From positions 87,038,942 through 87,102,941 of the forward strand of contig JAYGXS010000003.1 of NCBI GenBank assembly GCA_036362985.1: a stretch of 64,000 nucleotides of DNA, in the 5' to 3' direction. Shown piece after piece: positions 1 through 64,000 of the stretch. The notes beneath the pieces were generated by a model that made no database searches, was not told the origin of the DNA, and saw only the letters and a program-made list of their open reading frames with translations. Positions within the stretch are counted from its first letter, which is position 1. Each line of letters begins with the position of its first letter. The position numbers and the translations under genes were made by a program. The stretch comes from Ligula intestinalis (lineage: Eukaryota; Platyhelminthes; Cestoda; Diphyllobothriidea; Diphyllobothriidae).

Positions 1-795
1 CGTACCATCTGTGAGTGCGTTTGTTTGTGTTGTCCAACCAGCTGGTGTTCAGGTTTATGCTCGGCCGATGAAGGCTAATAAGCCCGAAACATTTATGTAT
101 CAAGTAACGGCCCCCGAATGCTGTCATACCCCCTAACTCCCTTTATTACGTGGCCAGAATGCGCCTGGCAGCCGGTCAACCGATGGGGACCTCTGACAAT
201 CACATGAAATTTATTAAGACCGGAAGCTTAATCGGTCGGTGTTCATACATTCCAGAGTTAAAATAAACCCTATCAGCTGTGACAGCAAATTGCTGGTGGC
301 AAGGCGCTGATTAACTGCGGTTCGATGAAGTGCTTATGACCCATCTGATTGGCACCAGCGGAGGACAAACAGCGCAGCCTGTGAGATCGTTTGTTTGTGT
401 TGTCCGACCAGCTGGTGTTCAAGGTTAAGCTTCGCTGATAAAGGCTAATATGTCTGAACATTATCATTATCAAGTAACCCTTCCAACGCCGTCCTTCCCC
501 TTTACTGCTGTTATTACTTGGCTGGAATGCGACTGAGAGGTGGTGAACGTATGGGGACCTCTGACCACCACATGAAATTTGTTAAGATCGGAAGCTTATT
601 CGATCGGAGTTCATCGATTCCTGAGTAAATATAAACCGGAGCAGCAATGATAGAAATTTGCAGCTTGCAAGGTGCTGATGAACTGCGGTTCGATAAAGTG
701 CTCATGAGCCATCTGATAGACGCCAGTGGCGGACCAACAGTGCCGTCTGTGATGTTGTTTGTTTGTGTGGTCCGATCAGCTGGTGTTCAGGGTTT

Positions 796-844
796 TGCTT
801 GGCTGATGAAGGCTTATCAGCTTGAAAAAGTTCTGTATCAAGTA
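796..844 (+). ncRNA. Hammerhead ribozyme, type I (satellite unit)
   Basis: The core CTGATGA is at 803-809 and GAAA at 824-827. Stem I is a 7 bp helix (796-802 with 838-844, two G-T wobbles). Stem II is 5 bp, A810-T823 through T814-A819, including one wobble and with loop TATC. Stem III (A827 to T836) has one A-G mismatch, then A-T and G-C with a TT loop. Predicted cleavage is after A837. This unit has the best stem I in the array. Confidence 0.8.
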
Positions 845-1531
845 ACGGCCCCCCAATGCTGTCATTCACTCTTACTGGTGTTATGAAAAAGCCTGAATAC
901 ACCTGGCAGGCAGTCCCGATGTGGACCCCTGACCACCACATGAACTTTGCTGAGATAGGAAGCTTATTCGATCGGTGTTCGTACATTCCAGAGTGAATAT
1001 AAACCTGAGCAGCAATGACAGCGAATTGCAGTTTGCAAGGTGCTGATGAACTGCTGTTCAAGGAATCGCTCATGACCCATCTGATAGACGACAGTGGCGG
1101 ACCAACAGTGCCATCTGTGAAGGTGTTTCTTTGTGTGGTCCGACCAGCTGGTGTTCAGGGTGATGCTTGGCCGATGAAAGCTTATAAGCCCTAAACAGTT
1201 CTGTATCAAGTAACGGCCCCCCAATGCTGTAATTCACTCTAACTGCTGTTATGACTTGACCGAAATGCGCCTGGCGGGAAGTCACCCGATGGGGACCTCT
1301 GACAACCATATGGACTTTTTTGTTCAGAAGCCTATTCGATCGGTTTTCGCATATTCCTGTTTTAATATATACCCGAATAGCAGTGCCAGCAAATTGCAGG
1401 TTACAATGCGCGGATGCACTGCGGTTCGATGAAGTGCTTATGAACCATCTGATTGTCACCAGCGGTGGACCAAAAGTGCTGTCAGTGAGTGTGTTTTTTT
1501 GTGTAGTACGACCAGCTGGTGTTCAGGGTTA

Positions 1532-1580
1532 TGCTTGGCTGATGATGGCTTATAAGCCCGAAACAGTTCTGTATCAAATA
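1532..1580 (+). ncRNA. Hammerhead ribozyme, type I (satellite unit)
   Basis: The core CTGATGA is at 1539-1545. Stem II is GGCT 1547-1550 with AGCC 1555-1558 (loop TATA). GAAA is at 1560-1563. Stem III is CAG/CTG with a TT loop (1564-1571), closed by A1563-T1572. Predicted self-cleavage falls after A1573. Stem I pairs 1532-1538 with 1574-1580 with one C-A mismatch. All core residues needed in the hammerhead family are present. The position next to stem II (T1546 against C1559) is unpaired. Confidence 0.82.
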
Positions 1581-2269
1581 ACGGCCCGCCAATGCTGTCA
1601 TTCACTCTTACTGCTGTTATTACTTGGCCGAAATGCGCCTGGTAGGTTGTAACCCGTGGATGACCTCTGACCACCACATAAACTTTGTTTAGTTCGGTGG
1701 CCTACTTGATCGGTGTTCGCACATTCCTTTGTGAATATATACCCGACCAGCAGTGGTAGCAAAGGCATGTGGTGAGGCGCTGATTAACTGCGTTTCGATG
1801 AAGTGCTTATGGCCTATCTAATAGACATCAGTGGTGGACCAACGGTACCGTCTGTGAGTGGGTTTGTTTGTGTTGTCCGACCGGCTTGTGTTCAGGGATA
1901 TGCTTGGCTGATGAAGTATAATAAGCCCAAAACAGTTATGTATCAAGTAACCCCAAAATGCTGTCATATTTTCCTTGATGCTATAATGAATTGGCCGCAA
2001 TGGGCCTAGCAGGTAGTCATCCTTTGGAGACCTATGAACAACACATGGATTTTTGTTGATTACCAATTCCTATTATATCTGTAATTGCACATTGCTGAGT
2101 AAATATATCTTGATCAGCAGTGACAGCAAAAAGCAGGTGGCGTGGCGCTGATGAATTGCGGTTCGATTACGTGTTAATGAACCATCTAATAGACACCAGT
2201 GGTGAATCAATCGTGCCGTCCGTGAATGCGTTTTTTTCGTGTTGTCCGACGCGCTGGTGTTAAGGCTTA

Positions 2270-2318
2270 TGCTTGGCTGATGATAGGCTAATAAGCCCGA
2301 AACGGTTCTGTATAAATT
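2270..2318 (+). ncRNA. Hammerhead ribozyme, type I, with one extra base before stem II
   Basis: The core CTGATGA is at 2277-2283, then TA, GGCT 2286-2289, loop AATA, AGCC 2294-2297, C, GAAA 2299-2302. Stem III is CGG/CTG (one G-T pair) with a TT loop and cleavage after A2312. Stem I is weaker because the 3' strand reads TAAAT instead of TCAAG. Core residues are intact; activity is uncertain because of the inserted base and short stem I. Confidence 0.6.
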
Positions 2319-3008
2319 AACCCTCAGACGATGTCATACCCGCCTTACTGCTTTTATGTCTTGGATGGAACTGGCTGGCGGGCGGTCACTCGTAGAGGAC
2401 TTCTGACGGCCACATGAACCTTTTTTTAGTTCGGTGGCCTATTTGATCGGTGTTCGCACATTCCTGCGTGAATATATACCCGATCAGCAGTGACAGCAAA
2501 TGGCATTTGGGAAGGCGCTGATGAACTGCGTTTTGATGAAGTGCTTATGACCCATCTGATAGATACCAGTGGTGGACCAACGGCGCCGTCTGTGAGTGGG
2601 TTTGTTTTTGTTGTTCGACCGGCTGGTTTTTTGGGTAATGCTTGGCTGATGAAGGCTAATAAAACCAATACAGTTATGTATCAAGTTACCCCAAAATTCT
2701 GTCATACCCTCCTTCATGCTATAATGAATTGGCCGGAATTGGCCTTGCAGGCTGTCACCCGATGAAGACCTATGAGCAACACATGAAATTTTGTTTAAAT
2801 CCAGTTCCTATTATATCGGTATTTGCACACTGCTGAGTGAATATATACCCAATCAGCAGTGACAGCAAATTGCTGGTGGCGTGGCGCTGATGAACTGCGT
2901 TTCAATTACGTGCTAATGAACCATATAATAGACACCAGTGGTGAATCAATCGTGCCATCTGTGAATGCTTTTTTTCCTGTTGTCCGACGAGCTGGTGTTA
3001 AGGCTTAT

Positions 3009-3055
3009 GCTTGGCTGATGAAGGCAATAAGTCCGAAACGGTTCTGTATAAATTA
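3009..3055 (+). ncRNA. Hammerhead ribozyme, type I (satellite unit, weak stem II)
   Basis: The core CTGATGA is at 3015-3021 and GAAA at 3035-3038. Stem III is CGG/CTG around a TT loop, with predicted cleavage after A3048. Stem II has lost one base (GGC against GTCC), leaving only 2-3 pairs. Stem I has a mismatch at its second pair. Core residues are intact but folding is doubtful. Confidence 0.5.
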
Positions 3056-4140
3056 ACTCCAGACGATTTCATACCCGCCTGACTGCTTTTATGTCTTGGA
3101 CGGAACTGGCTGGCGGGCGATCACTCGTTGAGGACTTCTGACGGCCACATGAACCTTTTTTTTAGTTCGGTGGCCTACTTGATCGGTGTTCGCACATTCC
3201 TGCGTGAATATATATCCGATCAGCAGTGACAGCAAATGGCATGTGGCAAGGCGCTGATGAACTGCGTTCCGATGAAGTGGTTATGGCCCATCTGATAGAC
3301 ACCAGTGGTGGACCAACGGCGTCGTCTCTGAAAAGGTTTGTTTTTGATGCCTGACCGTCTTGTGTTCAGGGATATGCTTGGTTGATGAAGGCTAATAAGC
3401 CCAAAACAGTAATGTATCAAGTTATACCCAAATGCTGTCATACACTCCCTAATGCTTAAATGAATTGGCCGGTGTGGGCCTGGCATGCGGTCAACTGTTG
3501 GAGACCTATGAGCGCCACATAAACATTTTTTTAGTTCCAGTTCCCAGTATATCTGTTTTTGCACATTCCTGCGTGAATAAATACCCGATCAGCAGTGACT
3601 GCAAATGGCAGGTGGCGTGGCGCTGATGAACTGCGTTTCGATGAAGTGATTATGACCAATCTGATAGACACCAGTGCGGTGCAACTTTTTCTAGTTCGCT
3701 GGCCTACTTGATCGGTGTTCGCACATTCCTGCGCGTTTTTTTGTGTTGTCCGACTGCCTTGTACTCAGGGTTATGTTTGGTTCATGGAGGCTAATTTGCC
3801 CGAAAATTTCTGTATTACTTTACCCATAAATGCAGTCATACCCTCCAGAGTACGAAAATGATTTTCTCGGAGTGGGCCTGGCAGGCGGTCACCCGTTGGC
3901 GACTTATGAACACCGAATGAACTTTGTTAGGTTCGGATGCCTATTTGATCTATGTTCGCACCTTCCTGAGTGAATATATACTCGATCAGCAGAGACAGCA
4001 AATGGCAGATGGCGAGGCGCTGGTGAACTGCGGTTCAGTGTAGTGCTTATGAGCCATCTAAAAGTCACCAGTGGTGGACAAACAGCGCCGCCTGTAAGTG
4101 CGTTAGTTTCTGTTGTCCGACGAGCTGGTGTTAAGGCTTA

Positions 4141-4190
4141 TGCTCTGCTGACGAAGGCTAATAAGCCGAAACAGTTCTCTTTCAATTTAC
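4141..4190 (+). ncRNA. Hammerhead-like motif in the last satellite unit
   Basis: The core is CTGACGA 4148-4154 (position 7 may be any base). Stem II is GGCT/AGCC with loop AATA, followed directly by GAAA 4168-4171. Stem III is weakened by CTC instead of CTG, and the cleavage triplet region reads CTT. It lies at the right edge of the array. It is a recognisable but degraded ribozyme. Confidence 0.45.
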
Positions 4191-4290
4191 CTTTAGACGA
4201 TTTCATCCGTCTTGCTGCTATTATGTCTTGGCCGGAACCTGCGTGGCTGGCGGTCACCCGTTAATGAGCTCTGTCCAGCACATAAACTTT

Positions 4291-5110
4291 GTTTTAAGTT
4301 CCTCAAATATATTCCATCGTCAATATTACGAGTCAGATTTTTCGGCAAACAATTGTTTTTAGCAACTCTTCATCAGACAACACATTTGCAAGGGAAATTA
4401 ACGCTTTACGGAGCAATAAATGTTTGAATGGTAAGAAAAATCAATCATTATCTAATACGGGTGCTAATTGGCAAACGCAGACTATGTCAGTTTGCGCATG
4501 TAGGCCATGTTAGCGTGTTGGTTGAGGGATTGTCGCTTGTTGGTATGGGTGAAATCCTTTCGCCACCTGGTGTCGATTTAGGTCATGGAAGTGACAGAGC
4601 TTGTGTCAGAGTATTCTGACAACACAGCACTGGATTTGCTAGCCTTATAGCTACTGTTTTGGCTGTTGCAAGCATCCGTTGACGAAGGGCTTTGGAAAAT
4701 TAGATGGTTACCTGTAGACCACCTATAGGGTTCGTTAGTATCGTCTCGATGGTTCCGAGTGGCTACTATTACATATTCACCTTTTTGTAAAAAATAACTG
4801 GTTATCATAGAAAAATCTGAATGTCAAGCTATATGTGAATGGAAAATGCTCTTAGCGAAAGTAAAATAAAGATAGATTGCCTTTGTTTACCACCGGTTTG
4901 AACCGAATTATGTATTATAACTTCATTGTGATACTTTGTTTGAATACATTAAATAAGTCCGTAAAATAACCTGTAAATGTATATGTAAAATTGTTTTACT
5001 TAATGCGGTAAAGTTTCTGAAATATTAGGTAAAATGTCACGGTTGCTATCTGTGAACACGCAGAAATTGCATCGAACAATATGCATTCAAATTGCAAGAA
5101 AGATGTGTGG
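4291..5110. other. Unassigned spacer between the HHR satellite and the PLE cluster
   Basis: The satellite homology fades at about 4290. The following sequence is A+T-rich with short open frames on both strands (for example 4428-4619 plus and 4578-4808 minus, the latter Ser/Thr-rich at its end). I recognise no domain, splice-bounded exon or repeat here. Confidence 0.5.
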
Positions 5111-5116
5111 GTGTCA

Positions 5117-5245
5117 GTGTGTTTCCAATTGCGAGGTGTGCTAGCTATTCTGTGCCAAAATCAAAACCATACGGACTACTTGAGAACCTAACGGCAAGCC
5201 TTAATGAAGAAAATGTTTCTAAAAGGCAACGGGATACTTACCGGT
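5117..5245 (+). repeat. Direct repeat block, left copy (partner at 7238-7366)
   Basis: The block starts GTGTTTCCAATTGCGAGG and ends GATACTTACCGGT; it recurs almost base for base at 7238-7366. Both copies stay open in one frame, with shared residues such as KSKPYGL, ENLTASL and QRDTYR, so it may derive from coding sequence of the Penelope-like element beside it. The two copies bracket the minus-strand PLE remnant. It might be part of a PLE pseudo-LTR or a 5' ORF region; I cannot decide between these. Confidence 0.6.
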
Positions 5246-5632
5246 GGGAGACCCAACGACGAACAAAAGGAGTAGGAGAGCATAAAAAAGATGCCCACGG
5301 TGATTGCCATGTTGCGGGCACAATGACACAATATAATCTAGACTGCCCATATATATTGCCTCGTGAGCACGTTGGACGGTGATTAAATGACGCTTCCCTC
5401 CTTTCCAGGAGTTATGTTCCTATGCGCACAATGTTCTTCAAACGCGCGGACTAATCGATAGTGGATCTAGGTTTCTTTCATATATAGAAAAAACGCGGAT
5501 TTAGTTCATTGCATCCTAATAAAAAAACAAAACAACTCGACCATTCATTGAAACTAAGCACTTTTTTCAATTTTCGCAACTACAAATCGTTCTAATAGAC
5601 ATATGTGGACTTAAATAAATGAAGTATAAAAT
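5246..5632. other. Unassigned sequence between direct-repeat block and PLE 3' end
   Basis: No domain or repeat is recognised. It may contain the true 3' terminus of the minus-strand PLE, since that element's reading frame continues to about 5633. Confidence 0.4.
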
Positions 5633-7205
5633 CAACGTCTTCGGTAGAAGCAAACAGTTAATATATACAAAGAACTAATATGCGAAAAAATTCGCGGTCC
5701 AGAGATAATTTTACCTTCATTTTCCCCAGAAGAGGAAGAAGAAGTGGAGGCGATTCCTGGGACCTGGTTATAATGAAGCTGACGTTTCGGAAACTCTCTT
5801 GTCTCCATCGTCAGAGCCATGTCGGTTTCCTGCCGTTTGTCTTGAGAGAATGCGTCCTGTCTTAAGTCGGGTTTCATAACGGTGCCTCTTTCGCGCGTGT
5901 AAATCGATTGGACCGATTGATTGGAGGTGGTTGGTTGAATTTCCCTCTTGCTCGCGGGCGTCTTCACGGGAATGAGTGCCACCTTTTTTAAACGACTCTT
6001 GATAATTGAGACTTTCTTCCTTTGTGGGTTTATGGTCGTTTGCGTCTTTTTCGCCTTTGCGGGCGCGCCCACGAGCAATTGTGCCATGTCGTTTAGGAGA
6101 TCCTTGTTCGTTGACACGTTCCTCCTTTGGGGGCGTCGGCCGTCTGTCCTGTTTGCCTTCTTTTGCCTGGCCTGTTGCCCCGTTTCGGGCGGAGGTGAGC
6201 CCTGCGCGGAGGGCTTGGTAGGCCGGATGAAGGTCCATGGCTCTGTTAAGTGTGCCATTGGAGGACCAAATTTCCAATAGTAATCTGGCCATCTTGTCAT
6301 TGGCATAGCCTACTTTTCTTGCTTTTTCAAAGGCGAAGGCGTCTTTCGCCTGCTGTTAATGCTCATAGCCCATAGACAGTTCATACTTGTATTTGATTGC
6401 GAGCTGATGTTTATGCAATCTTGTGCCCAGGCGCCTGCCCGTTTCACCAACATACCTTGTATTGCAATTTTTGCATGGTAAGCTGTGGACCACTGATGAT
6501 TGTTCTGTCAATGGAAGCGGGTCTTTGGGCTTCATCACTTGCTGTCTGATAGTGGATTCAGGTCTATGGGCCACACCAATCCCAAAAGGTTTAAGGATTC
6601 GTGCAGTCGCCTCTGAAACGTTTTTGATGTAGGGGATTGTGAGCCAAAATTTGGGATCTTCTCCTTTTGACCGCTCAGGGTGCGGCTTCTTGAGGCATCT
6701 GCATAAGAAGGACTTCGGATAACCATTGGCTTGAAATAGTGTTAAAAGTACGCAATCTCCTCCTTCCGCACTTTGTCGGCGCTGCAGTGTGTCTGAACGC
6801 GTTGGAAGAGGGTCCTAACACAAATGCGTTTATGAGCAACGGGGTGCTTGCTTATGAGGTGGAGAATGCGCATCGTGTTAGTTGCCTTGCGGTAGACCGT
6901 TGTCATTATCTTTCCGTTTTCCAACCTTGTCACTTGTACGTCGAGGAAGGCTAACTGACAGTTGGCCTATTCTTCCATAGTGAACTGGATGTCGGGAAAG
7001 ATAGAATTCAACAGCTCCTTAAAAGCCTGCACTTTGCTCCTTTTGATGATAACAAACGTGTCGTCCACGTATGTGGCCCAGAATTTCAGGGGAGATGAGC
7101 TGAAGACCAGTTACTCGAGCCGCTGTAAAACAGCCTCGGCAACAACGCCAGACAGGGGCAAGCCAATTGATGTTCTCTTCTTTGTTCGTAGATCTGGCTA
7201 TTAAA
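5633..7205 (-). pseudogene. Penelope-like element, RT C-terminal half plus GIY-YIG endonuclease, broken
   Basis: Read on the minus strand, 7205 to about 6740 gives RT pieces: a PLSG motif (motif B region), FWATYVDDTFVI (motif C, YVDD codons at 7060-7071), then FPDIQFTMEE and TTVYRKA. Between 6574 and 6356 comes the linker and GIY-YIG start (SLPCKNC, YVGETGRRLGTR). From 6340 to 5768 follow FAFEKARK, MARLLLEIWSS, LNRAMDLHPAYQA and a long basic C-terminus. The order RT then GIY-YIG defines Penelope-like retroelements. There are frameshifts in the RT part and a TAA stop inside GIY-YIG, right after MGYEH (near 6356). The 5' part of RT is missing. A second copy lies inverted at 7367-8335 and a longer relative at 30.4 kb. 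It is not functional as read. Confidence 0.85.
5774..5820 (-). ncRNA. Hammerhead ribozyme of the PLE, minimal stem III
   Basis: On the minus strand: CTGACGA at 5814-5808, T, then a 6 bp stem II (GGAGAC with GTTTCC, loop GAGAGA), GAAA, then CGTC ending at 5781. Stem I is GGCT 5' of the core with AGCT 3' of the cleavage site (3 Watson-Crick pairs and a wobble). Stem III is just ACGU, a palindrome with no loop; such minimal HHRs are known from PLEs and are thought to work as dimers. The motif overlaps the end of the PLE reading frame. Confidence 0.75.
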
Positions 7206-7237
7206 CGTAAAGAAAGATTAAGACACAGTTCCAGTTC

Positions 7238-7366
7238 CAGTGTTTCCAATTGCGAGGTTAACTAGCTCTTGTGTGCCAAAATCAAAACCATACGGACTAC
7301 GCGAGAACCTAACGGCAAGCCTTACTGAAGAATTTTTTTCTAAAATGCAACGGGATACTTACCGGT
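7238..7366 (+). repeat. Direct repeat block, right copy (partner at 5117-5245)
   Basis: It is the same block as at 5117-5245, starting GTGTTTCCAATTGCGAGG. It joins the plus-strand PLE fragment at CTTACAG followed by CAAGTGATGAAGCC. In the minus-strand PLE copy the same CAAGTGATGAAG is preceded by different sequence ending in CAG, so this is a junction between two unrelated pieces. An abrupt join is expected from template switching or from a spliced RNA. Confidence 0.6.
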
Positions 7367-7800
7367 ACTTACAGCAAGTGATGAAGCCGAAAGACCCGCT
7401 TCCATTGACAGAACAATCGTCAGTGATCTACAGCTTACCATGCCAAAATTGCAATGCAAGGTATGTTGGTGAAACGGGCAGGCGCCTGGGCACAAGATTG
7501 CATGAACATCAGCTCGCAATCAAATACAATTATGAACTGTCTATGGGCTATGAGCATTAACAGCAGGAGAAAGACGCCTTCGCCTTTGAAAAAGCAAGAA
7601 AAGTAGGCCGAGCCAATGACAAGATGGCAAGATTACTATTGGAAATTTGGTCCTCCAATAGCACACTTAACAGAGCCATGGACCTTCATCCGGCCTACCA
7701 AGCCCTCCGCGCAGGGCTCACCTCCGCCCGAAACGGGGCAACAGGCCAGGCAAAAGAAGGCAAACAGGACAGACGGCCGACGCCCCCAAAGGAGGCGGTT

Positions 7801-7893
7801 AGGATGACGACATCCTCCATTTTTCGTATTTTTAGTAGCTGAAGAACGAGAACTCCTAAAAATACGAAAAATTGAGGATATCGTCATCCTACC
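7801..7893. repeat. Foldback: 35 bp inverted repeat inside the chimeric PLE
   Basis: The left arm, about 7801-7836 (starts AGGATGACGACATCC), is nearly the exact reverse complement of the right arm, about 7858-7893 (ends ATATCGTCATCCT). About 20 bp separate them. The right arm is genuine PLE RT coding sequence (KIRKIEDIVIL); the left arm is its inverted copy. Snap-back self-priming of a cDNA during target-primed reverse transcription would make this. Confidence 0.8.
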
Positions 7894-8200
7894 CACCGAT
7901 AAAGGACGCACAACGGTCGTCATGGATAAGGTGGATTATAAAACAAAAGTTAACAACCTTTTGATGGACAAGAAATCCTATACACCGTCGACTGCCACCG
8001 AGTTCAAAAGGCTCAATTATCAAAAGTCCTGTAAAAAAGTTGGCACTCATTCCCGTGAAGGCGCCCGTGAGGAAGAGTGAAATTCAAACAACCACCTCCA
8101 TTCGATCGGTCCAATCGATTTACACGCGCGTAAGAAGCACCGTTATGAAACCTGACTTAAGACAGGACGCATTCTCTCAAGAGAAGCGGCAGGAAACCGA

Positions 8201-8247
8201 CATGGCTCTGACGATGGAGACGAGAGAGTTTCCGAAACGTCAGCTTA
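8201..8247 (+). ncRNA. Hammerhead ribozyme of the PLE, minimal stem III
   Basis: The core CTGACGA is at 8208-8214, T8215, stem II 8216-8221 with 8228-8233 (6 bp, loop GAGAGA), GAAA 8234-8237, CGTC 8238-8241, predicted cleavage after C8241. Stem I is GGCT 8204-8207 with AGCT 8242-8245. It is the same design as the copy at 5774-5820 and oriented away from it. Confidence 0.78.
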
Positions 8248-8382
8248 ATTATAACCAGGTCCCAGGAATCGCCTCCACTTCTTCTTCCCCCTCTGGGGAA
8301 AATGAAGGTGAAATACAAAGAACTGAATGTTAATCATGTGATAAATAATGCTGAAGTTAAATGAGCATCAATATTGTGTCGC

Positions 8383-8895
8383 AAACTGGTATTTACACAT
8401 AACATTAGCAAACAACGTAAAAATAATAATAAGTGATCCTATTCAAATTTAAATCCAAAACGAAGAATTATAATTACTTCTGGCTTGATCAGATATATAT
8501 TTATTCATAGCAGATTCAACTACTGAAAACAAAAAATGTTACAGTGCCCATCAATAAGAAAAAGTAAAACTTACTTTTTTGTAAACATCAAAAAGACAAC
8601 GCCTGTTTGCTCAATGCATCTCAAATCACAATTTACAGAAGTACAATTAATTGAACGCCTTTCTTGAAGAATCTGCGCCAATTTATTTGATTCAAATTTA
8701 CTCAAAAATTTCTTTGATTCCGTTGAACGTGTTTAATAAAACTTCAAAAATCCAACACACCCTTGAAATTAAATCCTCTATTGAGAAATTGTATTTATTA
8801 TGTAACCTATGGTAGACGCTCCTCTTCATTGGAATTCTGACGATGGAAAACATGGACTACTTCAACATTAAAGCCGATCTTCTCATACATCAATT
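8383..8895 (+). repeat. Unclassified dispersed repeat, copy 1 (partner inverted at 22590-23096)
   Basis: Blocks such as AACAAACAACGTAAAA, TAAGTGATCCTATTC, AATTTACAGAAGTACAAT, TGGAATTCTGACG and ACTTCAACATTAAAGCC have counterparts in the same order on the minus strand of 22590-23096. Conceptual translations of both copies share residues, so the family may once have been coding, but this copy has several stops. I recognise no protein family. Confidence 0.65.
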
Positions 8896-11800
8896 GCGTG
8901 AAAACAATTAGACACTGAAAAAATAAATACAGTTCTGCAAATCCTACCAACAAGTTTCAGGATGAAATTTAACTGGGTAGTTTGGAATATATCTGGATTT
9001 AATAATAAAAGGGTTTTTTGGAAAACTGTCCTCGTATTTAAAGTTATTGGTGAAAACAGGTTCCCATTTTTGCGAAGTCATGAGTATGTTTATAGAAAAT
9101 ATATTTCGTATGCTTAAAGGAAAGACAGGACGTAACGTTCTTTATATATAAATTGTGCTCTGGAAGAAAACAATCAATAAAAAAGGGGGAATCATAATCC
9201 ATTTCAGTACGGAAAAAGTGTGTGCCAATTATATTTAATTATTCCGTAAATTGTTTTTGCAAAAAATGCAGTAACACATTTTTTATTAGTAGAACATGTT
9301 CTTTTACCGCACAGCTGGCTCTAGGCTTTAACGAATGTGTTATGTGTTAGCGCAAAGACAGCTTTTAAGGAGGCCTTATTGAATATAAGTAATGTGGAAA
9401 CATAGTTTTTTGTAAACTATACGTTCAATCAAGCATGTTTCAGAAACGGAACACACAGAATAATAAAAATTATTTCAAAAATGATGAAATATGTGCCAGC
9501 TTTTTAAACAGTTTTACGCCTCTTACTGATCTTGAAATTAAGCCCCTTAGGTGGAAAGTACTCCGCTTTTCAGTGGAAGGTATTTTCTTCCATCGCAAGT
9601 CAAATGTTATCGTACTACTTCCTATAAAGTATATAAATTGTCAAAAGTCCACAATTTGTCTGTTAGATTACCTTGGAAAAATTTAGCATACGCTTCAAAA
9701 TTTTCAGCTAAATATCCAATAAAAGCACTTTTTTTAAAAAGATTATCTATCAGAAAAAACTTTTTTTCATTAATCTGAGGAATAACAATATGTGTTGCAT
9801 CTAGCAGACATGCTGTATGCTCGAAAATGTGTTTTGCTGTTTTTATGTATTTTTAACTTCGGCCAACACGGCCATCTGCATAGAGAATGGTATCCGAATT
9901 CTCATTTTTTTGGTAAATTCTGTTAAAATAAATCGTATTTTGATCGGTTTGATGTCAACCTCTAAGACATGGCCAATAAATAAACTTATGAATGAAAACA
10001 GCGAAAATAGCAAAACAAATAGAGAGACTTTATTCTCTGCTATTCAATAACTTTGCATCCAATCATTACCACATATACAACATACTTTGCCTAAAGGTGA
10101 ATTATTTTGTATATGGAAAGTGGCTGTTACTGTTTTATACTCAACAAACTATTTGAATTTATTGCTCTAATTGATAGCTATTGTTGATGTCTCCACAATC
10201 TTGGAATTATCGACAAAATTTTATTTTTCTTAACCAACACTTATTTCTTCTTATTGTGCTTTTAAGTACATAATATGCCTAATATTGCTCATATTTACTC
10301 AAAAGTTTTGGTAAATGCGATCCCGCTGGCATGAAAGGAATAATAAAACATTAAAAAACATTTAAAAAATTGCTTGCAGCACTTGCAGAACTGTAAATAC
10401 AAGTCGCTATTTTGCTGAAATTCATCTGTGCATATGACCTTTTTTGCTTGTAAACAGAAGGCCACCATCTCTGAGTTAAAAACTCCCCCTTAGGTATTTT
10501 TTGTACAGTGATCTTCTTGGTCACCAATTTATTCATCTGGCACACTTTGTTATTTACTATAATTATCTATATGACTGTCTGCGATGTATCTAGACTGAGA
10601 TTCAAGGCACAACAGGAATTGTAAAAACGATAGGATAGGATAGAACGCAGCAGGCGTTTGCTCAGTAAATAACTTTTATGCGTATGGCCTCGTGTTAATC
10701 AACAATTTTGTAACTTTATCAATTTGGGTAGAGCCTTTCCTTCATTAACAAAGCTGAATGTCCTTTTTAATTCATGCCGGTCGTTACTAGTGAGCTGCTG
10801 GAATTTATGACATCTTAGATTGGCAAACATTCCAATGCCGAATTCACCATCTCTCACCTTATTTTGCCAATTCTCAAGATATTGAGGTAACAGTTTAAAC
10901 ATCGATCCACTATTTCGTTAAATGGGCATCAAGAGATTGTAGAGGTTTTTAAAATAGGCGTTTACCATTCTTCGTAGACGTGAGGTTCACTGGCAATCAG
11001 CCGCTCGCAACGACAAAAACGCAGTTAAAGCTGTTGCTGAAATTATTTATCATCGGACCTCGTCCAAACGACGTCACGAAATCCGTCCTTTACTTAATGG
11101 ACACATCAAAGTAATTCTCAAAGAAACTGACACGGCTAAGTTGTGAAGTGCAGTCATTGTAAAATATCTTAATGCGGAATCTGAACCAGATTTATAGTTT
11201 TAACAATACTAAGGCCATATTATTAGTACCATTTAGTTCTCCATATAATAAATTCGTAAGTGTTCACTTAGCCTAAACATCGCTTTCTTTGGAAGCTGAT
11301 GGCATTCCCATTTCGGGTGCTTAGACATTGTCGAGCATCCTCTTGGCTGCTTAGCCATATGTTCCCTTAAGTGTTTGTATTCCTGACTCGAAGAGAAGAT
11401 GATACATCATTTGACAAAGACCCACCTCCCCAATGGAGGTCAGTGTGAGTTTCTTGAAATAAAAATATCTTGTGACACTTGCCAGACCTCAGTTTATTAT
11501 GTGGTGCAATGTTATTACGGTGGTTTGCCCTGTATTCAGTCTGTGCTGAGTTCACTCAGGCCTTTGATTGGATTGAACATTATATCCTCCTTCTGAAACG
11601 TGCCAATTTGTCATCGGTATAAAAGATACTGAATGTACTATCGCTTAGTAAGATGCTTGTACACAACCAGATAAAATGTAAATGAAAGCTGGTGTGAAGT
11701 TTACATATGTCAATTAATTTTTCGCCAAATGTATTTTAAGTTTTAGCAATTTCTCGTAGGAAACGATGGTTAAAGGGGTTTTCCTGGCGGAGAGTTACAA

Positions 11801-12098
11801 TGCATAGTGGTATATGGGTTACTTATTGATGAAAGACTTTTTATTTTGTTGTTTCGAGGAAGGAAATGTTTTCCATGAGGAAAAAACTACAAGAGGCCGC
11901 GGGAAAGAGGCTCAACTAAATTTTCCACTTAATGATAACGTCTACAAATTTCCTTAATTCCATCTATATTACGTCCGCAATAAAAGCCCATAGAAGCACT
12001 GCTTCCGTAGGATAAACTGCTGGGGCTAGGGTATATGTTGTGTTCTTCTTAAACAACCTTTGTTAGCTTTTGTTAACGTTGTCACTTCCCTTCCTAAG
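8896..12098. other. A+T-rich intergenic stretch with short chance ORFs
   Basis: Open frames at 9435-10050 and 10351-10545 have low-complexity A+T-driven composition and no recognisable motifs. The only hint is at 10699-10902 (listed separately). At 11399-11593 a frame contains SVYYVVQC, faintly like a PLE endonuclease start but without the following YIG motif. I see no exon, RNA gene or repeat I can support. Confidence 0.5.
10699..10902 (-). pseudogene. Possible LINE 3' coding remnant
   Basis: The minus-strand frame contains LRCHKFQQL, then FSFVNEGKALPKLIK. The layout matches the C-terminus of APE-type LINE ORF2 proteins (LRGH..KL, then FFS.RVIN.WN.LP). The match is only to the pattern of spacing, and the tryptophan is absent. 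It might be coincidence. Confidence 0.3.
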
Positions 12099-12222
12099 GA
12101 CGAGCGATCAGTGGTTGTGATCTTTGACCTTCTCGAAACCTTTGACAACGTATCGCATAGACGTCTGTGGGTACAACTGGAAGCCCTCGGCATCTGGTCT
12201 CCTCTTCTTGACTACAGTTGAA
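12099..12222 (+). pseudogene. Reverse transcriptase motif A fragment
   Basis: The frame reads SVVVIFDLLETFDNVSHRRL, followed by LWVQLEALGIWSPLLDY and a stop. The DLxxxFDxVxHxRLW pattern is RT motif A/block 2 of non-LTR retrotransposons. No flanking motif B or YxDD box is found in frame, so this is a short orphan fragment, 5'- and 3'-truncated. Confidence 0.65.
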
Positions 12223-13984
12223 TCCAGTTAGTCTGACCACATTTAGAAACTGATCCTAACCGTATAACTTATAGTTTTAGAGATACGTCTAATATATAAT
12301 TTTATAAAATTCGTTCAGATCGGCTTACGCGATCAGGTTGAAGTGTCACCTGGTAGATCTATTTTACTTCCTCCAGGTTAAGTGCAGGGTGTTTTTGCGT
12401 CGCCGAAATAGTTCAACCCCTGCCATTTCAAGATGCTTTTTTTTAAATATCCCCCATTATTCACATCTTATTAAGTGAAACGAACAAAGCAGCACTATCG
12501 CCTCATATGCTTTTAATTTATGCAAAGGCTGCCGATATATTACAAAGTTTAATAAAATAAAACCCCTACCGCATGCTTGTTCTCATTATCCTAGAACACT
12601 GCTGCCATGTCATTGGCCACATAAATGCCTATGGCTGTAGCAAGCTTGAAACTTTGTATACTTTTCACCATAGAAAATGTTTCTCTTCGTCGATCTACTG
12701 TTTTTGTATACGAAAAGATGTCAATTTGGAAACATGGCAGTTGTTGAGGATACACTAGCCGAGAACAGCCTTCATTTTCTAATTGGAGCTAATTTTAGCC
12801 CACTTCTTCCACAAATCACTGGTCTCCCTCCGACATTTAAACCTTATGCCACTCGTTATTCCTAAGTGGTTGATGTCTTTACGTTGTGCTGAAAATCTAC
12901 TTATTTTCGTTTCTTTGCTTTTAACGATGTCATGCTCTAGAAAATTATTCCCCTCGAAATCAGGCTACTGTGTTTTTGAGCAAACTTATGCAACAAATAA
13001 TCTTCGGAATATCTAAGCCCCTGTTATCGGTCTATTTTGAAAACACACAAATTGTGTACTTCGAAAAGGATCCTCGTTTATTAGAGGAATTTTTCATTTA
13101 TGCATATTTTATCCTCTATTAAGTGATCCTTGCAGCAGTGCTTCGTCCTTAACACTTTCGAACCATTAATTCCAAACGTTGACAACTGTTCTCCACTCTC
13201 CGTATTAAAACCCTGACTATGGGATTCACCGTCTCTGATGATGATCCCGGCGGTTCTCCTGGATTCGCCAGCTTGTTAGTTAACTCGGCAGATCTCAGGG
13301 TTGCATCTTCGGCCTTATGGTGGTGAGATTGTGATCTAAATTGTATCCTTTTGGTTTCGAACCTGCTGTACGTGATGAACTTTTCTGTCTAACATGCCTG
13401 CTGTTTGAACTAGTATCCAGTTGGATAGTTTGGGACCGATATAAGCGGCCTCTGCTGTTATACACATTTTTTTCCACTGAAAAGAAGAATTTTTTGAACT
13501 CGCATAAGCCCTTTTCAGCAGTTTTTTCTCTTAGTATCGAAAGAGTCCTGCAAACCGATGTCTGCCCCTACATTAATGAGAGCGTTTTTTTTCATTGAAA
13601 TGAATCTTTCTTAGTTCACCATATTTTGCAGAAAGTGTTCATTGCAATTGTAAGTGACAATATGCTGGGAGGTATTAAGCGGTCTACCTATATTACATAA
13701 CTCCTTTAATTCGTATGTGGTTGTCCACGTTGTCTTCCGATTACCCGCGTCACTAAGGTTGCAATGAGGTGGCCTTCTGGACATGACGTATAAGTGTTAT
13801 AAAATTTAGTACCAGATGATTAAGAGGAGTTTAAATACGAAAATGTGCACGCTATGGGATGTTTGAAGTTGTGTATAATTGTGTAAGACATAGGCTTCAT
13901 GTTGCTCGACATTGTGACGCAAAATATTTATTGCAGCTCTGTGAAATGTGCCTTAAAAATTGCTTAAAATCATCGATCGTTTCC
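12223..13984. other. No supported gene
   Basis: A+T-rich sequence with short ORFs only. A GGTTTCGAACCTG string near 13354 resembles a tRNA B box, but no matching A box or acceptor stem is found around it, so no tRNA or SINE is called. Confidence 0.45.
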
Positions 13985-14224
13985 TGTAATAACTGCTTGC
14001 TTAGCACCATAATTGTACCCGAGAAGGAAATTTGCACCCAGCCAAAAAACGATAAGTCGACTGATTAGTCTTCCCAGGGTCCGTAACATAGCATCGCACA
14101 TCGGAAAATGTTTTTGCCAAAGGAGAAGCTTCAAGGTAAGTTTGCTGCGCAAAAGTTCTTTTAACACCAAAAAAACTTCAGCTCGCAGCATGTCTGTAAC
14201 GTTCCCATCCATTTGCAAAACCAC
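13985..14224 (-). repeat. Dispersed repeat with degenerate ORF, copy 1 (partner at 62955-63105 plus)
   Basis: Minus-strand translation includes LLLWQKHFPMCDAMLRTLGR; the plus strand at 62955-63105 gives ILFWRKDFSMYDDMLHIIGR. DNA similarity continues across about 140 bp (TTTGGC-AAAA-ATTTT, GATG-TATGTTAC). The family is unknown. The open frame extends upstream on the minus strand (to about 14224), where residues such as MLRAEVFLVLKELL suggest a once-coding sequence. Confidence 0.55.
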
Positions 14225-15900
14225 CCTTCAATGGAGCACATTTGTAGAAAAATGTTTTGGCTTGTTAAATGTCAGCATTGTTTTCGTGTCCAGTTTGACA
14301 GATTGCAGGTAGGTCAGCCGCGCACTTCCCATCACACGCTTCAGTTGTCTAGAAATTTGGGAAACAAAATTTATCAAATCTTGTGAACATGGCAGATAGG
14401 GTGAGTATGTGTGCCTGGAACAGGGCTCCTAGTAAAGGTAGCATTTTGCCAAAGTCCCACAGGGTGCTGGCTGAACCGAAGCCCGACCCAACTTGTTTTA
14501 ACATAAGCTTCTGTATCGAAGATAAAGCAAGCCCTGAACGTACATGAACGTACATGAACGATAACACAAACTCGTCATAAGTCAGCGATGTGATTGTTGG
14601 CAGGGTGCAAGTGCTCATTGTCTATTCTGTCTGTTTTTTTCCAATAATTGTGACAGTGTTAAACATATCAATATGTCGGTCAGACGAGCGATGTTCAAGA
14701 ACCGAGCTGCAGTATAGTACCCTAAAGCAATGCATATCATGTGGTTGCTGCTTTATTTCCTGTTTATGAAACAGAGACAACGAGCTGCCCTTCGTTCGTT
14801 TCCCAACACTTACAACTCTTAATAAGATGCTTGGCAAAAGAGTACCATGGTGATTGAACTTCCACGTGCATTTAAAAGTAGAGTGACAGTTTATGAAATT
14901 TTGGTTAAACTATCAAGTGTTGTTTCGCTCAAAACCCCTAAGACAACCTTCTCTCAAAATAAAGTACAGCTATATCTTCAAAAAGATTTATTGAAAACCA
15001 CATGAAGTAATAATAACTCGATAATAATGCCCACGATTCTGCAAAGACTGGTTAATTGTTAAACGTTTCTGTTATCATCACATCAGTCAGGACTCACAAT
15101 TGAGGGCTTGCTGGTGTAGCTGTGGGAGCCGCACAATTTGGGGACGTCAAAATGAGAAGTATTTTGTCATTTCTTGAATGCATTTCTAAGGCATTTGTTA
15201 ACATTTTGCTAAAAAAACTCCAAGGGAATTTCTCCAAAAATTAGTATTTAGTAAATCTGCAGACGCATGCACACTTCATGGTTATCTTCAGGAGAGTGGA
15301 TGAATATGCACCAGATCTGCTGACATGAAGTTTTCTTCTATAAGTAAGCAATGAAAATGATCGATTAAGATAATGGATATTGTACTTGCTATACTTCGGA
15401 AGACTGAACCCTGTGATCCGCCGATTGCTTAATGTCCATGGACTCCACGTCGAGCAGGTATACGTTACTTTGAGCAAAGTTATATAATTCAAACGAACAC
15501 TGTCAACAACATATTTTCCTAGACAAGAACTTGCGTAATGCGAAATAAACTGTATGCCATGAATAATATTTTCTCGGAAATTCCTGATGAGAACATGTGA
15601 GATCGAAATGTCACTTACGATTTTAAATATTTTCGTTGGTGCTTGACATCTGGTTTCTGAGATAGTGATTGATTTTAACTACGGTGTCAGTTTCAAAGCA
15701 CCTCAACCCAATTGTAAACTACGGTACCACTGCCTGGTTTACCACACGAGCAACGACATTTTTTGAAGTTAAAAACTTTAAAATTATTCTGTCAATACAC
15801 CTACGGCCCCCTCTCTAATCTGCTGCAGTCGATTTAGTAGAACTGCACGTAGGTGTTACCCTGCTTAACCTGACTTGCTTTCATTCGAAGGTTTTAATTT
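14225..15900. other. Unassigned; includes an ORF with hydrophobic segment on the minus strand
   Basis: The minus-strand frame 14349-14618 (89 codons) has GSGFGSASTLWDFGKMLPLL followed by further hydrophobic residues, and contains a small duplication (ACGTACATGA repeated near 14540). It lies just upstream, in minus orientation, of the dispersed repeat at 13985-14224 and might belong to the same element. No family is recognised. The rest, to 15900, has nothing I can support. Confidence 0.4.
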
Positions 15901-15909
15901 AGGAATGAT

Positions 15910-16215
15910 AAGAGGAAATCCTGCTTGGGCAGTCAACTTGCTCCCGTATTGGTGGATTCCATATGAGCGAAAAATTGAGCAAGTACTATCTAACCAAGTG
16001 TGATTAAACTCATAGCGTGAAGCTGGCGTTTGTAGCTTAGCGGTAGAGCATAAGCATCCTCCAAAGGCTTTCTCACATGAGCTGGTTCAAATCCCGCCAA
16101 ATGCCTAGAGTTTTTCACACTTGGGTCAGCTTTAATGAGGCAAATCTGCCAAACCAACTTAATGAGAGGAGGAGTTTTTCCCTTCCGCAGCTGGTGAAAT
16201 AAGACTGATTTTGAA
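15910..16215 (+). mobile_element. SINE with tRNA-related head, copy 1
   Basis: An RNA polymerase III promoter is visible: A box TAGCTTAGCGG at 16033-16043 and B box GGTTCAAATCC at 16084-16094. The flanks GGCGTTT (16025-16031) and AAATGCC (16099-16105) would pair as a tRNA acceptor stem, but the anticodon arm does not fold properly. Homology to 27960-28215 covers both the tRNA-like part and about 100 bp on either side (ACATATGAG-type block, AAGTGTGATTAAA, GCAAATCTGCCAAACC). A third, shortened copy is at 38428-38597. So this is a repeat family, not a tRNA gene. Confidence 0.75.
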
Positions 16216-17504
16216 GGCAGTGGCAACGGCTCAATCATCACTTTAAACTGAATGGAAGCTGCCGGCAAATTACGACGCAACTAATATACGGCAGTACACT
16301 GGTAACATAAACGGTGAAGGCCCACATTTCTTGTCGTTGGTGGAACCACGCCAGAATGCCACCAACTATGTCCACACCTTAAACTCATTGAAGCCATCTA
16401 CCAAATAGCTAGCTGGCGTAAGGGCTACGGTCATCCATACTAATTAGCCCGTTTTGCTCAATGCAGCTGAGATTGCAACATGCCCTTAGGTAAGTCAGGG
16501 TTCTTATGTATTGGCTCTTGCCGTTTTGTGCGTTAACAGAACCTTAAATAACTCTGGTTTGTTTCGGCAGATAATGTGAAGGAGAATGGTGTGAGATAAC
16601 ATTATTTTAAGGACTGCCGCCACACTCGATTTTAAAATACCCGCCTCTGCGTAAGCGCGTCGTGAGTTTTGAACTACAGTTATATATTTGAAGAAAAGAA
16701 GAGGTCCTTCTGAAAAAGCAAGACGTACTCATGAACTTTTACAACACTAACCTCCCCAAAATTTACTTCATAAGCAGGATGTTCCTTATTTTGTATTATT
16801 GCATGAGAAGATCCGGTGTCAACCACATATAGTTTGCGTCTTCTAAGAAGACAGGAGTCAAAGGAATCCGAAGTTATTTACGCTAGGGACTCCTACGTTC
16901 ACTAATATGTGTGAAAAACACCCTGTTAAGAGGATGAAAGTTAGGATTATTTTGTACTTATCATGTGGCCCTGAAAAAGCCAAAACGCACAGGGTTAAAA
17001 TATAGGACGAGTAGGTTTTCTTATTATGCTAATCTGTGAATGGAATCGATTACTTTAAAATACAACTAAATATAGCCTCCACATACAGTACTTGTAGGAA
17101 TTAATGCATTGAGAAAGCTCAAGACTGAATAAAAGCCTTCTCGTTCAAGCCAGTTTCATGTTCAAAAACGACTGCCGATTAACCGCATTGATTTGTCTAT
17201 TGGCCTGGACACGAGATCTCTTAAAACAATCCATCTTCCTAAATAAGAAACAACAACATTGATTATTTTTTAAGATGCAAACCAATCAATTGTGAGGAAA
17301 CACTAAGTCTTAGGGATGAAGGCATAAACCATAAAACTAGGTAAAGAGTGCTTTGAATTATAGACGTACACACCAATCATTTGGCACTAGTGCCAATACC
17401 CTTGAGGGCATCAGCAACGAAATGGGTGTCATTTAAAAGGATCTGGGGCAATTACCTTCGATGGACGTCTGGAGCTGACTGCGCAAGGCTCTGTACACCA
17501 ACAG
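16216..17504. other. No supported gene
   Basis: A+T-rich sequence without domain, repeat or RNA motif that I can identify. Confidence 0.5.
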
Positions 17505-18367
17505 TTACACGATACATCGGCTGATTGAATTATCATTCACTGCCCAGACTCCAATAAATGTCAAGCTCGTTTTTTGCGACGTACGCGAGTACCCTGACAG
17601 CCGTGAAGTTGAACTCATAGTTTGTTTCATAGGTATGCATTGCAGAGTGTGTGAATTATTCTGTAAAATGAAAAAAAAAATTCTCGGGTGCATGCTTGTC
17701 TCACTTGCACGTAACTTGACAGTGTGTCCTCGCAAAAAAGTGCTAGCGGTTAACTTGAAGAAATGCTTGGATGCAAATCAACAACCCCAACCTCACAGCC
17801 ACGTACATTTGCATAGGCCAGGGAAACGTGTCAAGATAGGAAAGCAGGTTACCTTATGTACATACAAATAAGGTCGCCTGCCGTTGAACGCTTTCATGAG
17901 TTTGTTGGTCATTGCGCGTCAATTCTTTCCATGCTTGGATGGCAAATCGCAATTGCGCTTGCAGGATTACGCTGGAGACCTTGCCAACAACTACTTTATC
18001 GGACTTAGCAAGTGCGGCATTGATGAGACACAGGCTAGATGTTGTTAATTTGGCCACCTCTATGCAGTAGAGTGCTGCATAAGGTTAACACATGATCCAA
18101 AATCCCAGATCGTTCCGAAGCTCTACCTATGACAACGACGTCTGATTTGAATAATACGGCCTTCGGTGGGCAGTGTGCACTATGCTGCATTTTGCCACAC
18201 TGACTGCCAGGAACCAATGTTTCGATTTTTGCTCTAGTCAATTCAAATGTCTGTTGATTAAATTCATAATCATGGTTGTGTAGGACATTGCAAACTTTCA
18301 AGACGTCAGCAAACATAACGATTTCGCCAAGATCGGAATCTTGGGGAACCGCTCCATAATCTGCCAC
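17505..18367 (-). pseudogene. LINE (APE-type non-LTR) ORF2 fragment, RT thumb to C-terminus
   Basis: Minus-strand order: MFADVLKVCNVLHN (YxDD region, FADD changed to FADV, near 18310); SERSGILDHVL; AKLTTSSLCLINAAL; QLRFAIQAWKELTRND and VQRQATLFV (thumb, like YAIQAW..VQRRATKLV of CR1-like LINEs); then GHTVKLRASETSMHPRIFFF (C-terminal block). Frames change between blocks and the catalytic aspartate pair is lost, so it is a dead, 5'-truncated copy. A motif-B-like DSPQG on the plus strand near 18850 is unrelated in orientation. Confidence 0.7.
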
Positions 18368-19410
18368 ATCACTAAATCACTAATCTGCAAAATTAAGAAT
18401 CTGAAACGGAATGGTCCAGGAGTTTTCGATTGACTGCAAATGCTGCGCTGTACCCTTATTCGACAGACCTTGCATCTTCCTTCCCAAAGCTGAATTTAAA
18501 AAAACCAAATGAGTGAGTAGATCGCGACAGAAAGTCCATGTTTTTGTTGCTTATTGTGCAATGAACGGCTAAAAGATAAAATTATAAGTGTTTCCTTCAA
18601 GCAGTGGCGCACTTTAAAGAACATGAGTTCCACCATGTCAACTACTGCAGCTTACGTCAACATACATCGAAAAACCAATGAATTGCACTTGCTTATACTT
18701 TATGTGAACTAACTGAAGATCAGACGCCTCGGCTCCATCCGAAATGAATTAAGGCTTTTGCTTCTTACTTTGGTATTTCGCATTAATCTGTGATGGTAAA
18801 TAGCAAAGGTATCTCTATGGTAGACGGCAACTTCTGAGTCCACAAAATCCTGTCTGACTCTCCTCAAGGGTAGGTGGAGTACGCGCAGTTATCTTTACTG
18901 GAAAGTCTTTTGAAAACACAATATGCTTTCTAAAGCATCAAACGTGCATCGCAGTGCCCCTAGTATTAACAAACAAAATGCAGTTTTTATCGCTGTACCC
19001 ATAAGGAGAAGGCACAAATGCTCATGAGTGGTTTTCTTGAAAATTCTTGTTTTAATCTGGATACAACATTTTCGACGCGCGCAAAAACCGATCTGATTAC
19101 TGACAATGACGTCATTGAGGCTTCTAAGGTTGACCGTGTGCATACGAATATTCACGCAATTTTTTCCCAGGCATCTTTTCTGGTAAGAGTTCAGCGAATA
19201 TACTTGCAGGGTCAGTACCTTCTCGAGCAGTAAGTAGAGCGAACGCTACCGTAAACGCTGAACACTTGCAAATGCAAATAAATCACACGTACAACTATTA
19301 GATGGCTTTTTGTTTCCAAATCTCGACAGTTTGCAATATTTTAAAAACTTTTTCGTTCAACCACTCAGAAAATGTTGCTCTGACGAAGAAGATACTATGA
19401 CTGGAACAAG
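18368..19410. other. No supported gene
   Basis: Short ORFs on both strands only. Plus-strand LSDSPQG followed by a stop near 18845-18870 vaguely resembles RT motif B but has no partners. The right end (CTGACGAAGAAGATAC near 19378) leads into the PLE-associated ribozyme-like motif. Confidence 0.45.
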
Positions 19411-19417
19411 GACTTTA

Positions 19418-19465
19418 TTTTCCTGACGTTTCGAATTCCCTCGGGAATCCTTAATCATAGATTTT
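19418..19465 (-). ncRNA. Decayed hammerhead motif at the 3' end of PLE family B
   Basis: On the minus strand there is a strong stem II (GGATTCC with GGAATTC, loop CGAG), then GAAACGTCAGG. The 5' core that should read CTGATGA reads CTATGATTA, so catalysis is not expected. Its GAAACGTC ends and position downstream of a PLE reading frame match the ribozymes at 5.8, 8.2 and 32.2 kb. Confidence 0.6.
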
Positions 19466-19591
19466 GATAATACATTCATGTTCATGCACAGATAGGGTGA
19501 AGCCATACACAGGCTGCACGGTATTTATAGTTCAAAGTGGTCATCCACGAGTGTGTGATGATTGCTAAATTATGAAGCCACCGCTTGGGTC

Positions 19592-21110
19592 TTAAAGGAT
19601 GCAGTACCTGCTTAACCCTTTTGCCCTCAACTCACTAATTATTGCAGTTTGATCGTCAGCGTCGGATGCGGGTTTGATAGTTTCAGGGCAATTATGCTCG
19701 CTGTCGTCGGAGTTAAGGCTGCGCCCAGTCCTTCCCATGTGACTGATTCTGTTGATCAGGAAATGTCTCAGTACACCGTATGGGAAGGCCAAATCGTTGT
19801 GTTTGCTGATGGGCTGTGAGCCTGAGAGCCATGAATCGAGCAGCTAGCGGCTTACGTGGTTTATCTACTCTTGCTAGGATTTCGGCCGTGTCAAAGTTGA
19901 AAATATGCCCGGGTCCCGTCCAGTGAGCTGCAACCTGGGTGTTAGCGTCTTTCATTCTCACCGCCACTGCATGTTTGGCCATTCGCGTCCACAGTAAACT
20001 CCCGGTTTAGCCGATGGAGGTGCTTGTCCACAACTGCACCACATCTGGTAAACGATTCCAGCCGCTTCCTGCTGCGGCAGTGAGTCTTTCGGTCTCATGA
20101 CTCGGCACCTGATGGTTGCTTCTGGCCTGTGCGCAACTGCAACTCCAAGCGGCATGAGTAAACGGCTAACTGCTTCCGATATATTCTTCACGTACGAAAG
20201 AGCTTGCTAAAATGTTGGGTCAGGTGGATGTGTTTTCTTCTTTCGTTTGCATATGGATTGGTTGACAAAGTTGCGCGTGGCATCTATTCGCTCTCAGTAC
20301 CCGTCAAAGATGTTGTAATTCAGCAACTTTGTCTTCAGCTTCGATGTAATGCATCTCAACACACGGGTGAAGCGCCTGTACGAAGCTGCATTTTTGACCA
20401 ATTCGGTGGTTTCGATCCTAGTTCAGGACTTGCATAGTGTTGGTTGCTTTCCTTAAGACTTCAGATTTTTAGGCCATAACCGTCTTTGCGGCAAGTGGTT
20501 ATTTTCTTCTTCCTCCATCGTAAATTGAATGTCGGGTAAGACCACGTTTAGACGTTCCCTGAATGTCATTACCTGATCCCGTTCAATAACGGTGAAGGTG
20601 TCGTCCACTTATCGAACCCAGAAGTTTGGTCTGTGGTGTCGGAAAAGCAGCGATTCAAACCGTTGCTGCACCGCCTCTGCTATGAGTCCGCAAATCAGCG
20701 AACCCATGGGTGTACCCTTCACCTGCTCGAATGCGATAACCACCATGAGGCAGAACATAAGGAGGCGAATAATTTAGGCGTGCCCGAGGCGATTCACCAT
20801 TTCATCGTATTTCTGTCGTAGGAGTAGTTGGATAGTCTCGACGGCCAGGTCCTGTGGAAAAGAAGTAAAAAGGGACGTGCCATCAAATGAAATCATTATA
20901 TGGTTTGGCTGGAGGCTGGCCCCTTTAAGATTCTCCAAGAATTGTATTGACGATCTGACAGCTATGTCTGTATAAGCGGTTAATAATTTGAGCCGTCGGA
21001 ACAGCCACTTTGCCAGTCCGTAGTTTGGAATTTCTTTGAGAGATTCCGTAAACACCGTTGATCGTGCAATATTTCGACACATGCGGAAGAGTTCTGTAGC
21101 TCAAGTTAAT
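19592..21110 (-). pseudogene. Penelope-like element, second family, RT + GIY-YIG, broken
   Basis: Minus-strand order: GLAKWLFRRLKLL (RT block), HIMISFDGTSLFTSFPQDLA (motif A, near 20890), KGTPMG and CGLIAEAVQQRFE (motif B, near 20710), RPNFWVR-stop-VDDTFTVIER (motif C, 20580-20625; the YVDD tyrosine codon is TAA at 20609-20611), FTMEEE, VAHRPEATIR, MRPKDSLP, GIVYQMWCSCG (GIY-YIG start near 20060), VAAHWTGPGHIFNFDTAEIL (GIY-YIG C-part near 19900). Several frameshifts exist. It is diverged from the 30.4 kb PLE (for example SFDGTSLFTS against SFDVVALFTS), so it belongs to another family. An HHR-like remnant follows it at 19418-19465. Confidence 0.82.
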
Positions 21111-22589
21111 TAAGAAATCAGTCCAATGAAGCAACGGCCTTTCGTTATAGATGCCATGCCTGGAACAAAAACATTTTCGTTTACCCATGAGCTTTTTGAA
21201 TATATCAATTACCATAGGTTGTGTAGGTGGATGTCAACTTTATTTTGAGTGATTCAGTGATTAACATAATTAGTACAGCCTCTACCTCTTGAACAGTAGT
21301 TCTGTTTTTTTCTGTTTAGGCAGGTCCGCATTACAAAATAAACACAATGACATAGTTTGTTCTCTTAACGGCTTGTTTTTCAAACATATCATGGAATGTC
21401 GGACGCACTTGCGTAAATATCTCCAGATTCTTTTCGATTCTGCCTTCTTAGAAGACGCACACTATATGTAGATGACACAGGATGTTCTAATACAAAAATA
21501 CAAAATCAGCTACATCCTGAGTTAGAAGTAGATTTTGCGGAGGATAAACTTTTTCTCCCAATTGAGTACTTACCTCATTCAAAAAACGTTCTTCCAACAA
21601 CGTCACATCACATAGGGTGGATCAACTATGCATATCTTACAATTTATACTGCAGTCAGTCACCCGCAGACGGTGTTTCGGAATAGAGCCCAGGTCGATTG
21701 TATTTTGGTCGACCCGCCAAACACCTCCTGTCTATAACTTTATTATTCATGTCTACGGTCATGGAGCACAATTGTTTGATAATGTGAACAACAGTGTTTA
21801 CTATATTGTAAATCAGGCATGTTATGTATAGGAATGCAATCTTCCATTTTGTAGTTGTATCTTTAACTATATTAAACTTCTCTTTTATGTAAATTAACAT
21901 TTATCGAAGCAATCACCTTACTTTCTCCTCGACAGACAGGGGTTAGTGACTTCCCATGTAACTGCCCTATCCACTTGCCCGAAAAGATGCCTGGGATAAA
22001 ATAGCGCGCATTGTCGTATGCACGTTGGCAGACTCCATGATGCGATTGACAGTAATTAGACCGGTTTTCTGCGCATAGAGTATGTTGCATGTAGACTCGA
22101 ACATGCAGTTTCAAGTTAACCACTTATGAGCATTATTGCCTGTGTCTTATGGAAAACCATGATTAAACTTCACTTTAATTGTTAAGAGTTGGGTAATTGC
22201 CACTTACTTTAATTCCGTCAAAACTAAGACTTGGCTTTGCTATTTTAGATTGCAGAACACGTTCATTTAGTCGTTGTGCTTCTTGCTCTGAGCAAAACAC
22301 AACTTTGAGAAAGTAAATTTTATGACCGGAACACGTGCACGAAATTTCCTTTATTTGGAACAATGTAGCACAATATCTAAATAATATATTGATTAAGTCA
22401 CTCTTAAATTCTGTTTTGTGTGATGTATTAGACATGCAGGAAAAATTAAGCTCTTTGTATTTCATCAAATAGGCCACGAGTTTGAGGTTCAAAAGGACAC
22501 CGCTTGGGTTAAGATATGAACCAAATAAATTCTTAAAAGCTGAGATTAACACAGATGAAAGGGTCCTGTTAAGGAAATTATAGCGCATT
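21111..22589. other. Unassigned; one longer minus-strand ORF
   Basis: The frame 22175-22588 (minus, 137 codons, ending in SFDGIKVSGNYPTLNN) is open and lies directly downstream, in minus orientation, of the dispersed repeat at 22590-23096, so it may be the better preserved 3' part of that element's ORF. No signal peptide, conserved domain or bounded exon is recognised. The rest has no support. Confidence 0.4.
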
Positions 22590-23096
22590 TGTCACGCTTA
22601 TAAGACAGGCCTCACCGTTGAAGTTATCAATGTCTTCCTACGTCAGAATTCCACTAAAGAGGAACCTGCATCATAGTCTTTATAAAAAACACAATTTCTT
22701 GATGTAGGGCTTAATTTTAAGGGATTATTATATTTTTAAATTTTTTTCAAACACTTTCAACAGAATCAATGTTTGCTAAATAACTTTAAAATACAAACAT
22801 GTGTGCAGTACATTCAAGGAAGGTGCACAAATAATTGCACTTCTGTAAATTTACTCTTTTGAGGTGCATTTAGCCAACATAAGTTGTATTTATGATGTAC
22901 ACAAAAAGCTACGTTAAGTTTTTTTCTCAATAATGGGCACCATTTCAGCTTTTCAGTTTTCAGCATTTGGATCTTTTTTAAAGATATATATAGCTGATCA
23001 TGCGATAAGTAATTATCATACTTCATTTTGATTAAGTTCGAATAGGATCACTCACTATTGTTTTACGTTGTTTGTTGATGTGCAAATACCTGTTTT
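22590..23096 (-). repeat. Unclassified dispersed repeat, copy 2 (partner at 8383-8895)
   Basis: It is the reverse-complement partner of 8383-8895. In this copy the minus strand stays open for 70 codons (23026-22814), including KLKWCPLLRKKLNVAFC and NLCWLNAPQKSKFTEV. Together with the adjacent 137-codon ORF at 22588-22175 it may be the remains of an element-encoded protein of unknown type. Confidence 0.65.
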
Positions 23097-25150
23097 TCTA
23101 CTCATTGTAACTACTTAATTATTTCGGTAATGTGCATCACATACTTTCCACGCAGTTCTTTGAATATAACAACTGTTTGCTCTTACCAACAACGTTAATT
23201 TTATACTTTATACATTTGAAGTCCACCAAATCTCCATTATAAGACACTGCAGATTTAAAAACTTACATCGAGTGTACAGTTACAAAGAATGGTCAAGTTG
23301 TTTTGTTTTGCTATTTGGCTGCCATGACCTCAATGCGCGTATTTTCTAAAAACGGAAGAAACATATATCCACTTAAGAGTAGTCCAAGCGTATGAATAAC
23401 ATTGTAGGTGTAAGAACAAGTGTGCCTTCAGATAAAGTAAAGAGCATCCCCTAGTAGAGAGTTTTACCGATTTCCGTGGTGGATTCCGGCCGGAAAAGTT
23501 GCGGTACCATGCCAAATTTCATAGCGGATTTTGGTCTTTTTTCGCCATGAATTCCATAGTGGAAAATTCGCGCTGAGCGCCACACCTCGATAAGGGCATT
23601 TTAGCCCCTCCTACCGCAGTAGTAAACCCATCCATTAATTTATCGTGCCTCGTCGCTAGTAAACGCAGCGCATTCGCAGCCCGACCGCATTAAAACAACA
23701 TCGATTTGTTTATCGTCCATCATCGGTTGCAAAGGCAGCCCATTTGCACGAAAAAGAAAACCACATTGGACATTTTTTTTTCTTTTTTTTTATTAAAAAA
23801 TAACTGCACAAAAGGTGGTATAGAGGCTTGTTCTGCGCGATATTTTTGGTGGATTACTCGGCCCAGCGGTATTTTCTTCATCTAAAAGACAGCATTTAGG
23901 TGATACAGGAAATAAATTGTATCATTCGACATGATAAGGGAACAATCTCTTAGGTTTCGTTTTCTTTTTGCATTCAAAATTTTCTTAAATCTTGCGTATA
24001 AACAATCTTCTAAGGCATGAGCATTTGGCCGTGCCTCTTTACACAAGATTTTATACGCGTTTGTATTATAATAGGTTAAATAATTTAGAACTGAATACCT
24101 GTAATGACCTCATACAGAGGAGTGCCATACAGGGCCTCCTTTGACTTCACTCCGCAGAAATTCAAGTATGCGGAGGTCTCGTCAGTGAAAAGGATCTGGA
24201 ACACTCCTTTTATGAAGTCATCCAAATTGCGTCTGCTGATGCAACTGAGTAAGCAGACTTAGAGGCATGCCTTAATGAGGTAATCGTAACATACCAGTTG
24301 TTACCGGATATCATCTTCCTTTAAATCCCGGTTACACTTTTTAAGTCATCCTTCGAGGCCAGATGCCTTTCAAGAGGTATACTCGGGAGATCACCTGAGG
24401 AGTTGGCTGAACTCAATAGCATGGACGCTAAGGTAAATGCAGTACCCTGAACTCGGGTATGTACAGCCCTCAAACAAATTTCCGTTTTTTACGTCTGCAG
24501 ACAAGGTGGCAAGTCTACACTCACAATAGTGATTTTCAACACTGTTAATCGACGACTCACAGTCCATTTTGACACCCGAAACGTCCTCTTCAATAGTAGG
24601 TCGCTTAGCCCTGGGTAACAACTGGTCAACCTGCTATTCTACTGTTCGAAAAAAGCGTGTTTTGCCCAGTGCCTCACATTACGCCGCGAATCTTGCTTAA
24701 ACATGGTGGATAAAACTATATTATGGGTAAAAAACAAATACAGCGTATAAAAGAGCAAAAGTATAACAGTAATTAGCAAAAGTTAACTTGATTCAAAGAG
24801 TTATATTATGCACAGTGTCGGGTAAACAATGGTATATTTGCAAACAGCAATTGAGCAGATGCACAACAGTTAAAGGTGCGTGCAGTCACCGTCACACACG
24901 AGCGAGTCATCCTTGGTTGTTAGGTCCGCGCCGGCGCCGTTGCCCCTGATGCGCGTGTTTGACACGCCGAGGTTCTGTACCATAAATGCTAATAACCTTC
25001 AACGAATGAGCATGCGAGCAGGCCAAAACATGACAGCCAATCAAATGCCGTGAAAGCACTATCGCGACCAGTCCGGCATTGACGCTATGAAATTCGGCAT
25101 AGATACCGGATCGATTTTAACAAGGGTCATCCAATCACCGTCCAACGTGC
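23097..25150. other. Unassigned; short tandem duplication near 23630-23760, GC-richer tract near 24880-25000
   Basis: Two ~72 bp copies occur near 23634 and 23706 (shared TTTATCGT, AGCCCATT/AGCGCATT and GCA blocks). A minus-strand frame at 24391-24621 has six cysteines (NHYCECRLATL), but no EGF or other spacing I can confirm. From 24880 to 25000 the sequence is CpG-rich (CGCGCCGGCGCC), in contrast to its surroundings, just upstream of the promoter at 25160. Confidence 0.45.
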
Positions 25151-25157
25151 TCACAAG

Positions 25158-25206
25158 ACAATATAAATTAGCAGTCTATGCGCCCTTTTATCATTCTGTC
25201 CACAAC
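25158..25206 (+). promoter_or_regulatory. Core promoter: TATA box, initiator, short 5' UTR
   Basis: TATAAAT lies at 25162-25168. An initiator matching YYANWYY (TCATTCT) lies at 25191-25197 with its A at 25193, 31 bp downstream of the TATA box, which is the classical spacing. The ATG at 25207 would leave a leader of only 14 nt. A CpG-rich tract lies 150-280 bp upstream. All parts are seen in the sequence; that it is active is inferred. Confidence 0.6.
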
Positions 25207-25276
25207 ATGGCAATCACCGTAGGCGTCTTCTTTCATGCTGTCTTCCTCCTGTTGTTCGTCGTTGGGTCTCACGCCA
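25207..25276 (+). CDS. First exon encoding a signal peptide, phase-1 splice donor
   Basis: ATG at 25207 opens a frame whose first 23 residues form a typical secretory signal: MAITVG, then the hydrophobic run VFFHAVFLLLFVVG, then SHA as a likely cleavage site. Directly after, at 25277, is the splice donor GTAAGTAT, a near-perfect consensus. It cuts after the first base of a codon (phase 1), so the protein would enter the ER and continue in a phase-1 exon. The six FN3 exons at 40.3-50.6 kb are all phase 1 at both ends and on the same strand, so this may be the first exon of that secreted or membrane protein, although ~15 kb of element-filled sequence lies between. The frame stays open past the donor, so a non-spliced reading is possible but less likely. 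Confidence 0.55.
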
Positions 25277-27959
25277 GTAAGTATCCCGTCGCCTTTGAGA
25301 AACATATTTCTTCAGTTAAACTTGTCGTTAGATTTTCGAATACTCCATATGGTTTTCCTTTTGGAATAGGATGGTTTGTACACCTTGTAATTTGGAACAC
25401 ACTGACGCCCACACAACTTGCTTGCTATTTCAATTCAGTTTTCTCAATGCAATCGTCTAGCCGACAGCATATATTGAGACACAAAAACCCGATACCGGCA
25501 AAAGAGTTATCAGAAGTAATTTAAAAAGTACAGAATCACACCTACATGTTTTCTGAAAGAAGGTCCTCCAGGTTCAAGCATTTGGTTCGGTGAAATGTAA
25601 ACAGGTCCCCTTTTACTTAAATATGTATTGGTAGCTGGACAATGGTATCAATTCAGTAGGAAATTTTGTTTTGAAACTGATCCCCTAACTTTTAATAAAA
25701 AAATAAGTAGCGTGAATACTTTCACACGCAATTTATGCAATTTTTTTTATTTGGACAATGTATATCAGCTTTCTATTAAATCATCATTTCGCTTGGTCAT
25801 TTCAATTTTTTTTTATAATTTGATAATAACTGGTTAATTCAGTCAGTTATTGGAGTGGTACATAGAACATACTACATAATTCGTGAATAAAAATCGCTTT
25901 CGGTTTTGACCGCACCACCAATCATGTGGAATTTAATGATAAAGTGTGTTTTGTGCATGCGGTTTTTATTTCACAAAACAGTGGATGCACAGGGACGCTT
26001 GCGTGCAGTTGTACATCACTTTGACTCCGTCGGGCTACTTCTAAACGCAACTTGGCACTCAAGCCGGTAAGGCCAAACGCAGAAAAAGATGATCCTCACC
26101 GACATTGCCATTAAAAGAATCAAAACACGTTTTCCACCACCCTTGAGTCACCCCTAAATTTGTCCAGATTTTGAGGCTGTCGTATGCGTAAGTTCTTTTA
26201 TCGGTAAAAAGTATCACGTTAAGTGAAAAGAAAACTTTATTATAAAATTATGCTGATTAATTATGGTAAAAAATATTTTGGAATTAAAATTTTTAAAAGT
26301 GTAATGACCTGAATAAAATCATGAAACCAGAAGGATTTGCTTAGTCACTGAGTATTACAATCTTCGCACGGATCTGACATGTGCGTGTTAATACGAGAAA
26401 TTTAATGCTTTTTGAAATAATACTTCCGATAGTTCCTTTTTTACATTGTACTCCTTAGCAGTTCCCGGGGAGCATTTTAACCACCCCGTATAGCACAATA
26501 AACTATATTTTTAACGAAGTTTTTTATAATTGTGAAAGACTCAGGTTTGATGTTGTTTTACTTGCGTTAAACAGATCTTGCTTAAAACGATATAAAACTA
26601 AATAAAATAAAAACCAAGAAAGGAGAAGGTCTGTTGGAAAGTGGCAAAGTCGTTGGTCAAATCTACTGTGTTTTACGGGCTGCAAAGACTCCACAGAGGC
26701 CTGTTGAAATGATATTGAATGTTCCTGCATCCCGCCATATGAGTTTCGGGAGGCATTGCAAGATCCATGTCGTAGCACAAACACTACCCTTTAATTGGCT
26801 CCAGATACACGAAAAAAATGTCCAGTACATACGTAGTAAGCCGCGCATGCATACTTGCTTGGACTTTTGATCCCCGTGTCAATTAAATGCGATAGCCAAC
26901 CCCAAGTTCTTTTGTTTGGTATTGGTGAATGTACGTCCAAAGGAACGTGCAACCAAGATCCACTCAAGCAATTTTTTAGCCATCTGCCACTTCCGTAGCA
27001 ACAGATTGAGGCAGATGGAATTTTTGAAAACATTTCTGTTTAGAAAACATTCGTATTGCAACGGTTCAGGACAAAGGCACATTTTTTTATATACGTGTGC
27101 GTGTCATCTGCATTTTATACGGTTTGTAACTCTTCCTCATGGGAACAGCGGCATTTCGACTAGAAAACGTGGACACACTTACTGATTTAATCAGTAGATA
27201 TTGAGAAAAAAACGTAATTTACTGCTTATTTCATTCACTTGACCTTCATGCGGTAAAAATACCAATGAAGAATATGATAAACCATGCATGCATGTATGAA
27301 CTTTTGACTACAGTTTAGCCGGTCTGTAGTCTGATGTCGGAAGATGCTTAACCAATGGAGAAAATTAAAGGTAAACATATTGTAATTCTTTCATTCTTGT
27401 ATTGCCTTTCATTAGAGCAGCTGCTGAATATAATATAACTTTTGTCTAGTGACTGATTTATTGGATTCAGCTGTGCATATCAACAATCGACTGACACCTA
27501 GTTATGCCTATATGTTAACACGTACTCCAAATGCAACCATTCATTTGCGATAAAATTTTACAAGTATACCATAGGTCGCCTTGTGCAGGTAGCTGAATAT
27601 AGGCAAGCATCCAGTTTTAACTCAATTTCAGAAAATATTCCTGCACTGTCTATACATGTTGGGGTGCTGCATGGCATACAAGAACGTGCCCCGCCAGCGC
27701 ACGCAAATTCATATGGCGTCTATGAAATTAAATGCGCTTGCGGTTGCAAATAAATTGGGCAAACGCAACGGCATATCCAAAGAGAACTTATCTAGTTTGG
27801 TAACTAAAACTGAGGTATCATTTCGCGATATTGGAAATATTGGCCGAATGCATTTCCTATTGGGGAATTGAAAACTTGACAAAATTAGGTTCGCTTATTG
27901 GTGCTGAAATTTAAAAGGAGACTTGACGAAAAATTAGTTGTAATTTTTTATTTTGCAGA
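25277..27959. other. No supported gene; possibly first-intron sequence
   Basis: A+T-rich with short ORFs (for example 26524-26784 and 26879-27082 minus, 27656-27871 plus) that show no domain. A string near 26525 (ATAATTGTGAAAGACTCAGG) resembles 13872 (ATAATTGTGTAAGACATAGG), perhaps another dispersed repeat. If the signal exon splices to the FN3 exons, this is intron. Confidence 0.45.
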
Positions 27960-28215
27960 TGATCAGTCACCTTGCTGGTCCGTTTCAGTGGATTACATAT
28001 GAGGCGTAAAGTTGGGCGGCTAATAGTGACCAAAGTGTGATTAAATGTAATGGCACGAGGCAGCGCGTTTGCAGTTTAGTGGTTATAGCGCTGCCTACCG
28101 GTAAAGGTCTTCTCTGATACGCGGTTTCAAATTTTAGCTGAGCGCCTCGAGTTTTTTTTTCACAATTCGGTCAGCTGCTTAAAGCAAATCTGCCAAACCC
28201 TGTAATAACTAGGTT
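27960..28215 (+). mobile_element. SINE with tRNA-related head, copy 2
   Basis: It is homologous to the copy at 15910 across its full length: AAGTGTGATTAAA, then GTTTGCAGTTTAGTGG (A box), GCGGTTTCAAATTTT (B box, degenerated), CGAGTTTTTTTTTCACA, GCAAATCTGCCAAACC. The T run after the tRNA-like part could act as a Pol III terminator. The B box is mutated from GGTTCAAATCC, so it is probably inactive. Confidence 0.7.
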
Positions 28216-29225
28216 GAAACAACTGTGTGAACACTCGCGACGACGGGTGCGTAAAGGCGTTTTCTACTGGGCGGGTTCCACTCCTGGTGACGATGCAAAC
28301 ATTTTTTATAATTGTGTCAACTACGTCCAAATTTAGTTCGTAAACCATACGGTAAGTGTAGGTCAATGACTGTCTGCATATTTCCTTAGGCTCTGCTTAT
28401 CTTCGCTATGTAAGCAGCATCCTGTTTTTCAGTGAGAAATATTTTCTTTTGGGTTTGGTTACAGTGACTCTTTTTTGGGAATTTTCATTGCGATTTTCGT
28501 ACATGCAGCGTAGACATTAACCTTAATATGCATAAAGGCCTAAAAGGTCAGAGTTCGTTATACTCATAAAGGACTCTATCACCTGCAACTTTTAAAAAAA
28601 CTGTTTTTTCTTCCATTTTAAACCGAGATCCGTCGGCTAAGTCAGCAAATTCATCGGAAGATGTGGGCAAAGTTGCATATTTAGTTACATTTAGTAGATA
28701 GGTTGTGAACACATGAAATCTGTTCAGTTCTTCAGGAGAGAAGCATAATTCGCACTTTATTTACGAAGAAAAATCATACATTTGAAGCAAAAAGGGCTCC
28801 ATGCTTGGAGAGAAAAGGATAGGTTAACTAATGGGTCATTTTAAAAAGTAAAAGGTAATCTTATATTTACAATAAAAGTTCTTCACGACATTAACACCTA
28901 AAATTAAGACAAACCAGCTTTCAACTACTCTATTTCCGCTTCTTCGCACGTGAGTTAGCGTGGTAGGAATGAGAGTTCAGCGTGCTGATATGCTGATGTG
29001 CGGCAAGATATATGACGGAATCCTCGACGCATTGGGCGGGAAGACTTCGCAGCACTTCATTTTAGAGTGGATGGGTTAAAGACCTCATTAAGGATGCGAT
29101 CAGAAAATTTCTTGACGGCGTTGAAATCGCCTTGCATTATATGCCAGCTTAAAACACACCGGAGGCTGCAGAAATCTATCAGAAGATACGTTTAAAAATG
29201 ACTTGGACATTATTGTGTACTCTAG
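28216..29225. other. No supported gene
   Basis: A+T-rich; the frame 28160-28366 (minus) overlaps the SINE end and has no domain. Nothing else is identified. Confidence 0.5.
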
Positions 29226-29600
29226 GTTCAGTTCAGTTCAGTTTTATTAGGGAAATATAGGTAAATACCTTTGAACTCCCTCTTTGCACATAGCTATCAC
29301 GCAAAACATGTGGCGTTGCCAGGAGTGGAACTGTGGTAAGGGGGCAGACAGTAAAAAAGTCTCCTAAGGCATCATTCATATGTTTAGCTTGCATGCCATT
29401 TGTGGGATTTTTAGGAGAAAACTGTCGCCTATGGGGGGCAGCAACGAGAACATGTAAATCGGATGTCCTGCTGCTGAAAGTGTTTGGATCATGTCAGAAA
29501 AAGGCTGAATATCGTAATGGTCACACGGGGAGATGACTGCGGTGGTCACGGTGTCGGAGATGCACCCATCGTATGCCCATGCGAACCAGAGGATAAAACT
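29226..29600 (-). mobile_element. LINE 3'-UTR fragment with pentameric tail, copy 1
   Basis: On the minus strand it ends in AATAAAACTGAACTGAACTG, that is a (CTGAA)n tail, as seen at the ends of CR1/RTE-like LINEs. It shares with 29703-30100 the blocks GGTAAATACCTTTGAACTCC, GTGGCGTTGCCAG, GACAGT-AAAAAA-TCCT and GCCATTTG-G-GATTT. No coding part remains. Confidence 0.65.
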
Positions 29601-29702
29601 TGCAATCAGTTATTATAAGCAAAAAGTATTCCTTAAAAGTAGTCAGTAGTATTTTGTTGCACAAGAAAGGTAGACTGTAATATAATTAGCTCACTTGTAT
29701 AC

Positions 29703-30395
29703 AGGTCAGGTCAGGTTTTTATGGAGGGAACTATAGGTAAATACCTTTGAACTCCCTATTGGTACAGTTTTTTCAATGCATTTGATATGCAGAACATTTC
29801 AGAGCAGTGGCGTTGCCAGAAATTTGAGGGCCGACAGTGAAAAAACTCCTTAGGCATTGTTCAGAAGTATAGGGGTTTGAATGCCATTTGAGAGATTTAA
29901 GGAGAAAAACTGTCACCCGGTGGAGGGGGGGTGCAGAGTATATTGGAAGCTGAAAGCCTCTGCTAAGAGTGTTTGAAGCATGTCAGGGCGAGTCCATCGC
30001 GGTTTTCGCCGTTATACCGCAGTTCCCACGAAGAGAAGTTTGCGGAGGTTATGCGAACCTCATCGAGTGTCGGCGATGTGCCCATCGTGCACCCTTGTTG
30101 GTTTACCGAGTCTGCCTGCTAATTGACAACAGAAATATAATCAGTAGTACTCTAAACAAACATATTACTTATAATTAGCGATAACTTTGTATTTTTTATA
30201 ATGTGATTATTCCATGATTTGCATTCGGCAACTGGCAGTTTATTTTCGGGGGCTCAGTGGCTATTTGTTCTAACTTAATAGTGTCGTAAACATGCCTACA
30301 GATGCGTCTGACTTAATCGTAAACGTGTGCTCAGATGGCGACATAATAATGTCCGCGGGCAAAGCATTCCATGCCTGAATTGGGAAAAGTTTTAC
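29703..30395 (-). mobile_element. LINE (CR1-like) 3' end: C-terminal codons plus 3' UTR
   Basis: The minus strand from about 30395 to 30255 reads [20 protein letters not shown] and ends FTTLLS-stop; the WNALP block is the end of ORF2 in CR1-like LINEs. It is followed by a 3' UTR that matches 29226-29600 and ends at 29703 with a CTGAC pentamer repeat. The element is 5'-truncated, and its truncation point abuts the Penelope-like element on the opposite strand near 30400. Confidence 0.7.
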
Positions 30396-30399
30396 AAAT

Positions 30400-31970
30400 C
30401 GACAAACTAAGAAAGGCAGGAGCCCTCACGAGAAGGAAGGCGCTAACTGCAAAGGCATCTGATACTGCGATGGCACGTTTCTACGGCCTACCAAAGGTGC
30501 ACAAGCCAGGGGTGCCCTTACGTCCCATCGCATCTTTAAGAGGCACTCCAACCTTTGGATTGTCGAAGTGACTTTACCAGCGATTGAGTTTCCTCACAAA
30601 GAATTCAGAATGGGCATTTAGGTCTGCTCAAGAGTTTTTGACCCGCATCCAACACCTGGAAGTGGAGGCAGACGAGGTGATGGTCTCGTTCGATGTGGTC
30701 GCATTGTTCACCTCCATTCCACCCGATCTGGCTATGGACACCATCGACGGCCTCCTCCGCGAAAAATATGAGGAGACCGAACAAAAACTGAAGCGGGTGC
30801 ATATCATAGAGCTCCTGGAACTGTGTCTTCAAACTTACTTAACATTCAACAACCAGGTTTACCAGCAAAAAAATGGCACTCCGATGGGCTCGCCTCTGTC
30901 TGGGCTAATTGCCCAAGCTGTTTTGCAGAGGCTAGAGCAGGTTGTTTTTAAATCCCATCCCCAAAAATTCTGGGCCAGATATGTTGACGACACTTTTGCC
31001 ATAATCAACAGGAGCGAAGTGCCGACCTTCAAGACACTACTAAATTCCATTTTCCCGGACATATAGTTCACAATGGAAGAGGAGGTCGATAATAAGTTGC
31101 CCTTCCTCGACATTTTAGTCAAAAGGCTGACGGATGGGAAGATAAGGACGACGGTGTACCGTAAGGCCTCCTTCATTTCAGAAGTAACCACCCCGTCGGT
31201 CAAAAACGCAGTTGCGTCAGGACTCTCTTCTAGCGCGCTCAAACACACTGCAGTGACTACGATGGGAGGAAAGAAGAGAGGAAGTACCTACATGCCCTAT
31301 TCGAGGCTAACGGTTACCCAAAGTCCTTCGTACACAGGTGTCTCAGGAAGTGCCGCTCTGAGATGTCGACCGAAGAGAAACCGAAGTTCTGGCTGTCAAT
31401 TCCCTATGTGAAGAATGTCTCAAAGGCGACTGCAAGACTGCTGAAACCGTTCGGGATTGGCGTGGCTCACAAACCGGCATTAACTATCAGACAACGGGTT
31501 ATGATGCCTTAAGATCCGCTACCAGTGACCGAACAATCAGCGGTGGTCTACAGCATCCCTTGTCAATATTGTGATGCGCAGTATGTCGGTGAAACTGGCA
31601 GACGTCTTGGCACGAGGTTTCATGAACACAAGCTCGCAATCGACCGCGAAGACGAGCATTCTATGGTTTACGGCTACGTGAAGCGGCGCAAACACGTTTT
31701 CGCCTTTGAAAAGGCAAGGGTGATCGGCAGGGCCAGTGACAAAATGGCTAGACTAGTGCTCGAAAGCTGGTCGTCGACTGGCACACTCAACAGAGCCATT
31801 GAGTTGAATCCTGCCTACCAAGCCATCCGCGCAAGGCTCACGCCAGCACAAAACAGGACACTAAGGCGGGAGAGTGGCAACACAATGAGTGAAATCGGCA
31901 TCCGGCGCGGGTCACATGACCGGCGTGGGTTGGGTTCTCACGAGAGCAACTATGAGACCGCGAACTAGGG
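30400..31970 (+). pseudogene. Penelope-like element, RT + GIY-YIG, nearly complete but broken
   Basis: Plus-strand order: [20 protein letters not shown] (RT start, 30480), SK-TGA-LYQRL (TGA at 30569-30571 in place of Trp), VMVSFDVVALFTSIPPDLAM (motif A, about 30675), NGTPMGSPLSGLIAQAVLQR (motif B, about 30868), FWARYVDDTFAIIN (motif C, about 30970), FPDI-TAG-FTMEEE (31064-31066, in place of Gln), VYRKASF, a frameshift near 31170, KPKFWLSIPYVKNVSKATAR, then VVYSIPCQYC, YVGETGRRLGTRFHEH (GIY-YIG, about 31545), FAFEKARVIG and MARLVLESWSSTGTLNRAIE (catalytic Glu and Asn region), stop near 31967. RT followed by GIY-YIG is the defining layout of Penelope-like elements. The N-terminal DKGR segment is missing, so the copy is 5'-truncated. 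Two stops and at least one frameshift make it non-functional. Confidence 0.9.
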
Positions 31971-32172
31971 GGAAAACGACGCAGGCGCACACGAGGACGT
32001 GAACGCGGGGGAGTCAGAGTCGGAGGGACAGGCCGACGCAGCGCCGAGAACAGTGGAGAGGAGGACGCCAATCAATAATCAATGGACGTATGAGCGCACG
32101 GGCATCACACATGGGCACAACACCCGGCTCGAGGCAAGACACATTAATTCAAGGCCGGCGGAAGAGTAGGCA

Positions 32173-32218
32173 GCACGCTCTGATGATGAAAACGAGCATG
32201 TTTTTGAAACGTCAGCAA
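32173..32218 (+). ncRNA. Hammerhead ribozyme at the PLE 3' end
   Basis: The core CTGATGA is at 32180-32186, T, then stem II GAAAAC with GTTTTT (6 pairs including one wobble, loop GAGCAT), GAAA 32206-32209, CGTC 32210-32213. Stem I is GCT (32177-32179) with AGC (32214-32216). Stem III is the loopless ACGU. It lies ~210 bp past the PLE stop codon and ~60 bp before a conserved 3' block (IISGPRIF-like) that is shared with the PLE at 5.7 kb. All core residues are intact. Confidence 0.78.
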
Positions 32219-32435
32219 GAATAAAATTTGGTCCTAGCACTTGCCCCCTCTTCTTCTTCCTCTTCCGGGGATGATGAGCACGATATTATATCTGGACCCC
32301 GAATATTCGCGCATATTACGTTTTACAAATCCGCGTAGCCTCGAATCACAACGTTTGATGGACTCGACGCTTGCAATTATTGTTATTGTTAACTCACATA
32401 TTACTGAAAATAACAAGTAACATGTCAATATGCAT

Positions 32436-32460
32436 ATATATATATATATATATATTATAT
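32436..32460. repeat. AT dinucleotide microsatellite
   Basis: A run of about 20 bases of alternating TA. Similar short runs are at 43354-43378, 42838-42849 and 52121-52133. Confidence 0.9.
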
Positions 32461-32485
32461 AATTTCAGTCTCGCCAGGTCTAATT

Positions 32486-32865
32486 TTAGTGGGCATTTCG
32501 GGTATGAAAATCTAAATTTCTCTTGAATGCATCCACATATGGGGGCATAACAAAATCCTCGGGGAGAGCATTCCAAGGGTCAACTACTATATTACCAAAA
32601 AAGAACTTGCGTGTGTCTAGTTTGGCCCATGTTATGCGTAGTGCGACGAGATGCCCTCTTAAGTTTGTCGTCGTTGCTAACTCGAAGAAGTCGCCAGGTA
32701 GAAGACAACAGTCCTGCCCGCGCATTATACGAAATGTTTGTATCAGATCGCCACGTTGCTGTCTGTAACTTAACAGAAATAGATCGCGATTAGCTAAACG
32801 TCTTTCATAGGGTAAAAAGCTCTGACCGGTAACCAGTTTGGTCGCGCGTCTTTGGAACTTCTCAA
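32486..32865 (-). pseudogene. LINE (CR1-like) ORF2 C-terminus, separate copy
   Basis: Minus-strand blocks: FQRRATKLVTGQSFLPYERR, LFLLSYRQQRGDLIQTFRIM, LLPGDFFELATTTNLRGHLV, LDTRKFFFGNIVVDPWNALP, VDAFKRNLDFHTRNAH-stop. This is the full CR1-like C-terminal pattern. It follows, in the same orientation, the 3' end of the longer LINE (32872-37845), but repeats the same protein region, so it is a second insertion, not a continuation. Confidence 0.8.
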
Positions 32866-33337
32866 GGGATAATGTCTTTTTCTATGCGGATCCAACTGCA
32901 ACTTAAACGTGTGCACATGAGAATGTATGCGGGTATAGCATTCCATGCCTGGATTACCTTGTTAGCGAAGAAGAATTTGTGTGTTCATAATCTTGCCACA
33001 GTCACACGTAGCTTGAGATGGTGTCCACGCAATATATTAGTAAAGGCAAGCTGAAAGAAATCGCTGGATGCTAGGCAACATTTTTGATCCCGTAGCATGC
33101 GAAATGCCTGTATCAGGTCACCGCGCAGCTGTCTGTTATCCAGAGGAAATAAGTCAAGATAGGTCTGTCGTGTTTCGCACTTACTTAGTTGCTCGCCGTT
33201 GTACACTTTCAATGGTTTTTTTCTTTGACCATCAAAGGTTTCCACGCTTGAATGGCAAATTCCAGTAGGGGTTGCACAAACGCGCCGAAGAACATGCCAA
33301 GGACAACTTTGTCAACCTTAACAAAGGCACGCTTGCT

Positions 33338-34257
33338 TCAAAACCGGCTCGAAATTGCGGATTTGGCCACCTTCAGGCTGTGGAGTGATGGTTTCAGTGA
33401 GGGAATTAACCACACCCCCAAATCCTTATGGGCCTCCTCTTCTGGCAGTGGTGTGTTATTTAGGTTGTAAACCCTCCGATACGACGTATTAGTACTACTG
33501 AAACGAATTATGTTGCATTTGGCGACAGTACATAGCAGGAGCCACTCGTTTGACCATTGCTCGATTCGGTGCAAACCTGCCTGCAGATTTGCTTCGTCTA
33601 TTTCGCTACGAATGACCTTGCAGAGTTTTAAATCTTCGGCGAACATTGCAGTTTCGCAGTCTTATCCACTTATGCAGTCGTCGATTTATATAAGGAAAAG
33701 GATAGGACCCAGAACAGAACCCTGGGGAACCCCACTATCAACTGCCACCTCCGCCGATCGCGGACAACCAATAAGTACGGTTTGAGTTCGGCAAGTCAGA
33801 AAGTTTTCTATCCATCGCAAAAGGTGTTCTGTTACCACTATACGTTTAAGCATGTATAGGAGACGTTGATACGGCACAGTGTCAAATGCTTTCTTGAAAT
33901 CTATGATAACTGCGTGCACCGTGTTTCCTTGATCGAGTGCTTTTGTCCATTGCTCTAGACAGAAGAGCAGATTTGTCAAGCAGGACCGTCCTCTTCGGAA
34001 TCAGTGCTGTTTATCAGAAAGAAGTTGATGACACTCTAAGAATTGCATCAACCCTATTTTGATATTTGGCTCCATGATTTGCAGCATAGTGCAGTGAGGC
34101 TTATTGACCTGTAGTTGTGTGTGGACGCTAGACTCCCACTTTTGTGTATGGATGAGATCCACGCTGTCTTCCAGTCAGATGGCAGTTGGCCTGTGTTTAG
34201 GGAGGCCCAAAAGAGTAACTGCAGGGGTTCTGCCAACTCCACGACTAGCTCTTCCAA
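33338..34257 (-). pseudogene. LINE reverse transcriptase domain (ORF2)
   Basis: Order on the minus strand: QLPSDWKTAWISSIHKSG and STHNYRSISLTALCCK (RT blocks 0-1, 34257-34054); HAVIIDFKKAFDTVPYQRLL (motif A, about 33910); DSGVPQGSVLGPILFLI followed by TAA (motif B, 33690); MFAEDLKLCKVIRS (motif C, FADD changed to FAED, about 33640); GLHRIEQWSNEWLL; EEEAHKDLGVW (33430). The motif C second aspartate is lost and a stop interrupts just before it, so polymerase activity is excluded for this copy. The thumb and C-terminus (YLDLFPLDNRQLRGDLIQAF, GHHLKLRV, FFFANKVIQAWNAIP) follow to about 32880. Confidence 0.85.
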
Positions 34258-34643
34258 CAGCTTTGCAGGTATGCCGACTGGTCCTGGTGACTTCGTATAT
34301 TGGAGCTTAAGAAGTTATTGCAGGAAAGTCAATTCTGTAAGAACATTGAGTCAATAGTCGGAATCTTCTCGGTACTAAAAATGGTAACGGTTAGCTCAAC
34401 CTCTCTCGTAAAAACCGACTAAAAAACACCGGATAGATGCTCGGCCTTTGCTTTATTCTCGCGAATTTTGGCGCTGTCATCCGTTTTTAACAACGGGATG
34501 GGGTCTCAATTTCGGGTAGATCGCCTAATGGAGTTGTAGAAGACCTTCGGATTTCCTACAGCACGGTTTATTAGGTCACTCTCGAAACTTTGGCGGGTTT
34601 TTAGTACAAGCCCCTGAACCTTATTTGTTTGCACTTTGCATTT

Positions 34644-34868
34644 TTAGTACAACTTAGTGGTCTCCTCTCTCCGATAGGTTCGGAACTGCTTTCTTTCACG
34701 GTTAACCTCCCTCTTCAGCGTGTTTATTAGCCACTGGGGCCTATTCGTGGCTTTTATTTTCGAGATTGGGTAGAAAGTGGTGATAAGCCAGTGTAGTACT
34801 GTCTCTAACACCGTCCAATCCTCGTGAACACACTCGGTGAATGCCTCACTCCAGTCTACGCTGCGCAC
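34644..34868 (-). pseudogene. LINE ORF2 linker between endonuclease and RT
   Basis: Frame with RPQWLINTLKREVNRERKQF and YRREETTKLY. This resembles the region of CR1-like ORF2 between endonuclease and RT, where a PWWN/KPWW-like block is followed by basic, Arg/Lys-rich residues. It is in register with the flanking LINE domains. Confidence 0.6.
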
Positions 34869-34983
34869 GTCGGTTCCTATTTGGTTACTGTTTCCGCGCC
34901 ATTGTTTTGTCTGACGGTCACGCTACGATCAGGTACAGATAAGAGGGAGTACTCCCACTGTAGTACTACATGGTCGCTTGTGC

Positions 34984-35608
34984 CTAGGGGAGGTAACAAT
35001 TTATGACGTCTACACTGTCAGGCACTTTTGACAGTACAATATCTAGGCAGTGAGCCTGTTGCCCTTCAGACTGTTTAGTCGGAGATAAGACATGTTGTGA
35101 TAGAAAGGCTTTCTGTACCGTGCGTAGGAGTCGGCGATCGACACTTAATTCTGACCCCGTCGCAGAACTGAGGTTCCAGTCGATATGCGGAGCCTTAAAG
35201 TCGCCTAAAATCATGACATACGATCGCACAGCAATTCATTTAACTTCCTTAATCAGACCATTGCCTGACTCTGAGACGTTCTACGGTGTTCGATAAACTA
35301 CCAAGATGTCAAGGGCTTGAGACCCCGGCATTCTGCTGGTGAGCCAAAGGGCTTCTATATTGGACGCGAGCTGGTCAGTTTTGTTTGACAAGTGCAGGTC
35401 ATGTCTAAAATACGTGAGCAAACCCCCACCCTGACGCCTGGCTTTGTTTTTTTCGAAACAGCTGAAAACCGGGAAGAGCAACTTCCCGACCGTCTTTCTT
35501 TGTGAATAACCATGTTTCTGTTATACAGACCACATCTGGTTCCGCTTGGTACATGGTAGTCTTAAGATCGTCTAATTTAGACAACAGGCTTTGTGAATTG
35601 GTGTACAT
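34984..35608 (-). pseudogene. LINE APE-type endonuclease (ORF2 N-terminus)
   Basis: Minus-strand pieces: YTNSQSLLSKLDDLKTTM, EPDVVCITETWLFTKKDG (35608-35480; E of the ETW box is a metal ligand in this family), GGGLLTYFRHDLHLSN (35430), VMILGDFKAPHIDWNLSS (35215; usual GDFN Asn changed to Lys), ELSVDRRLLRTVQKAFLSQH, HCLDIVLSKVPDSV (34990). There is at least one frameshift near 35420. The domain nicks target DNA to prime reverse transcription; this copy is inactive. Confidence 0.83.
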
Positions 35609-36519
35609 GCAGTTTAGCTTCCTTTGTCAGCCTGTTTGGATAGCTTTTACGTTCGGGCTAATACTTCCCCTTACTAAGTCGATTGCGTGCTTATCCGGAA
35701 CGGACCTGTCCAAGGCTAGAACGACGGACGTTGTATAACTAAGTTGTTGTAAATAACCAAGTCTTGTTCTCCTTTGCTTTGTTGCTCCTTCATTCCTAAA
35801 ACGAGTCAACGACTTTTGTCTCGTTCTGCAACTGAGAAATTCCTGCTGAAAAAAAACTCCCGGGTGAGAGTCTTTTATTCTAAAACGCATAGACAGGATG
35901 AGCTTTTAATCTTGGCTGCTGGCCATGAACAACTGCAAAGGTCTGGGATACATCGATCCAGTGGGCCCCTCTGACCGTTTCCCAAGGCCTAATGCCTAAA
36001 CGTACTCGATTGTTACGTTTTGTCCCAGCATTTTGTCCATAAACGCACCGAAAAGCTGGATGTCTGCGAAGTGCCGATCCATGGGAATGGTTGCAGTTGA
36101 TTCTGTCAATCCCTGTATTTTGACGTTTGATTCTCCCTTAGCGACATTTTTACGCCTACGGCATTGTCGCTTTCTTTCTGACTAACAGCTCGTGTGCTGC
36201 TAGTTTGACGGTTATGTTTGAGACCGGAGTATATTGGTGCAGTACCAGCCTCGTTTTCTTTTGCGAGCCTCGGGCTTGGGCTGGCCGATGTTGTTGCTTC
36301 CCGGCCATGGACTTCGGTGCGATTTCCATGCAGTTTTGCGGGGCCGGTTGCTAAAACTGTGAGGGCATTAGCACTCGTATATTTTATCAACAGCGAGCTT
36401 GTTCAAATTTGCCTCAGGTGTGGCAACTCTGTCAGTTTTTGGGGCCTTCACTCCAGGTGTTGGCGCGCTCTTGCCTGTTTTTGTGTGCGCCTTCACTTGA
36501 AGCATTGACGCATCTGTAT

Positions 36520-37060
36520 CTACTTTGCTGGCAGGAAGGTTTTTCAAATTTACCTCAACTGCGTCTGCTTGGTCAGTTGTTCGGGCCTTCACTTCAAGTG
36601 TTGGTACATTCGTGTTTTCTGTTGAAGAAGCCTTAACTGTAGATGCTGACACACTCTTATCGTTCTTGTTTTTGTTAACTGTGGGGGTATTCAAATTTTC
36701 CTCATCTGCGGCAATTTGGCCAACGTTGGAGGCCATCACTCTTAGCGTTGACTCCCTTGTATCTACTTTGCTGGCATTGAGGGTTTACAAATGTACCTTA
36801 ACTGCGTCTGCTTAGTTAGCTGTTTGGGCCTTTACTTTAAGTGTTGGCACACTCGTGTCTTTTGTTGTGGACGTCTAAACTTTAGGTGCTAGCACAATCT
36901 TATCGTTTTTATCGACTGTAAATATATTCAAATTTTCCGCAGCTGCGGCAATTTGGCCAATGTTGGAGGCCTTCACTCTAAGTGTTGACGCCTTTGTGTC
37001 TACTTTTCCGGCTGGAAGGTTTTTAACATTTGCCGCATTTACGTGCAATTCTTTCGTCCT
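36520..37060 (-). repeat. Tandem repeats of ~243 bp inside LINE ORF1
   Basis: The block CTACTTTGCTGGCA recurs at about 36520 and 36763 and, changed, at 37008, with matching flanks (TTGGCCAA-GTTGGAGGCC, GTCTGCTTGGTCAG / GTCTGCTTAGTTAG, GTGTTGGCACACTCGTG). 243 bp is 81 codons, so the repeat keeps frame. Inside it, shorter repeats of the type VKAxxT...VEVNLxNL are visible. Confidence 0.7.
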
Positions 37061-37504
37061 ACCAGTACACAGTTGTCACGGCGCAGATACTGGGCACTGG
37101 GCAACTTGTTGTTCCTCTCGAATCTTTATTCGTGCGGTTTTGTTGATTATAGCCATGGATAAGGGTGAGATCGATTCTGCGGCTGGACGTTTCATCCGCC
37201 TTTTGGAAACTTTAACGGTCCTGGGGCTCAAGCTTGCCTGACACTGTACACTCTGGCACGTTTGTGTATGCTTTTCCTCCGATTTGGGCGTGTCTGGACC
37301 TATTAGATGTTGGCTGCTAGTAAGCGCCCTTAATGATGATAAAAGCTGTGGATTGCAACTTGTTTCGACAATTGGCCTTAGCTTGTCGAGTTTATTCAGT
37401 TCTGCAAGTATTTCTGATAGTTGGTTCGTAAGACACTCTAGTCCTATTACATTTTGCTGCATCTCTTTGCAGTGATTATGATTCTCTGGACATATTGCGT
37501 CGCC

Positions 37505-37725
37505 AGTGTTAGTGCACGTAACTGCCGGTGGCCCTCGCATCTCAGCTGCTGTAGCCGAGGTGTTTTAATGGCCGCCCCCTGGGTCGCCCGTCCGCGGTTC
37601 GATGCTAACTCCAGTGTTAGTGCATGTAACTTCCGGCTGCCCTCGCAGCCGAGTTGCGGTGGCCGAGGTGTATAGGCGGTCGCCCCCTGAGGCAAGCGTG
37701 CGCGGATCGATGCCACCTCTACATT
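37505..37725 (-). repeat. Two-copy 108 bp tandem repeat in LINE ORF1
   Basis: GTTAGTGCA at 37508 and 37616 starts two copies with shared CCCTCGCA, CCGAGGTGT and GCCCCCTG blocks. 108 bp is 36 codons; the protein repeat is CEGxRxLxALTLE. Confidence 0.7.
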
Positions 37726-37845
37726 CGACTTTTTCCTCACGCTCGACAGTCGTGTCATGTATGTCGGCGTTCCCATGGGGTTGATTTTGGATTTTGCAAG
37801 CACGGATAACAACAAAATTTTGGATAGCCTACAGTTATGTTGCAC

Positions 37846-38427
37846 TTTTATTCTACTCTAATATCCTAAGTTTGGGTTAAAATTTCGAAATCTATATTGT
37901 CTATATTAGTAGAAACTATTTTGGGTTGACCAGAGCAGGAAAGACAGCAAAATTTAGGTGAGCCATTACTTATGTAGTGCTTGTCTTATAATCTGATATC
38001 CAAGCTCTGGGTTAGTGTCACAGTGATAGTGTCTACGATACTGAAAACGGTTTGATCGCGTAACTACAAACAAGGTAGTCTGATCTGTGAGTACGCAACA
38101 ATTTTACACAGGCAGTATATAAATTAATGCACAGCAGTTCATAATTTAAGACTTAGCCTCTCCGCAGATATTCCTCAGTGACCCTGAAGAATTTGATTGG
38201 GTCACGTACAGTGTGTAAACCAAGCCAAGAATCCCAGCAGGATGCTCGATTTGTAAAAATATTCCTTGTCAAACTGCGAGGGTAATGAAGGAAATTGGAC
38301 GGAGGATCGTATAACACAGTGTGCTTTTGATTCAGTTTTTCGCTGAAGACGATTTTGTTCGACGTAGAATTTGAAATAACTTTGCCTTCGTCTTGCTCAA
38401 AAATTCACACCGCGCGGGTTCAATTCA
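37846..38427. other. No supported gene
   Basis: The LINE ORF1 frame ends near 37845. The sequence up to the inverted-repeat element at 38428 has only short ORFs and no recognised motif. It may include the LINE 5' UTR. Confidence 0.5.
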
Positions 38428-38597
38428 GTTCGGTTTCAGTGGTGATTGCTTAGAAAATCCTACTTGTGCAGTCTGCTTGCTGTTCTCTTTTGGTTGCTTC
38501 CATACGATCGGTTAAGTTGGGCCGTCCCTACTACGCAGGTCTGACTCCCGCGGACGCCGGGAGTTTTTTTTCTTAATTGCGTTAACTGAAACCGAAC
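38428..38597. mobile_element. Short element with 13 bp perfect terminal inverted repeats and SINE-like interior
   Basis: GTTCGGTTTCAGT at 38428-38440 and its exact complement ACTGAAACCGAAC at 38585-38597 bound 170 bp. The interior matches the left part of the SINE family (AAATCCT-CTTG-GCAGTC, GG-TTCCATA-GA) and its B-box end (AGGTCTGACTCCCG, then a T run), but lacks the A-box region. It may be a SINE remnant flanked by pentamer-like ends or a MITE that captured SINE sequence. Confidence 0.55.
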
Positions 38598-40304
38598 GCT
38601 AACACTGCACGGGACAAAGGCAAGTTTTGTTTGCAATTACTGTGGAGGAGGGGTCTTAGTAAAGGTAGCCATTCGAAAAATGTTAAGCCTACGATGATGA
38701 CAGAAGTCTTGGGAAAGCCAAAGCAGTAGAAACAATAGATTGCTTACAGAAGAGTTAGGGGAAAATTAGCCATTTAGTCTTGCATGTCGTTCAATCGTGA
38801 GAGCGCGACGCCGTCCCAAGTGTCCGTAAGTGCAGTAATTGATTGAGGACCGCAGTGCGCTTTGGGAAGCCGATTGGCCATGATAGCTTCGGTACCCTGC
38901 TAGGCCAGACCTTTCTCGAGTGCATGTATGCGTCCGAGCCGCCCGAGGGCAAAGATTGCGCCTAGCGCGCGTACAGGAACTGAGCAGGTCGAGCAAATGG
39001 GTCAAGCGCGAATGGAAGACGAAGATTGTTCTTCCCATATCACATCTGTGGCGTCAAGCATTTAAAAGAGGTGAGCTATCAAATCGTTACAGCCTGCTGC
39101 CTTAATACTCATGGATGCGAGCTTAAACGTAATTTCACCCGGTGAGCTTGAAAATCGTGTTCGCTTCGAATTTAAATGACACTTCATTCCGTTCAGGACC
39201 TCAGACTGTATCTGCTTGATGATTTCGTTTTCCTGATTTTGAGCGGCGTGCACAGCTGCATTTGACGCATTTTGTGGTCAGTTACATTTCACTTCTGTAG
39301 ACATTTCGAGCAAAACATTTACCTTCTTTTTATTCCACGGGATATATATAGGCTAAGTTTTCACCTCATGTGGAGGGGAAGCGGTCATATTAAGTCTAGC
39401 ATATCGTCTAAATCCCCCTCGGGGCGCAAGCTGAACCGTGGTCTCAGGTAGATGAATGAAAATAAGTCTTCGTCCTGAGGGTGCGATAAGACTGGTCTCA
39501 AGGCGTAGGGTTTTCATCATCTGCATATCTATCATTTCCGTTTTTTTCAAAATCAACGAAAGCGCTTCATATATAAATATATCGGTCATAGGAACGATAC
39601 TGGGAAACGAGCTACAGTGTGTTGCTTTCAAATAACGTACACTGTTGGCTTTGTGCTTCATTTTTTTGTCACGAGGTTGAGTACTGGAGTTCCCGCAGGA
39701 AAGTTACACGACATTTGAATTTTAAGTAAGTTGATTTTCGAAATTAAGATCTTTTGTGTATATCCATTGGACACATATAAAATTACAGTTGTTTGTTATC
39801 GATATTTAAGCAATGACCATTAAGGACCTTGGTGAAGGTTATACTTAAGTATGTTAAATTATTGCTGTCGCAAACGAGATTAGGAGTTTGTTTGAAGTGG
39901 AAAAAACTGACGGTAAAACGTACGATACAAACGAAATATATGTACATTTTTAAACTGAGTTGAAACATCAGAATGAGAAAAGGTGCAATTTTTATTCAAT
40001 AATAATTTTGACAATAATACACGGCATGTAAAATTAAAGACAATTTGGTTTTTTTTAAAAAGGAACAGCTTATCTATAATTTGCGACAGTCAGGCTACTA
40101 AGTCTAATTCACGCGGTTGTATGGGCCCTAATGGTCACACAGTGCGCAGGTCAATTAAAGAACTTATAATTAAGCGATGTGCGCAAAAACATGTTCCGGG
40201 TGATTGTCGTTGTCATCCACGAATGAGAAAAAAAGCATTAATTAATTAATTATCAAGGAAGTTTGTACTAAATAGTATGAAATGTCAAATTCTATTATTT
40301 GCAG
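38598..40304. other. Unassigned; probable intron upstream of FN3 exon 1
   Basis: From 38664 to 38710 the string CAGAAGTCTTGGGAAAGCC weakly resembles a part of the insertion at 48045-48330 (GAGAAGTCTTGGGAAGGC). The CpG-rich frame at 38766-39038 (minus) has no domain. The remainder is A+T-rich and ends in a pyrimidine-rich tract and the acceptor of the first FN3 exon. Confidence 0.45.
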
Positions 40305-40601
40305 CCGGCCAACAGGTCACAGCTGTACAACTTCCGCACATCGGTACGGACACTGTCACGTTAACATGGACGGCCCCGGAACAAGCGCACGGTGATATCA
40401 TATCCTACCACGTCAGAGTTACGAACAGGGATACAAAGGAGGAGCAGGAGTTAGAAACAACGTCCAACGGAATAACATTTTCCAATTTGACTCCGCACAC
40501 ATTTTACGACATAACAGTCAGGACTGAAAACAAGCAGCTTACTAGCAATGGTGGCGGCCTCGGTGACCCCGTACTGATAATAGTTTCGACAGAACCATTG
40601 G
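40305..40601 (+). CDS. Fibronectin type III exon, type A, copy 1 (A1)
   Basis: One exon of 297 bp (99 codons) that encodes a whole FN3 domain. Acceptor TTATTTGCAG ends at 40304; donor G|GTAAGAGT starts at 40602; both boundaries are phase 1. Domain landmarks: AGQQVTAVQLPHIGTDTVTL, the core Trp in TWTAP, HGDIISYHVRV (strand C with Tyr), LTPHTFYDITVRTEN (the L-P-T-Y signature), GGGLGDPVLI and STEPLG. FN3 domains are ~90-100 residue beta sandwiches that build extracellular parts of adhesion proteins and receptors. Symmetric 1-1 phase lets the exon be duplicated or skipped without frameshift. The type A exons at 44.9, 47.7 and 50.3 kb have the same length. The host protein (receptor phosphatase, tenascin-like or secreted multi-FN3 protein) cannot be told from these exons. 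Confidence 0.88.
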
Positions 40602-42180
40602 GTAAGAGTTGTAATATATTCTGCTATCTTCGGGCATTGGTAAACCATCTGCTTAAAGCCAGTTTTTTTGGAAGACAAAGCATTTGCTAATACTGCGAAC
40701 GCAAAAATTTCTGACGGTTGTCTTCCGAAGAGTGCTCGAAAACGCAACAGCTATGCTGACGTCTGGTGCTCGTGTAAAACCGACCAGTTTTTTGTATGAG
40801 GGAACCTCTTATATAGTTTGATTCCCAAAGTCCAGAGTATGTCAACAGGGGAGTTGAGAATATGGTTGTCTGTGAGCTGCTCACTACGCAATGTCCGTGA
40901 TTCCCCTTGATATAGCAATTGTATTGTGCAATCCTTCAGTGGGATATAACTTACGATGTGCATTCGCTCACGTTTGTTTTAAAGGAAAAAGAGCGCTCTC
41001 AATATTTACACAGTTTTTACGATTGTGGCTCTTTGCAGATCAAAGTGGTGGTCAGTCTCTGCATATACAGGGACCAACATTGTATATTAAGCTTAAAACA
41101 GTCCACCACTGCGTAACAGACGCAAATGGCCAAAATGCCCACTGTACTTGTTTAAATCGAGGCTGAAAATTAGCAAATCCTATTTACTAAGAAAAAGCCC
41201 TAGACGGCTGTTTGGTCAGTATTCGGCCAGTGCTTGACACAGCTGCGAGAGGTCTGCTTCATTTGTGTGTTCCCAGATTCCTCTGTATGCTTTCTGTTTA
41301 ATATAGCCAGTTTGTTTTGATTTGCTATGTTATCATTCCATGGTATTACCCAAACATGAAACTCAGGTGCAACAGTAACAATGTGCAATGAACTCAAGTT
41401 TATTTACGCTGAGATGAGAAATAATAAGAAAAGTAGTTTTAATCGGCAATACGATAGTTTTACCTACCTCTTCGACCACCACATACAGATGCTGACCAAT
41501 GAGTAGTGGTTAAACAGATGACAAGGAAGTATAATACACTATACTTTCTAAAGATTGCAAAATTAAGACTGTCGGGTTTAGAATCAGCAATCATTTTCGT
41601 TCACAGGAATGTGTAAAAGAATCGGTTAGCCCATGGTGAATACTTGCAGTCTCAATTTAAATGTCTGATGGATGCAATCAGTTTCGGAATATCAGCGAAA
41701 ATAGCCAAGTCCGGTGGAAAAAAAGAATACAATTTATATGCAAGGAAATTGCAGCATGTTTCCACGTACTTGGCTGATAATGGCAAATTACGTCCTTCGC
41801 GTGCAATCCGAACCCCAGTTGAACTTATTGTGTGTTTCCAGCCTTTGAATGCAAAGCCTTTCTCTGAGGTTTTTTCTTCGGCCAATGATCACTTGCTTCC
41901 TTCGCCAGTGGTATTTAACAATTCCAAGAGGGATTCCATGAGGGCTCTTCCAAAGGCCCTTATGTATTTAAGCCACCTACTTAAATCTCTTAAGCAGGTC
42001 GAATTGCCAAACATCTTGATGTTTTTAACACGCCACCCGTCAGTCCAGCAGGGATTGGATAATGGCATTGAGCTGCAGAATGGCCCACTTAATGTCAGCA
42101 CATACAAAAACCACTAACGTCAGTATACTGAAAGAAATAAACAGTTAAAGTTAATGATGGAAATAGCTGCTTACCTTTAA
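40602..42180 (+). repeat. Duplicated intron segment ('tail') after exon A1
   Basis: Sequence after each A exon is shared: GTAAGAGTTGTAATATATTC, ATCTTCGGGCATTGG, AAGACAAAGCATTTGC, CGTTTGTT... to CAGCTGCG-GAGGTCTG and GGGATTCCATGAGGGCTCTT. Counterparts are 45224-46537, 47993-48770 and 50628-52200. The open frame 41644-42117 in this copy is disrupted in the others, so I regard it as non-coding intron sequence. Confidence 0.75.
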
Positions 42181-42335
42181 ATATTAAGTAGGGTGAATCC
42201 AACACATCCCACTGTTGTATTGCGTAACTCTTTTTTTGGTGTTGATGTTTCGACTATAAAATGTACGTCAATGACCTCGCCAGAAAATAAAAGCCCATTT
42301 AAGTGTCTTCTCCCAAGGTTTGACTGCCCTACTTT
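42181..42335. other. Intron sequence unique to this module
   Basis: Short stretch between the duplicated tail and the LINE-3'-UTR-like repeat; a near match to 52260-52380 (AGGGTGAATTCAACTGCG) shows it once belonged to the tail. Confidence 0.5.
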
Positions 42336-42560
42336 TGCATGTGTGCAGTGGTAGCAGAATAATTGTGTCTCAGACTGGTGGCGGGTCCACGTGTCTTGAG
42401 TTATGGGATGCAAAAATTAGGGGCAGACAGTGAAAAAACTCCTAAAGGATTTTTAGGTGAAAAATTGTTGCTCTTGTGGGGACATGTGTGGCGTTTAATA
42501 GGGAAAGGAGAAAATAAATCATCCAATTTTTTTTCTGTGGGGGGAAACTTACAAGGGGCA
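42336..42560 (-). repeat. LINE 3'-UTR-like repeat in FN3 intron
   Basis: GGGGCAGACAGTGAAAAAAC and GGATTTTTAGG-GAAAA blocks match the LINE 3' UTR copies at 29226 and 29703. It is present only in the A1-B1 intron, so it arrived after, or was lost from, the other modules. 42561-43380 beyond it has nothing recognised besides AT microsatellites. Confidence 0.5.
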
Positions 42561-43504
42561 TGGCAAACGTTCACAGGATCATCACTGATTGTGAAATCTG
42601 ATCAGCCTTATTCTTCCTTGCTGAGTACACTTTCCGCCGACCGGACTGGAAAAAAGTAACATCCGTCCAGATCGTCGACATTTCGCTGCGGGTCAAACAA
42701 AGGGTGACTGTTTAGGCAGCCAAGTCCGGCTGATGTGATCGCTGACGGGGTTATCACGATATGCAGATAGCCAAATACGGTAGACCGCGGAGCTCTTAAT
42801 ATGCACCATTTGGTGGAAGGGCGTTTAAAATAGCATCTATATATATATACTTGTTTCCAACGAGCAAAAGGTAGTGTGTCAAGATCAACACACTTGACTT
42901 ACGTACAAAGCCGGATACTCACAAAATTTGTTCCCTGAACAAACCGTACTACAGTATTCCTCTCCTTAATCGCCACCTGGGTAAAAATCCATCTGCTCGC
43001 ACAGCAACGTTGTGACTAGCAAAGCAGACAATCGTCAAAAATCTTCCTAAACGAGATCGGACCAACCAAACTCCTACAACGCTGGTGCTGGTGAAATGCT
43101 CAGACGCTAGCATACACAAAGGAGCAAATGCTGAGTCGCTTAATTATATCGTATCACATTTGCTTTGATATCAGTATTGAAGTTACTTACTGCATAGTTA
43201 AACATTAAACTAGCTCAGTTATTACGCCTGCTTTTCCCAACCCTGAACAAAGTTTCCACGTTTAGACATTGCTTTATTAGTTCGTCAAAGTTCTGCTTCT
43301 TAAATTCTAAAACCAATCGTCTTAAGTAAGGAGAATCACCTTTAACGTATTCTTACATTATATATATATATATATATAAAGTGTAAGCAGTAGAAATGGG
43401 TAAAAGTACGCTGTTAGACACGCTGTTTTTAATGATCGCTCGGAAAACCTGATGCTATAAACAACAAATAATAATTAAACATTTAAAGTAGTTATATTAT
43501 TGGA

Positions 43505-43800
43505 AATTTTCGTCGGCATTCACCTCGGGGTATATGGTGCACTACTGTATCGATCCAATTTTCGCTTGAAAACCTCTAGGGAATCCAAAATAGGGACATC
43601 CCGAAAAAGCGTTTGCGACGACTTAACCACCTTTTTTGAAAAGAAATGCTTCCGAGAGCCCAGCCTTAGCCCAGTCACCCTTACTTTGAGAGAATGACCC
43701 GTCAATTTTAATAGTGTTGCTAATCCGAAGAAATCTCCTGATTTAGGAAAACATTCCCAAAGACCTCGAACGCAGAATTTCAGTATCAGTTTTCCTGTGG
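43505..43800 (-). pseudogene. LINE (CR1-like) C-terminal fragment in intron before exon B1
   Basis: Minus strand: TGHSLKVRVTGLRLGSRKHF, FSKKVVKSSQTLFRDVP, DSLEVFKRKLDRYSSAPYTP. This follows the RGHxxKL...RxxFFSxRVxxxWNxLP...FKxxLD pattern of CR1-like LINE ORF2 ends. The same fragment, at the same place relative to the exon, is found before B2 at 48918-49200. Confidence 0.7.
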
Positions 43801-43947
43801 AGCAACCAAGATCACAGTGAAAAGTAGTAGCGTATGATATGATCTATTGATACGTACTTTATTTTAATAGAATAAATATCTTTATAAATTTAATTATTTT
43901 ATCCTTTTTATTAAATCGGGCCAATGTACACATCCTTTCATTCACAG

Positions 43948-44250
43948 CTGGTCAAAAAGTACGTGATATAAGATTTCCTGATATCGGTAGTTACTCAATC
44001 AATGTTCAATGGAGGGCCCCGGAAATGCCGTATGGTGAAATAACATCCTACCGCGTTGAAACTACGGACGCAGAAGGAACTATGAAGACAGAAAGAGACG
44101 TGTATGAGACTGAAGCAACAATATGTAATTTGAGTCCATTCACGACGTACAACATATCAGTCCGGACAATAAACAAACTGAGTTCTCCTAGGAACTATTA
44201 CGGCGGAGTCGGTGAAGCCGTCACAAATGCTGTAACTACACTACCACTGG
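43948..44250 (+). CDS. Fibronectin type III exon, type B, copy 1 (B1)
   Basis: 303 bp (101 codons), phase 1 at both ends: acceptor CATTCACAG to 43947, donor GTAAATATT from 44251. FN3 landmarks: DIRFPDIGSYSINVQWRAPE (core Trp), PYGEITSYRVETTDAEGT, ICNLSPFTTYNISVRTINK (L-P-T-Y signature with an NIS glycosylation sequon), YYGGVGEAVTNAVTTLPLG. Its twin B2 at 49361 differs at three residues in the aligned part, so the duplication is recent or the exon is conserved. Type B is clearly distinct from type A. Confidence 0.88.
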
Positions 44251-44926
44251 GTAAATATTCGCACTTTGTTTAAATGCATTCCTTATGTATCGGTTAACGT
44301 ACTGCCTGGTGCCAATTGAAATTGTTTTACAAAAATATGTATTATTTGTACTTTCTCCAGACATATACGTTATTCACCACTGTCTTGAGGAGAGTGCCCG
44401 AGAACGCCCAAACAATTCACTGGTCCAGCGCTCAGGTTAAACTAGACCGCATGAATATTGGAGGAATTAATTAGGTTATTTGATCCATTTAAGTGAGGCA
44501 TTATGAGATCTGCCGATTGCTCAAATCATTTGGTCTCCCCACTGAACAGGCTATTATATTAGACAAAGCACGCCCGGAAAAATTTTCGGGATAGCAGGTT
44601 TGAGGTTCATAGTTGAGCGACGCCTGTATTTATTCACTTCTTTTAAATCTTCTTATCATCCAGGATTGCGATTATACCGACTGTTAATTTGCCATATTTG
44701 CGGTTAACCATAGACTTAATTTTCACCGGTCAGAAGCCAATACGCAGTCTATATAAGAAGTTCCCTTGACGAACTATGTGAGTGACATGTACAGTGCTGC
44801 AGCTGGATTCAGTTGACAGTTGGCAGGGCGTAAGAACTTGATGTTTGTGCCATAGGCTGAACCTCGCGTCGTTTTGCTTCAACACACATACTTGCTTCTA
44901 TTAACCGTCTAAATCTTTTATTCGAG

Positions 44927-45223
44927 GCGGCCAGCAGGTGACAAATATAAAACTTTCGCACATCGGTACGGACACTGCCACGGTAGCATGGACGGCTCCG
45001 AAAAAACTGCACGGTGATATCATGTCCCACCACGTCACGATTACGAACAGGCATACAAAGGAGCAGCTGGAGATAGAAACATTGTCAAACGAAATAACAT
45101 TTCCTTATTTGACTCCACACACATGGTACGACATAACAGTCAGGACTGAAAGAAGACATCTCAATAGCAATTTTGGCGGCCTCGGTGAACCTGTCCTGAT
45201 AGGGCTATCGACAGAACCGTTAG
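44927..45223 (+). CDS. Fibronectin type III exon, type A, copy 2 (A2), altered acceptor
   Basis: 297 bp, open, phase 1-1, with donor G|GTAAGAGT at 45224. Residues include HIGTDTATVAWTAPKKLHGD, SHHVTITNRHTKE, LTPHTWYDITVRTERRHL and GGLGEPVLIGLSTEPLG. The acceptor differs from its paralogues: where A3 and A4 read TTATTCGCAG, A2 reads TTATTCGAG, one base shorter with G before AG. GAG acceptors are weak, so this exon may be spliced less efficiently or skipped; the symmetric phase makes skipping harmless to the frame. It follows exon B1 by 676 bp of intron. Confidence 0.82.
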
Positions 45224-46537
45224 GTAAGAGTTGTAATCTATTATGTTATCTTCGGGTATTGGTTAAGACTCTGCTTATAGCCAGTTTTTCTTTTTTTTGG
45301 AAGACAAAACATTTGCTTATGCTGCAGACGCATACATGTCTGAGGGTTGTCTTCTGAAGAGTGCACGAAAACGCACCAGCTACGCTGACGACTGGTGCTC
45401 TCGTAAAACCGACCAGTTTATTGTATGACTGAAGCTCTCATGTTTTTTGATTCTCATAGTACGGAGTATGTCAACAAGGGAGTTGAGAATGTGGTACTTT
45501 TTTGAGCTGATAAGTACTCAATGTCCGTGATTCCCCTTGATAGTGCAATTGTATTGTGCAAGAATTTAGTGTGATATGAGTAACAATGTTCATGCGCTCA
45601 CGTGTTTGAAGAGACCAATAGGGTTGTCATTATTTACACAATTATTAAAGATAAAAGTTTTTTTCAGTCTCTGCAACGACAGAGACCTACATTGTATATT
45701 CAGCTGAACTCGGTCGACCACTGCGTAATATACACATATTGCCAGAAGGCAAACTGTAGTTGTTTATATCGATGTTGAAAAGTAACGAATCCGGTTTGCT
45801 AAGAAAAAGCCCTAGACGGGTGTTTGGTCGGTATTCGGCCAGTGCTTGACACAGCTGCGGGAGGTCTGGTTCATCAGTGTGTTCCCAGATTCCCCTGAAA
45901 GCTTTCTGTTTGCTATAGCCAGTTTGTTTTGATTTTTATGTTAGCATTCCATGTAATTACCCAGAGATTAAACTTAGGAGCAACAGTAACAATGTTCAAT
46001 TACCTCACGTTTATTTACGCGCAGATGAGGAATAATAAGGAAGGTAGCTGTCATCGGTGATTCGATAGTTTAACCTACCTTTTTAAGCATAACATGCAGA
46101 TGCTCACCAAGGAGCAGTGGCTTTCCAGACGACAAGCAATTATAATTTACTATACTTTCTTAAGATTGTAAAAGTAAGACTTTCGGGTTTAGAATCAAAA
46201 ATCATTATTGTTCACCGGAATGTGTAGAAGAACGGGTTAGCCCATGTTGAATACCTACAGTCTCAATTTAAATGTCTGTTGGATGAAATCAGTTCCGCAA
46301 TATCAGCAAAAATACGCCAATTCGGAAGGACAACAAAAATTCACTTTATATACGAGTTAATAGCAGTATGTCTGCATGAACATGGCTGATACTGGCAAAT
46401 TAAGTCCTTCCCGGGAAATCCGAACACCAGTCGAAATTACACTCCATCATTTTTGGGTCCATCATATCCCCATGATTGTCCTTATTGTGTGTTTCAGCCT
46501 TTTTACACAAAGCATTTCTCTGAAATATTTTCTTGCA

Positions 46538-47093
46538 GATGGGAAAAACTTGATACAGAACTGTGTGCCGCCTTATAAGCCTCCATTAGCCAAGCATAAC
46601 CCTGAACACCAGCTGGACGGACAACAGAAACAAACGCACACACAGACGGCGCACTCGGTCAACCACTGGTGTCTATCAGATGGGTCATATGCACTTAATG
46701 GAACCGCAGTTCATCAGCGCCTCACCACCTGCCATGTGCTGTCACTGATGATAGGGTATAAATTCACTCAGAAATGTGCGAATGCCGATCAAATAAGCTT
46801 CCGATATAAACAAAGATCATGTGGTGGTCAGAGTTCCCCAACGGGTGACCGCTTGTCAGGCCGATCCCGGCCAAGTCATAATCGCAGTAAAGGGGAGAAT
46901 GACAACATTTGGAATTAACTTGATACAAAACTGTTTCAGGCTTATAAGCCTTCATTAGCCAAGCATAACCCTGAAAACCAGGTCGTCGGACAACGCAAAC
47001 AAACGCACACACAGACGGCGCTGTTGGTCCAACATTGGTGTTTATCAGATGGGTCATAAGCACTTCATCGAACCACAGTCTTTCAGCGCCTTG
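46538..47093 (-). mobile_element. Inverted insertion of ~1.5 HHR satellite units in an FN3 intron
   Basis: The sequence is the reverse complement of the satellite at 1-4290: ACTTGATACAGAACTG at 46548, again ACTTGATACAAAACTG at 46918 (370 bp apart), and GGTCATAAGCACTTCATCGA near 47053. The paralogous tails (41.9 and 51.95 kb) continue uninterrupted where this begins. Both ribozyme copies are damaged: cores CTAATGG and CTAATGA in place of CTGATGA; the second keeps perfect stem II, GAAA and stem III (46970-46917). A frame of 180 codons at 46376-46918 crosses the junction and is accidental. Confidence 0.85.
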
Positions 47094-47695
47094 CGCTATA
47101 CTATTGGAAATTGTCGTTGGCTTTCACCTCATGGCTTATGACATACATCCGTTATTCACCAATGCTTTGAGAAGAGTGCCCGAGAATTCCCAACTATTCA
47201 TTGGTCCAGCGCTCAGGTTAAACTGGGCCGACTGAATATTGGATAAATTAATTAGGTTATTTGATCCATTTAAGTGAGGCATACTGAGATCTGCCGATTG
47301 CTCAAATCATTTGGCCTCTCCAATGAACAGACGATTATATTAGACAAAGCACGCCCGGCAAAATTTTCGGGATAGCAGGTTTGAGGTTCATAGTTGAGCG
47401 ACGCCTGTATTTATTCACTTTTGTTTCAAATCTTCTTATCAGCCAGGATTGCGATTATACCGACTGTTAATTTGCAATTGTTTGCAGTTCAACAATGTCA
47501 GGAGAAAATACGCAGTTTATTTAAGAAATTCCCTTGACGCACTATGTGAGTGACATGTACAGTGCTGCAGCTGGATTCAGTTGACAGTTGGCAGAGCGTA
47601 AGAACTTGATGTTTGTGCCATAGGCTGAACCTCGCGTCGTTTTGCTTAAACACACATACTTGCTTCTATTAACCGTCTAGCTCTCTTATTCGCAG

Positions 47696-47992
47696 CCGGT
47701 CAGCAGGTCACAGATATAAAACTTCCACACATCGGTACGGACACTGCCACAATAACATGGACGGCCCCGAAACAACCACACGGTGATATCATATCCTACC
47801 ACGTCACAGTTACGAACAGGGATACAAAGGAGCAGCAAGAGATAGAAACAACGTCGAACGGAATAAATATTCCTAATTTGACTCCACACACATGGTACGA
47901 CATAAATGTCAGGACTGAAAACATGCAGCTTAATGGCAATGGTGGCGGCCTCGGTGAACCCGTCTTGATAATACTTTCAACTGAACCGCTGG
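47696..47992 (+). CDS. Fibronectin type III exon, type A, copy 3 (A3)
   Basis: 297 bp, open in phase 1 throughout. Acceptor TTATTCGCAG to 47695, donor GTAAGAGT from 47993. Residues include QQVTDIKLPHIGTDTATITW, HGDIISYHVTVTNRDTKE, LTPHTWYDINVRTEN and GGLGEPVLIILSTEPLG. No type B exon precedes it: its module carries a deletion that removed B (see findings). Its downstream intron contains the ~285 bp insertion at 48045-48330. Confidence 0.86.
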
Positions 47993-48044
47993 GTAAGAGT
48001 TGTAATATATTCTGCTATCTTCGGGCATTGGTTAACCTATAGGA

Positions 48045-48330
48045 TTTAAGGTTAAGTCGGTTAACCCTTACACCTGCAATCTTCCAGACCCTGGTTCCTT
48101 AGGAGATAGGAGAAGTCTTGGGAAGGCGATAGTAGAAGGAAGAGTTTATTGTGTACACAATGGAACGGAGAGTTCGATGGAGGGAATGTTGACTCGTGGA
48201 GTAGTGCGTACATTCCCTAACCGGGCCGGCTCCGGATTGAATAGAGCTTCATTAATAGCTGGCGAATGCATTGTCCCCGGAGCCAATGGGGCTGCTGATG
48301 TCTAGATTAGCGTGGCTGCTTGGGCCACTA
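48045..48330. mobile_element. ~285 bp insertion in the A3 intron, class unknown
   Basis: The tail after A3 reads GGCATTGGTTAAC, then 285 bp absent from the A1, A2 and A4 tails, then AAACCCTCCGCTTAGAGCCAG, where the paralogues continue (A1: AAACCATCTGCTTAAAGCCAG). The boundary bases (AACC-like on both sides) suggest a 4-5 bp target duplication. It has CCGGGCCGGCTCCGG and no ORF. A ~45 bp part resembles 38664-38710. It could be a MITE, solo LTR or SINE. Confidence 0.65.
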
Positions 48331-48917
48331 TAAACCCTCCGCTTAGAGCCAGTTGTTCTTTTTTTGAAGACAAAGCATTTGCCAATACTGCAGACGCATA
48401 CATGTCTGAGGTTTGTCTTCTGAAGAGTGCACGAAACGCACCAGCTACGCTGACGACTGGTGCTCGCGTAAAACCAACCAGTTTATTGTATGAGTGAAGC
48501 TCTCATATTGTTTGATTCTCATAGTACGGAGTATGTCAACAAGGGAGTTGAGAATGTGGTATTTTGTGAGCTGCTAAGTACTCAAGGTCCGTGATTCCGC
48601 CTTGATAGTGCGATTTTATTGCGCAATCATTTAGTGTGAAATAAATAACAATGTTCATGCGCTCACGTTTTTGTAGGGTTCAAGAGCGTTGTTTTTATTG
48701 ACAAAATTACTACGATTGTTTCTTTTTGAAGGTCAAAGTGTTTGCCAGTCTATGCATAGACAGAGAATATATATCGCAGAACCGTTGATATAAGTGTTCG
48801 TAGTGAAAGTGGGAATTAGTACGCTCCTAGAGACGCTGCTATAATTGATAGCTCGGAAAACCTGATGCTATAAAGAACAAATACTAATTAAACATTAAAA
48901 GTAGTAATATTAATGGA

Positions 48918-49200
48918 AATTTTCGTTGGCTTTCACCTCGGGGTATATGGCGCACTACTGTATCGATCTAATTTTCGCTTGAAAACCTCTAAGGAATCCG
49001 ACATAGGGACATCCCGAGAAAGCGTTTTCGACGACTTAACCACCATTCTTGAGAAGGAATGCTTCCGAGAGCCCAGCCTTAGCCCAGTCACCCTGCATTT
49101 GAGAGAATGACCCGTGAATTTTGTTACTGTTGTTAATCCGAAAAAATCTCCTGATTTAAGAAAACATTCCCAAAGATCTCGAACGCAGAATTTTAGCATC
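48918..49200 (-). pseudogene. LINE (CR1-like) C-terminal fragment in intron before exon B2
   Basis: Minus strand: GDFFGLTTVTKFTGHSLKCR, RKHSFSRMVVKSSKTLSRDV, SLEVFKRKLDRYSS. It is a twin of 43505-43800, so the LINE insertion is older than the B-exon duplication. This copy keeps a slightly longer open frame. Confidence 0.7.
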
Positions 49201-49360
49201 AGGTTTCCTGTGGAGCAACCAAGATCACAGTGAAAAGTAATAGCGTATGATATGATCTACTGATTTGTATTTTACTTTGATAGAATAAATATCCTTATAT
49301 ATTTAATTATTTTATCATTTTTATTAAATCGGGCCAATGTACACATCCTTTCATTCGCAG

Positions 49361-49663
49361 CTGGTCAAAAGGTACGAGATATAAGATTTCCTGATATCGG
49401 AAGTTACTCAATCAATGTTCAGTGGAGGGCCCCGGAAATGCCGTATGGTGAAATAACATCCTACCGCGTTGAAACAACGGACTCAGAAGGAACTATGAAG
49501 ACAGAAACAGACGTGTATGAGACTGAAGCAACAATAAGTAATTTGAGTCCATTCACGACGTACAACATATCAGTCCGGACAATAAACAAACTGAGTTCTC
49601 CTAGGAACTATTACGGCGGAGTCGGTGAAGCCGTCACAAATGCTGTAACTACACTACCATTGG
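49361..49663 (+). CDS. Fibronectin type III exon, type B, copy 2 (B2)
   Basis: 303 bp, phase 1-1, acceptor TCATTCGCAG to 49360, donor GTAAATATT from 49664. It is almost identical to B1. The observed changes are DAEG to DSEG, KTERD to KTETD and TICNL to TISNL, so the unpaired Cys of B1 is absent here. The intron sequence on both sides is also closely matched between the two copies, showing one segmental duplication that covers B-exon, intron and A-exon. Confidence 0.88.
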
Positions 49664-50330
49664 GTAAATATTCGCACTTTGTTTAAATGCATTCCTTATG
49701 TATCGGTTAACGTACTGCCTGGCGCCAATTGAAATTGTTTTACAAAAATATGTATTATTTGTGCATTCTCCAGACATATACGTTATTCACCACTGCCTTG
49801 AGAAGAGTGCTCGAGAATGCCCCACTATTCATTGGTCCAGCGCTCAGGTTAAACTGGGCCGACTGAATATTGGATAAATTAATTAGGTTATTTGATCCAT
49901 TTACTGCGATCTGCCGATTGCCGAAAGCTCTTGTTCTGCTCACTGAACAGACTATTATATTAGGCAAAGCACGTCCGGCAAAATTTCGGTGATAGCAGGT
50001 TTGAGGTTCATATTTGAGTGACGCCTGTATTGATTTTACTTCGTTTAAATCTCCTTATCGTCCAGGATTGCGATTATACCGACCGTAAATTTGCCATTTT
50101 TTGCGGTTTATCATTGACTTCAGTTTCACCGGTCAGAAGCCAATACGCAGTCTGTATTAGAAGTTCGCTCTACGCACTCAGTGAGTGACATGTACAGTGC
50201 TTCAGCTGGATTAAGTTGACAGTTGGCAGCGCGTAAGAACTTGCTGTTAGCGACATAGGCTGAGACTCGCGTCGTTTTGCTTCAACACACATACTTGCTT
50301 CTATTAACCGTCTAACTCTCTTATTCGCAG

Positions 50331-50627
50331 CCGGTCAGCAGGTCAGAGATATACAATTTCTGCAAATCGGTACGGACACTGCCACGGTAACATGGACGGC
50401 CCCGAAACAACCACACGGTGATATCAAGTCCTACCACGTCACATTTATGAACCTGGATACAAAAGAGCAGCAGAAGATAGAGACAACTTTGAATCGAATA
50501 AAATTTCCTAATATGACTCCACACACACTTTACGACATAACAGTCAGGACTGAAAACAGGCAGCTTAACGGCAATGGTGGCGGCCTCGGTGAACCCGTCT
50601 TATTAGTGCTATGGGTAAAACCGTTGG
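50331..50627 (+). CDS. Fibronectin type III exon, type A, copy 4 (A4)
   Basis: 297 bp, open, phase 1-1, acceptor TTATTCGCAG to 50330, donor GTAAGAGT from 50628. Residues include VRDIQFLQIGTDTATVTWTA, HGDIKSYHVTFMNLDTKE, MTPHTLYDITVRTENRQL and GGLGEPVLLVLWVKPLG. The end (LWVKPLG instead of LSTEPLG) and MNLDT (TNRDT in A1 and A3) make it the most changed A copy. It is the last FN3 exon I can find; later exons, a transmembrane segment or a stop exon are not recognised before 64000. Confidence 0.85.
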
Positions 50628-52200
50628 GTAAGAGTTGTAATATATTCTGTTATCTTCGGGCAGTGGTAAAGACTCTGCTTATAGCCAGTTTTTCTTTTTT
50701 TGGAAGACAAAGCATTTGCTAATACTGTAAACGCAAACATGTCTGACGGTTGTCTTCCAATGAGTGCATGAAAATGCACCAGCTATGCTGGCGTCTGGTG
50801 CTCGTTAAAAACCGATAAGTTTATCGTATGGGAGAAGCCGTCATATAGTTTGATTCCCATAGTACGGAGTATGTCAACAAAAGAGTCGACAATATAGTAC
50901 TCTGTGAGCTGCTCAGTACTGAATGTCCGTGATTCCGCCTTGATATAGCAATTTTATTGTTCAATCCTTCAGTGTGATATAACTGACGGTGTTTATGCGT
51001 TCACGTTTTTGACGGGACCAAGAGCTTTGTCATTTTTTACAAATTTATTACGAATGTCGCCTTTTAAAGGTCAAAGTGTTCGTCAGTCTCTGCATAGACA
51101 AAGACCGACATTGTATATGAAGCTGAACACGGTCCACAACTTCCTAAAATACACATATGGCCAAAATGCAAACTGTAGATGTTTAAATCGATGTTGAAAA
51201 GTAAGGAATCCGATTTGCTATGAAAAAGCCCTAGATTGGTGTTAAGTCGGTAGTCGGTAAGTGCTTGACACAGCTGCGGGAGGTCTGGTTCATCAGTGTG
51301 TTCCCAGACTATCCTGTAAGCTTTCTGTTTACTATAGCCAGTTTTTTTTTAGATTTGCTGTGTTATCATTCATGGTATTACCCAAAAATGAAACGTACAT
51401 GAAACAGTAACAATGTTCAATGACCTCACGTTTATTTACGCGCATATGAGGAATAATAAGGAAGGTAGCTTTAATCGGCGATACGGTAAATTAACCTTCC
51501 TTTTTGAGCACCACATGCAGATGCTGACCAAGGAGTAGTGGTTTAACAGATGACAAGGAAGTATAATATACTATAGTTTTTCAAGATTGCAGATTGTCGG
51601 GTTTAGAATCAAAAATCATTTTGGTTCACCGGCATGTGTAGAACAGTCGATTAGCCCATGGTGAATACCTACAGCCTCAACTTTAAATGTCTGGCGGATG
51701 AAACCATTTCCACAATAGCAGCCAAAAAATAAGCCAATTCCGGTGTAAAAAAAGAATCCACTTTATGCACAAGTTAATTGCAGGATGTCTGCGTGTACAT
51801 GGCTGATATTGGCAAATTAAGTCTTTCACGTGGAATCCGAACCCTAGTCGAAATTACCCTCCATCCTTATGGATCTGTCATATCCCCATCATTGTCCTCA
51901 TTGTGTGTTTCCAGCCTTTTCATGCAAAGCCTTTCTCTGAAGTTTTTTCTTCAGCCTAGCGTCACTTGCTTCCTTCGCCAGCGGTTTTTAACAATTCCAA
52001 GAGGGATTCCATGAGGGCTCTTCCAAAGGCCCTTATGTATTTTAGCCACCTACTTAATCTCTTAAGCAGATCAAATTGCCAATAATCTTCAGGTTCTCTA
52101 CACGCCATCCGTCAGACCAGTATATATATATAATAATGGCATTGAACTGCAGAGTAGTCTTCTGATGGTCAGCACATACAATAATCGCTTAAGTCAGTAT

Positions 52201-53859
52201 ACTAAAAGGAATAAGCATTTTAAGTTAACCACGGGAATAGCTGCTTACTTTCAAATATCAAGTAGGGTGAATTCAACTGCGTTAACCTTTTAAGTTGGTG
52301 TTTGTGTTTCCAATAGAAAATATACATCACTGACCTCGCCAGAGCATAATCAAGCCAATTTCAGTGTCTTCTCAAAAGTTTGGAGTACGCTAACCATCGT
52401 GTCCTCGTAAAGCTTTTTATTTAACATACATTTTGCGATCTTATGTCTTCCTTTATATGCACCACCGTTCTCTCCCATAAAATCAGGAGACCATGAGCCT
52501 GAGGGGCGCGCCCCACACATTCCCTAGGCGGCCCCACAAGGAATATTCTTGAGTCCTGGCAGCACTGGAGAATATCTCGAGTTGGTTATTTTTACTATGC
52601 GCTATTTTGTGGCTTAAACTTGCTTTCGACCCTTAGATTACTATCATAACTTAAACGTAACGACGGCTTTTCGGTTGATTAATTTTTTCATCCTCTTTTT
52701 TCTGGAATGCTCATGTTTTTTCCTGTTGTGTCGCAAACAATTCTCCCACGTCGTCTAATGCACACTATTATTCTCCATTTACATTAATTATTGATCTCAC
52801 TGCTTCAAAAACTGTCATAACTTTACGTGGAATGGTTCATTCAAATACAAATTTCATTACATAAACGCTCATTTTTGCTTGATTTTCGATTTACGTGCCA
52901 TACTCCGTTGCAATACAGTGGCCCCTGTGAACGTATTCGAATAAAGTTGACAACCTAATGCACTTATTTATGCAACTTTCGCAGACTGTCTATACTACTA
53001 CACCATGCATAAACTCCTATTATCTCTGGAGCCGTAAGGCCAAAGGCCCGGCCTAGACGTATATAAGGTCCCCTAACAGTCATAATTTTGCCAAATGCGA
53101 TATATACTAGGATTCGTTTCTTCAAATACCCCAATTACCACCATTCTCACAGGGATATTTTGCCATACGCAAATAATTCTTTCAAATGAGTTTTCTACTA
53201 AAGATGATAACGTAGACAGTAGCAGTTATTAAAAATTACCACTGAACAAATCCTTGGTCGTTTTGTTAAGGAAAAGTGCACTGCAGATATTTTTTGCACC
53301 GATTCGTTAGAAAATGGAATTTTCTGCCATCGTGAACATTGTCAGATTATTTCTGTCTAGCCGTTTACATATTTCCACCTGCATCCAAACACAAACAGAT
53401 CGATACAAGTACCCTATTCGACACGGCGTTGACCAGGATCGGCTATTCGTTTTGAAGAGATAGGAACACGCACGATTCACAATACGTACAGCTGCATCAA
53501 TTTTATTAAACGATCATTCGGGCTTTGAAATGGAGTTTTAATGGAACGGGGAGGGGTCGAAAACTGTCACGTTAAAATAAGGTTGAGGTGAGCTGAAGTA
53601 ATTTAACTACAGAATGGCACTGAGCACAGAAATGCACGCATTTTGACTGATTTGGAACTGTCTAAAAGTATTTAGTTCCATAATTAGAATTCAAAAGGTT
53701 TATGAAGGTGGATCTTTGGGCATGAGTCAGGGTCTTCTAATAAACGTTAACCACGGTATGAGGGCACATGGTAGTTGTTGTTAGCGTTCAGGTGCAACAT
53801 GCTCTGCAGCTGTATGCATAACTAAACTTAGTGGCGTAAGACGATACATGAAAGGAGAG
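52201..53859. other. No supported gene beyond the end of the duplicated tails
   Basis: Homology to the A1 tail ends near 52390. The rest is A+T-rich; no FN3 exon, transmembrane exon or repeat is recognised. Confidence 0.5.
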
Positions 53860-54185
53860 GAGGGCTTTCCAGCCGTCGAAATTTTATCTTTCGTCAGAAG
53901 AAGATATGAACACTGGAACAGTGGTTTTATTTCCTTGACAGACGGGCAAAAGCAAATCGCCGTTCGGGAAACAGACGGGCCATCACATCATCTTACGCGA
54001 AAACCGCAAGATCGGATGGTCATGACTGACACAACGAATCAGAACACACTCGGAACATTTATAGATTTTTTCTGTACGTTAAAATTAAACGATGTCACCC
54101 TTTTTACATGCAAATTGTGTCTGCTACTGCTCTAAGAGTGTGTTTCTGAAGATGAATCCGCGACAAATTTCGAAACGTCAGACAA
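53860..54185. mobile_element. Short PLE-related remnant flanked by diverging hammerhead-like motifs
   Basis: Left, on the minus strand: CTGACGA at 53897-53891, A/T stem, then CGACGGC where GAAACGTC is expected (two A lost). Right, on the plus strand: CTGAAGA 54146-54152, weak stem II, GAAACGTC 54172-54179, with a 5 bp stem I (TGTTT 54141-54145 with AGACA). The left end also carries AAGAAGATATGAACACTGGA, resembling AAGAAGATACTATGACTGGA beside the PLE-B ribozyme at 19.39 kb. The orientation, ribozymes pointing outward, is the same as at 5.8/8.2 kb. Confidence 0.55.
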
Positions 54186-54186
54186 A
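54141..54186 (+). ncRNA. Hammerhead-like ribozyme, plus strand
   Basis: The core is CTGAAGA (position 7 = A is allowed) and GAAA is intact. Stem I is TGTTT/AGACA (5 pairs, one wobble). Stem III is the loopless ACGU as in the PLE ribozymes. Stem II is poor (three pairs, then mismatches), so activity is doubtful. Confidence 0.55.
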
Positions 54187-56779
54187 TAAGCATATTGTGC
54201 CAGCGATCGGGTTGCCTCCTTCTTAATTTCTTCGTCGGACTCGCATTTTTGCTCGTATTAGTAATTTTGGATTCTGTCGGTGATCCTTAATCAAAGGTAA
54301 TCTTAGGACAATAGGAACCATGCGCATGGCTCCAAATGTCTTTCTTCATGTGGGCTTTCATTTTATTTAAGTTTATCTGGTTGTAATAGTAGGCAGCGTC
54401 CTTAAAAACCTTAGTGACTGCATGCCATTTGGTCATATACATATTTTAACGCAAACGTTAAGTAGTACTGGTAAAGTCTGAGTTCCATTATTCTTGTTTT
54501 ATAAATACCTATTGTGTGGTGTTAGCTAGTTTAGCTGCTGTTAAGAGACGAAGAGAAGGATAAGATGATGTCATCAATGAAGCCATTGACAGTGCTCAAT
54601 CACATAATGTCTTCTTCGGACGAAGAATTCTGCTATCGGAACATGGTTAATGGATGAGATTTTTCACGAGCGCATTTAGGGGCGTGGTTAAGTGGGAATT
54701 ACCTAATATCGACAAAGTACACAGAGAACAAGGAGCAACGTTCTGAGGAAAAATATGCGATCTCGAAAATGACAATTGTTTTGGCCTGATGTAAGACTTC
54801 TTCCATTAACGGACAACGTCTTCATGCGGTTTCAAGCGCAAATTAGTCACAGCTCTATTTCAGAGTTGCCCAGATTTTGCCTCACTCTGCTACGAAATGT
54901 ACAAGTCTGAACTTATTACAGGACTAACGAGATGCACTGTGTGTATGCAACAATTTGTTAGTAGGCTCGTGATAGAACAACCATTGAACCTATCCCCAAA
55001 ATAAACCAGTCGGAATGTTGTAGTTCAATAGCATATGATCAGCGAAAGAGAATCGCGATGAGCTTGTCCCTAATGTGCCTGTTACGGAAGTGGGACTCCC
55101 CATGCATTCACGGCCGTCGGCGAAAAGGACAGACCAGCTGAGACATGCCGGCATTCAGGCCATCCGTGCGTCAAACTAAGGAGACATCCACCCACATAGC
55201 GGCGCCAGTGGCCGTAGTCGAAATGGTTCTAGGATGTCTAGGCGCATATGATATTATAGAAAGACCGGAACCAAACAGATATGCCCCGCAAGCCCCACTA
55301 ACTGTCTGTGCTGTTGGATAATACCCTTTGCAATCAGAAGCGCTCTATATCTTTTTTCAGCCTACAATTTTCTGTCAGAACAGACTGGTCTATAACAGTG
55401 CCATTTATTTCGCCCGCATGTCTGTAATACTTGGGACGCCATCACTGATGCGGATATAGAGAACAACCTAATAAGTAGATAGGCACGGGTGAATTCGAGA
55501 ATTTCAGAAAATGCAAGTACATTGCTAGCGTCTGGTTTTAAAACGCTGATCTTCAAATGGCTTAAGTTATGCTGTCAGGGATATTCCGTTGACTAAGTTC
55601 TTTAAGACACTTTTCTTAAAAGATTAGTGGACGGAGAATAAATTGACTTGCCCAACAATGACCCAGAAATGTTTGACGCATGGGGATCAGGCAAACGGAG
55701 TCGACTGCTCTTAAGCGCCATCCTCTTACATCCGCAGGTGGCGTGTTCCGTCGCATTACATTGCAAGAGATTTATCTAATTTCTAGCGCGTGGTAACACA
55801 TGAGGTGAGGTTGTACAGTTTCCTTTAACGATCATTGCGTATCGAGACTGCAGGAAATAAGTGCACAGTACTCGTTAGCAGAAATATCGGACATTGTTGG
55901 GGACAAAGACAGTGACATACTGTACTCTGCGGAATACAGAGACAGCGAAAACAACTAACCCCATATTTATATAATATAGTTAAATGAACCGAGAATCATG
56001 TTGTGACTTGTACTTTTCTTCCAATCTTAATTTACTGGCTCTATGCAACAGACATTTCGGACGTCATTGTTTGAGGCATTAATAAAGGAACCGGAGTTGT
56101 TCATATGTGACTGCTGTCATTATGGACAAGTACGGTTGCGTACTGCAGATATAGTCTGCTCCTGAGGGCCCGTAAAAGGGAGACAGAGAATAGACCAGTT
56201 GGCCAGAAAGAGGGAGATAATGTGACAGCACGTTAGAGCAGGTCAGCGCAATTAATTCGCTTCCAAAAGCTGAATTAAATTAAGAGAGGACGCAAGGGAC
56301 ATAGCTGATTCAATCGGAAAATCAACTATGCGGAAATCTCGAAAGTCACTATGCTTTTTCGTGACAGTAGCTTGATATGCACGCGCGGCCTTTCTGTGAG
56401 ATTACTAGTCATGGGCAAGGACGTTTGTCCAGCACATCCCCTTCAAGGGATATCAGTACCGCCATTGCGTGGATTGACCAGGAAGCACAGTGAACATTGG
56501 CGAGCATGGTTTGTCCGGCGTGTTGTGGGCGGTTTCAAATCTACTGGTGCGGAACGGGGGACCGTTTCCAAAAACGATACATACGTAGGGGCTGTGGCAT
56601 TCAGTTTGGGGACTAGGGTGTCTGCTGAAAAGACAAATGTGTCCAGCAGAATGTCTTAAGTTATTGAAGCGCCTAATTGAAGTCCGGTTGGGCTACTACA
56701 CTGCCGCCGTCGGATCTGCTTTTTGTGCGAACGCATGTGCCATCACCGGCAGTGAGGGCAAAGTGATTACAGCAGCTAA
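54187..56779. other. No supported gene
   Basis: Short ORFs only. The frames 56351-56659 and 56637-57023 (plus) are antisense to, or downstream of, the gypsy integrase remnant. The minus strand below 56780 may contain the 3' end and LTR of that element, but no LTR pair can be shown. Confidence 0.45.
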
Positions 56780-57640
56780 TGGAACTTTATTCGTTGTTTA
56801 CGGCCCATGTACGCCACAAGGAGACGCCTTATTTAGGGTGGACCTATGGGAAAACAGGAATGCCCGGTCCATCCGTTCCGCAACACCCTCCCCACTATTC
56901 GTCAGCAGTGCTCGTCTGAAGGTGTCAACAAGCGTTCCGCCTAACAATTTAATTAGGAATGATAGCAAGAGGAGCAAATATGCTGGATATTTGTTAACGA
57001 CAGAAATCTCCAAAGGCTGGTGAGGTAAATTTCAAGCTATTATCCGACATCAGAACATGCGGTGGGTCGTGTTGTCTGAATATACACCCCAGGACGGCGG
57101 TAGTGGCAGAGGTGGATGCCGGATGCAGCGGTGCAATCTATGGTCACTTTGAGGAGGTCTCAACCACGACTAGGTAATTGTCACCGTCGAGTGGGCCAGC
57201 AGAATCGAAGTGCACATGGGACCAAGGTCTATCTGGAGTTAGCAATGAATCTGGTGGTGGAGGAGCAGACATTTTGGCAGCCTGAGCAATGGCATTGGCG
57301 AGGATTGCAGGTTCAGCCGGAATCTGCACCTGAGTACAAACAGGAACGAGCGACAAATCAACCAACCAATCCAAACTAATGCAAACCAATCAAGACCAAT
57401 AATATTGAAATTAGAATTTGTGGTGTAGCAAATCGCAGTGATGCTATTGCCATGGAAGGTAACATCGTACTTCCGTTGTCCCATTAACTGAACAAAACCA
57501 CCGCACACACTTGTGGCGGACTGAGAAGACTTCTGCATTGCGGGGGTGACAAGTGGCTGCCACAGTCTCTTCTAGATGAACATGATATCTGACGCAGTGT
57601 CCATTTGTAGACGAACACCATGCTTGCTGAGGCATAGGTT
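56780..57640 (-). pseudogene. Ty3/gypsy retrotransposon pol remnant: protease joined to integrase
   Basis: Minus-strand order: HGVRLQMDTASDIMFI (aspartic protease, catalytic DTAS near 57600), RRLWQPLVTPAMQKSS, SVCGGFVQLMGQ, YDVTFHGN, AICYTTNSNFNIIGLDW (57430-57400; the GLDW end is typical of gypsy proteases). Then, with no RT or RNase H, AAKMSAPPPPDSLLTPDRPW, SHVHFDSAGPLDGDNYLVVV (integrase core, first catalytic Asp, near 57190), SK-TGA-P, PPHVLMSDNSLKFTSPAFGD (second catalytic Asp, near 57060), then VDTFRRALL and GEGVAERMDRAFLFSHRST in another frame (to about 56800). Stops sit at Trp and other codons, and frameshifts are present. It is an internally deleted, dead copy. Confidence 0.85.
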
Positions 57641-60606
57641 AACGTTTTTGGCGGCCGCCTGGATTATTCCCGCTAGCTGCATTCCTGACCCATCCCAACT
57701 ATGGAACGGACGCACTAGTATGCGAGTCAAACGTTGTCCTAATTATTGTCCTTTCCGTCTACAAAGAATATACTTTTCGGGAAAAGTGTAAGTATCAATT
57801 CCTTTTGTACTTTGTCGGTACGAAGCTGGTAAAATGTAGCCATTGAATTTTCCGGGTGGTTTTGAGGAAAGCAGTGCGCCTTCTTCAATTATCATCCTCT
57901 CTGGATAGGAGGACGTATGTGAAAGACAACTTGTTGAATAGCTCCACCTCTATTGTAAATGTAATCTTCGTATGCAATTTATTCATACAAGCAAAAATAA
58001 TTGCAGTGCTTATTTATGTAGCAACTGTAGTGAATGGTTGTCTTATTGAGTTTTGGTGATATCTCCTCTTTTACGTGACCCATAAATATGCCGGCGAGTT
58101 AAGGCAAACATTTTGATTTTTGAAAATTTGAAATGTTTTAACAGACCAAAAAGTTTCTTTTTTAATTTGTTGAACGAAGTTGTGTGAGGGCACTGATATT
58201 TTTGGGAAAACTGAGGGTTAATTGTCATCGCCAATTTTCCGAAGGGCTTTGGAGTCAGATTCAAGCATCAGTTCCAAGGGCTGCGAACTATTCTCCGTTT
58301 TTGCAACATTCACTCTGGTCATTGAGGTCGCTAATAATAGTTATCGCAAACTTTTCGATAGGCTCTGGAATCAGGTGGGTCGCATCTCCGTGATCTTGAC
58401 TTGACATCTACTCTCTTCTCCTGCTGTCCCGATTGACCCCTTCTTAACTCAACTATATATTATTTTTTTCCCATGACCATAAACGTCCCGAACCCTCAAC
58501 ATCAAGTCCCTTATCTAACCACATCAAACACTGTTACCTATAAAGGCAGTTTTATCTCCTATAATTTTTTTTTGAAATCGGTGACCCGCAGAACTCATCC
58601 ACCGATTTAGGAGTTTTTTTACTGCCGATGAAAATCATTTTATAAGTGGTCAGTGTTTATCATTATTATTTTTTTACGAAAGCACTAAGTTTGCAAATAC
58701 AGCGCCTCCTGGGCCTTAAATATACAAATTATTATAAATTATACAAATTATTATAGTAAGCGGTTACGTAGAAAGGAAGGATATGCCATTTCGTATTTGC
58801 CCAATGAAAACTCGAGGGGACCGCGATTCCACCTTTTTCGCTACTAGCGGAATGGCTTTCCTGAGGTGCAATTGCAAAAATGCATCCATCAGCAGAGTTA
58901 CCCTGTAGGAAACATCCCTGTCGCCTGCCTACTGACAATGCATCAAACACATTCCCTCTGATCAATGACTTCTTACCTCTTTCACACAGCGATGAGCTCA
59001 GTCGCCTGTCGTACTTACTTCATGCAATGCCGACGAGCAAGGCAACTGCTTCTTCTTTCTTTTTCAATACATATTTGTACTCAGCGTCACGTAGCAAAAC
59101 CTTAACCTATTTATTTCTCTCAAGAAAACCTATGGTATTTCGTGATGAACACAATTCTCAAAAGCCGCCATTAGGAAATTCGTCGTATTATTCCAAACCA
59201 GTTGAGTGCAAAAATAGGCCAATCTCACACTCAACAGATGCGTATAAAGCATGTTGATATTGGTCCTCCTTTCAAAGGCTTCATACATATTCAAAATGTT
59301 TACGCCTGTTAATTTTCTTGGCAAGCATTTTGAAATGGATTTCGATAAAAAGTCGCTTCTTACAAAGAAGAATTCACAGCCGGAAATTTCGGAATTTGTT
59401 ACCACCGGTAAGAATGACGGAATAGCAGTTTACAAGTCATTTTTTCAAGGTAATATTTAACAATGTATATATTGACAGATAAAAAAGATTGTTTTAAAGG
59501 TGTCCAAGATTGAATGCGTTTATAATGCGGAACTCAACCCCACAAGTAGATTTTGCGTTCATTAAAAGTGGATGAGATGCGTTTGAAAGATGCTTTGACA
59601 AATGTTTGCATTAAAAAGTTCTAAGTAGTCCTCCTCATATAAACCTCCTCATGTCAACTTAATAAAGCACCATTGTAAGCTCTTCGGAAATGTTTTAATA
59701 TTTAAATACTGTGAACTGCGCATTTTTGTCTCAAATTTCATGTAACCTGGTTACACCATATCGTTTTAAGTATCACTACTTTGACTAACGAACTCCCTTT
59801 TCAGCTTTCACTGGTAATATATTCCCACTAAACGTGGTCCTATCTATATCCATTCAGTTCAATTATCAGCTGCGAACAAAACTTTTATTTCGTCATTCAA
59901 GACAATTATGGCTATAAAGCTAGAAATGGCTAAACCACTGTCCCTCGAGTTCACTGAATTTCACGTCAAGCATCCATGGAAGTATATGATAATTAGGCTT
60001 CCAGCTTATGAGAAACGTAACTCTTTTTCGTAAAAAACGTATATGAAAGAAGGCACTCTACAATTGATTATGTTTAGTTAAAAGTTTTTTTTATTTAAGC
60101 GTTCTCGTTTAAATGAACAGCAATTATTGACGTATATTTATCCGACATTGTTATTTTACTCAATAATAAAGTTTACTTGCATTGTAATCAATCAGCTACA
60201 TTAAACGATGGACTAAAGTTCAAATTGAACTAAAACGAATATAATATAAAGTAAGCACATAACTAGGAGCTAAGGCTACGTAAGCAGATCAAACAAATCA
60301 ATTGTTTATCTAAAAGACATACAAACATCGATAGTTTGGGCCTGTTTGGGCAGGCATAGAGTACAATGCTAAGGACTGCATGCTAACTCCTTAAACATGC
60401 GCTCCCAATGAATACGTCGGCCTGTGAAATATCTTCCTCAATTTTTCAAAGGAAATTTTTTTGGGTTAATGTTGTAAAAATGCGGCAGTGAATATGTAAA
60501 TCGGCAAATGCTTTGAAAGAAAATAACTTTGAACTATGATGATAGATTGGTAGCTTGCAATCTTTTCTTAATGTGCACAAACTGGTTAATTTCTTGGTGC
60601 ATTGTG
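57641..60606. other. No supported gene; short internal repeat at 58218-58388
   Basis: Two ~50 bp copies start at 58218 (AATTGTCATCGCCAATTTTC) and 58337 (AATAGTTATCGCAAACTTTT), both continuing into a CTTTGGAGTCAG / CTCTGGAATCAG block. The frame 59251-59457 (plus) meets a good donor (GTAAGA at 59408) but lacks an acceptor in matching phase, so no exon is called. The rest is A+T-rich. Confidence 0.45.
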
Positions 60607-60905
60607 TTACGAGACTGCATTGGTGGTCTGAGTCATATCACAGTAGGAAATTGCTAGGGGTAAAGGATGAACACTGATCACAATAGACTTGGGCAAGGAG
60701 TTCCACTGTCGAATGACCCTTTGAGAGAAGAAGGATGAACGTTGGTTTGTTTGGCTCAGATCTTTCTTCAACTGGCAGTCATGTCTTCGGAGGTTCCTTC
60801 TTGGGACCATTTGAAAGAGATCCTCCCATTTGACATCCAGAGCAGTTCCCGTTAGTATCTGAAATGTTGCTATAATGCTTCCTCTATAGAAGGGGTAGAT
60901 GTTGT
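60607..60905 (-). pseudogene. LINE (CR1/Jockey-like) ORF2 C-terminal fragment
   Basis: Minus strand: YPFYRGSIIATFQILTGTAL, DVKWEDLFQMVPRRNLRRHD, CQLKKDLSQTNQRSSFFSQR, VIRQWNSLPKSIVIS. This is the standard LINE C-terminal pattern (RRRGDLIxTFxIL, RGHxxKL, RxxFFSxRVIxxWNSLP). It is diverged from the LINE copies at 32-33 kb and 43/49 kb, so it comes from another family or an older insertion. Confidence 0.75.
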
Positions 60906-61879
60906 CAAATGTTGTTAAATGCCGTAGGCATGCATCAACATTGGCAACGCTTACCCAATGGTAGCGTCTTTATCCGTTTGGTGACGGCAGATCCGAACTT
61001 ACCATTATGGCCATTAGACTGCTTGTTTTTAGTCCTGACTTGTATATCGTACCCTGTTTCAGGAATAACATGTGTCAATGCTGTTCCATTCGACACGTTT
61101 TTTCGGACAGCCGCATGTTGGGTGAATTGATGTCCGTAACCCCAACGTGGCAGGATTTAATTTTACATTGCCGTTCATCCAATGCTCTCCATGCAACCAT
61201 GAAATTATCAGTGCTCCTGTGCAGACATTTCATAAACGTTACCTTTTGATCAGCTCTAAGAAGCGGAACTAGGCGGCTCATATGACTTAATGTGTAAGCA
61301 GAATATACTTATTCAATGCTAGCATGCACATGTACCCAGATGCGGCGCCATAGATGTTATTCAATTGCTGGGTAAAGCACTTTTTATATAATGGACTGCG
61401 TATTGGTTTCGGACTAGGGAAACGTTCGACGACGCTTTACTACGGACCGTCAAAAAGTAAGCAGGTGTTTTCAATCTAAATCCTGGATGAAAATCAGCAG
61501 TAACTGAAATGCCTTCATGCAGACGTCGGTAAACTACTAAACCATTTTAAAACTCAAACATGTTGTCCCTAATATTATGGTATTACGAGCCCTGCACGTC
61601 AGAGCAGCTTTCTCGAGAGGGAGACGAAGCATATTCAACAATCGACGGATCAGAGTATGTAGTATATGCTCTTTCATTTACCTGCACATAGCATATGAAT
61701 GAAAGTATCGACCTAGTTACTCCTTTTTTTAGTCTGTTTATTTCTATACGAACATAAGATGTCAGGATATTTTGTGCAACCGTTATATCAGTATGCGTTT
61801 TCAGAATTTATCAAATAATTTTCCTTGCAGCAAACACAAACGGGCTTTAAGCGAAGGAATTTACCTCATAAATATTTAC
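60906..61879. other. No supported gene
   Basis: The minus frame 61075-61281 could be upstream LINE sequence but shows no RT motif I can name. Nothing else is identified. Confidence 0.45.
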
Positions 61880-62018
61880 CTGCTAGTTCCGTGGATACGT
61901 CCATCCTGACGGCAGCACCCAGTACACCTCCCAAGGGGCCAACTGCAATTCCCCCGATGCCCATATTACCCCCGAAGTTTTGATATGCAATTAAAAGAAA
62001 AGTGTACTCATTAACCAT
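61880..62018 (-). CDS. Candidate short exon, Gly-rich hydrophobic, phase-1 donor
   Basis: Read on the minus strand, ATG at 62018-62016 (or an upstream acceptor) opens 46 codons ending in DVSTELA and G|GTAAATATT (donor at 61879). Residues include NEYTFLLIAYQNFGGNMGIG and GIAVGPLGGVLGAAVRMD. It is G+C-richer than its flanks and has a good donor, which points to real coding sequence. The function is unknown: the hydrophobic Gly/Ala/Val run could be a membrane or structural segment. If it is an internal exon, the acceptor (possibly CTTCAG near 62032) is weak. Confidence 0.4.
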
Positions 62019-62460
62019 GCATTGTAAATTCTGAAGATATCGCAATTGTTAGAGCTTTTATTAATTCTTTTGGATTTTAATAAAAGTTAACGAAGTAATA
62101 ACTGTTCCATATTTTTAAAAAACGTTGAATAGGGGATACTGACAGAAGCAGTATTATTTTCTTTCAACCAAAACTACATAAATACTACCCGGTGATATAA
62201 AATGCAGCCAGGACGTAAATCGCACATCACCTGTACCTAAGTAAATAATCTTATTAAAATAACCACGACAATTAACATATATGCTGCGGCACTATTGTTC
62301 AGTTCCACGACCGAAAAATAATAAAGCTAGCAAACTGCATTCATAAATTGAAAGCAATCTACTACAGCTCGTGTCCTAGCTGTCTTCCGTATGACCGACA
62401 TGTTTAAATGCATAGAGATATCGCAGTTTTTGAAGAAAAGACAGGACAGAAACCACTTAC

Positions 62461-62563
62461 CTTGCTCCCCTATGACGAAGACTTGTTTACATTCATCGGG
62501 CAACGGAATACCTTTACTAGAGCGCCTTCTCAAGAGAAGGTGCGTACCTAACCTGCCTATCTT
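62461..62563 (-). CDS. Candidate exon 3' part, consensus donor, phase 1
   Basis: The minus-strand frame is open from 62563 to 62461 and contains RRRSSKGIPLPDECKQVFVI followed by GEQ and G|GTAAGTGG, a consensus splice donor (intron starts at 62460). The exon start is not fixed; GATAGGCAG is a possible acceptor, giving a start near 62552. It lies ~440 bp upstream of the candidate exon at 61880-62018 on the same strand, and both donors are phase 1, so the two may belong to one gene leaving the window. The family is not recognised. Confidence 0.38.
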
Positions 62564-62954
62564 TCACGCGCTCAACATTAGGTAAATATTTGGTTCCCAT
62601 TATCTGGACATGTGAATGGCCTTCCATGAAGGACATGGTTGACCACCGGTGCACTCGCGCCGTGTTAAGAGAGAGAATATTGGCAAAGCTATAATAGTTG
62701 AAATGTGAGAGTGCTCAAAAGAAATCAAATGGTTCTATGACCGCAATTCAAAATCAAGAAAACATTATTGCCGAGTAGGAAATGTCTGAGGCCTTGAATG
62801 AACAGTCGTGATCATTAAAACTACAGATGAAAAACATGCTTGAAACTCACCAAGCAGAAAACAATTTTTTTTAATTATCCAATAAAGAGATGGTTTGTGA
62901 ATTAGTGGGGGGAGAGCGTTGCAGACAAATTCCGAGACCTCAATCTGTCTGGGG

Positions 62955-63105
62955 AAAACAACATATACCCAGCAAAAGTACCTTCACGATTCTTTTTTGG
63001 CGAAAAGATTTTTCAATGTACGATGATATGTTACACATCATAGGGAGACTTAACCGTCAAATCATACAGTTTTGTGTTAGGAATGCAGTTTGTTTTCACA
63101 TATGA
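62955..63105 (+). repeat. Dispersed repeat with degenerate ORF, copy 2 (partner at 13985-14224 minus)
   Basis: Translation contains ILFWRKDFSMYDDMLHIIGR, matching LLLWQKHFPMCDAMLRTLGR on the minus strand near 14100. Shared DNA blocks: CAGCAAA-TACCTT, TTTGGC, ATTTT, GATGT-CGATG-TATGTTAC. Confidence 0.55.
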
Positions 63106-64000
63106 TTTGTGTCTTATGCCTACAAGTCTCATATTAGACGTATGCTTCTCCTTTAATAATTGGTAACCACATGTCACACAGCTTAAGTGCACAAAATAAT
63201 AGTCGTTTAGAATTTGTAAAAAACCTCACCTCAACATATTACTTTATCTGCAAATTTACCCATTTCTTTATATGTATTTGCTGATGTAGTTTATGAACCA
63301 CCTGCCAAATATGGAAGAACTAAACACGTTTAAATGACAGGTGAGACACTCATGTGTTGGTTAAACAACCAATTTCTCATTTGTCTTTTTGCATTGAAAG
63401 GTCAATATGGACGCTGGGTGCATGACAAATACGATACGAACCAGAATTATTGCAACATGCAGATATTTTGCGAAGGCTTTATATTCTTTCTCTAATCGGC
63501 ATTGCCTCAGGTTGTGATAGTGATTAGCGTGAATTCCCTCCTGAAGTTATTTCAACCATGATACAATGTGGGCTTTTAAATAAGCTTTATTCTGACCACT
63601 AAATACGTGTATGTACTGTTGATTTAATGCTTAGGTTTTATACGTTTTTTTCATTGATCTTTAATGCTTTTTAAATTAATAATATATTTTATGTAAAACA
63701 TGCAGGAGAAAATATTGGTCCCAGAGAACTTTCCTCCGCCTTTTATTCAATTATCTGGGCCTCGTATATTTTCGACCATTGATAAAAATATTTGTTGTTC
63801 TCGTTTTTTGGCAAAATATGCCTTCTTTGAATGTGATATTTAAAGAAAGTGTACCATTCGGTATTCGAAACTTTAAAGTACACGCTACACACTCGCGTAT
63901 TGTTAAAAAAACATATTTCGCATTTATGTCAATAGGCAAGGAAACATTTATATCGACGCTGAATGTATGACAAATACAATACGCACCACAAGTCGTGCAA
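63106..64000. other. No supported gene
   Basis: A+T-rich with overlapping short ORFs on both strands at 63751-63970; no motif, repeat or exon boundary that I can support. Confidence 0.5.

Follow-up and report, generated by a model that had tools for sequence, protein, structure and literature searches.

Platyhelminths have already been named among the phyla with retrozyme-like repeats (in the available part of PMC7229834), and hammerhead satellites of Schistosoma are known (available text of PMC8490949 and PMC6155905). That retrozymes are mobilised by Penelope-like elements (PLEs) is a published idea (PMC7761336, in the excerpt at hand), and Penelope elements make up ~10% of two diphyllobothriidean tapeworm genomes according to the accessible portion of PMC8166898. 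We analysed 64,000 nucleotides of the Ligula intestinalis genome (hereafter the window). An initial annotation had proposed that its first bases hold a retrozyme candidate, to be regarded as a new element if the family were undescribed in the host lineage. Since comparable repeats of flatworms are described in the sections available to us of the papers cited above (PMC7229834, PMC8490949, PMC6155905), it is only for tapeworms that such a lineage would be new, within the literature searched. Among the papers listed in this search, which covered few subscription journals, none was described as dealing with a cestode hammerhead satellite, and the word "ribozyme" is absent from the main text of the tapeworm papers PMC12274263 and PMC8166898. 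We show here a 368-bp tandem satellite with hammerhead-like segments, which is probably what is left of a non-LTR retrozyme after decay.

Organization of the 368-bp satellite and its hammerhead-like segments

The proposed arrangement of about 12 tandem units of ~368 bp was confirmed. TRF reports a period of 368 at 8-3676 (10 copies, 75% matches), and unit alignment together with nhmmer extends the satellite on the forward strand to 1..4294 (end approximate). The array consists of 11 complete units and a partial unit at each end, the first of which is cut because the left end of the array is the window edge at base 1. Mutual identity of the 11 complete units ranges from 65 to 89%, and identity to their own consensus averages 84.5% across the array units. 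The GC content is below 50% (0.472 for 1-2000, 0.459 for 2001-4000). According to the unit alignment, a 736-bp dimer has been duplicated into a higher-order repeat (1943..3416, forward strand), with pairwise identities of 88% (1943-2312 versus 2681-3048) and 89% (2313-2680 versus 3049-3416). It is followed by a chimeric 398-bp unit (3417..3814, forward strand), in which an extra piece (3683-3733) matches unit positions 106-156 by unit alignment and nhmmer. As to the protein-coding capacity that metazoan non-LTR retrozymes lack, the array contains four stop-to-stop frames, 122-150 aa long, and 368 is not a multiple of 3. Two of these frames (antisense), searched jointly against a protein database, gave no homologue, which does not show absence. 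Exact-pattern scans for the repeat in viral and prokaryotic contigs and in plasmids gave no match.

Hammerhead-like boxes occur in the correct order in all 12 array segments, all on the forward strand, and the unit alignment places the predicted cuts after positions 99, 469, 837, 1205, 1573, 1942, 2312, 2680, 3048, 3416, 3814, and 4181. All core residues (CUGANGA/GAAA/UH) are kept in five of these copies (cuts 837, 1573, 2312, 3048, and 4181), the same number of intact units as initially annotated. The remaining seven cores carry one to three changes each (e.g., G12A, G8A, C3U, G5C), among them the first segment (56..111, predicted cut after A99) with U4C. Core and stems together are kept in two of the 12 copies (797-837 and 1533-1573). 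These two combine CUGANGA, GAAA, A15.1-U16.1, H17, and stems I-III with stem I open, as expected of a type I hammerhead; one of the 12 passes if a perfect helix III over 3 pairs is required. Therefore, the claim of a type I hammerhead in every unit holds for the order of the boxes, but not for intact cores and stems. The best segment (1529..1585) has an intact core, stems I-III, a predicted cut after A1573, and U.C at positions 10.1/11.1. The segment at 793..849 also has an intact core, with A-U at 10.1-11.1, three of four pairs in helix III, and a predicted cut after A837. Stems are weak in the three other core-intact copies: stem I has a mismatch in those at 2267..2320, with one additional base next to stem II, and at 3005..3056, and stems I and III are broken in the one at 4138..4190 (CUGACGA).

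To our knowledge, a G10.1-C11.1 pair adjoining the hammerhead core is near-universal. Here, array and dispersed copies (see below) show A-U at this position in 3 of 14 cases and no standard pair in the other 11, a feature that the initial annotation did not mention.

A second CTGATGA, present in each unit at unit position 204, was considered as another hammerhead and rejected: stem II and helix III fail to form by inspection. Its block aligns locally with the first over 9 bases, a score reached by 4% of shuffles. Conservation within the unit peaks in this block (56-column window, p 0.017; p 0.05, 0.15, and 0.03 for window sizes of 20, 40, and 80). It contains GGTTCGA, a sequence like box B of Pol III promoters, and inspection by eye revealed no ungapped box A.

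Conservation, predicted folding, and chance expectation

Conservation does not clearly single out the hammerhead core. Intact cores in four of the 12 aligned rows are no significant excess over expectation (p 0.14; p 0.06 for five, counting one misaligned row), nor are the core columns conserved to a significantly higher degree than other parts of the unit (p 0.18; second test p 0.24). Over the 14 copies, the hammerhead structure pairs in 79% of cells, compared to 20-47% for slid versions of it. Covariation did not exceed that of shuffles, since the five measures were reached by 55 to 120 of 500 shuffles, and double-sided changes numbered four for the hammerhead structure and two to four for the slid versions. 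Circular folds of the 12 units were no better than those of shuffles (z between -1.9 and +1.6 in sense orientation, between -2.4 and +0.5 in antisense).

The same segment can be drawn as a rival hairpin, in which AUGC..GGCUG pairs with CAGUU..GUAU around the GGCU/AGCC stem. Its pairing holds in 84% of cells. With energies computed from the pairs of each structure alone, it exceeds the hammerhead in stability in 11 of 14 copies, falls behind it in two, and equals it in one. For the best copy, the energies are -11.5 for the rival hairpin versus -4.2 for the hammerhead (-2.7 with all three stems forced), in a model that disregards the non-canonical hammerhead core. A comparison forcing all hammerhead pairs, isolated ones included, had come out worse for the hammerhead in 14 of 14 copies and was replaced by this fairer one.

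The motif is nevertheless hard to obtain by chance. An exact-core descriptor gave no match in 40 simulated 64-kb windows (0.7 per window with one core mismatch allowed), and a similar one gave 23 matches in 200 Mb of simulated sequence, which amounts to ~8e-5 per unit of 367 nt with both strands counted; the descriptors behind these figures are post hoc, composed after the motif had been seen.

In the covariance-model check suggested by the initial annotation, no hammerhead match was obtained in the window at the gathering threshold of Rfam. With a relaxed threshold, Hammerhead_HH9 was the only hammerhead family to appear, weakly (15-17 bits) and in two units: at 49-122 (16.6 bits, E 3.2; 1-5400 searched) and at 1523-1596, where it scored 15.1 bits with E 0.21 as the sole match among 4227 families in 1500-1620. 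The latter falls on the best segment in the predicted register, though far under the cut-off. A relaxed search of 760-880, which holds the second core- and stem-bearing segment, gave no hammerhead match. Matches to C/D snoRNA, microRNA, and sRNA in that search, and two non-hammerhead matches in 1-5400, were far under the cut-off and taken as chance.

Could this be an ordinary non-coding satellite, in which an imperfect hairpin happens to hold hammerhead-like boxes and a ribozyme never worked? The frequent pairing and stability of the rival hairpin, the lack of significantly raised core conservation, the damage in most copies, and the weak or absent Rfam scores would all agree with this. Still, we regard it as unlikely. 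At the rate given above, a unit would rarely combine the core boxes in their spacing with all three stems and an NUH triplet, and double-sided changes, when looked for in the rival hairpin, were absent, compared to the four of the hammerhead (two slid versions also reach four). Moreover, the minimum-energy fold is hammerhead-shaped in one of the 14 copies, the one with its cut at 3416, and animal tandem hammerhead repeats of such size are common, as far as the available text of PMC7229834 goes. At the opposite extreme, a currently active retrozyme, with the array transcribed and yielding 368-nt circles, is hardly credible: two units do keep core and stems, but the units average only 84.5% identity to the consensus, most ribozyme segments are damaged, and predicted folds mostly disfavour the hammerhead.

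A dispersed copy and Penelope-like elements in the window

A 1.5-unit copy of the satellite is found on the reverse strand at 46535..47103 (5' end between 47103 and 47124), 42 kb from the array and in opposite orientation. Both of its hammerhead cores are damaged by G5A. At its 3' end, it runs 7 to about 19 nt beyond the predicted cut (46554). We considered the ends of this copy as a record of cleavage, since the blastn alignment stopped 6-7 nt after that cut. However, homology compared position by position seems to continue to about +19; therefore, the ends are no evidence for the ribozyme. A search for a target-site duplication at this one copy yielded a longest common flank word of 5 bases, which is reached by chance. 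Apart from the array and this copy, blastn at E 1e-3 finds no match to the unit anywhere in the window, PLEs included, and nhmmer none better than E 0.77.

The first PLE (5700..7234, reverse strand) was detected by tblastn with tapeworm PLE proteins and by blastn against the second PLE; its coding sequence is split over several frames. An inverted partial copy (7371..8314, forward strand) is 93-97% identical to it. The second PLE (30572..32318, forward strand) contains a reverse transcriptase (RVT_1) by Pfam and, by protein search, a region like tapeworm proteins named GIY-YIG. Of the 28 PLE protein matches, 25 are named, all from Sparganum, Spirometra, Schistocephalus, or Dibothriocephalus, which by itself points to a diphyllobothriidean tapeworm as the likely host. 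An FN3 frame in the window gave no homologue at threshold. Four PLE-type minimal hammerhead motifs (CUGANGA..GAAACGUC, without a real helix III) are present, three of them in PLE sequence: on the 3' side of the coding matches of the first PLE (5767..5825, reverse strand), within its inverted copy (8197..8255, forward strand), and 3' of the coding matches of the second PLE (32169..32227, forward strand). The fourth stands alone and has no Rfam match (54135..54193, forward strand). The corresponding descriptor gave no match in 200 Mb of simulated sequence. Such PLE sequence in the same window fits the expectation under PLE-driven retrozyme mobilisation, as put forward in the available excerpt of PMC7761336.

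The distance from the array end to the nearest hammerhead-bearing PLE sequence is 1.4 kb, and positions 10.1/11.1 are non-standard in satellite and PLE-type motifs alike. Both observations, together with the hammerhead PLE sequence elsewhere in the window, would suit a satellite that never moved as a circle but arose as a PLE tail amplified in tandem, its hammerhead being a relic of the PLE pseudo-LTR. Two things make this very improbable: the unit matches no PLE in the searches above, and the motifs differ in cleavage triplet (GUA in the satellite, GUC in the PLE type), stem II, and helix III. The shared peculiarity at 10.1-11.1, a mismatch or an extra base, could also mark a hammerhead lineage of the tapeworms' own, common to PLE ribozymes and a 368-bp PLE-mobilised satellite retrozyme, so that a parasite element would owe to its helper not only the enzyme but also the style of its ribozyme; we offer this as speculation and think it rather doubtful.

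Proposed history and relation to known hammerhead elements

A decayed non-LTR retrozyme remains the likely explanation. The array is called decayed because only five of its 12 cores are intact and two of these keep their stems, Rfam gives no hammerhead match above threshold, and neither structure nor conservation shows a (significant) excess. In the ancestral element, the tandem array would have been transcribed by read-through, and each hammerhead would have cleaved itself after the GUA triplet to release 368-nt RNAs. After ligation to circles, these could have been copied by a PLE reverse transcriptase into cDNA of more than one unit length and inserted elsewhere; one such insertion would be preserved in the 1.5-unit copy at 46.5-47.1 kb. 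Helix III of the satellite is short (3-4 pairs), and in the best copy the strand that forms it (ACAGUUCUGU) is nearly self-complementary. Hence, cleavage was presumably easier for a dimer than for a monomer. Hammerhead cleavage as a dimer has been reported for newts and proposed for PLEs.

The satellite likely spread once with PLE help and, in this reading, now grows by tandem duplication. At present, a two-unit block has been duplicated and most ribozyme segments have lost core residues. If our reading is correct, diphyllobothriidean tapeworms join the hosts of retrozyme-like hammerhead satellites, and element and presumed helper lie together in one 64-kb stretch. The array would also show a late stage of such an element, in which the satellite persists after the loss of its ribozyme and multiplies through tandem duplication.

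Compared with other hammerhead-bearing sequences, the satellite differs from the minimal type I hammerheads of PLEs (Cervera and de la Pena 2014; Lunse 2017; as described in papers citing them), which the window also contains (three in PLE sequence, one alone), by a longer helix III, a longer stem I, and its GUA triplet. Hammerhead_HH9 (RF02275), the sole matching Rfam hammerhead family, has the same stem order, and the strand that follows stem I is similar (UAC/UAAC), but the matches score 15-17 bits against a cut-off of 52 and the HH9 consensus has G-C at 10.1-11.1. The pDo500 family of Dolichopoda cave crickets (PMC2837043, available text) is a satellite DNA with a hammerhead, too, from a different phylum and likened by description.

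Closer are Sm-alpha (W36.2) and the hammerhead-bearing W elements of Schistosoma (PMC8490949, in the portion available, and Ferbeyre 1998 cited there), flatworm satellite-like type I hammerhead repeats with core-mutated copies, as here. According to the same portion of PMC8490949, tested Schistosoma candidates also have a very short stem III. In contrast to these W elements, our satellite has a cestode host and a 368-bp unit, the likeness being one of description, not sequence. Activity was demonstrated for some schistosome copies (PMC8490949, same portion), whereas the present satellite is known from sequence.

The best correspondence is with metazoan non-LTR retrozymes (Cervera and de la Pena 2020, PMC7229834), as characterised in the accessible text of that paper. 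Small tandem repeats with type I hammerhead-like segments, GC <50%, multimers, and PLEs in the genome are shared, and 368 bp falls within their repeat length of about 150-450 bp. Known from DNA, the satellite deviates in that most cores are broken, in that its unit RNA is not highly self-paired (circular folds being no better than shuffles), and in that no target-site duplication (in metazoan retrozymes >4 bp when present) was seen at the one dispersed copy, its 5-base flank word being at chance level. Thus, the retrozyme assignment is supported in part: the tandem 368-bp repeats with a type I hammerhead-like segment, low GC, dispersed multimer, and hammerhead PLEs fit it (PMC7229834, same text), but the cores are mostly decayed, and neither extra structure nor significant extra conservation of the core was seen. 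Taken together, the repeat is likely an old, fading relative of known animal retrozymes and not a new kind of system.

The 368-bp satellite and its hammerhead-like segments

From position 1 to ~4294, the window holds a tandem satellite with a period of 368 bp (TRF: 8-3676, 75% matches). Divided at the predicted cleavage sites, the array comprises 11 complete units and a partial unit at either end. Nine units measure 368-370 bp, one measures 367 bp, and one (3417-3814, plus strand) is a chimera of 398 bp, whose extra piece matches unit positions 106-156. Array units are 65-89% alike in the unit alignment, and mean identity to the majority consensus is 84.5% (11 array units and the dispersed one). 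A block of two units is duplicated (1943-2312 versus 2681-3048, 88%; 2313-2680 versus 3049-3416, 89%), so segment duplication has enlarged the array. Sequence matches to the satellite unit also revealed a dispersed copy of ~1.5 units on the minus strand (47103-46535). Its overlapping parts are 83% alike, and each is 76-82% alike to array units; since they are scarcely closer to each other than to the array, the dispersed copy is old too. The most conserved block of the satellite, unit positions 200-256 (e.g. ~1406-1461), lies outside the ribozyme segment and contains a second CTGATGA and a GGTTCGA resembling a Pol III box B.

As the initial annotation had stated, the hammerhead boxes occur in order in every unit (12/12 array segments), and five units keep the full core (predicted cuts after 837, 1573, 2312, 3048 and 4181). 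The other seven array segments and both dispersed segments carry one to four core changes each. Two of the 12 array segments, 797-837 and 1533-1573, matched a descriptor that demanded an exact core plus pairing in stem II (four of five pairs), helix III (three pairs) and stem I (four pairs); 40 simulated windows gave no match. Once a single core mismatch was tolerated, the descriptor picked one of the two dispersed segments as well, and simulated windows then gave 0.7 matches each. A second, similar descriptor yielded 23 matches per 200 Mb of simulated sequence and had a single match within the window, the segment at 1539; the resulting chance rate of ~8e-5 per unit (both strands) comes from descriptors designed after the motif had been seen.

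In the covariance-model search proposed as a check for the array, no hammerhead family reaches its cut-off anywhere in the window. At a relaxed threshold, Hammerhead_HH9 (cut-off 52 bits) scored 16.6 bits at 49-122 (E 3.2; 1-5400 gave two further weak matches) and 15.1 bits at 1523-1596 (E 0.21; sole match of 4227 families in 1500-1620). The relaxed search gave no hammerhead clan match at 760-880; only the best clan match is printed, so any weaker match to another hammerhead model would not be visible.

Competing folds

Across the 14 copies, the hammerhead structure pairs in 79.1% of cells versus 20-47% for slid versions. Double-sided pair changes number four for the hammerhead and 2-4 for slid versions, and on the five covariation measures 55 to 120 of 500 column shuffles did at least as well. 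A rival hairpin, in which AUGC..GGCUG pairs with CAGUU..GUAU around the GGCU/AGCC stem, has 84.4% of its cells paired and shows no double-sided change. When each structure is limited to its own pairs, stability favours the rival in 11 of 14 copies and the hammerhead in two (cuts 469 and 3416), with one tie. In the best copy (cut after 1573), the rival reaches -11.5 versus -4.2 kcal/mol for the hammerhead (-2.7 when all three stems are forced), under an energy model that leaves out non-canonical core and loop-loop contacts.

The minimum-energy fold is hammerhead-shaped in one of 14 copies (cut at 3416), itself with two core changes, and in none of six segments folded separately; the RNAalifold consensus does not give a hammerhead either. 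Core columns show no significant extra conservation over other columns (p 0.18; p 0.24 in a second test). Intact cores were found in four of 12 aligned rows versus 1.9 expected (p 0.14), or five with a row misaligned at G12 (p 0.06). Circular folds of 12 units are no better than 60 shuffles each (z -1.9 to +1.6 sense, -2.4 to +0.5 antisense). Position 10.1-11.1, beside the core, is A-U in three copies and forms no standard pair in 11, a departure that may represent decay or a lineage trait. This mispairing, the rival-hairpin energies and the covariation, conservation and fold tests count against a working ribozyme.

Penelope-like elements and other features

Sequence comparison identified Penelope-like element (PLE) sequences at 7234-5700 (minus) and 30572-32318 (plus) and a remnant at 20899-19766 (minus). 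An inverted partial copy at 7371-8314 (plus), an arrangement known for Penelope elements, is 93-97% identical to the 3' part of the first. The PLE frame 31513-31968 has 28 protein matches (48-78% identical); the 25 named ones all come from Sparganum, Spirometra, Schistocephalus or Dibothriocephalus. Sparganum belongs to Diphyllobothriidea, as do the other three genera, which makes a diphyllobothriidean tapeworm the likely host. Four minimal hammerhead motifs (CUGANGA..GAAACGUC) lie at 5814 (minus), 8208, 32180 and 54146, three of them within PLE sequence; 200 Mb of simulated sequence contained none. Their free core position N7 is C, C, U and A, respectively, and the predicted fold is a non-hammerhead hairpin in three and another fold in the remaining one. 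The motif at 54146 stands alone: it occupies 54135-54193 (plus), reads CTGAAGA..GAAACGTC and has a stem I of 5 bp. Its surroundings (53600-54700) matched neither other parts of the window in blastn nor any PLE protein, and Rfam gave no match at 54100-54220. Penelope accounts for ~10% of the S. proliferum genome, where fibronectin type III families are expanded; the main text of that paper does not contain the word 'ribozyme' (PMC8166898).

Several mutually similar fibronectin type III-like frames lie at 40250-50722 (plus), with the dispersed satellite copy between them. Some are near-duplicates, e.g. 43851-44273 and 49264-49686; in the latter, the one such frame tested, Pfam confirmed the domain. 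A tRNA-Gly (TCC)-like sequence at 16025-16106 (plus) may be part of a tRNA-derived repeat, because 15996-16155 and part of 28033-28199 are 69% alike. A 108-bp repeat occurs twice in tandem at 37503-37713 (TRF). The minus-strand frames 32486-32881 and 60607-60969 resemble C-terminal ends of non-LTR reverse transcriptases; neither has a Pfam match.

Putative mobilisation and known retrozymes

The ancestral element would most likely have worked like non-LTR retrozymes, hammerhead-bearing repeats said to spread via small circular RNA, with every step inferred here from the model as outlined in PMC7229834 and PMC7761336. A transcript of the tandem array would be cleaved by the hammerheads into unit RNAs, which would form circles; reverse transcription, probably by a PLE enzyme, would proceed beyond one unit, and the multimers would be inserted. 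That the helix III strand is near-palindromic suggests dimeric cleavage, as reported from newts. Tandem and dispersed multimers, a ribozyme-like segment, nearby hammerhead-bearing PLE sequence and block duplication are observed, to which the model adds cleavage, circles and mobilisation as putative steps.

Retrozyme-like repeats of platyhelminths are mentioned in one sentence of PMC7229834, and satellites whose hammerheads are active have been described in schistosomes (PMC8490949, PMC6155905). Among the papers listed by the literature searches, none concerned a cestode hammerhead satellite. The initial annotation's proposal of a retrozyme candidate, a new element if not yet described in the host lineage, holds in part: the satellite probably belongs to a known retrozyme kind and, as far as the searches show, is new at the level of tapeworms, but it is decayed and its kind is already known in platyhelminths. 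The 368-bp satellite is probably a previously undescribed, decayed representative of the known hammerhead/retrozyme repeats.
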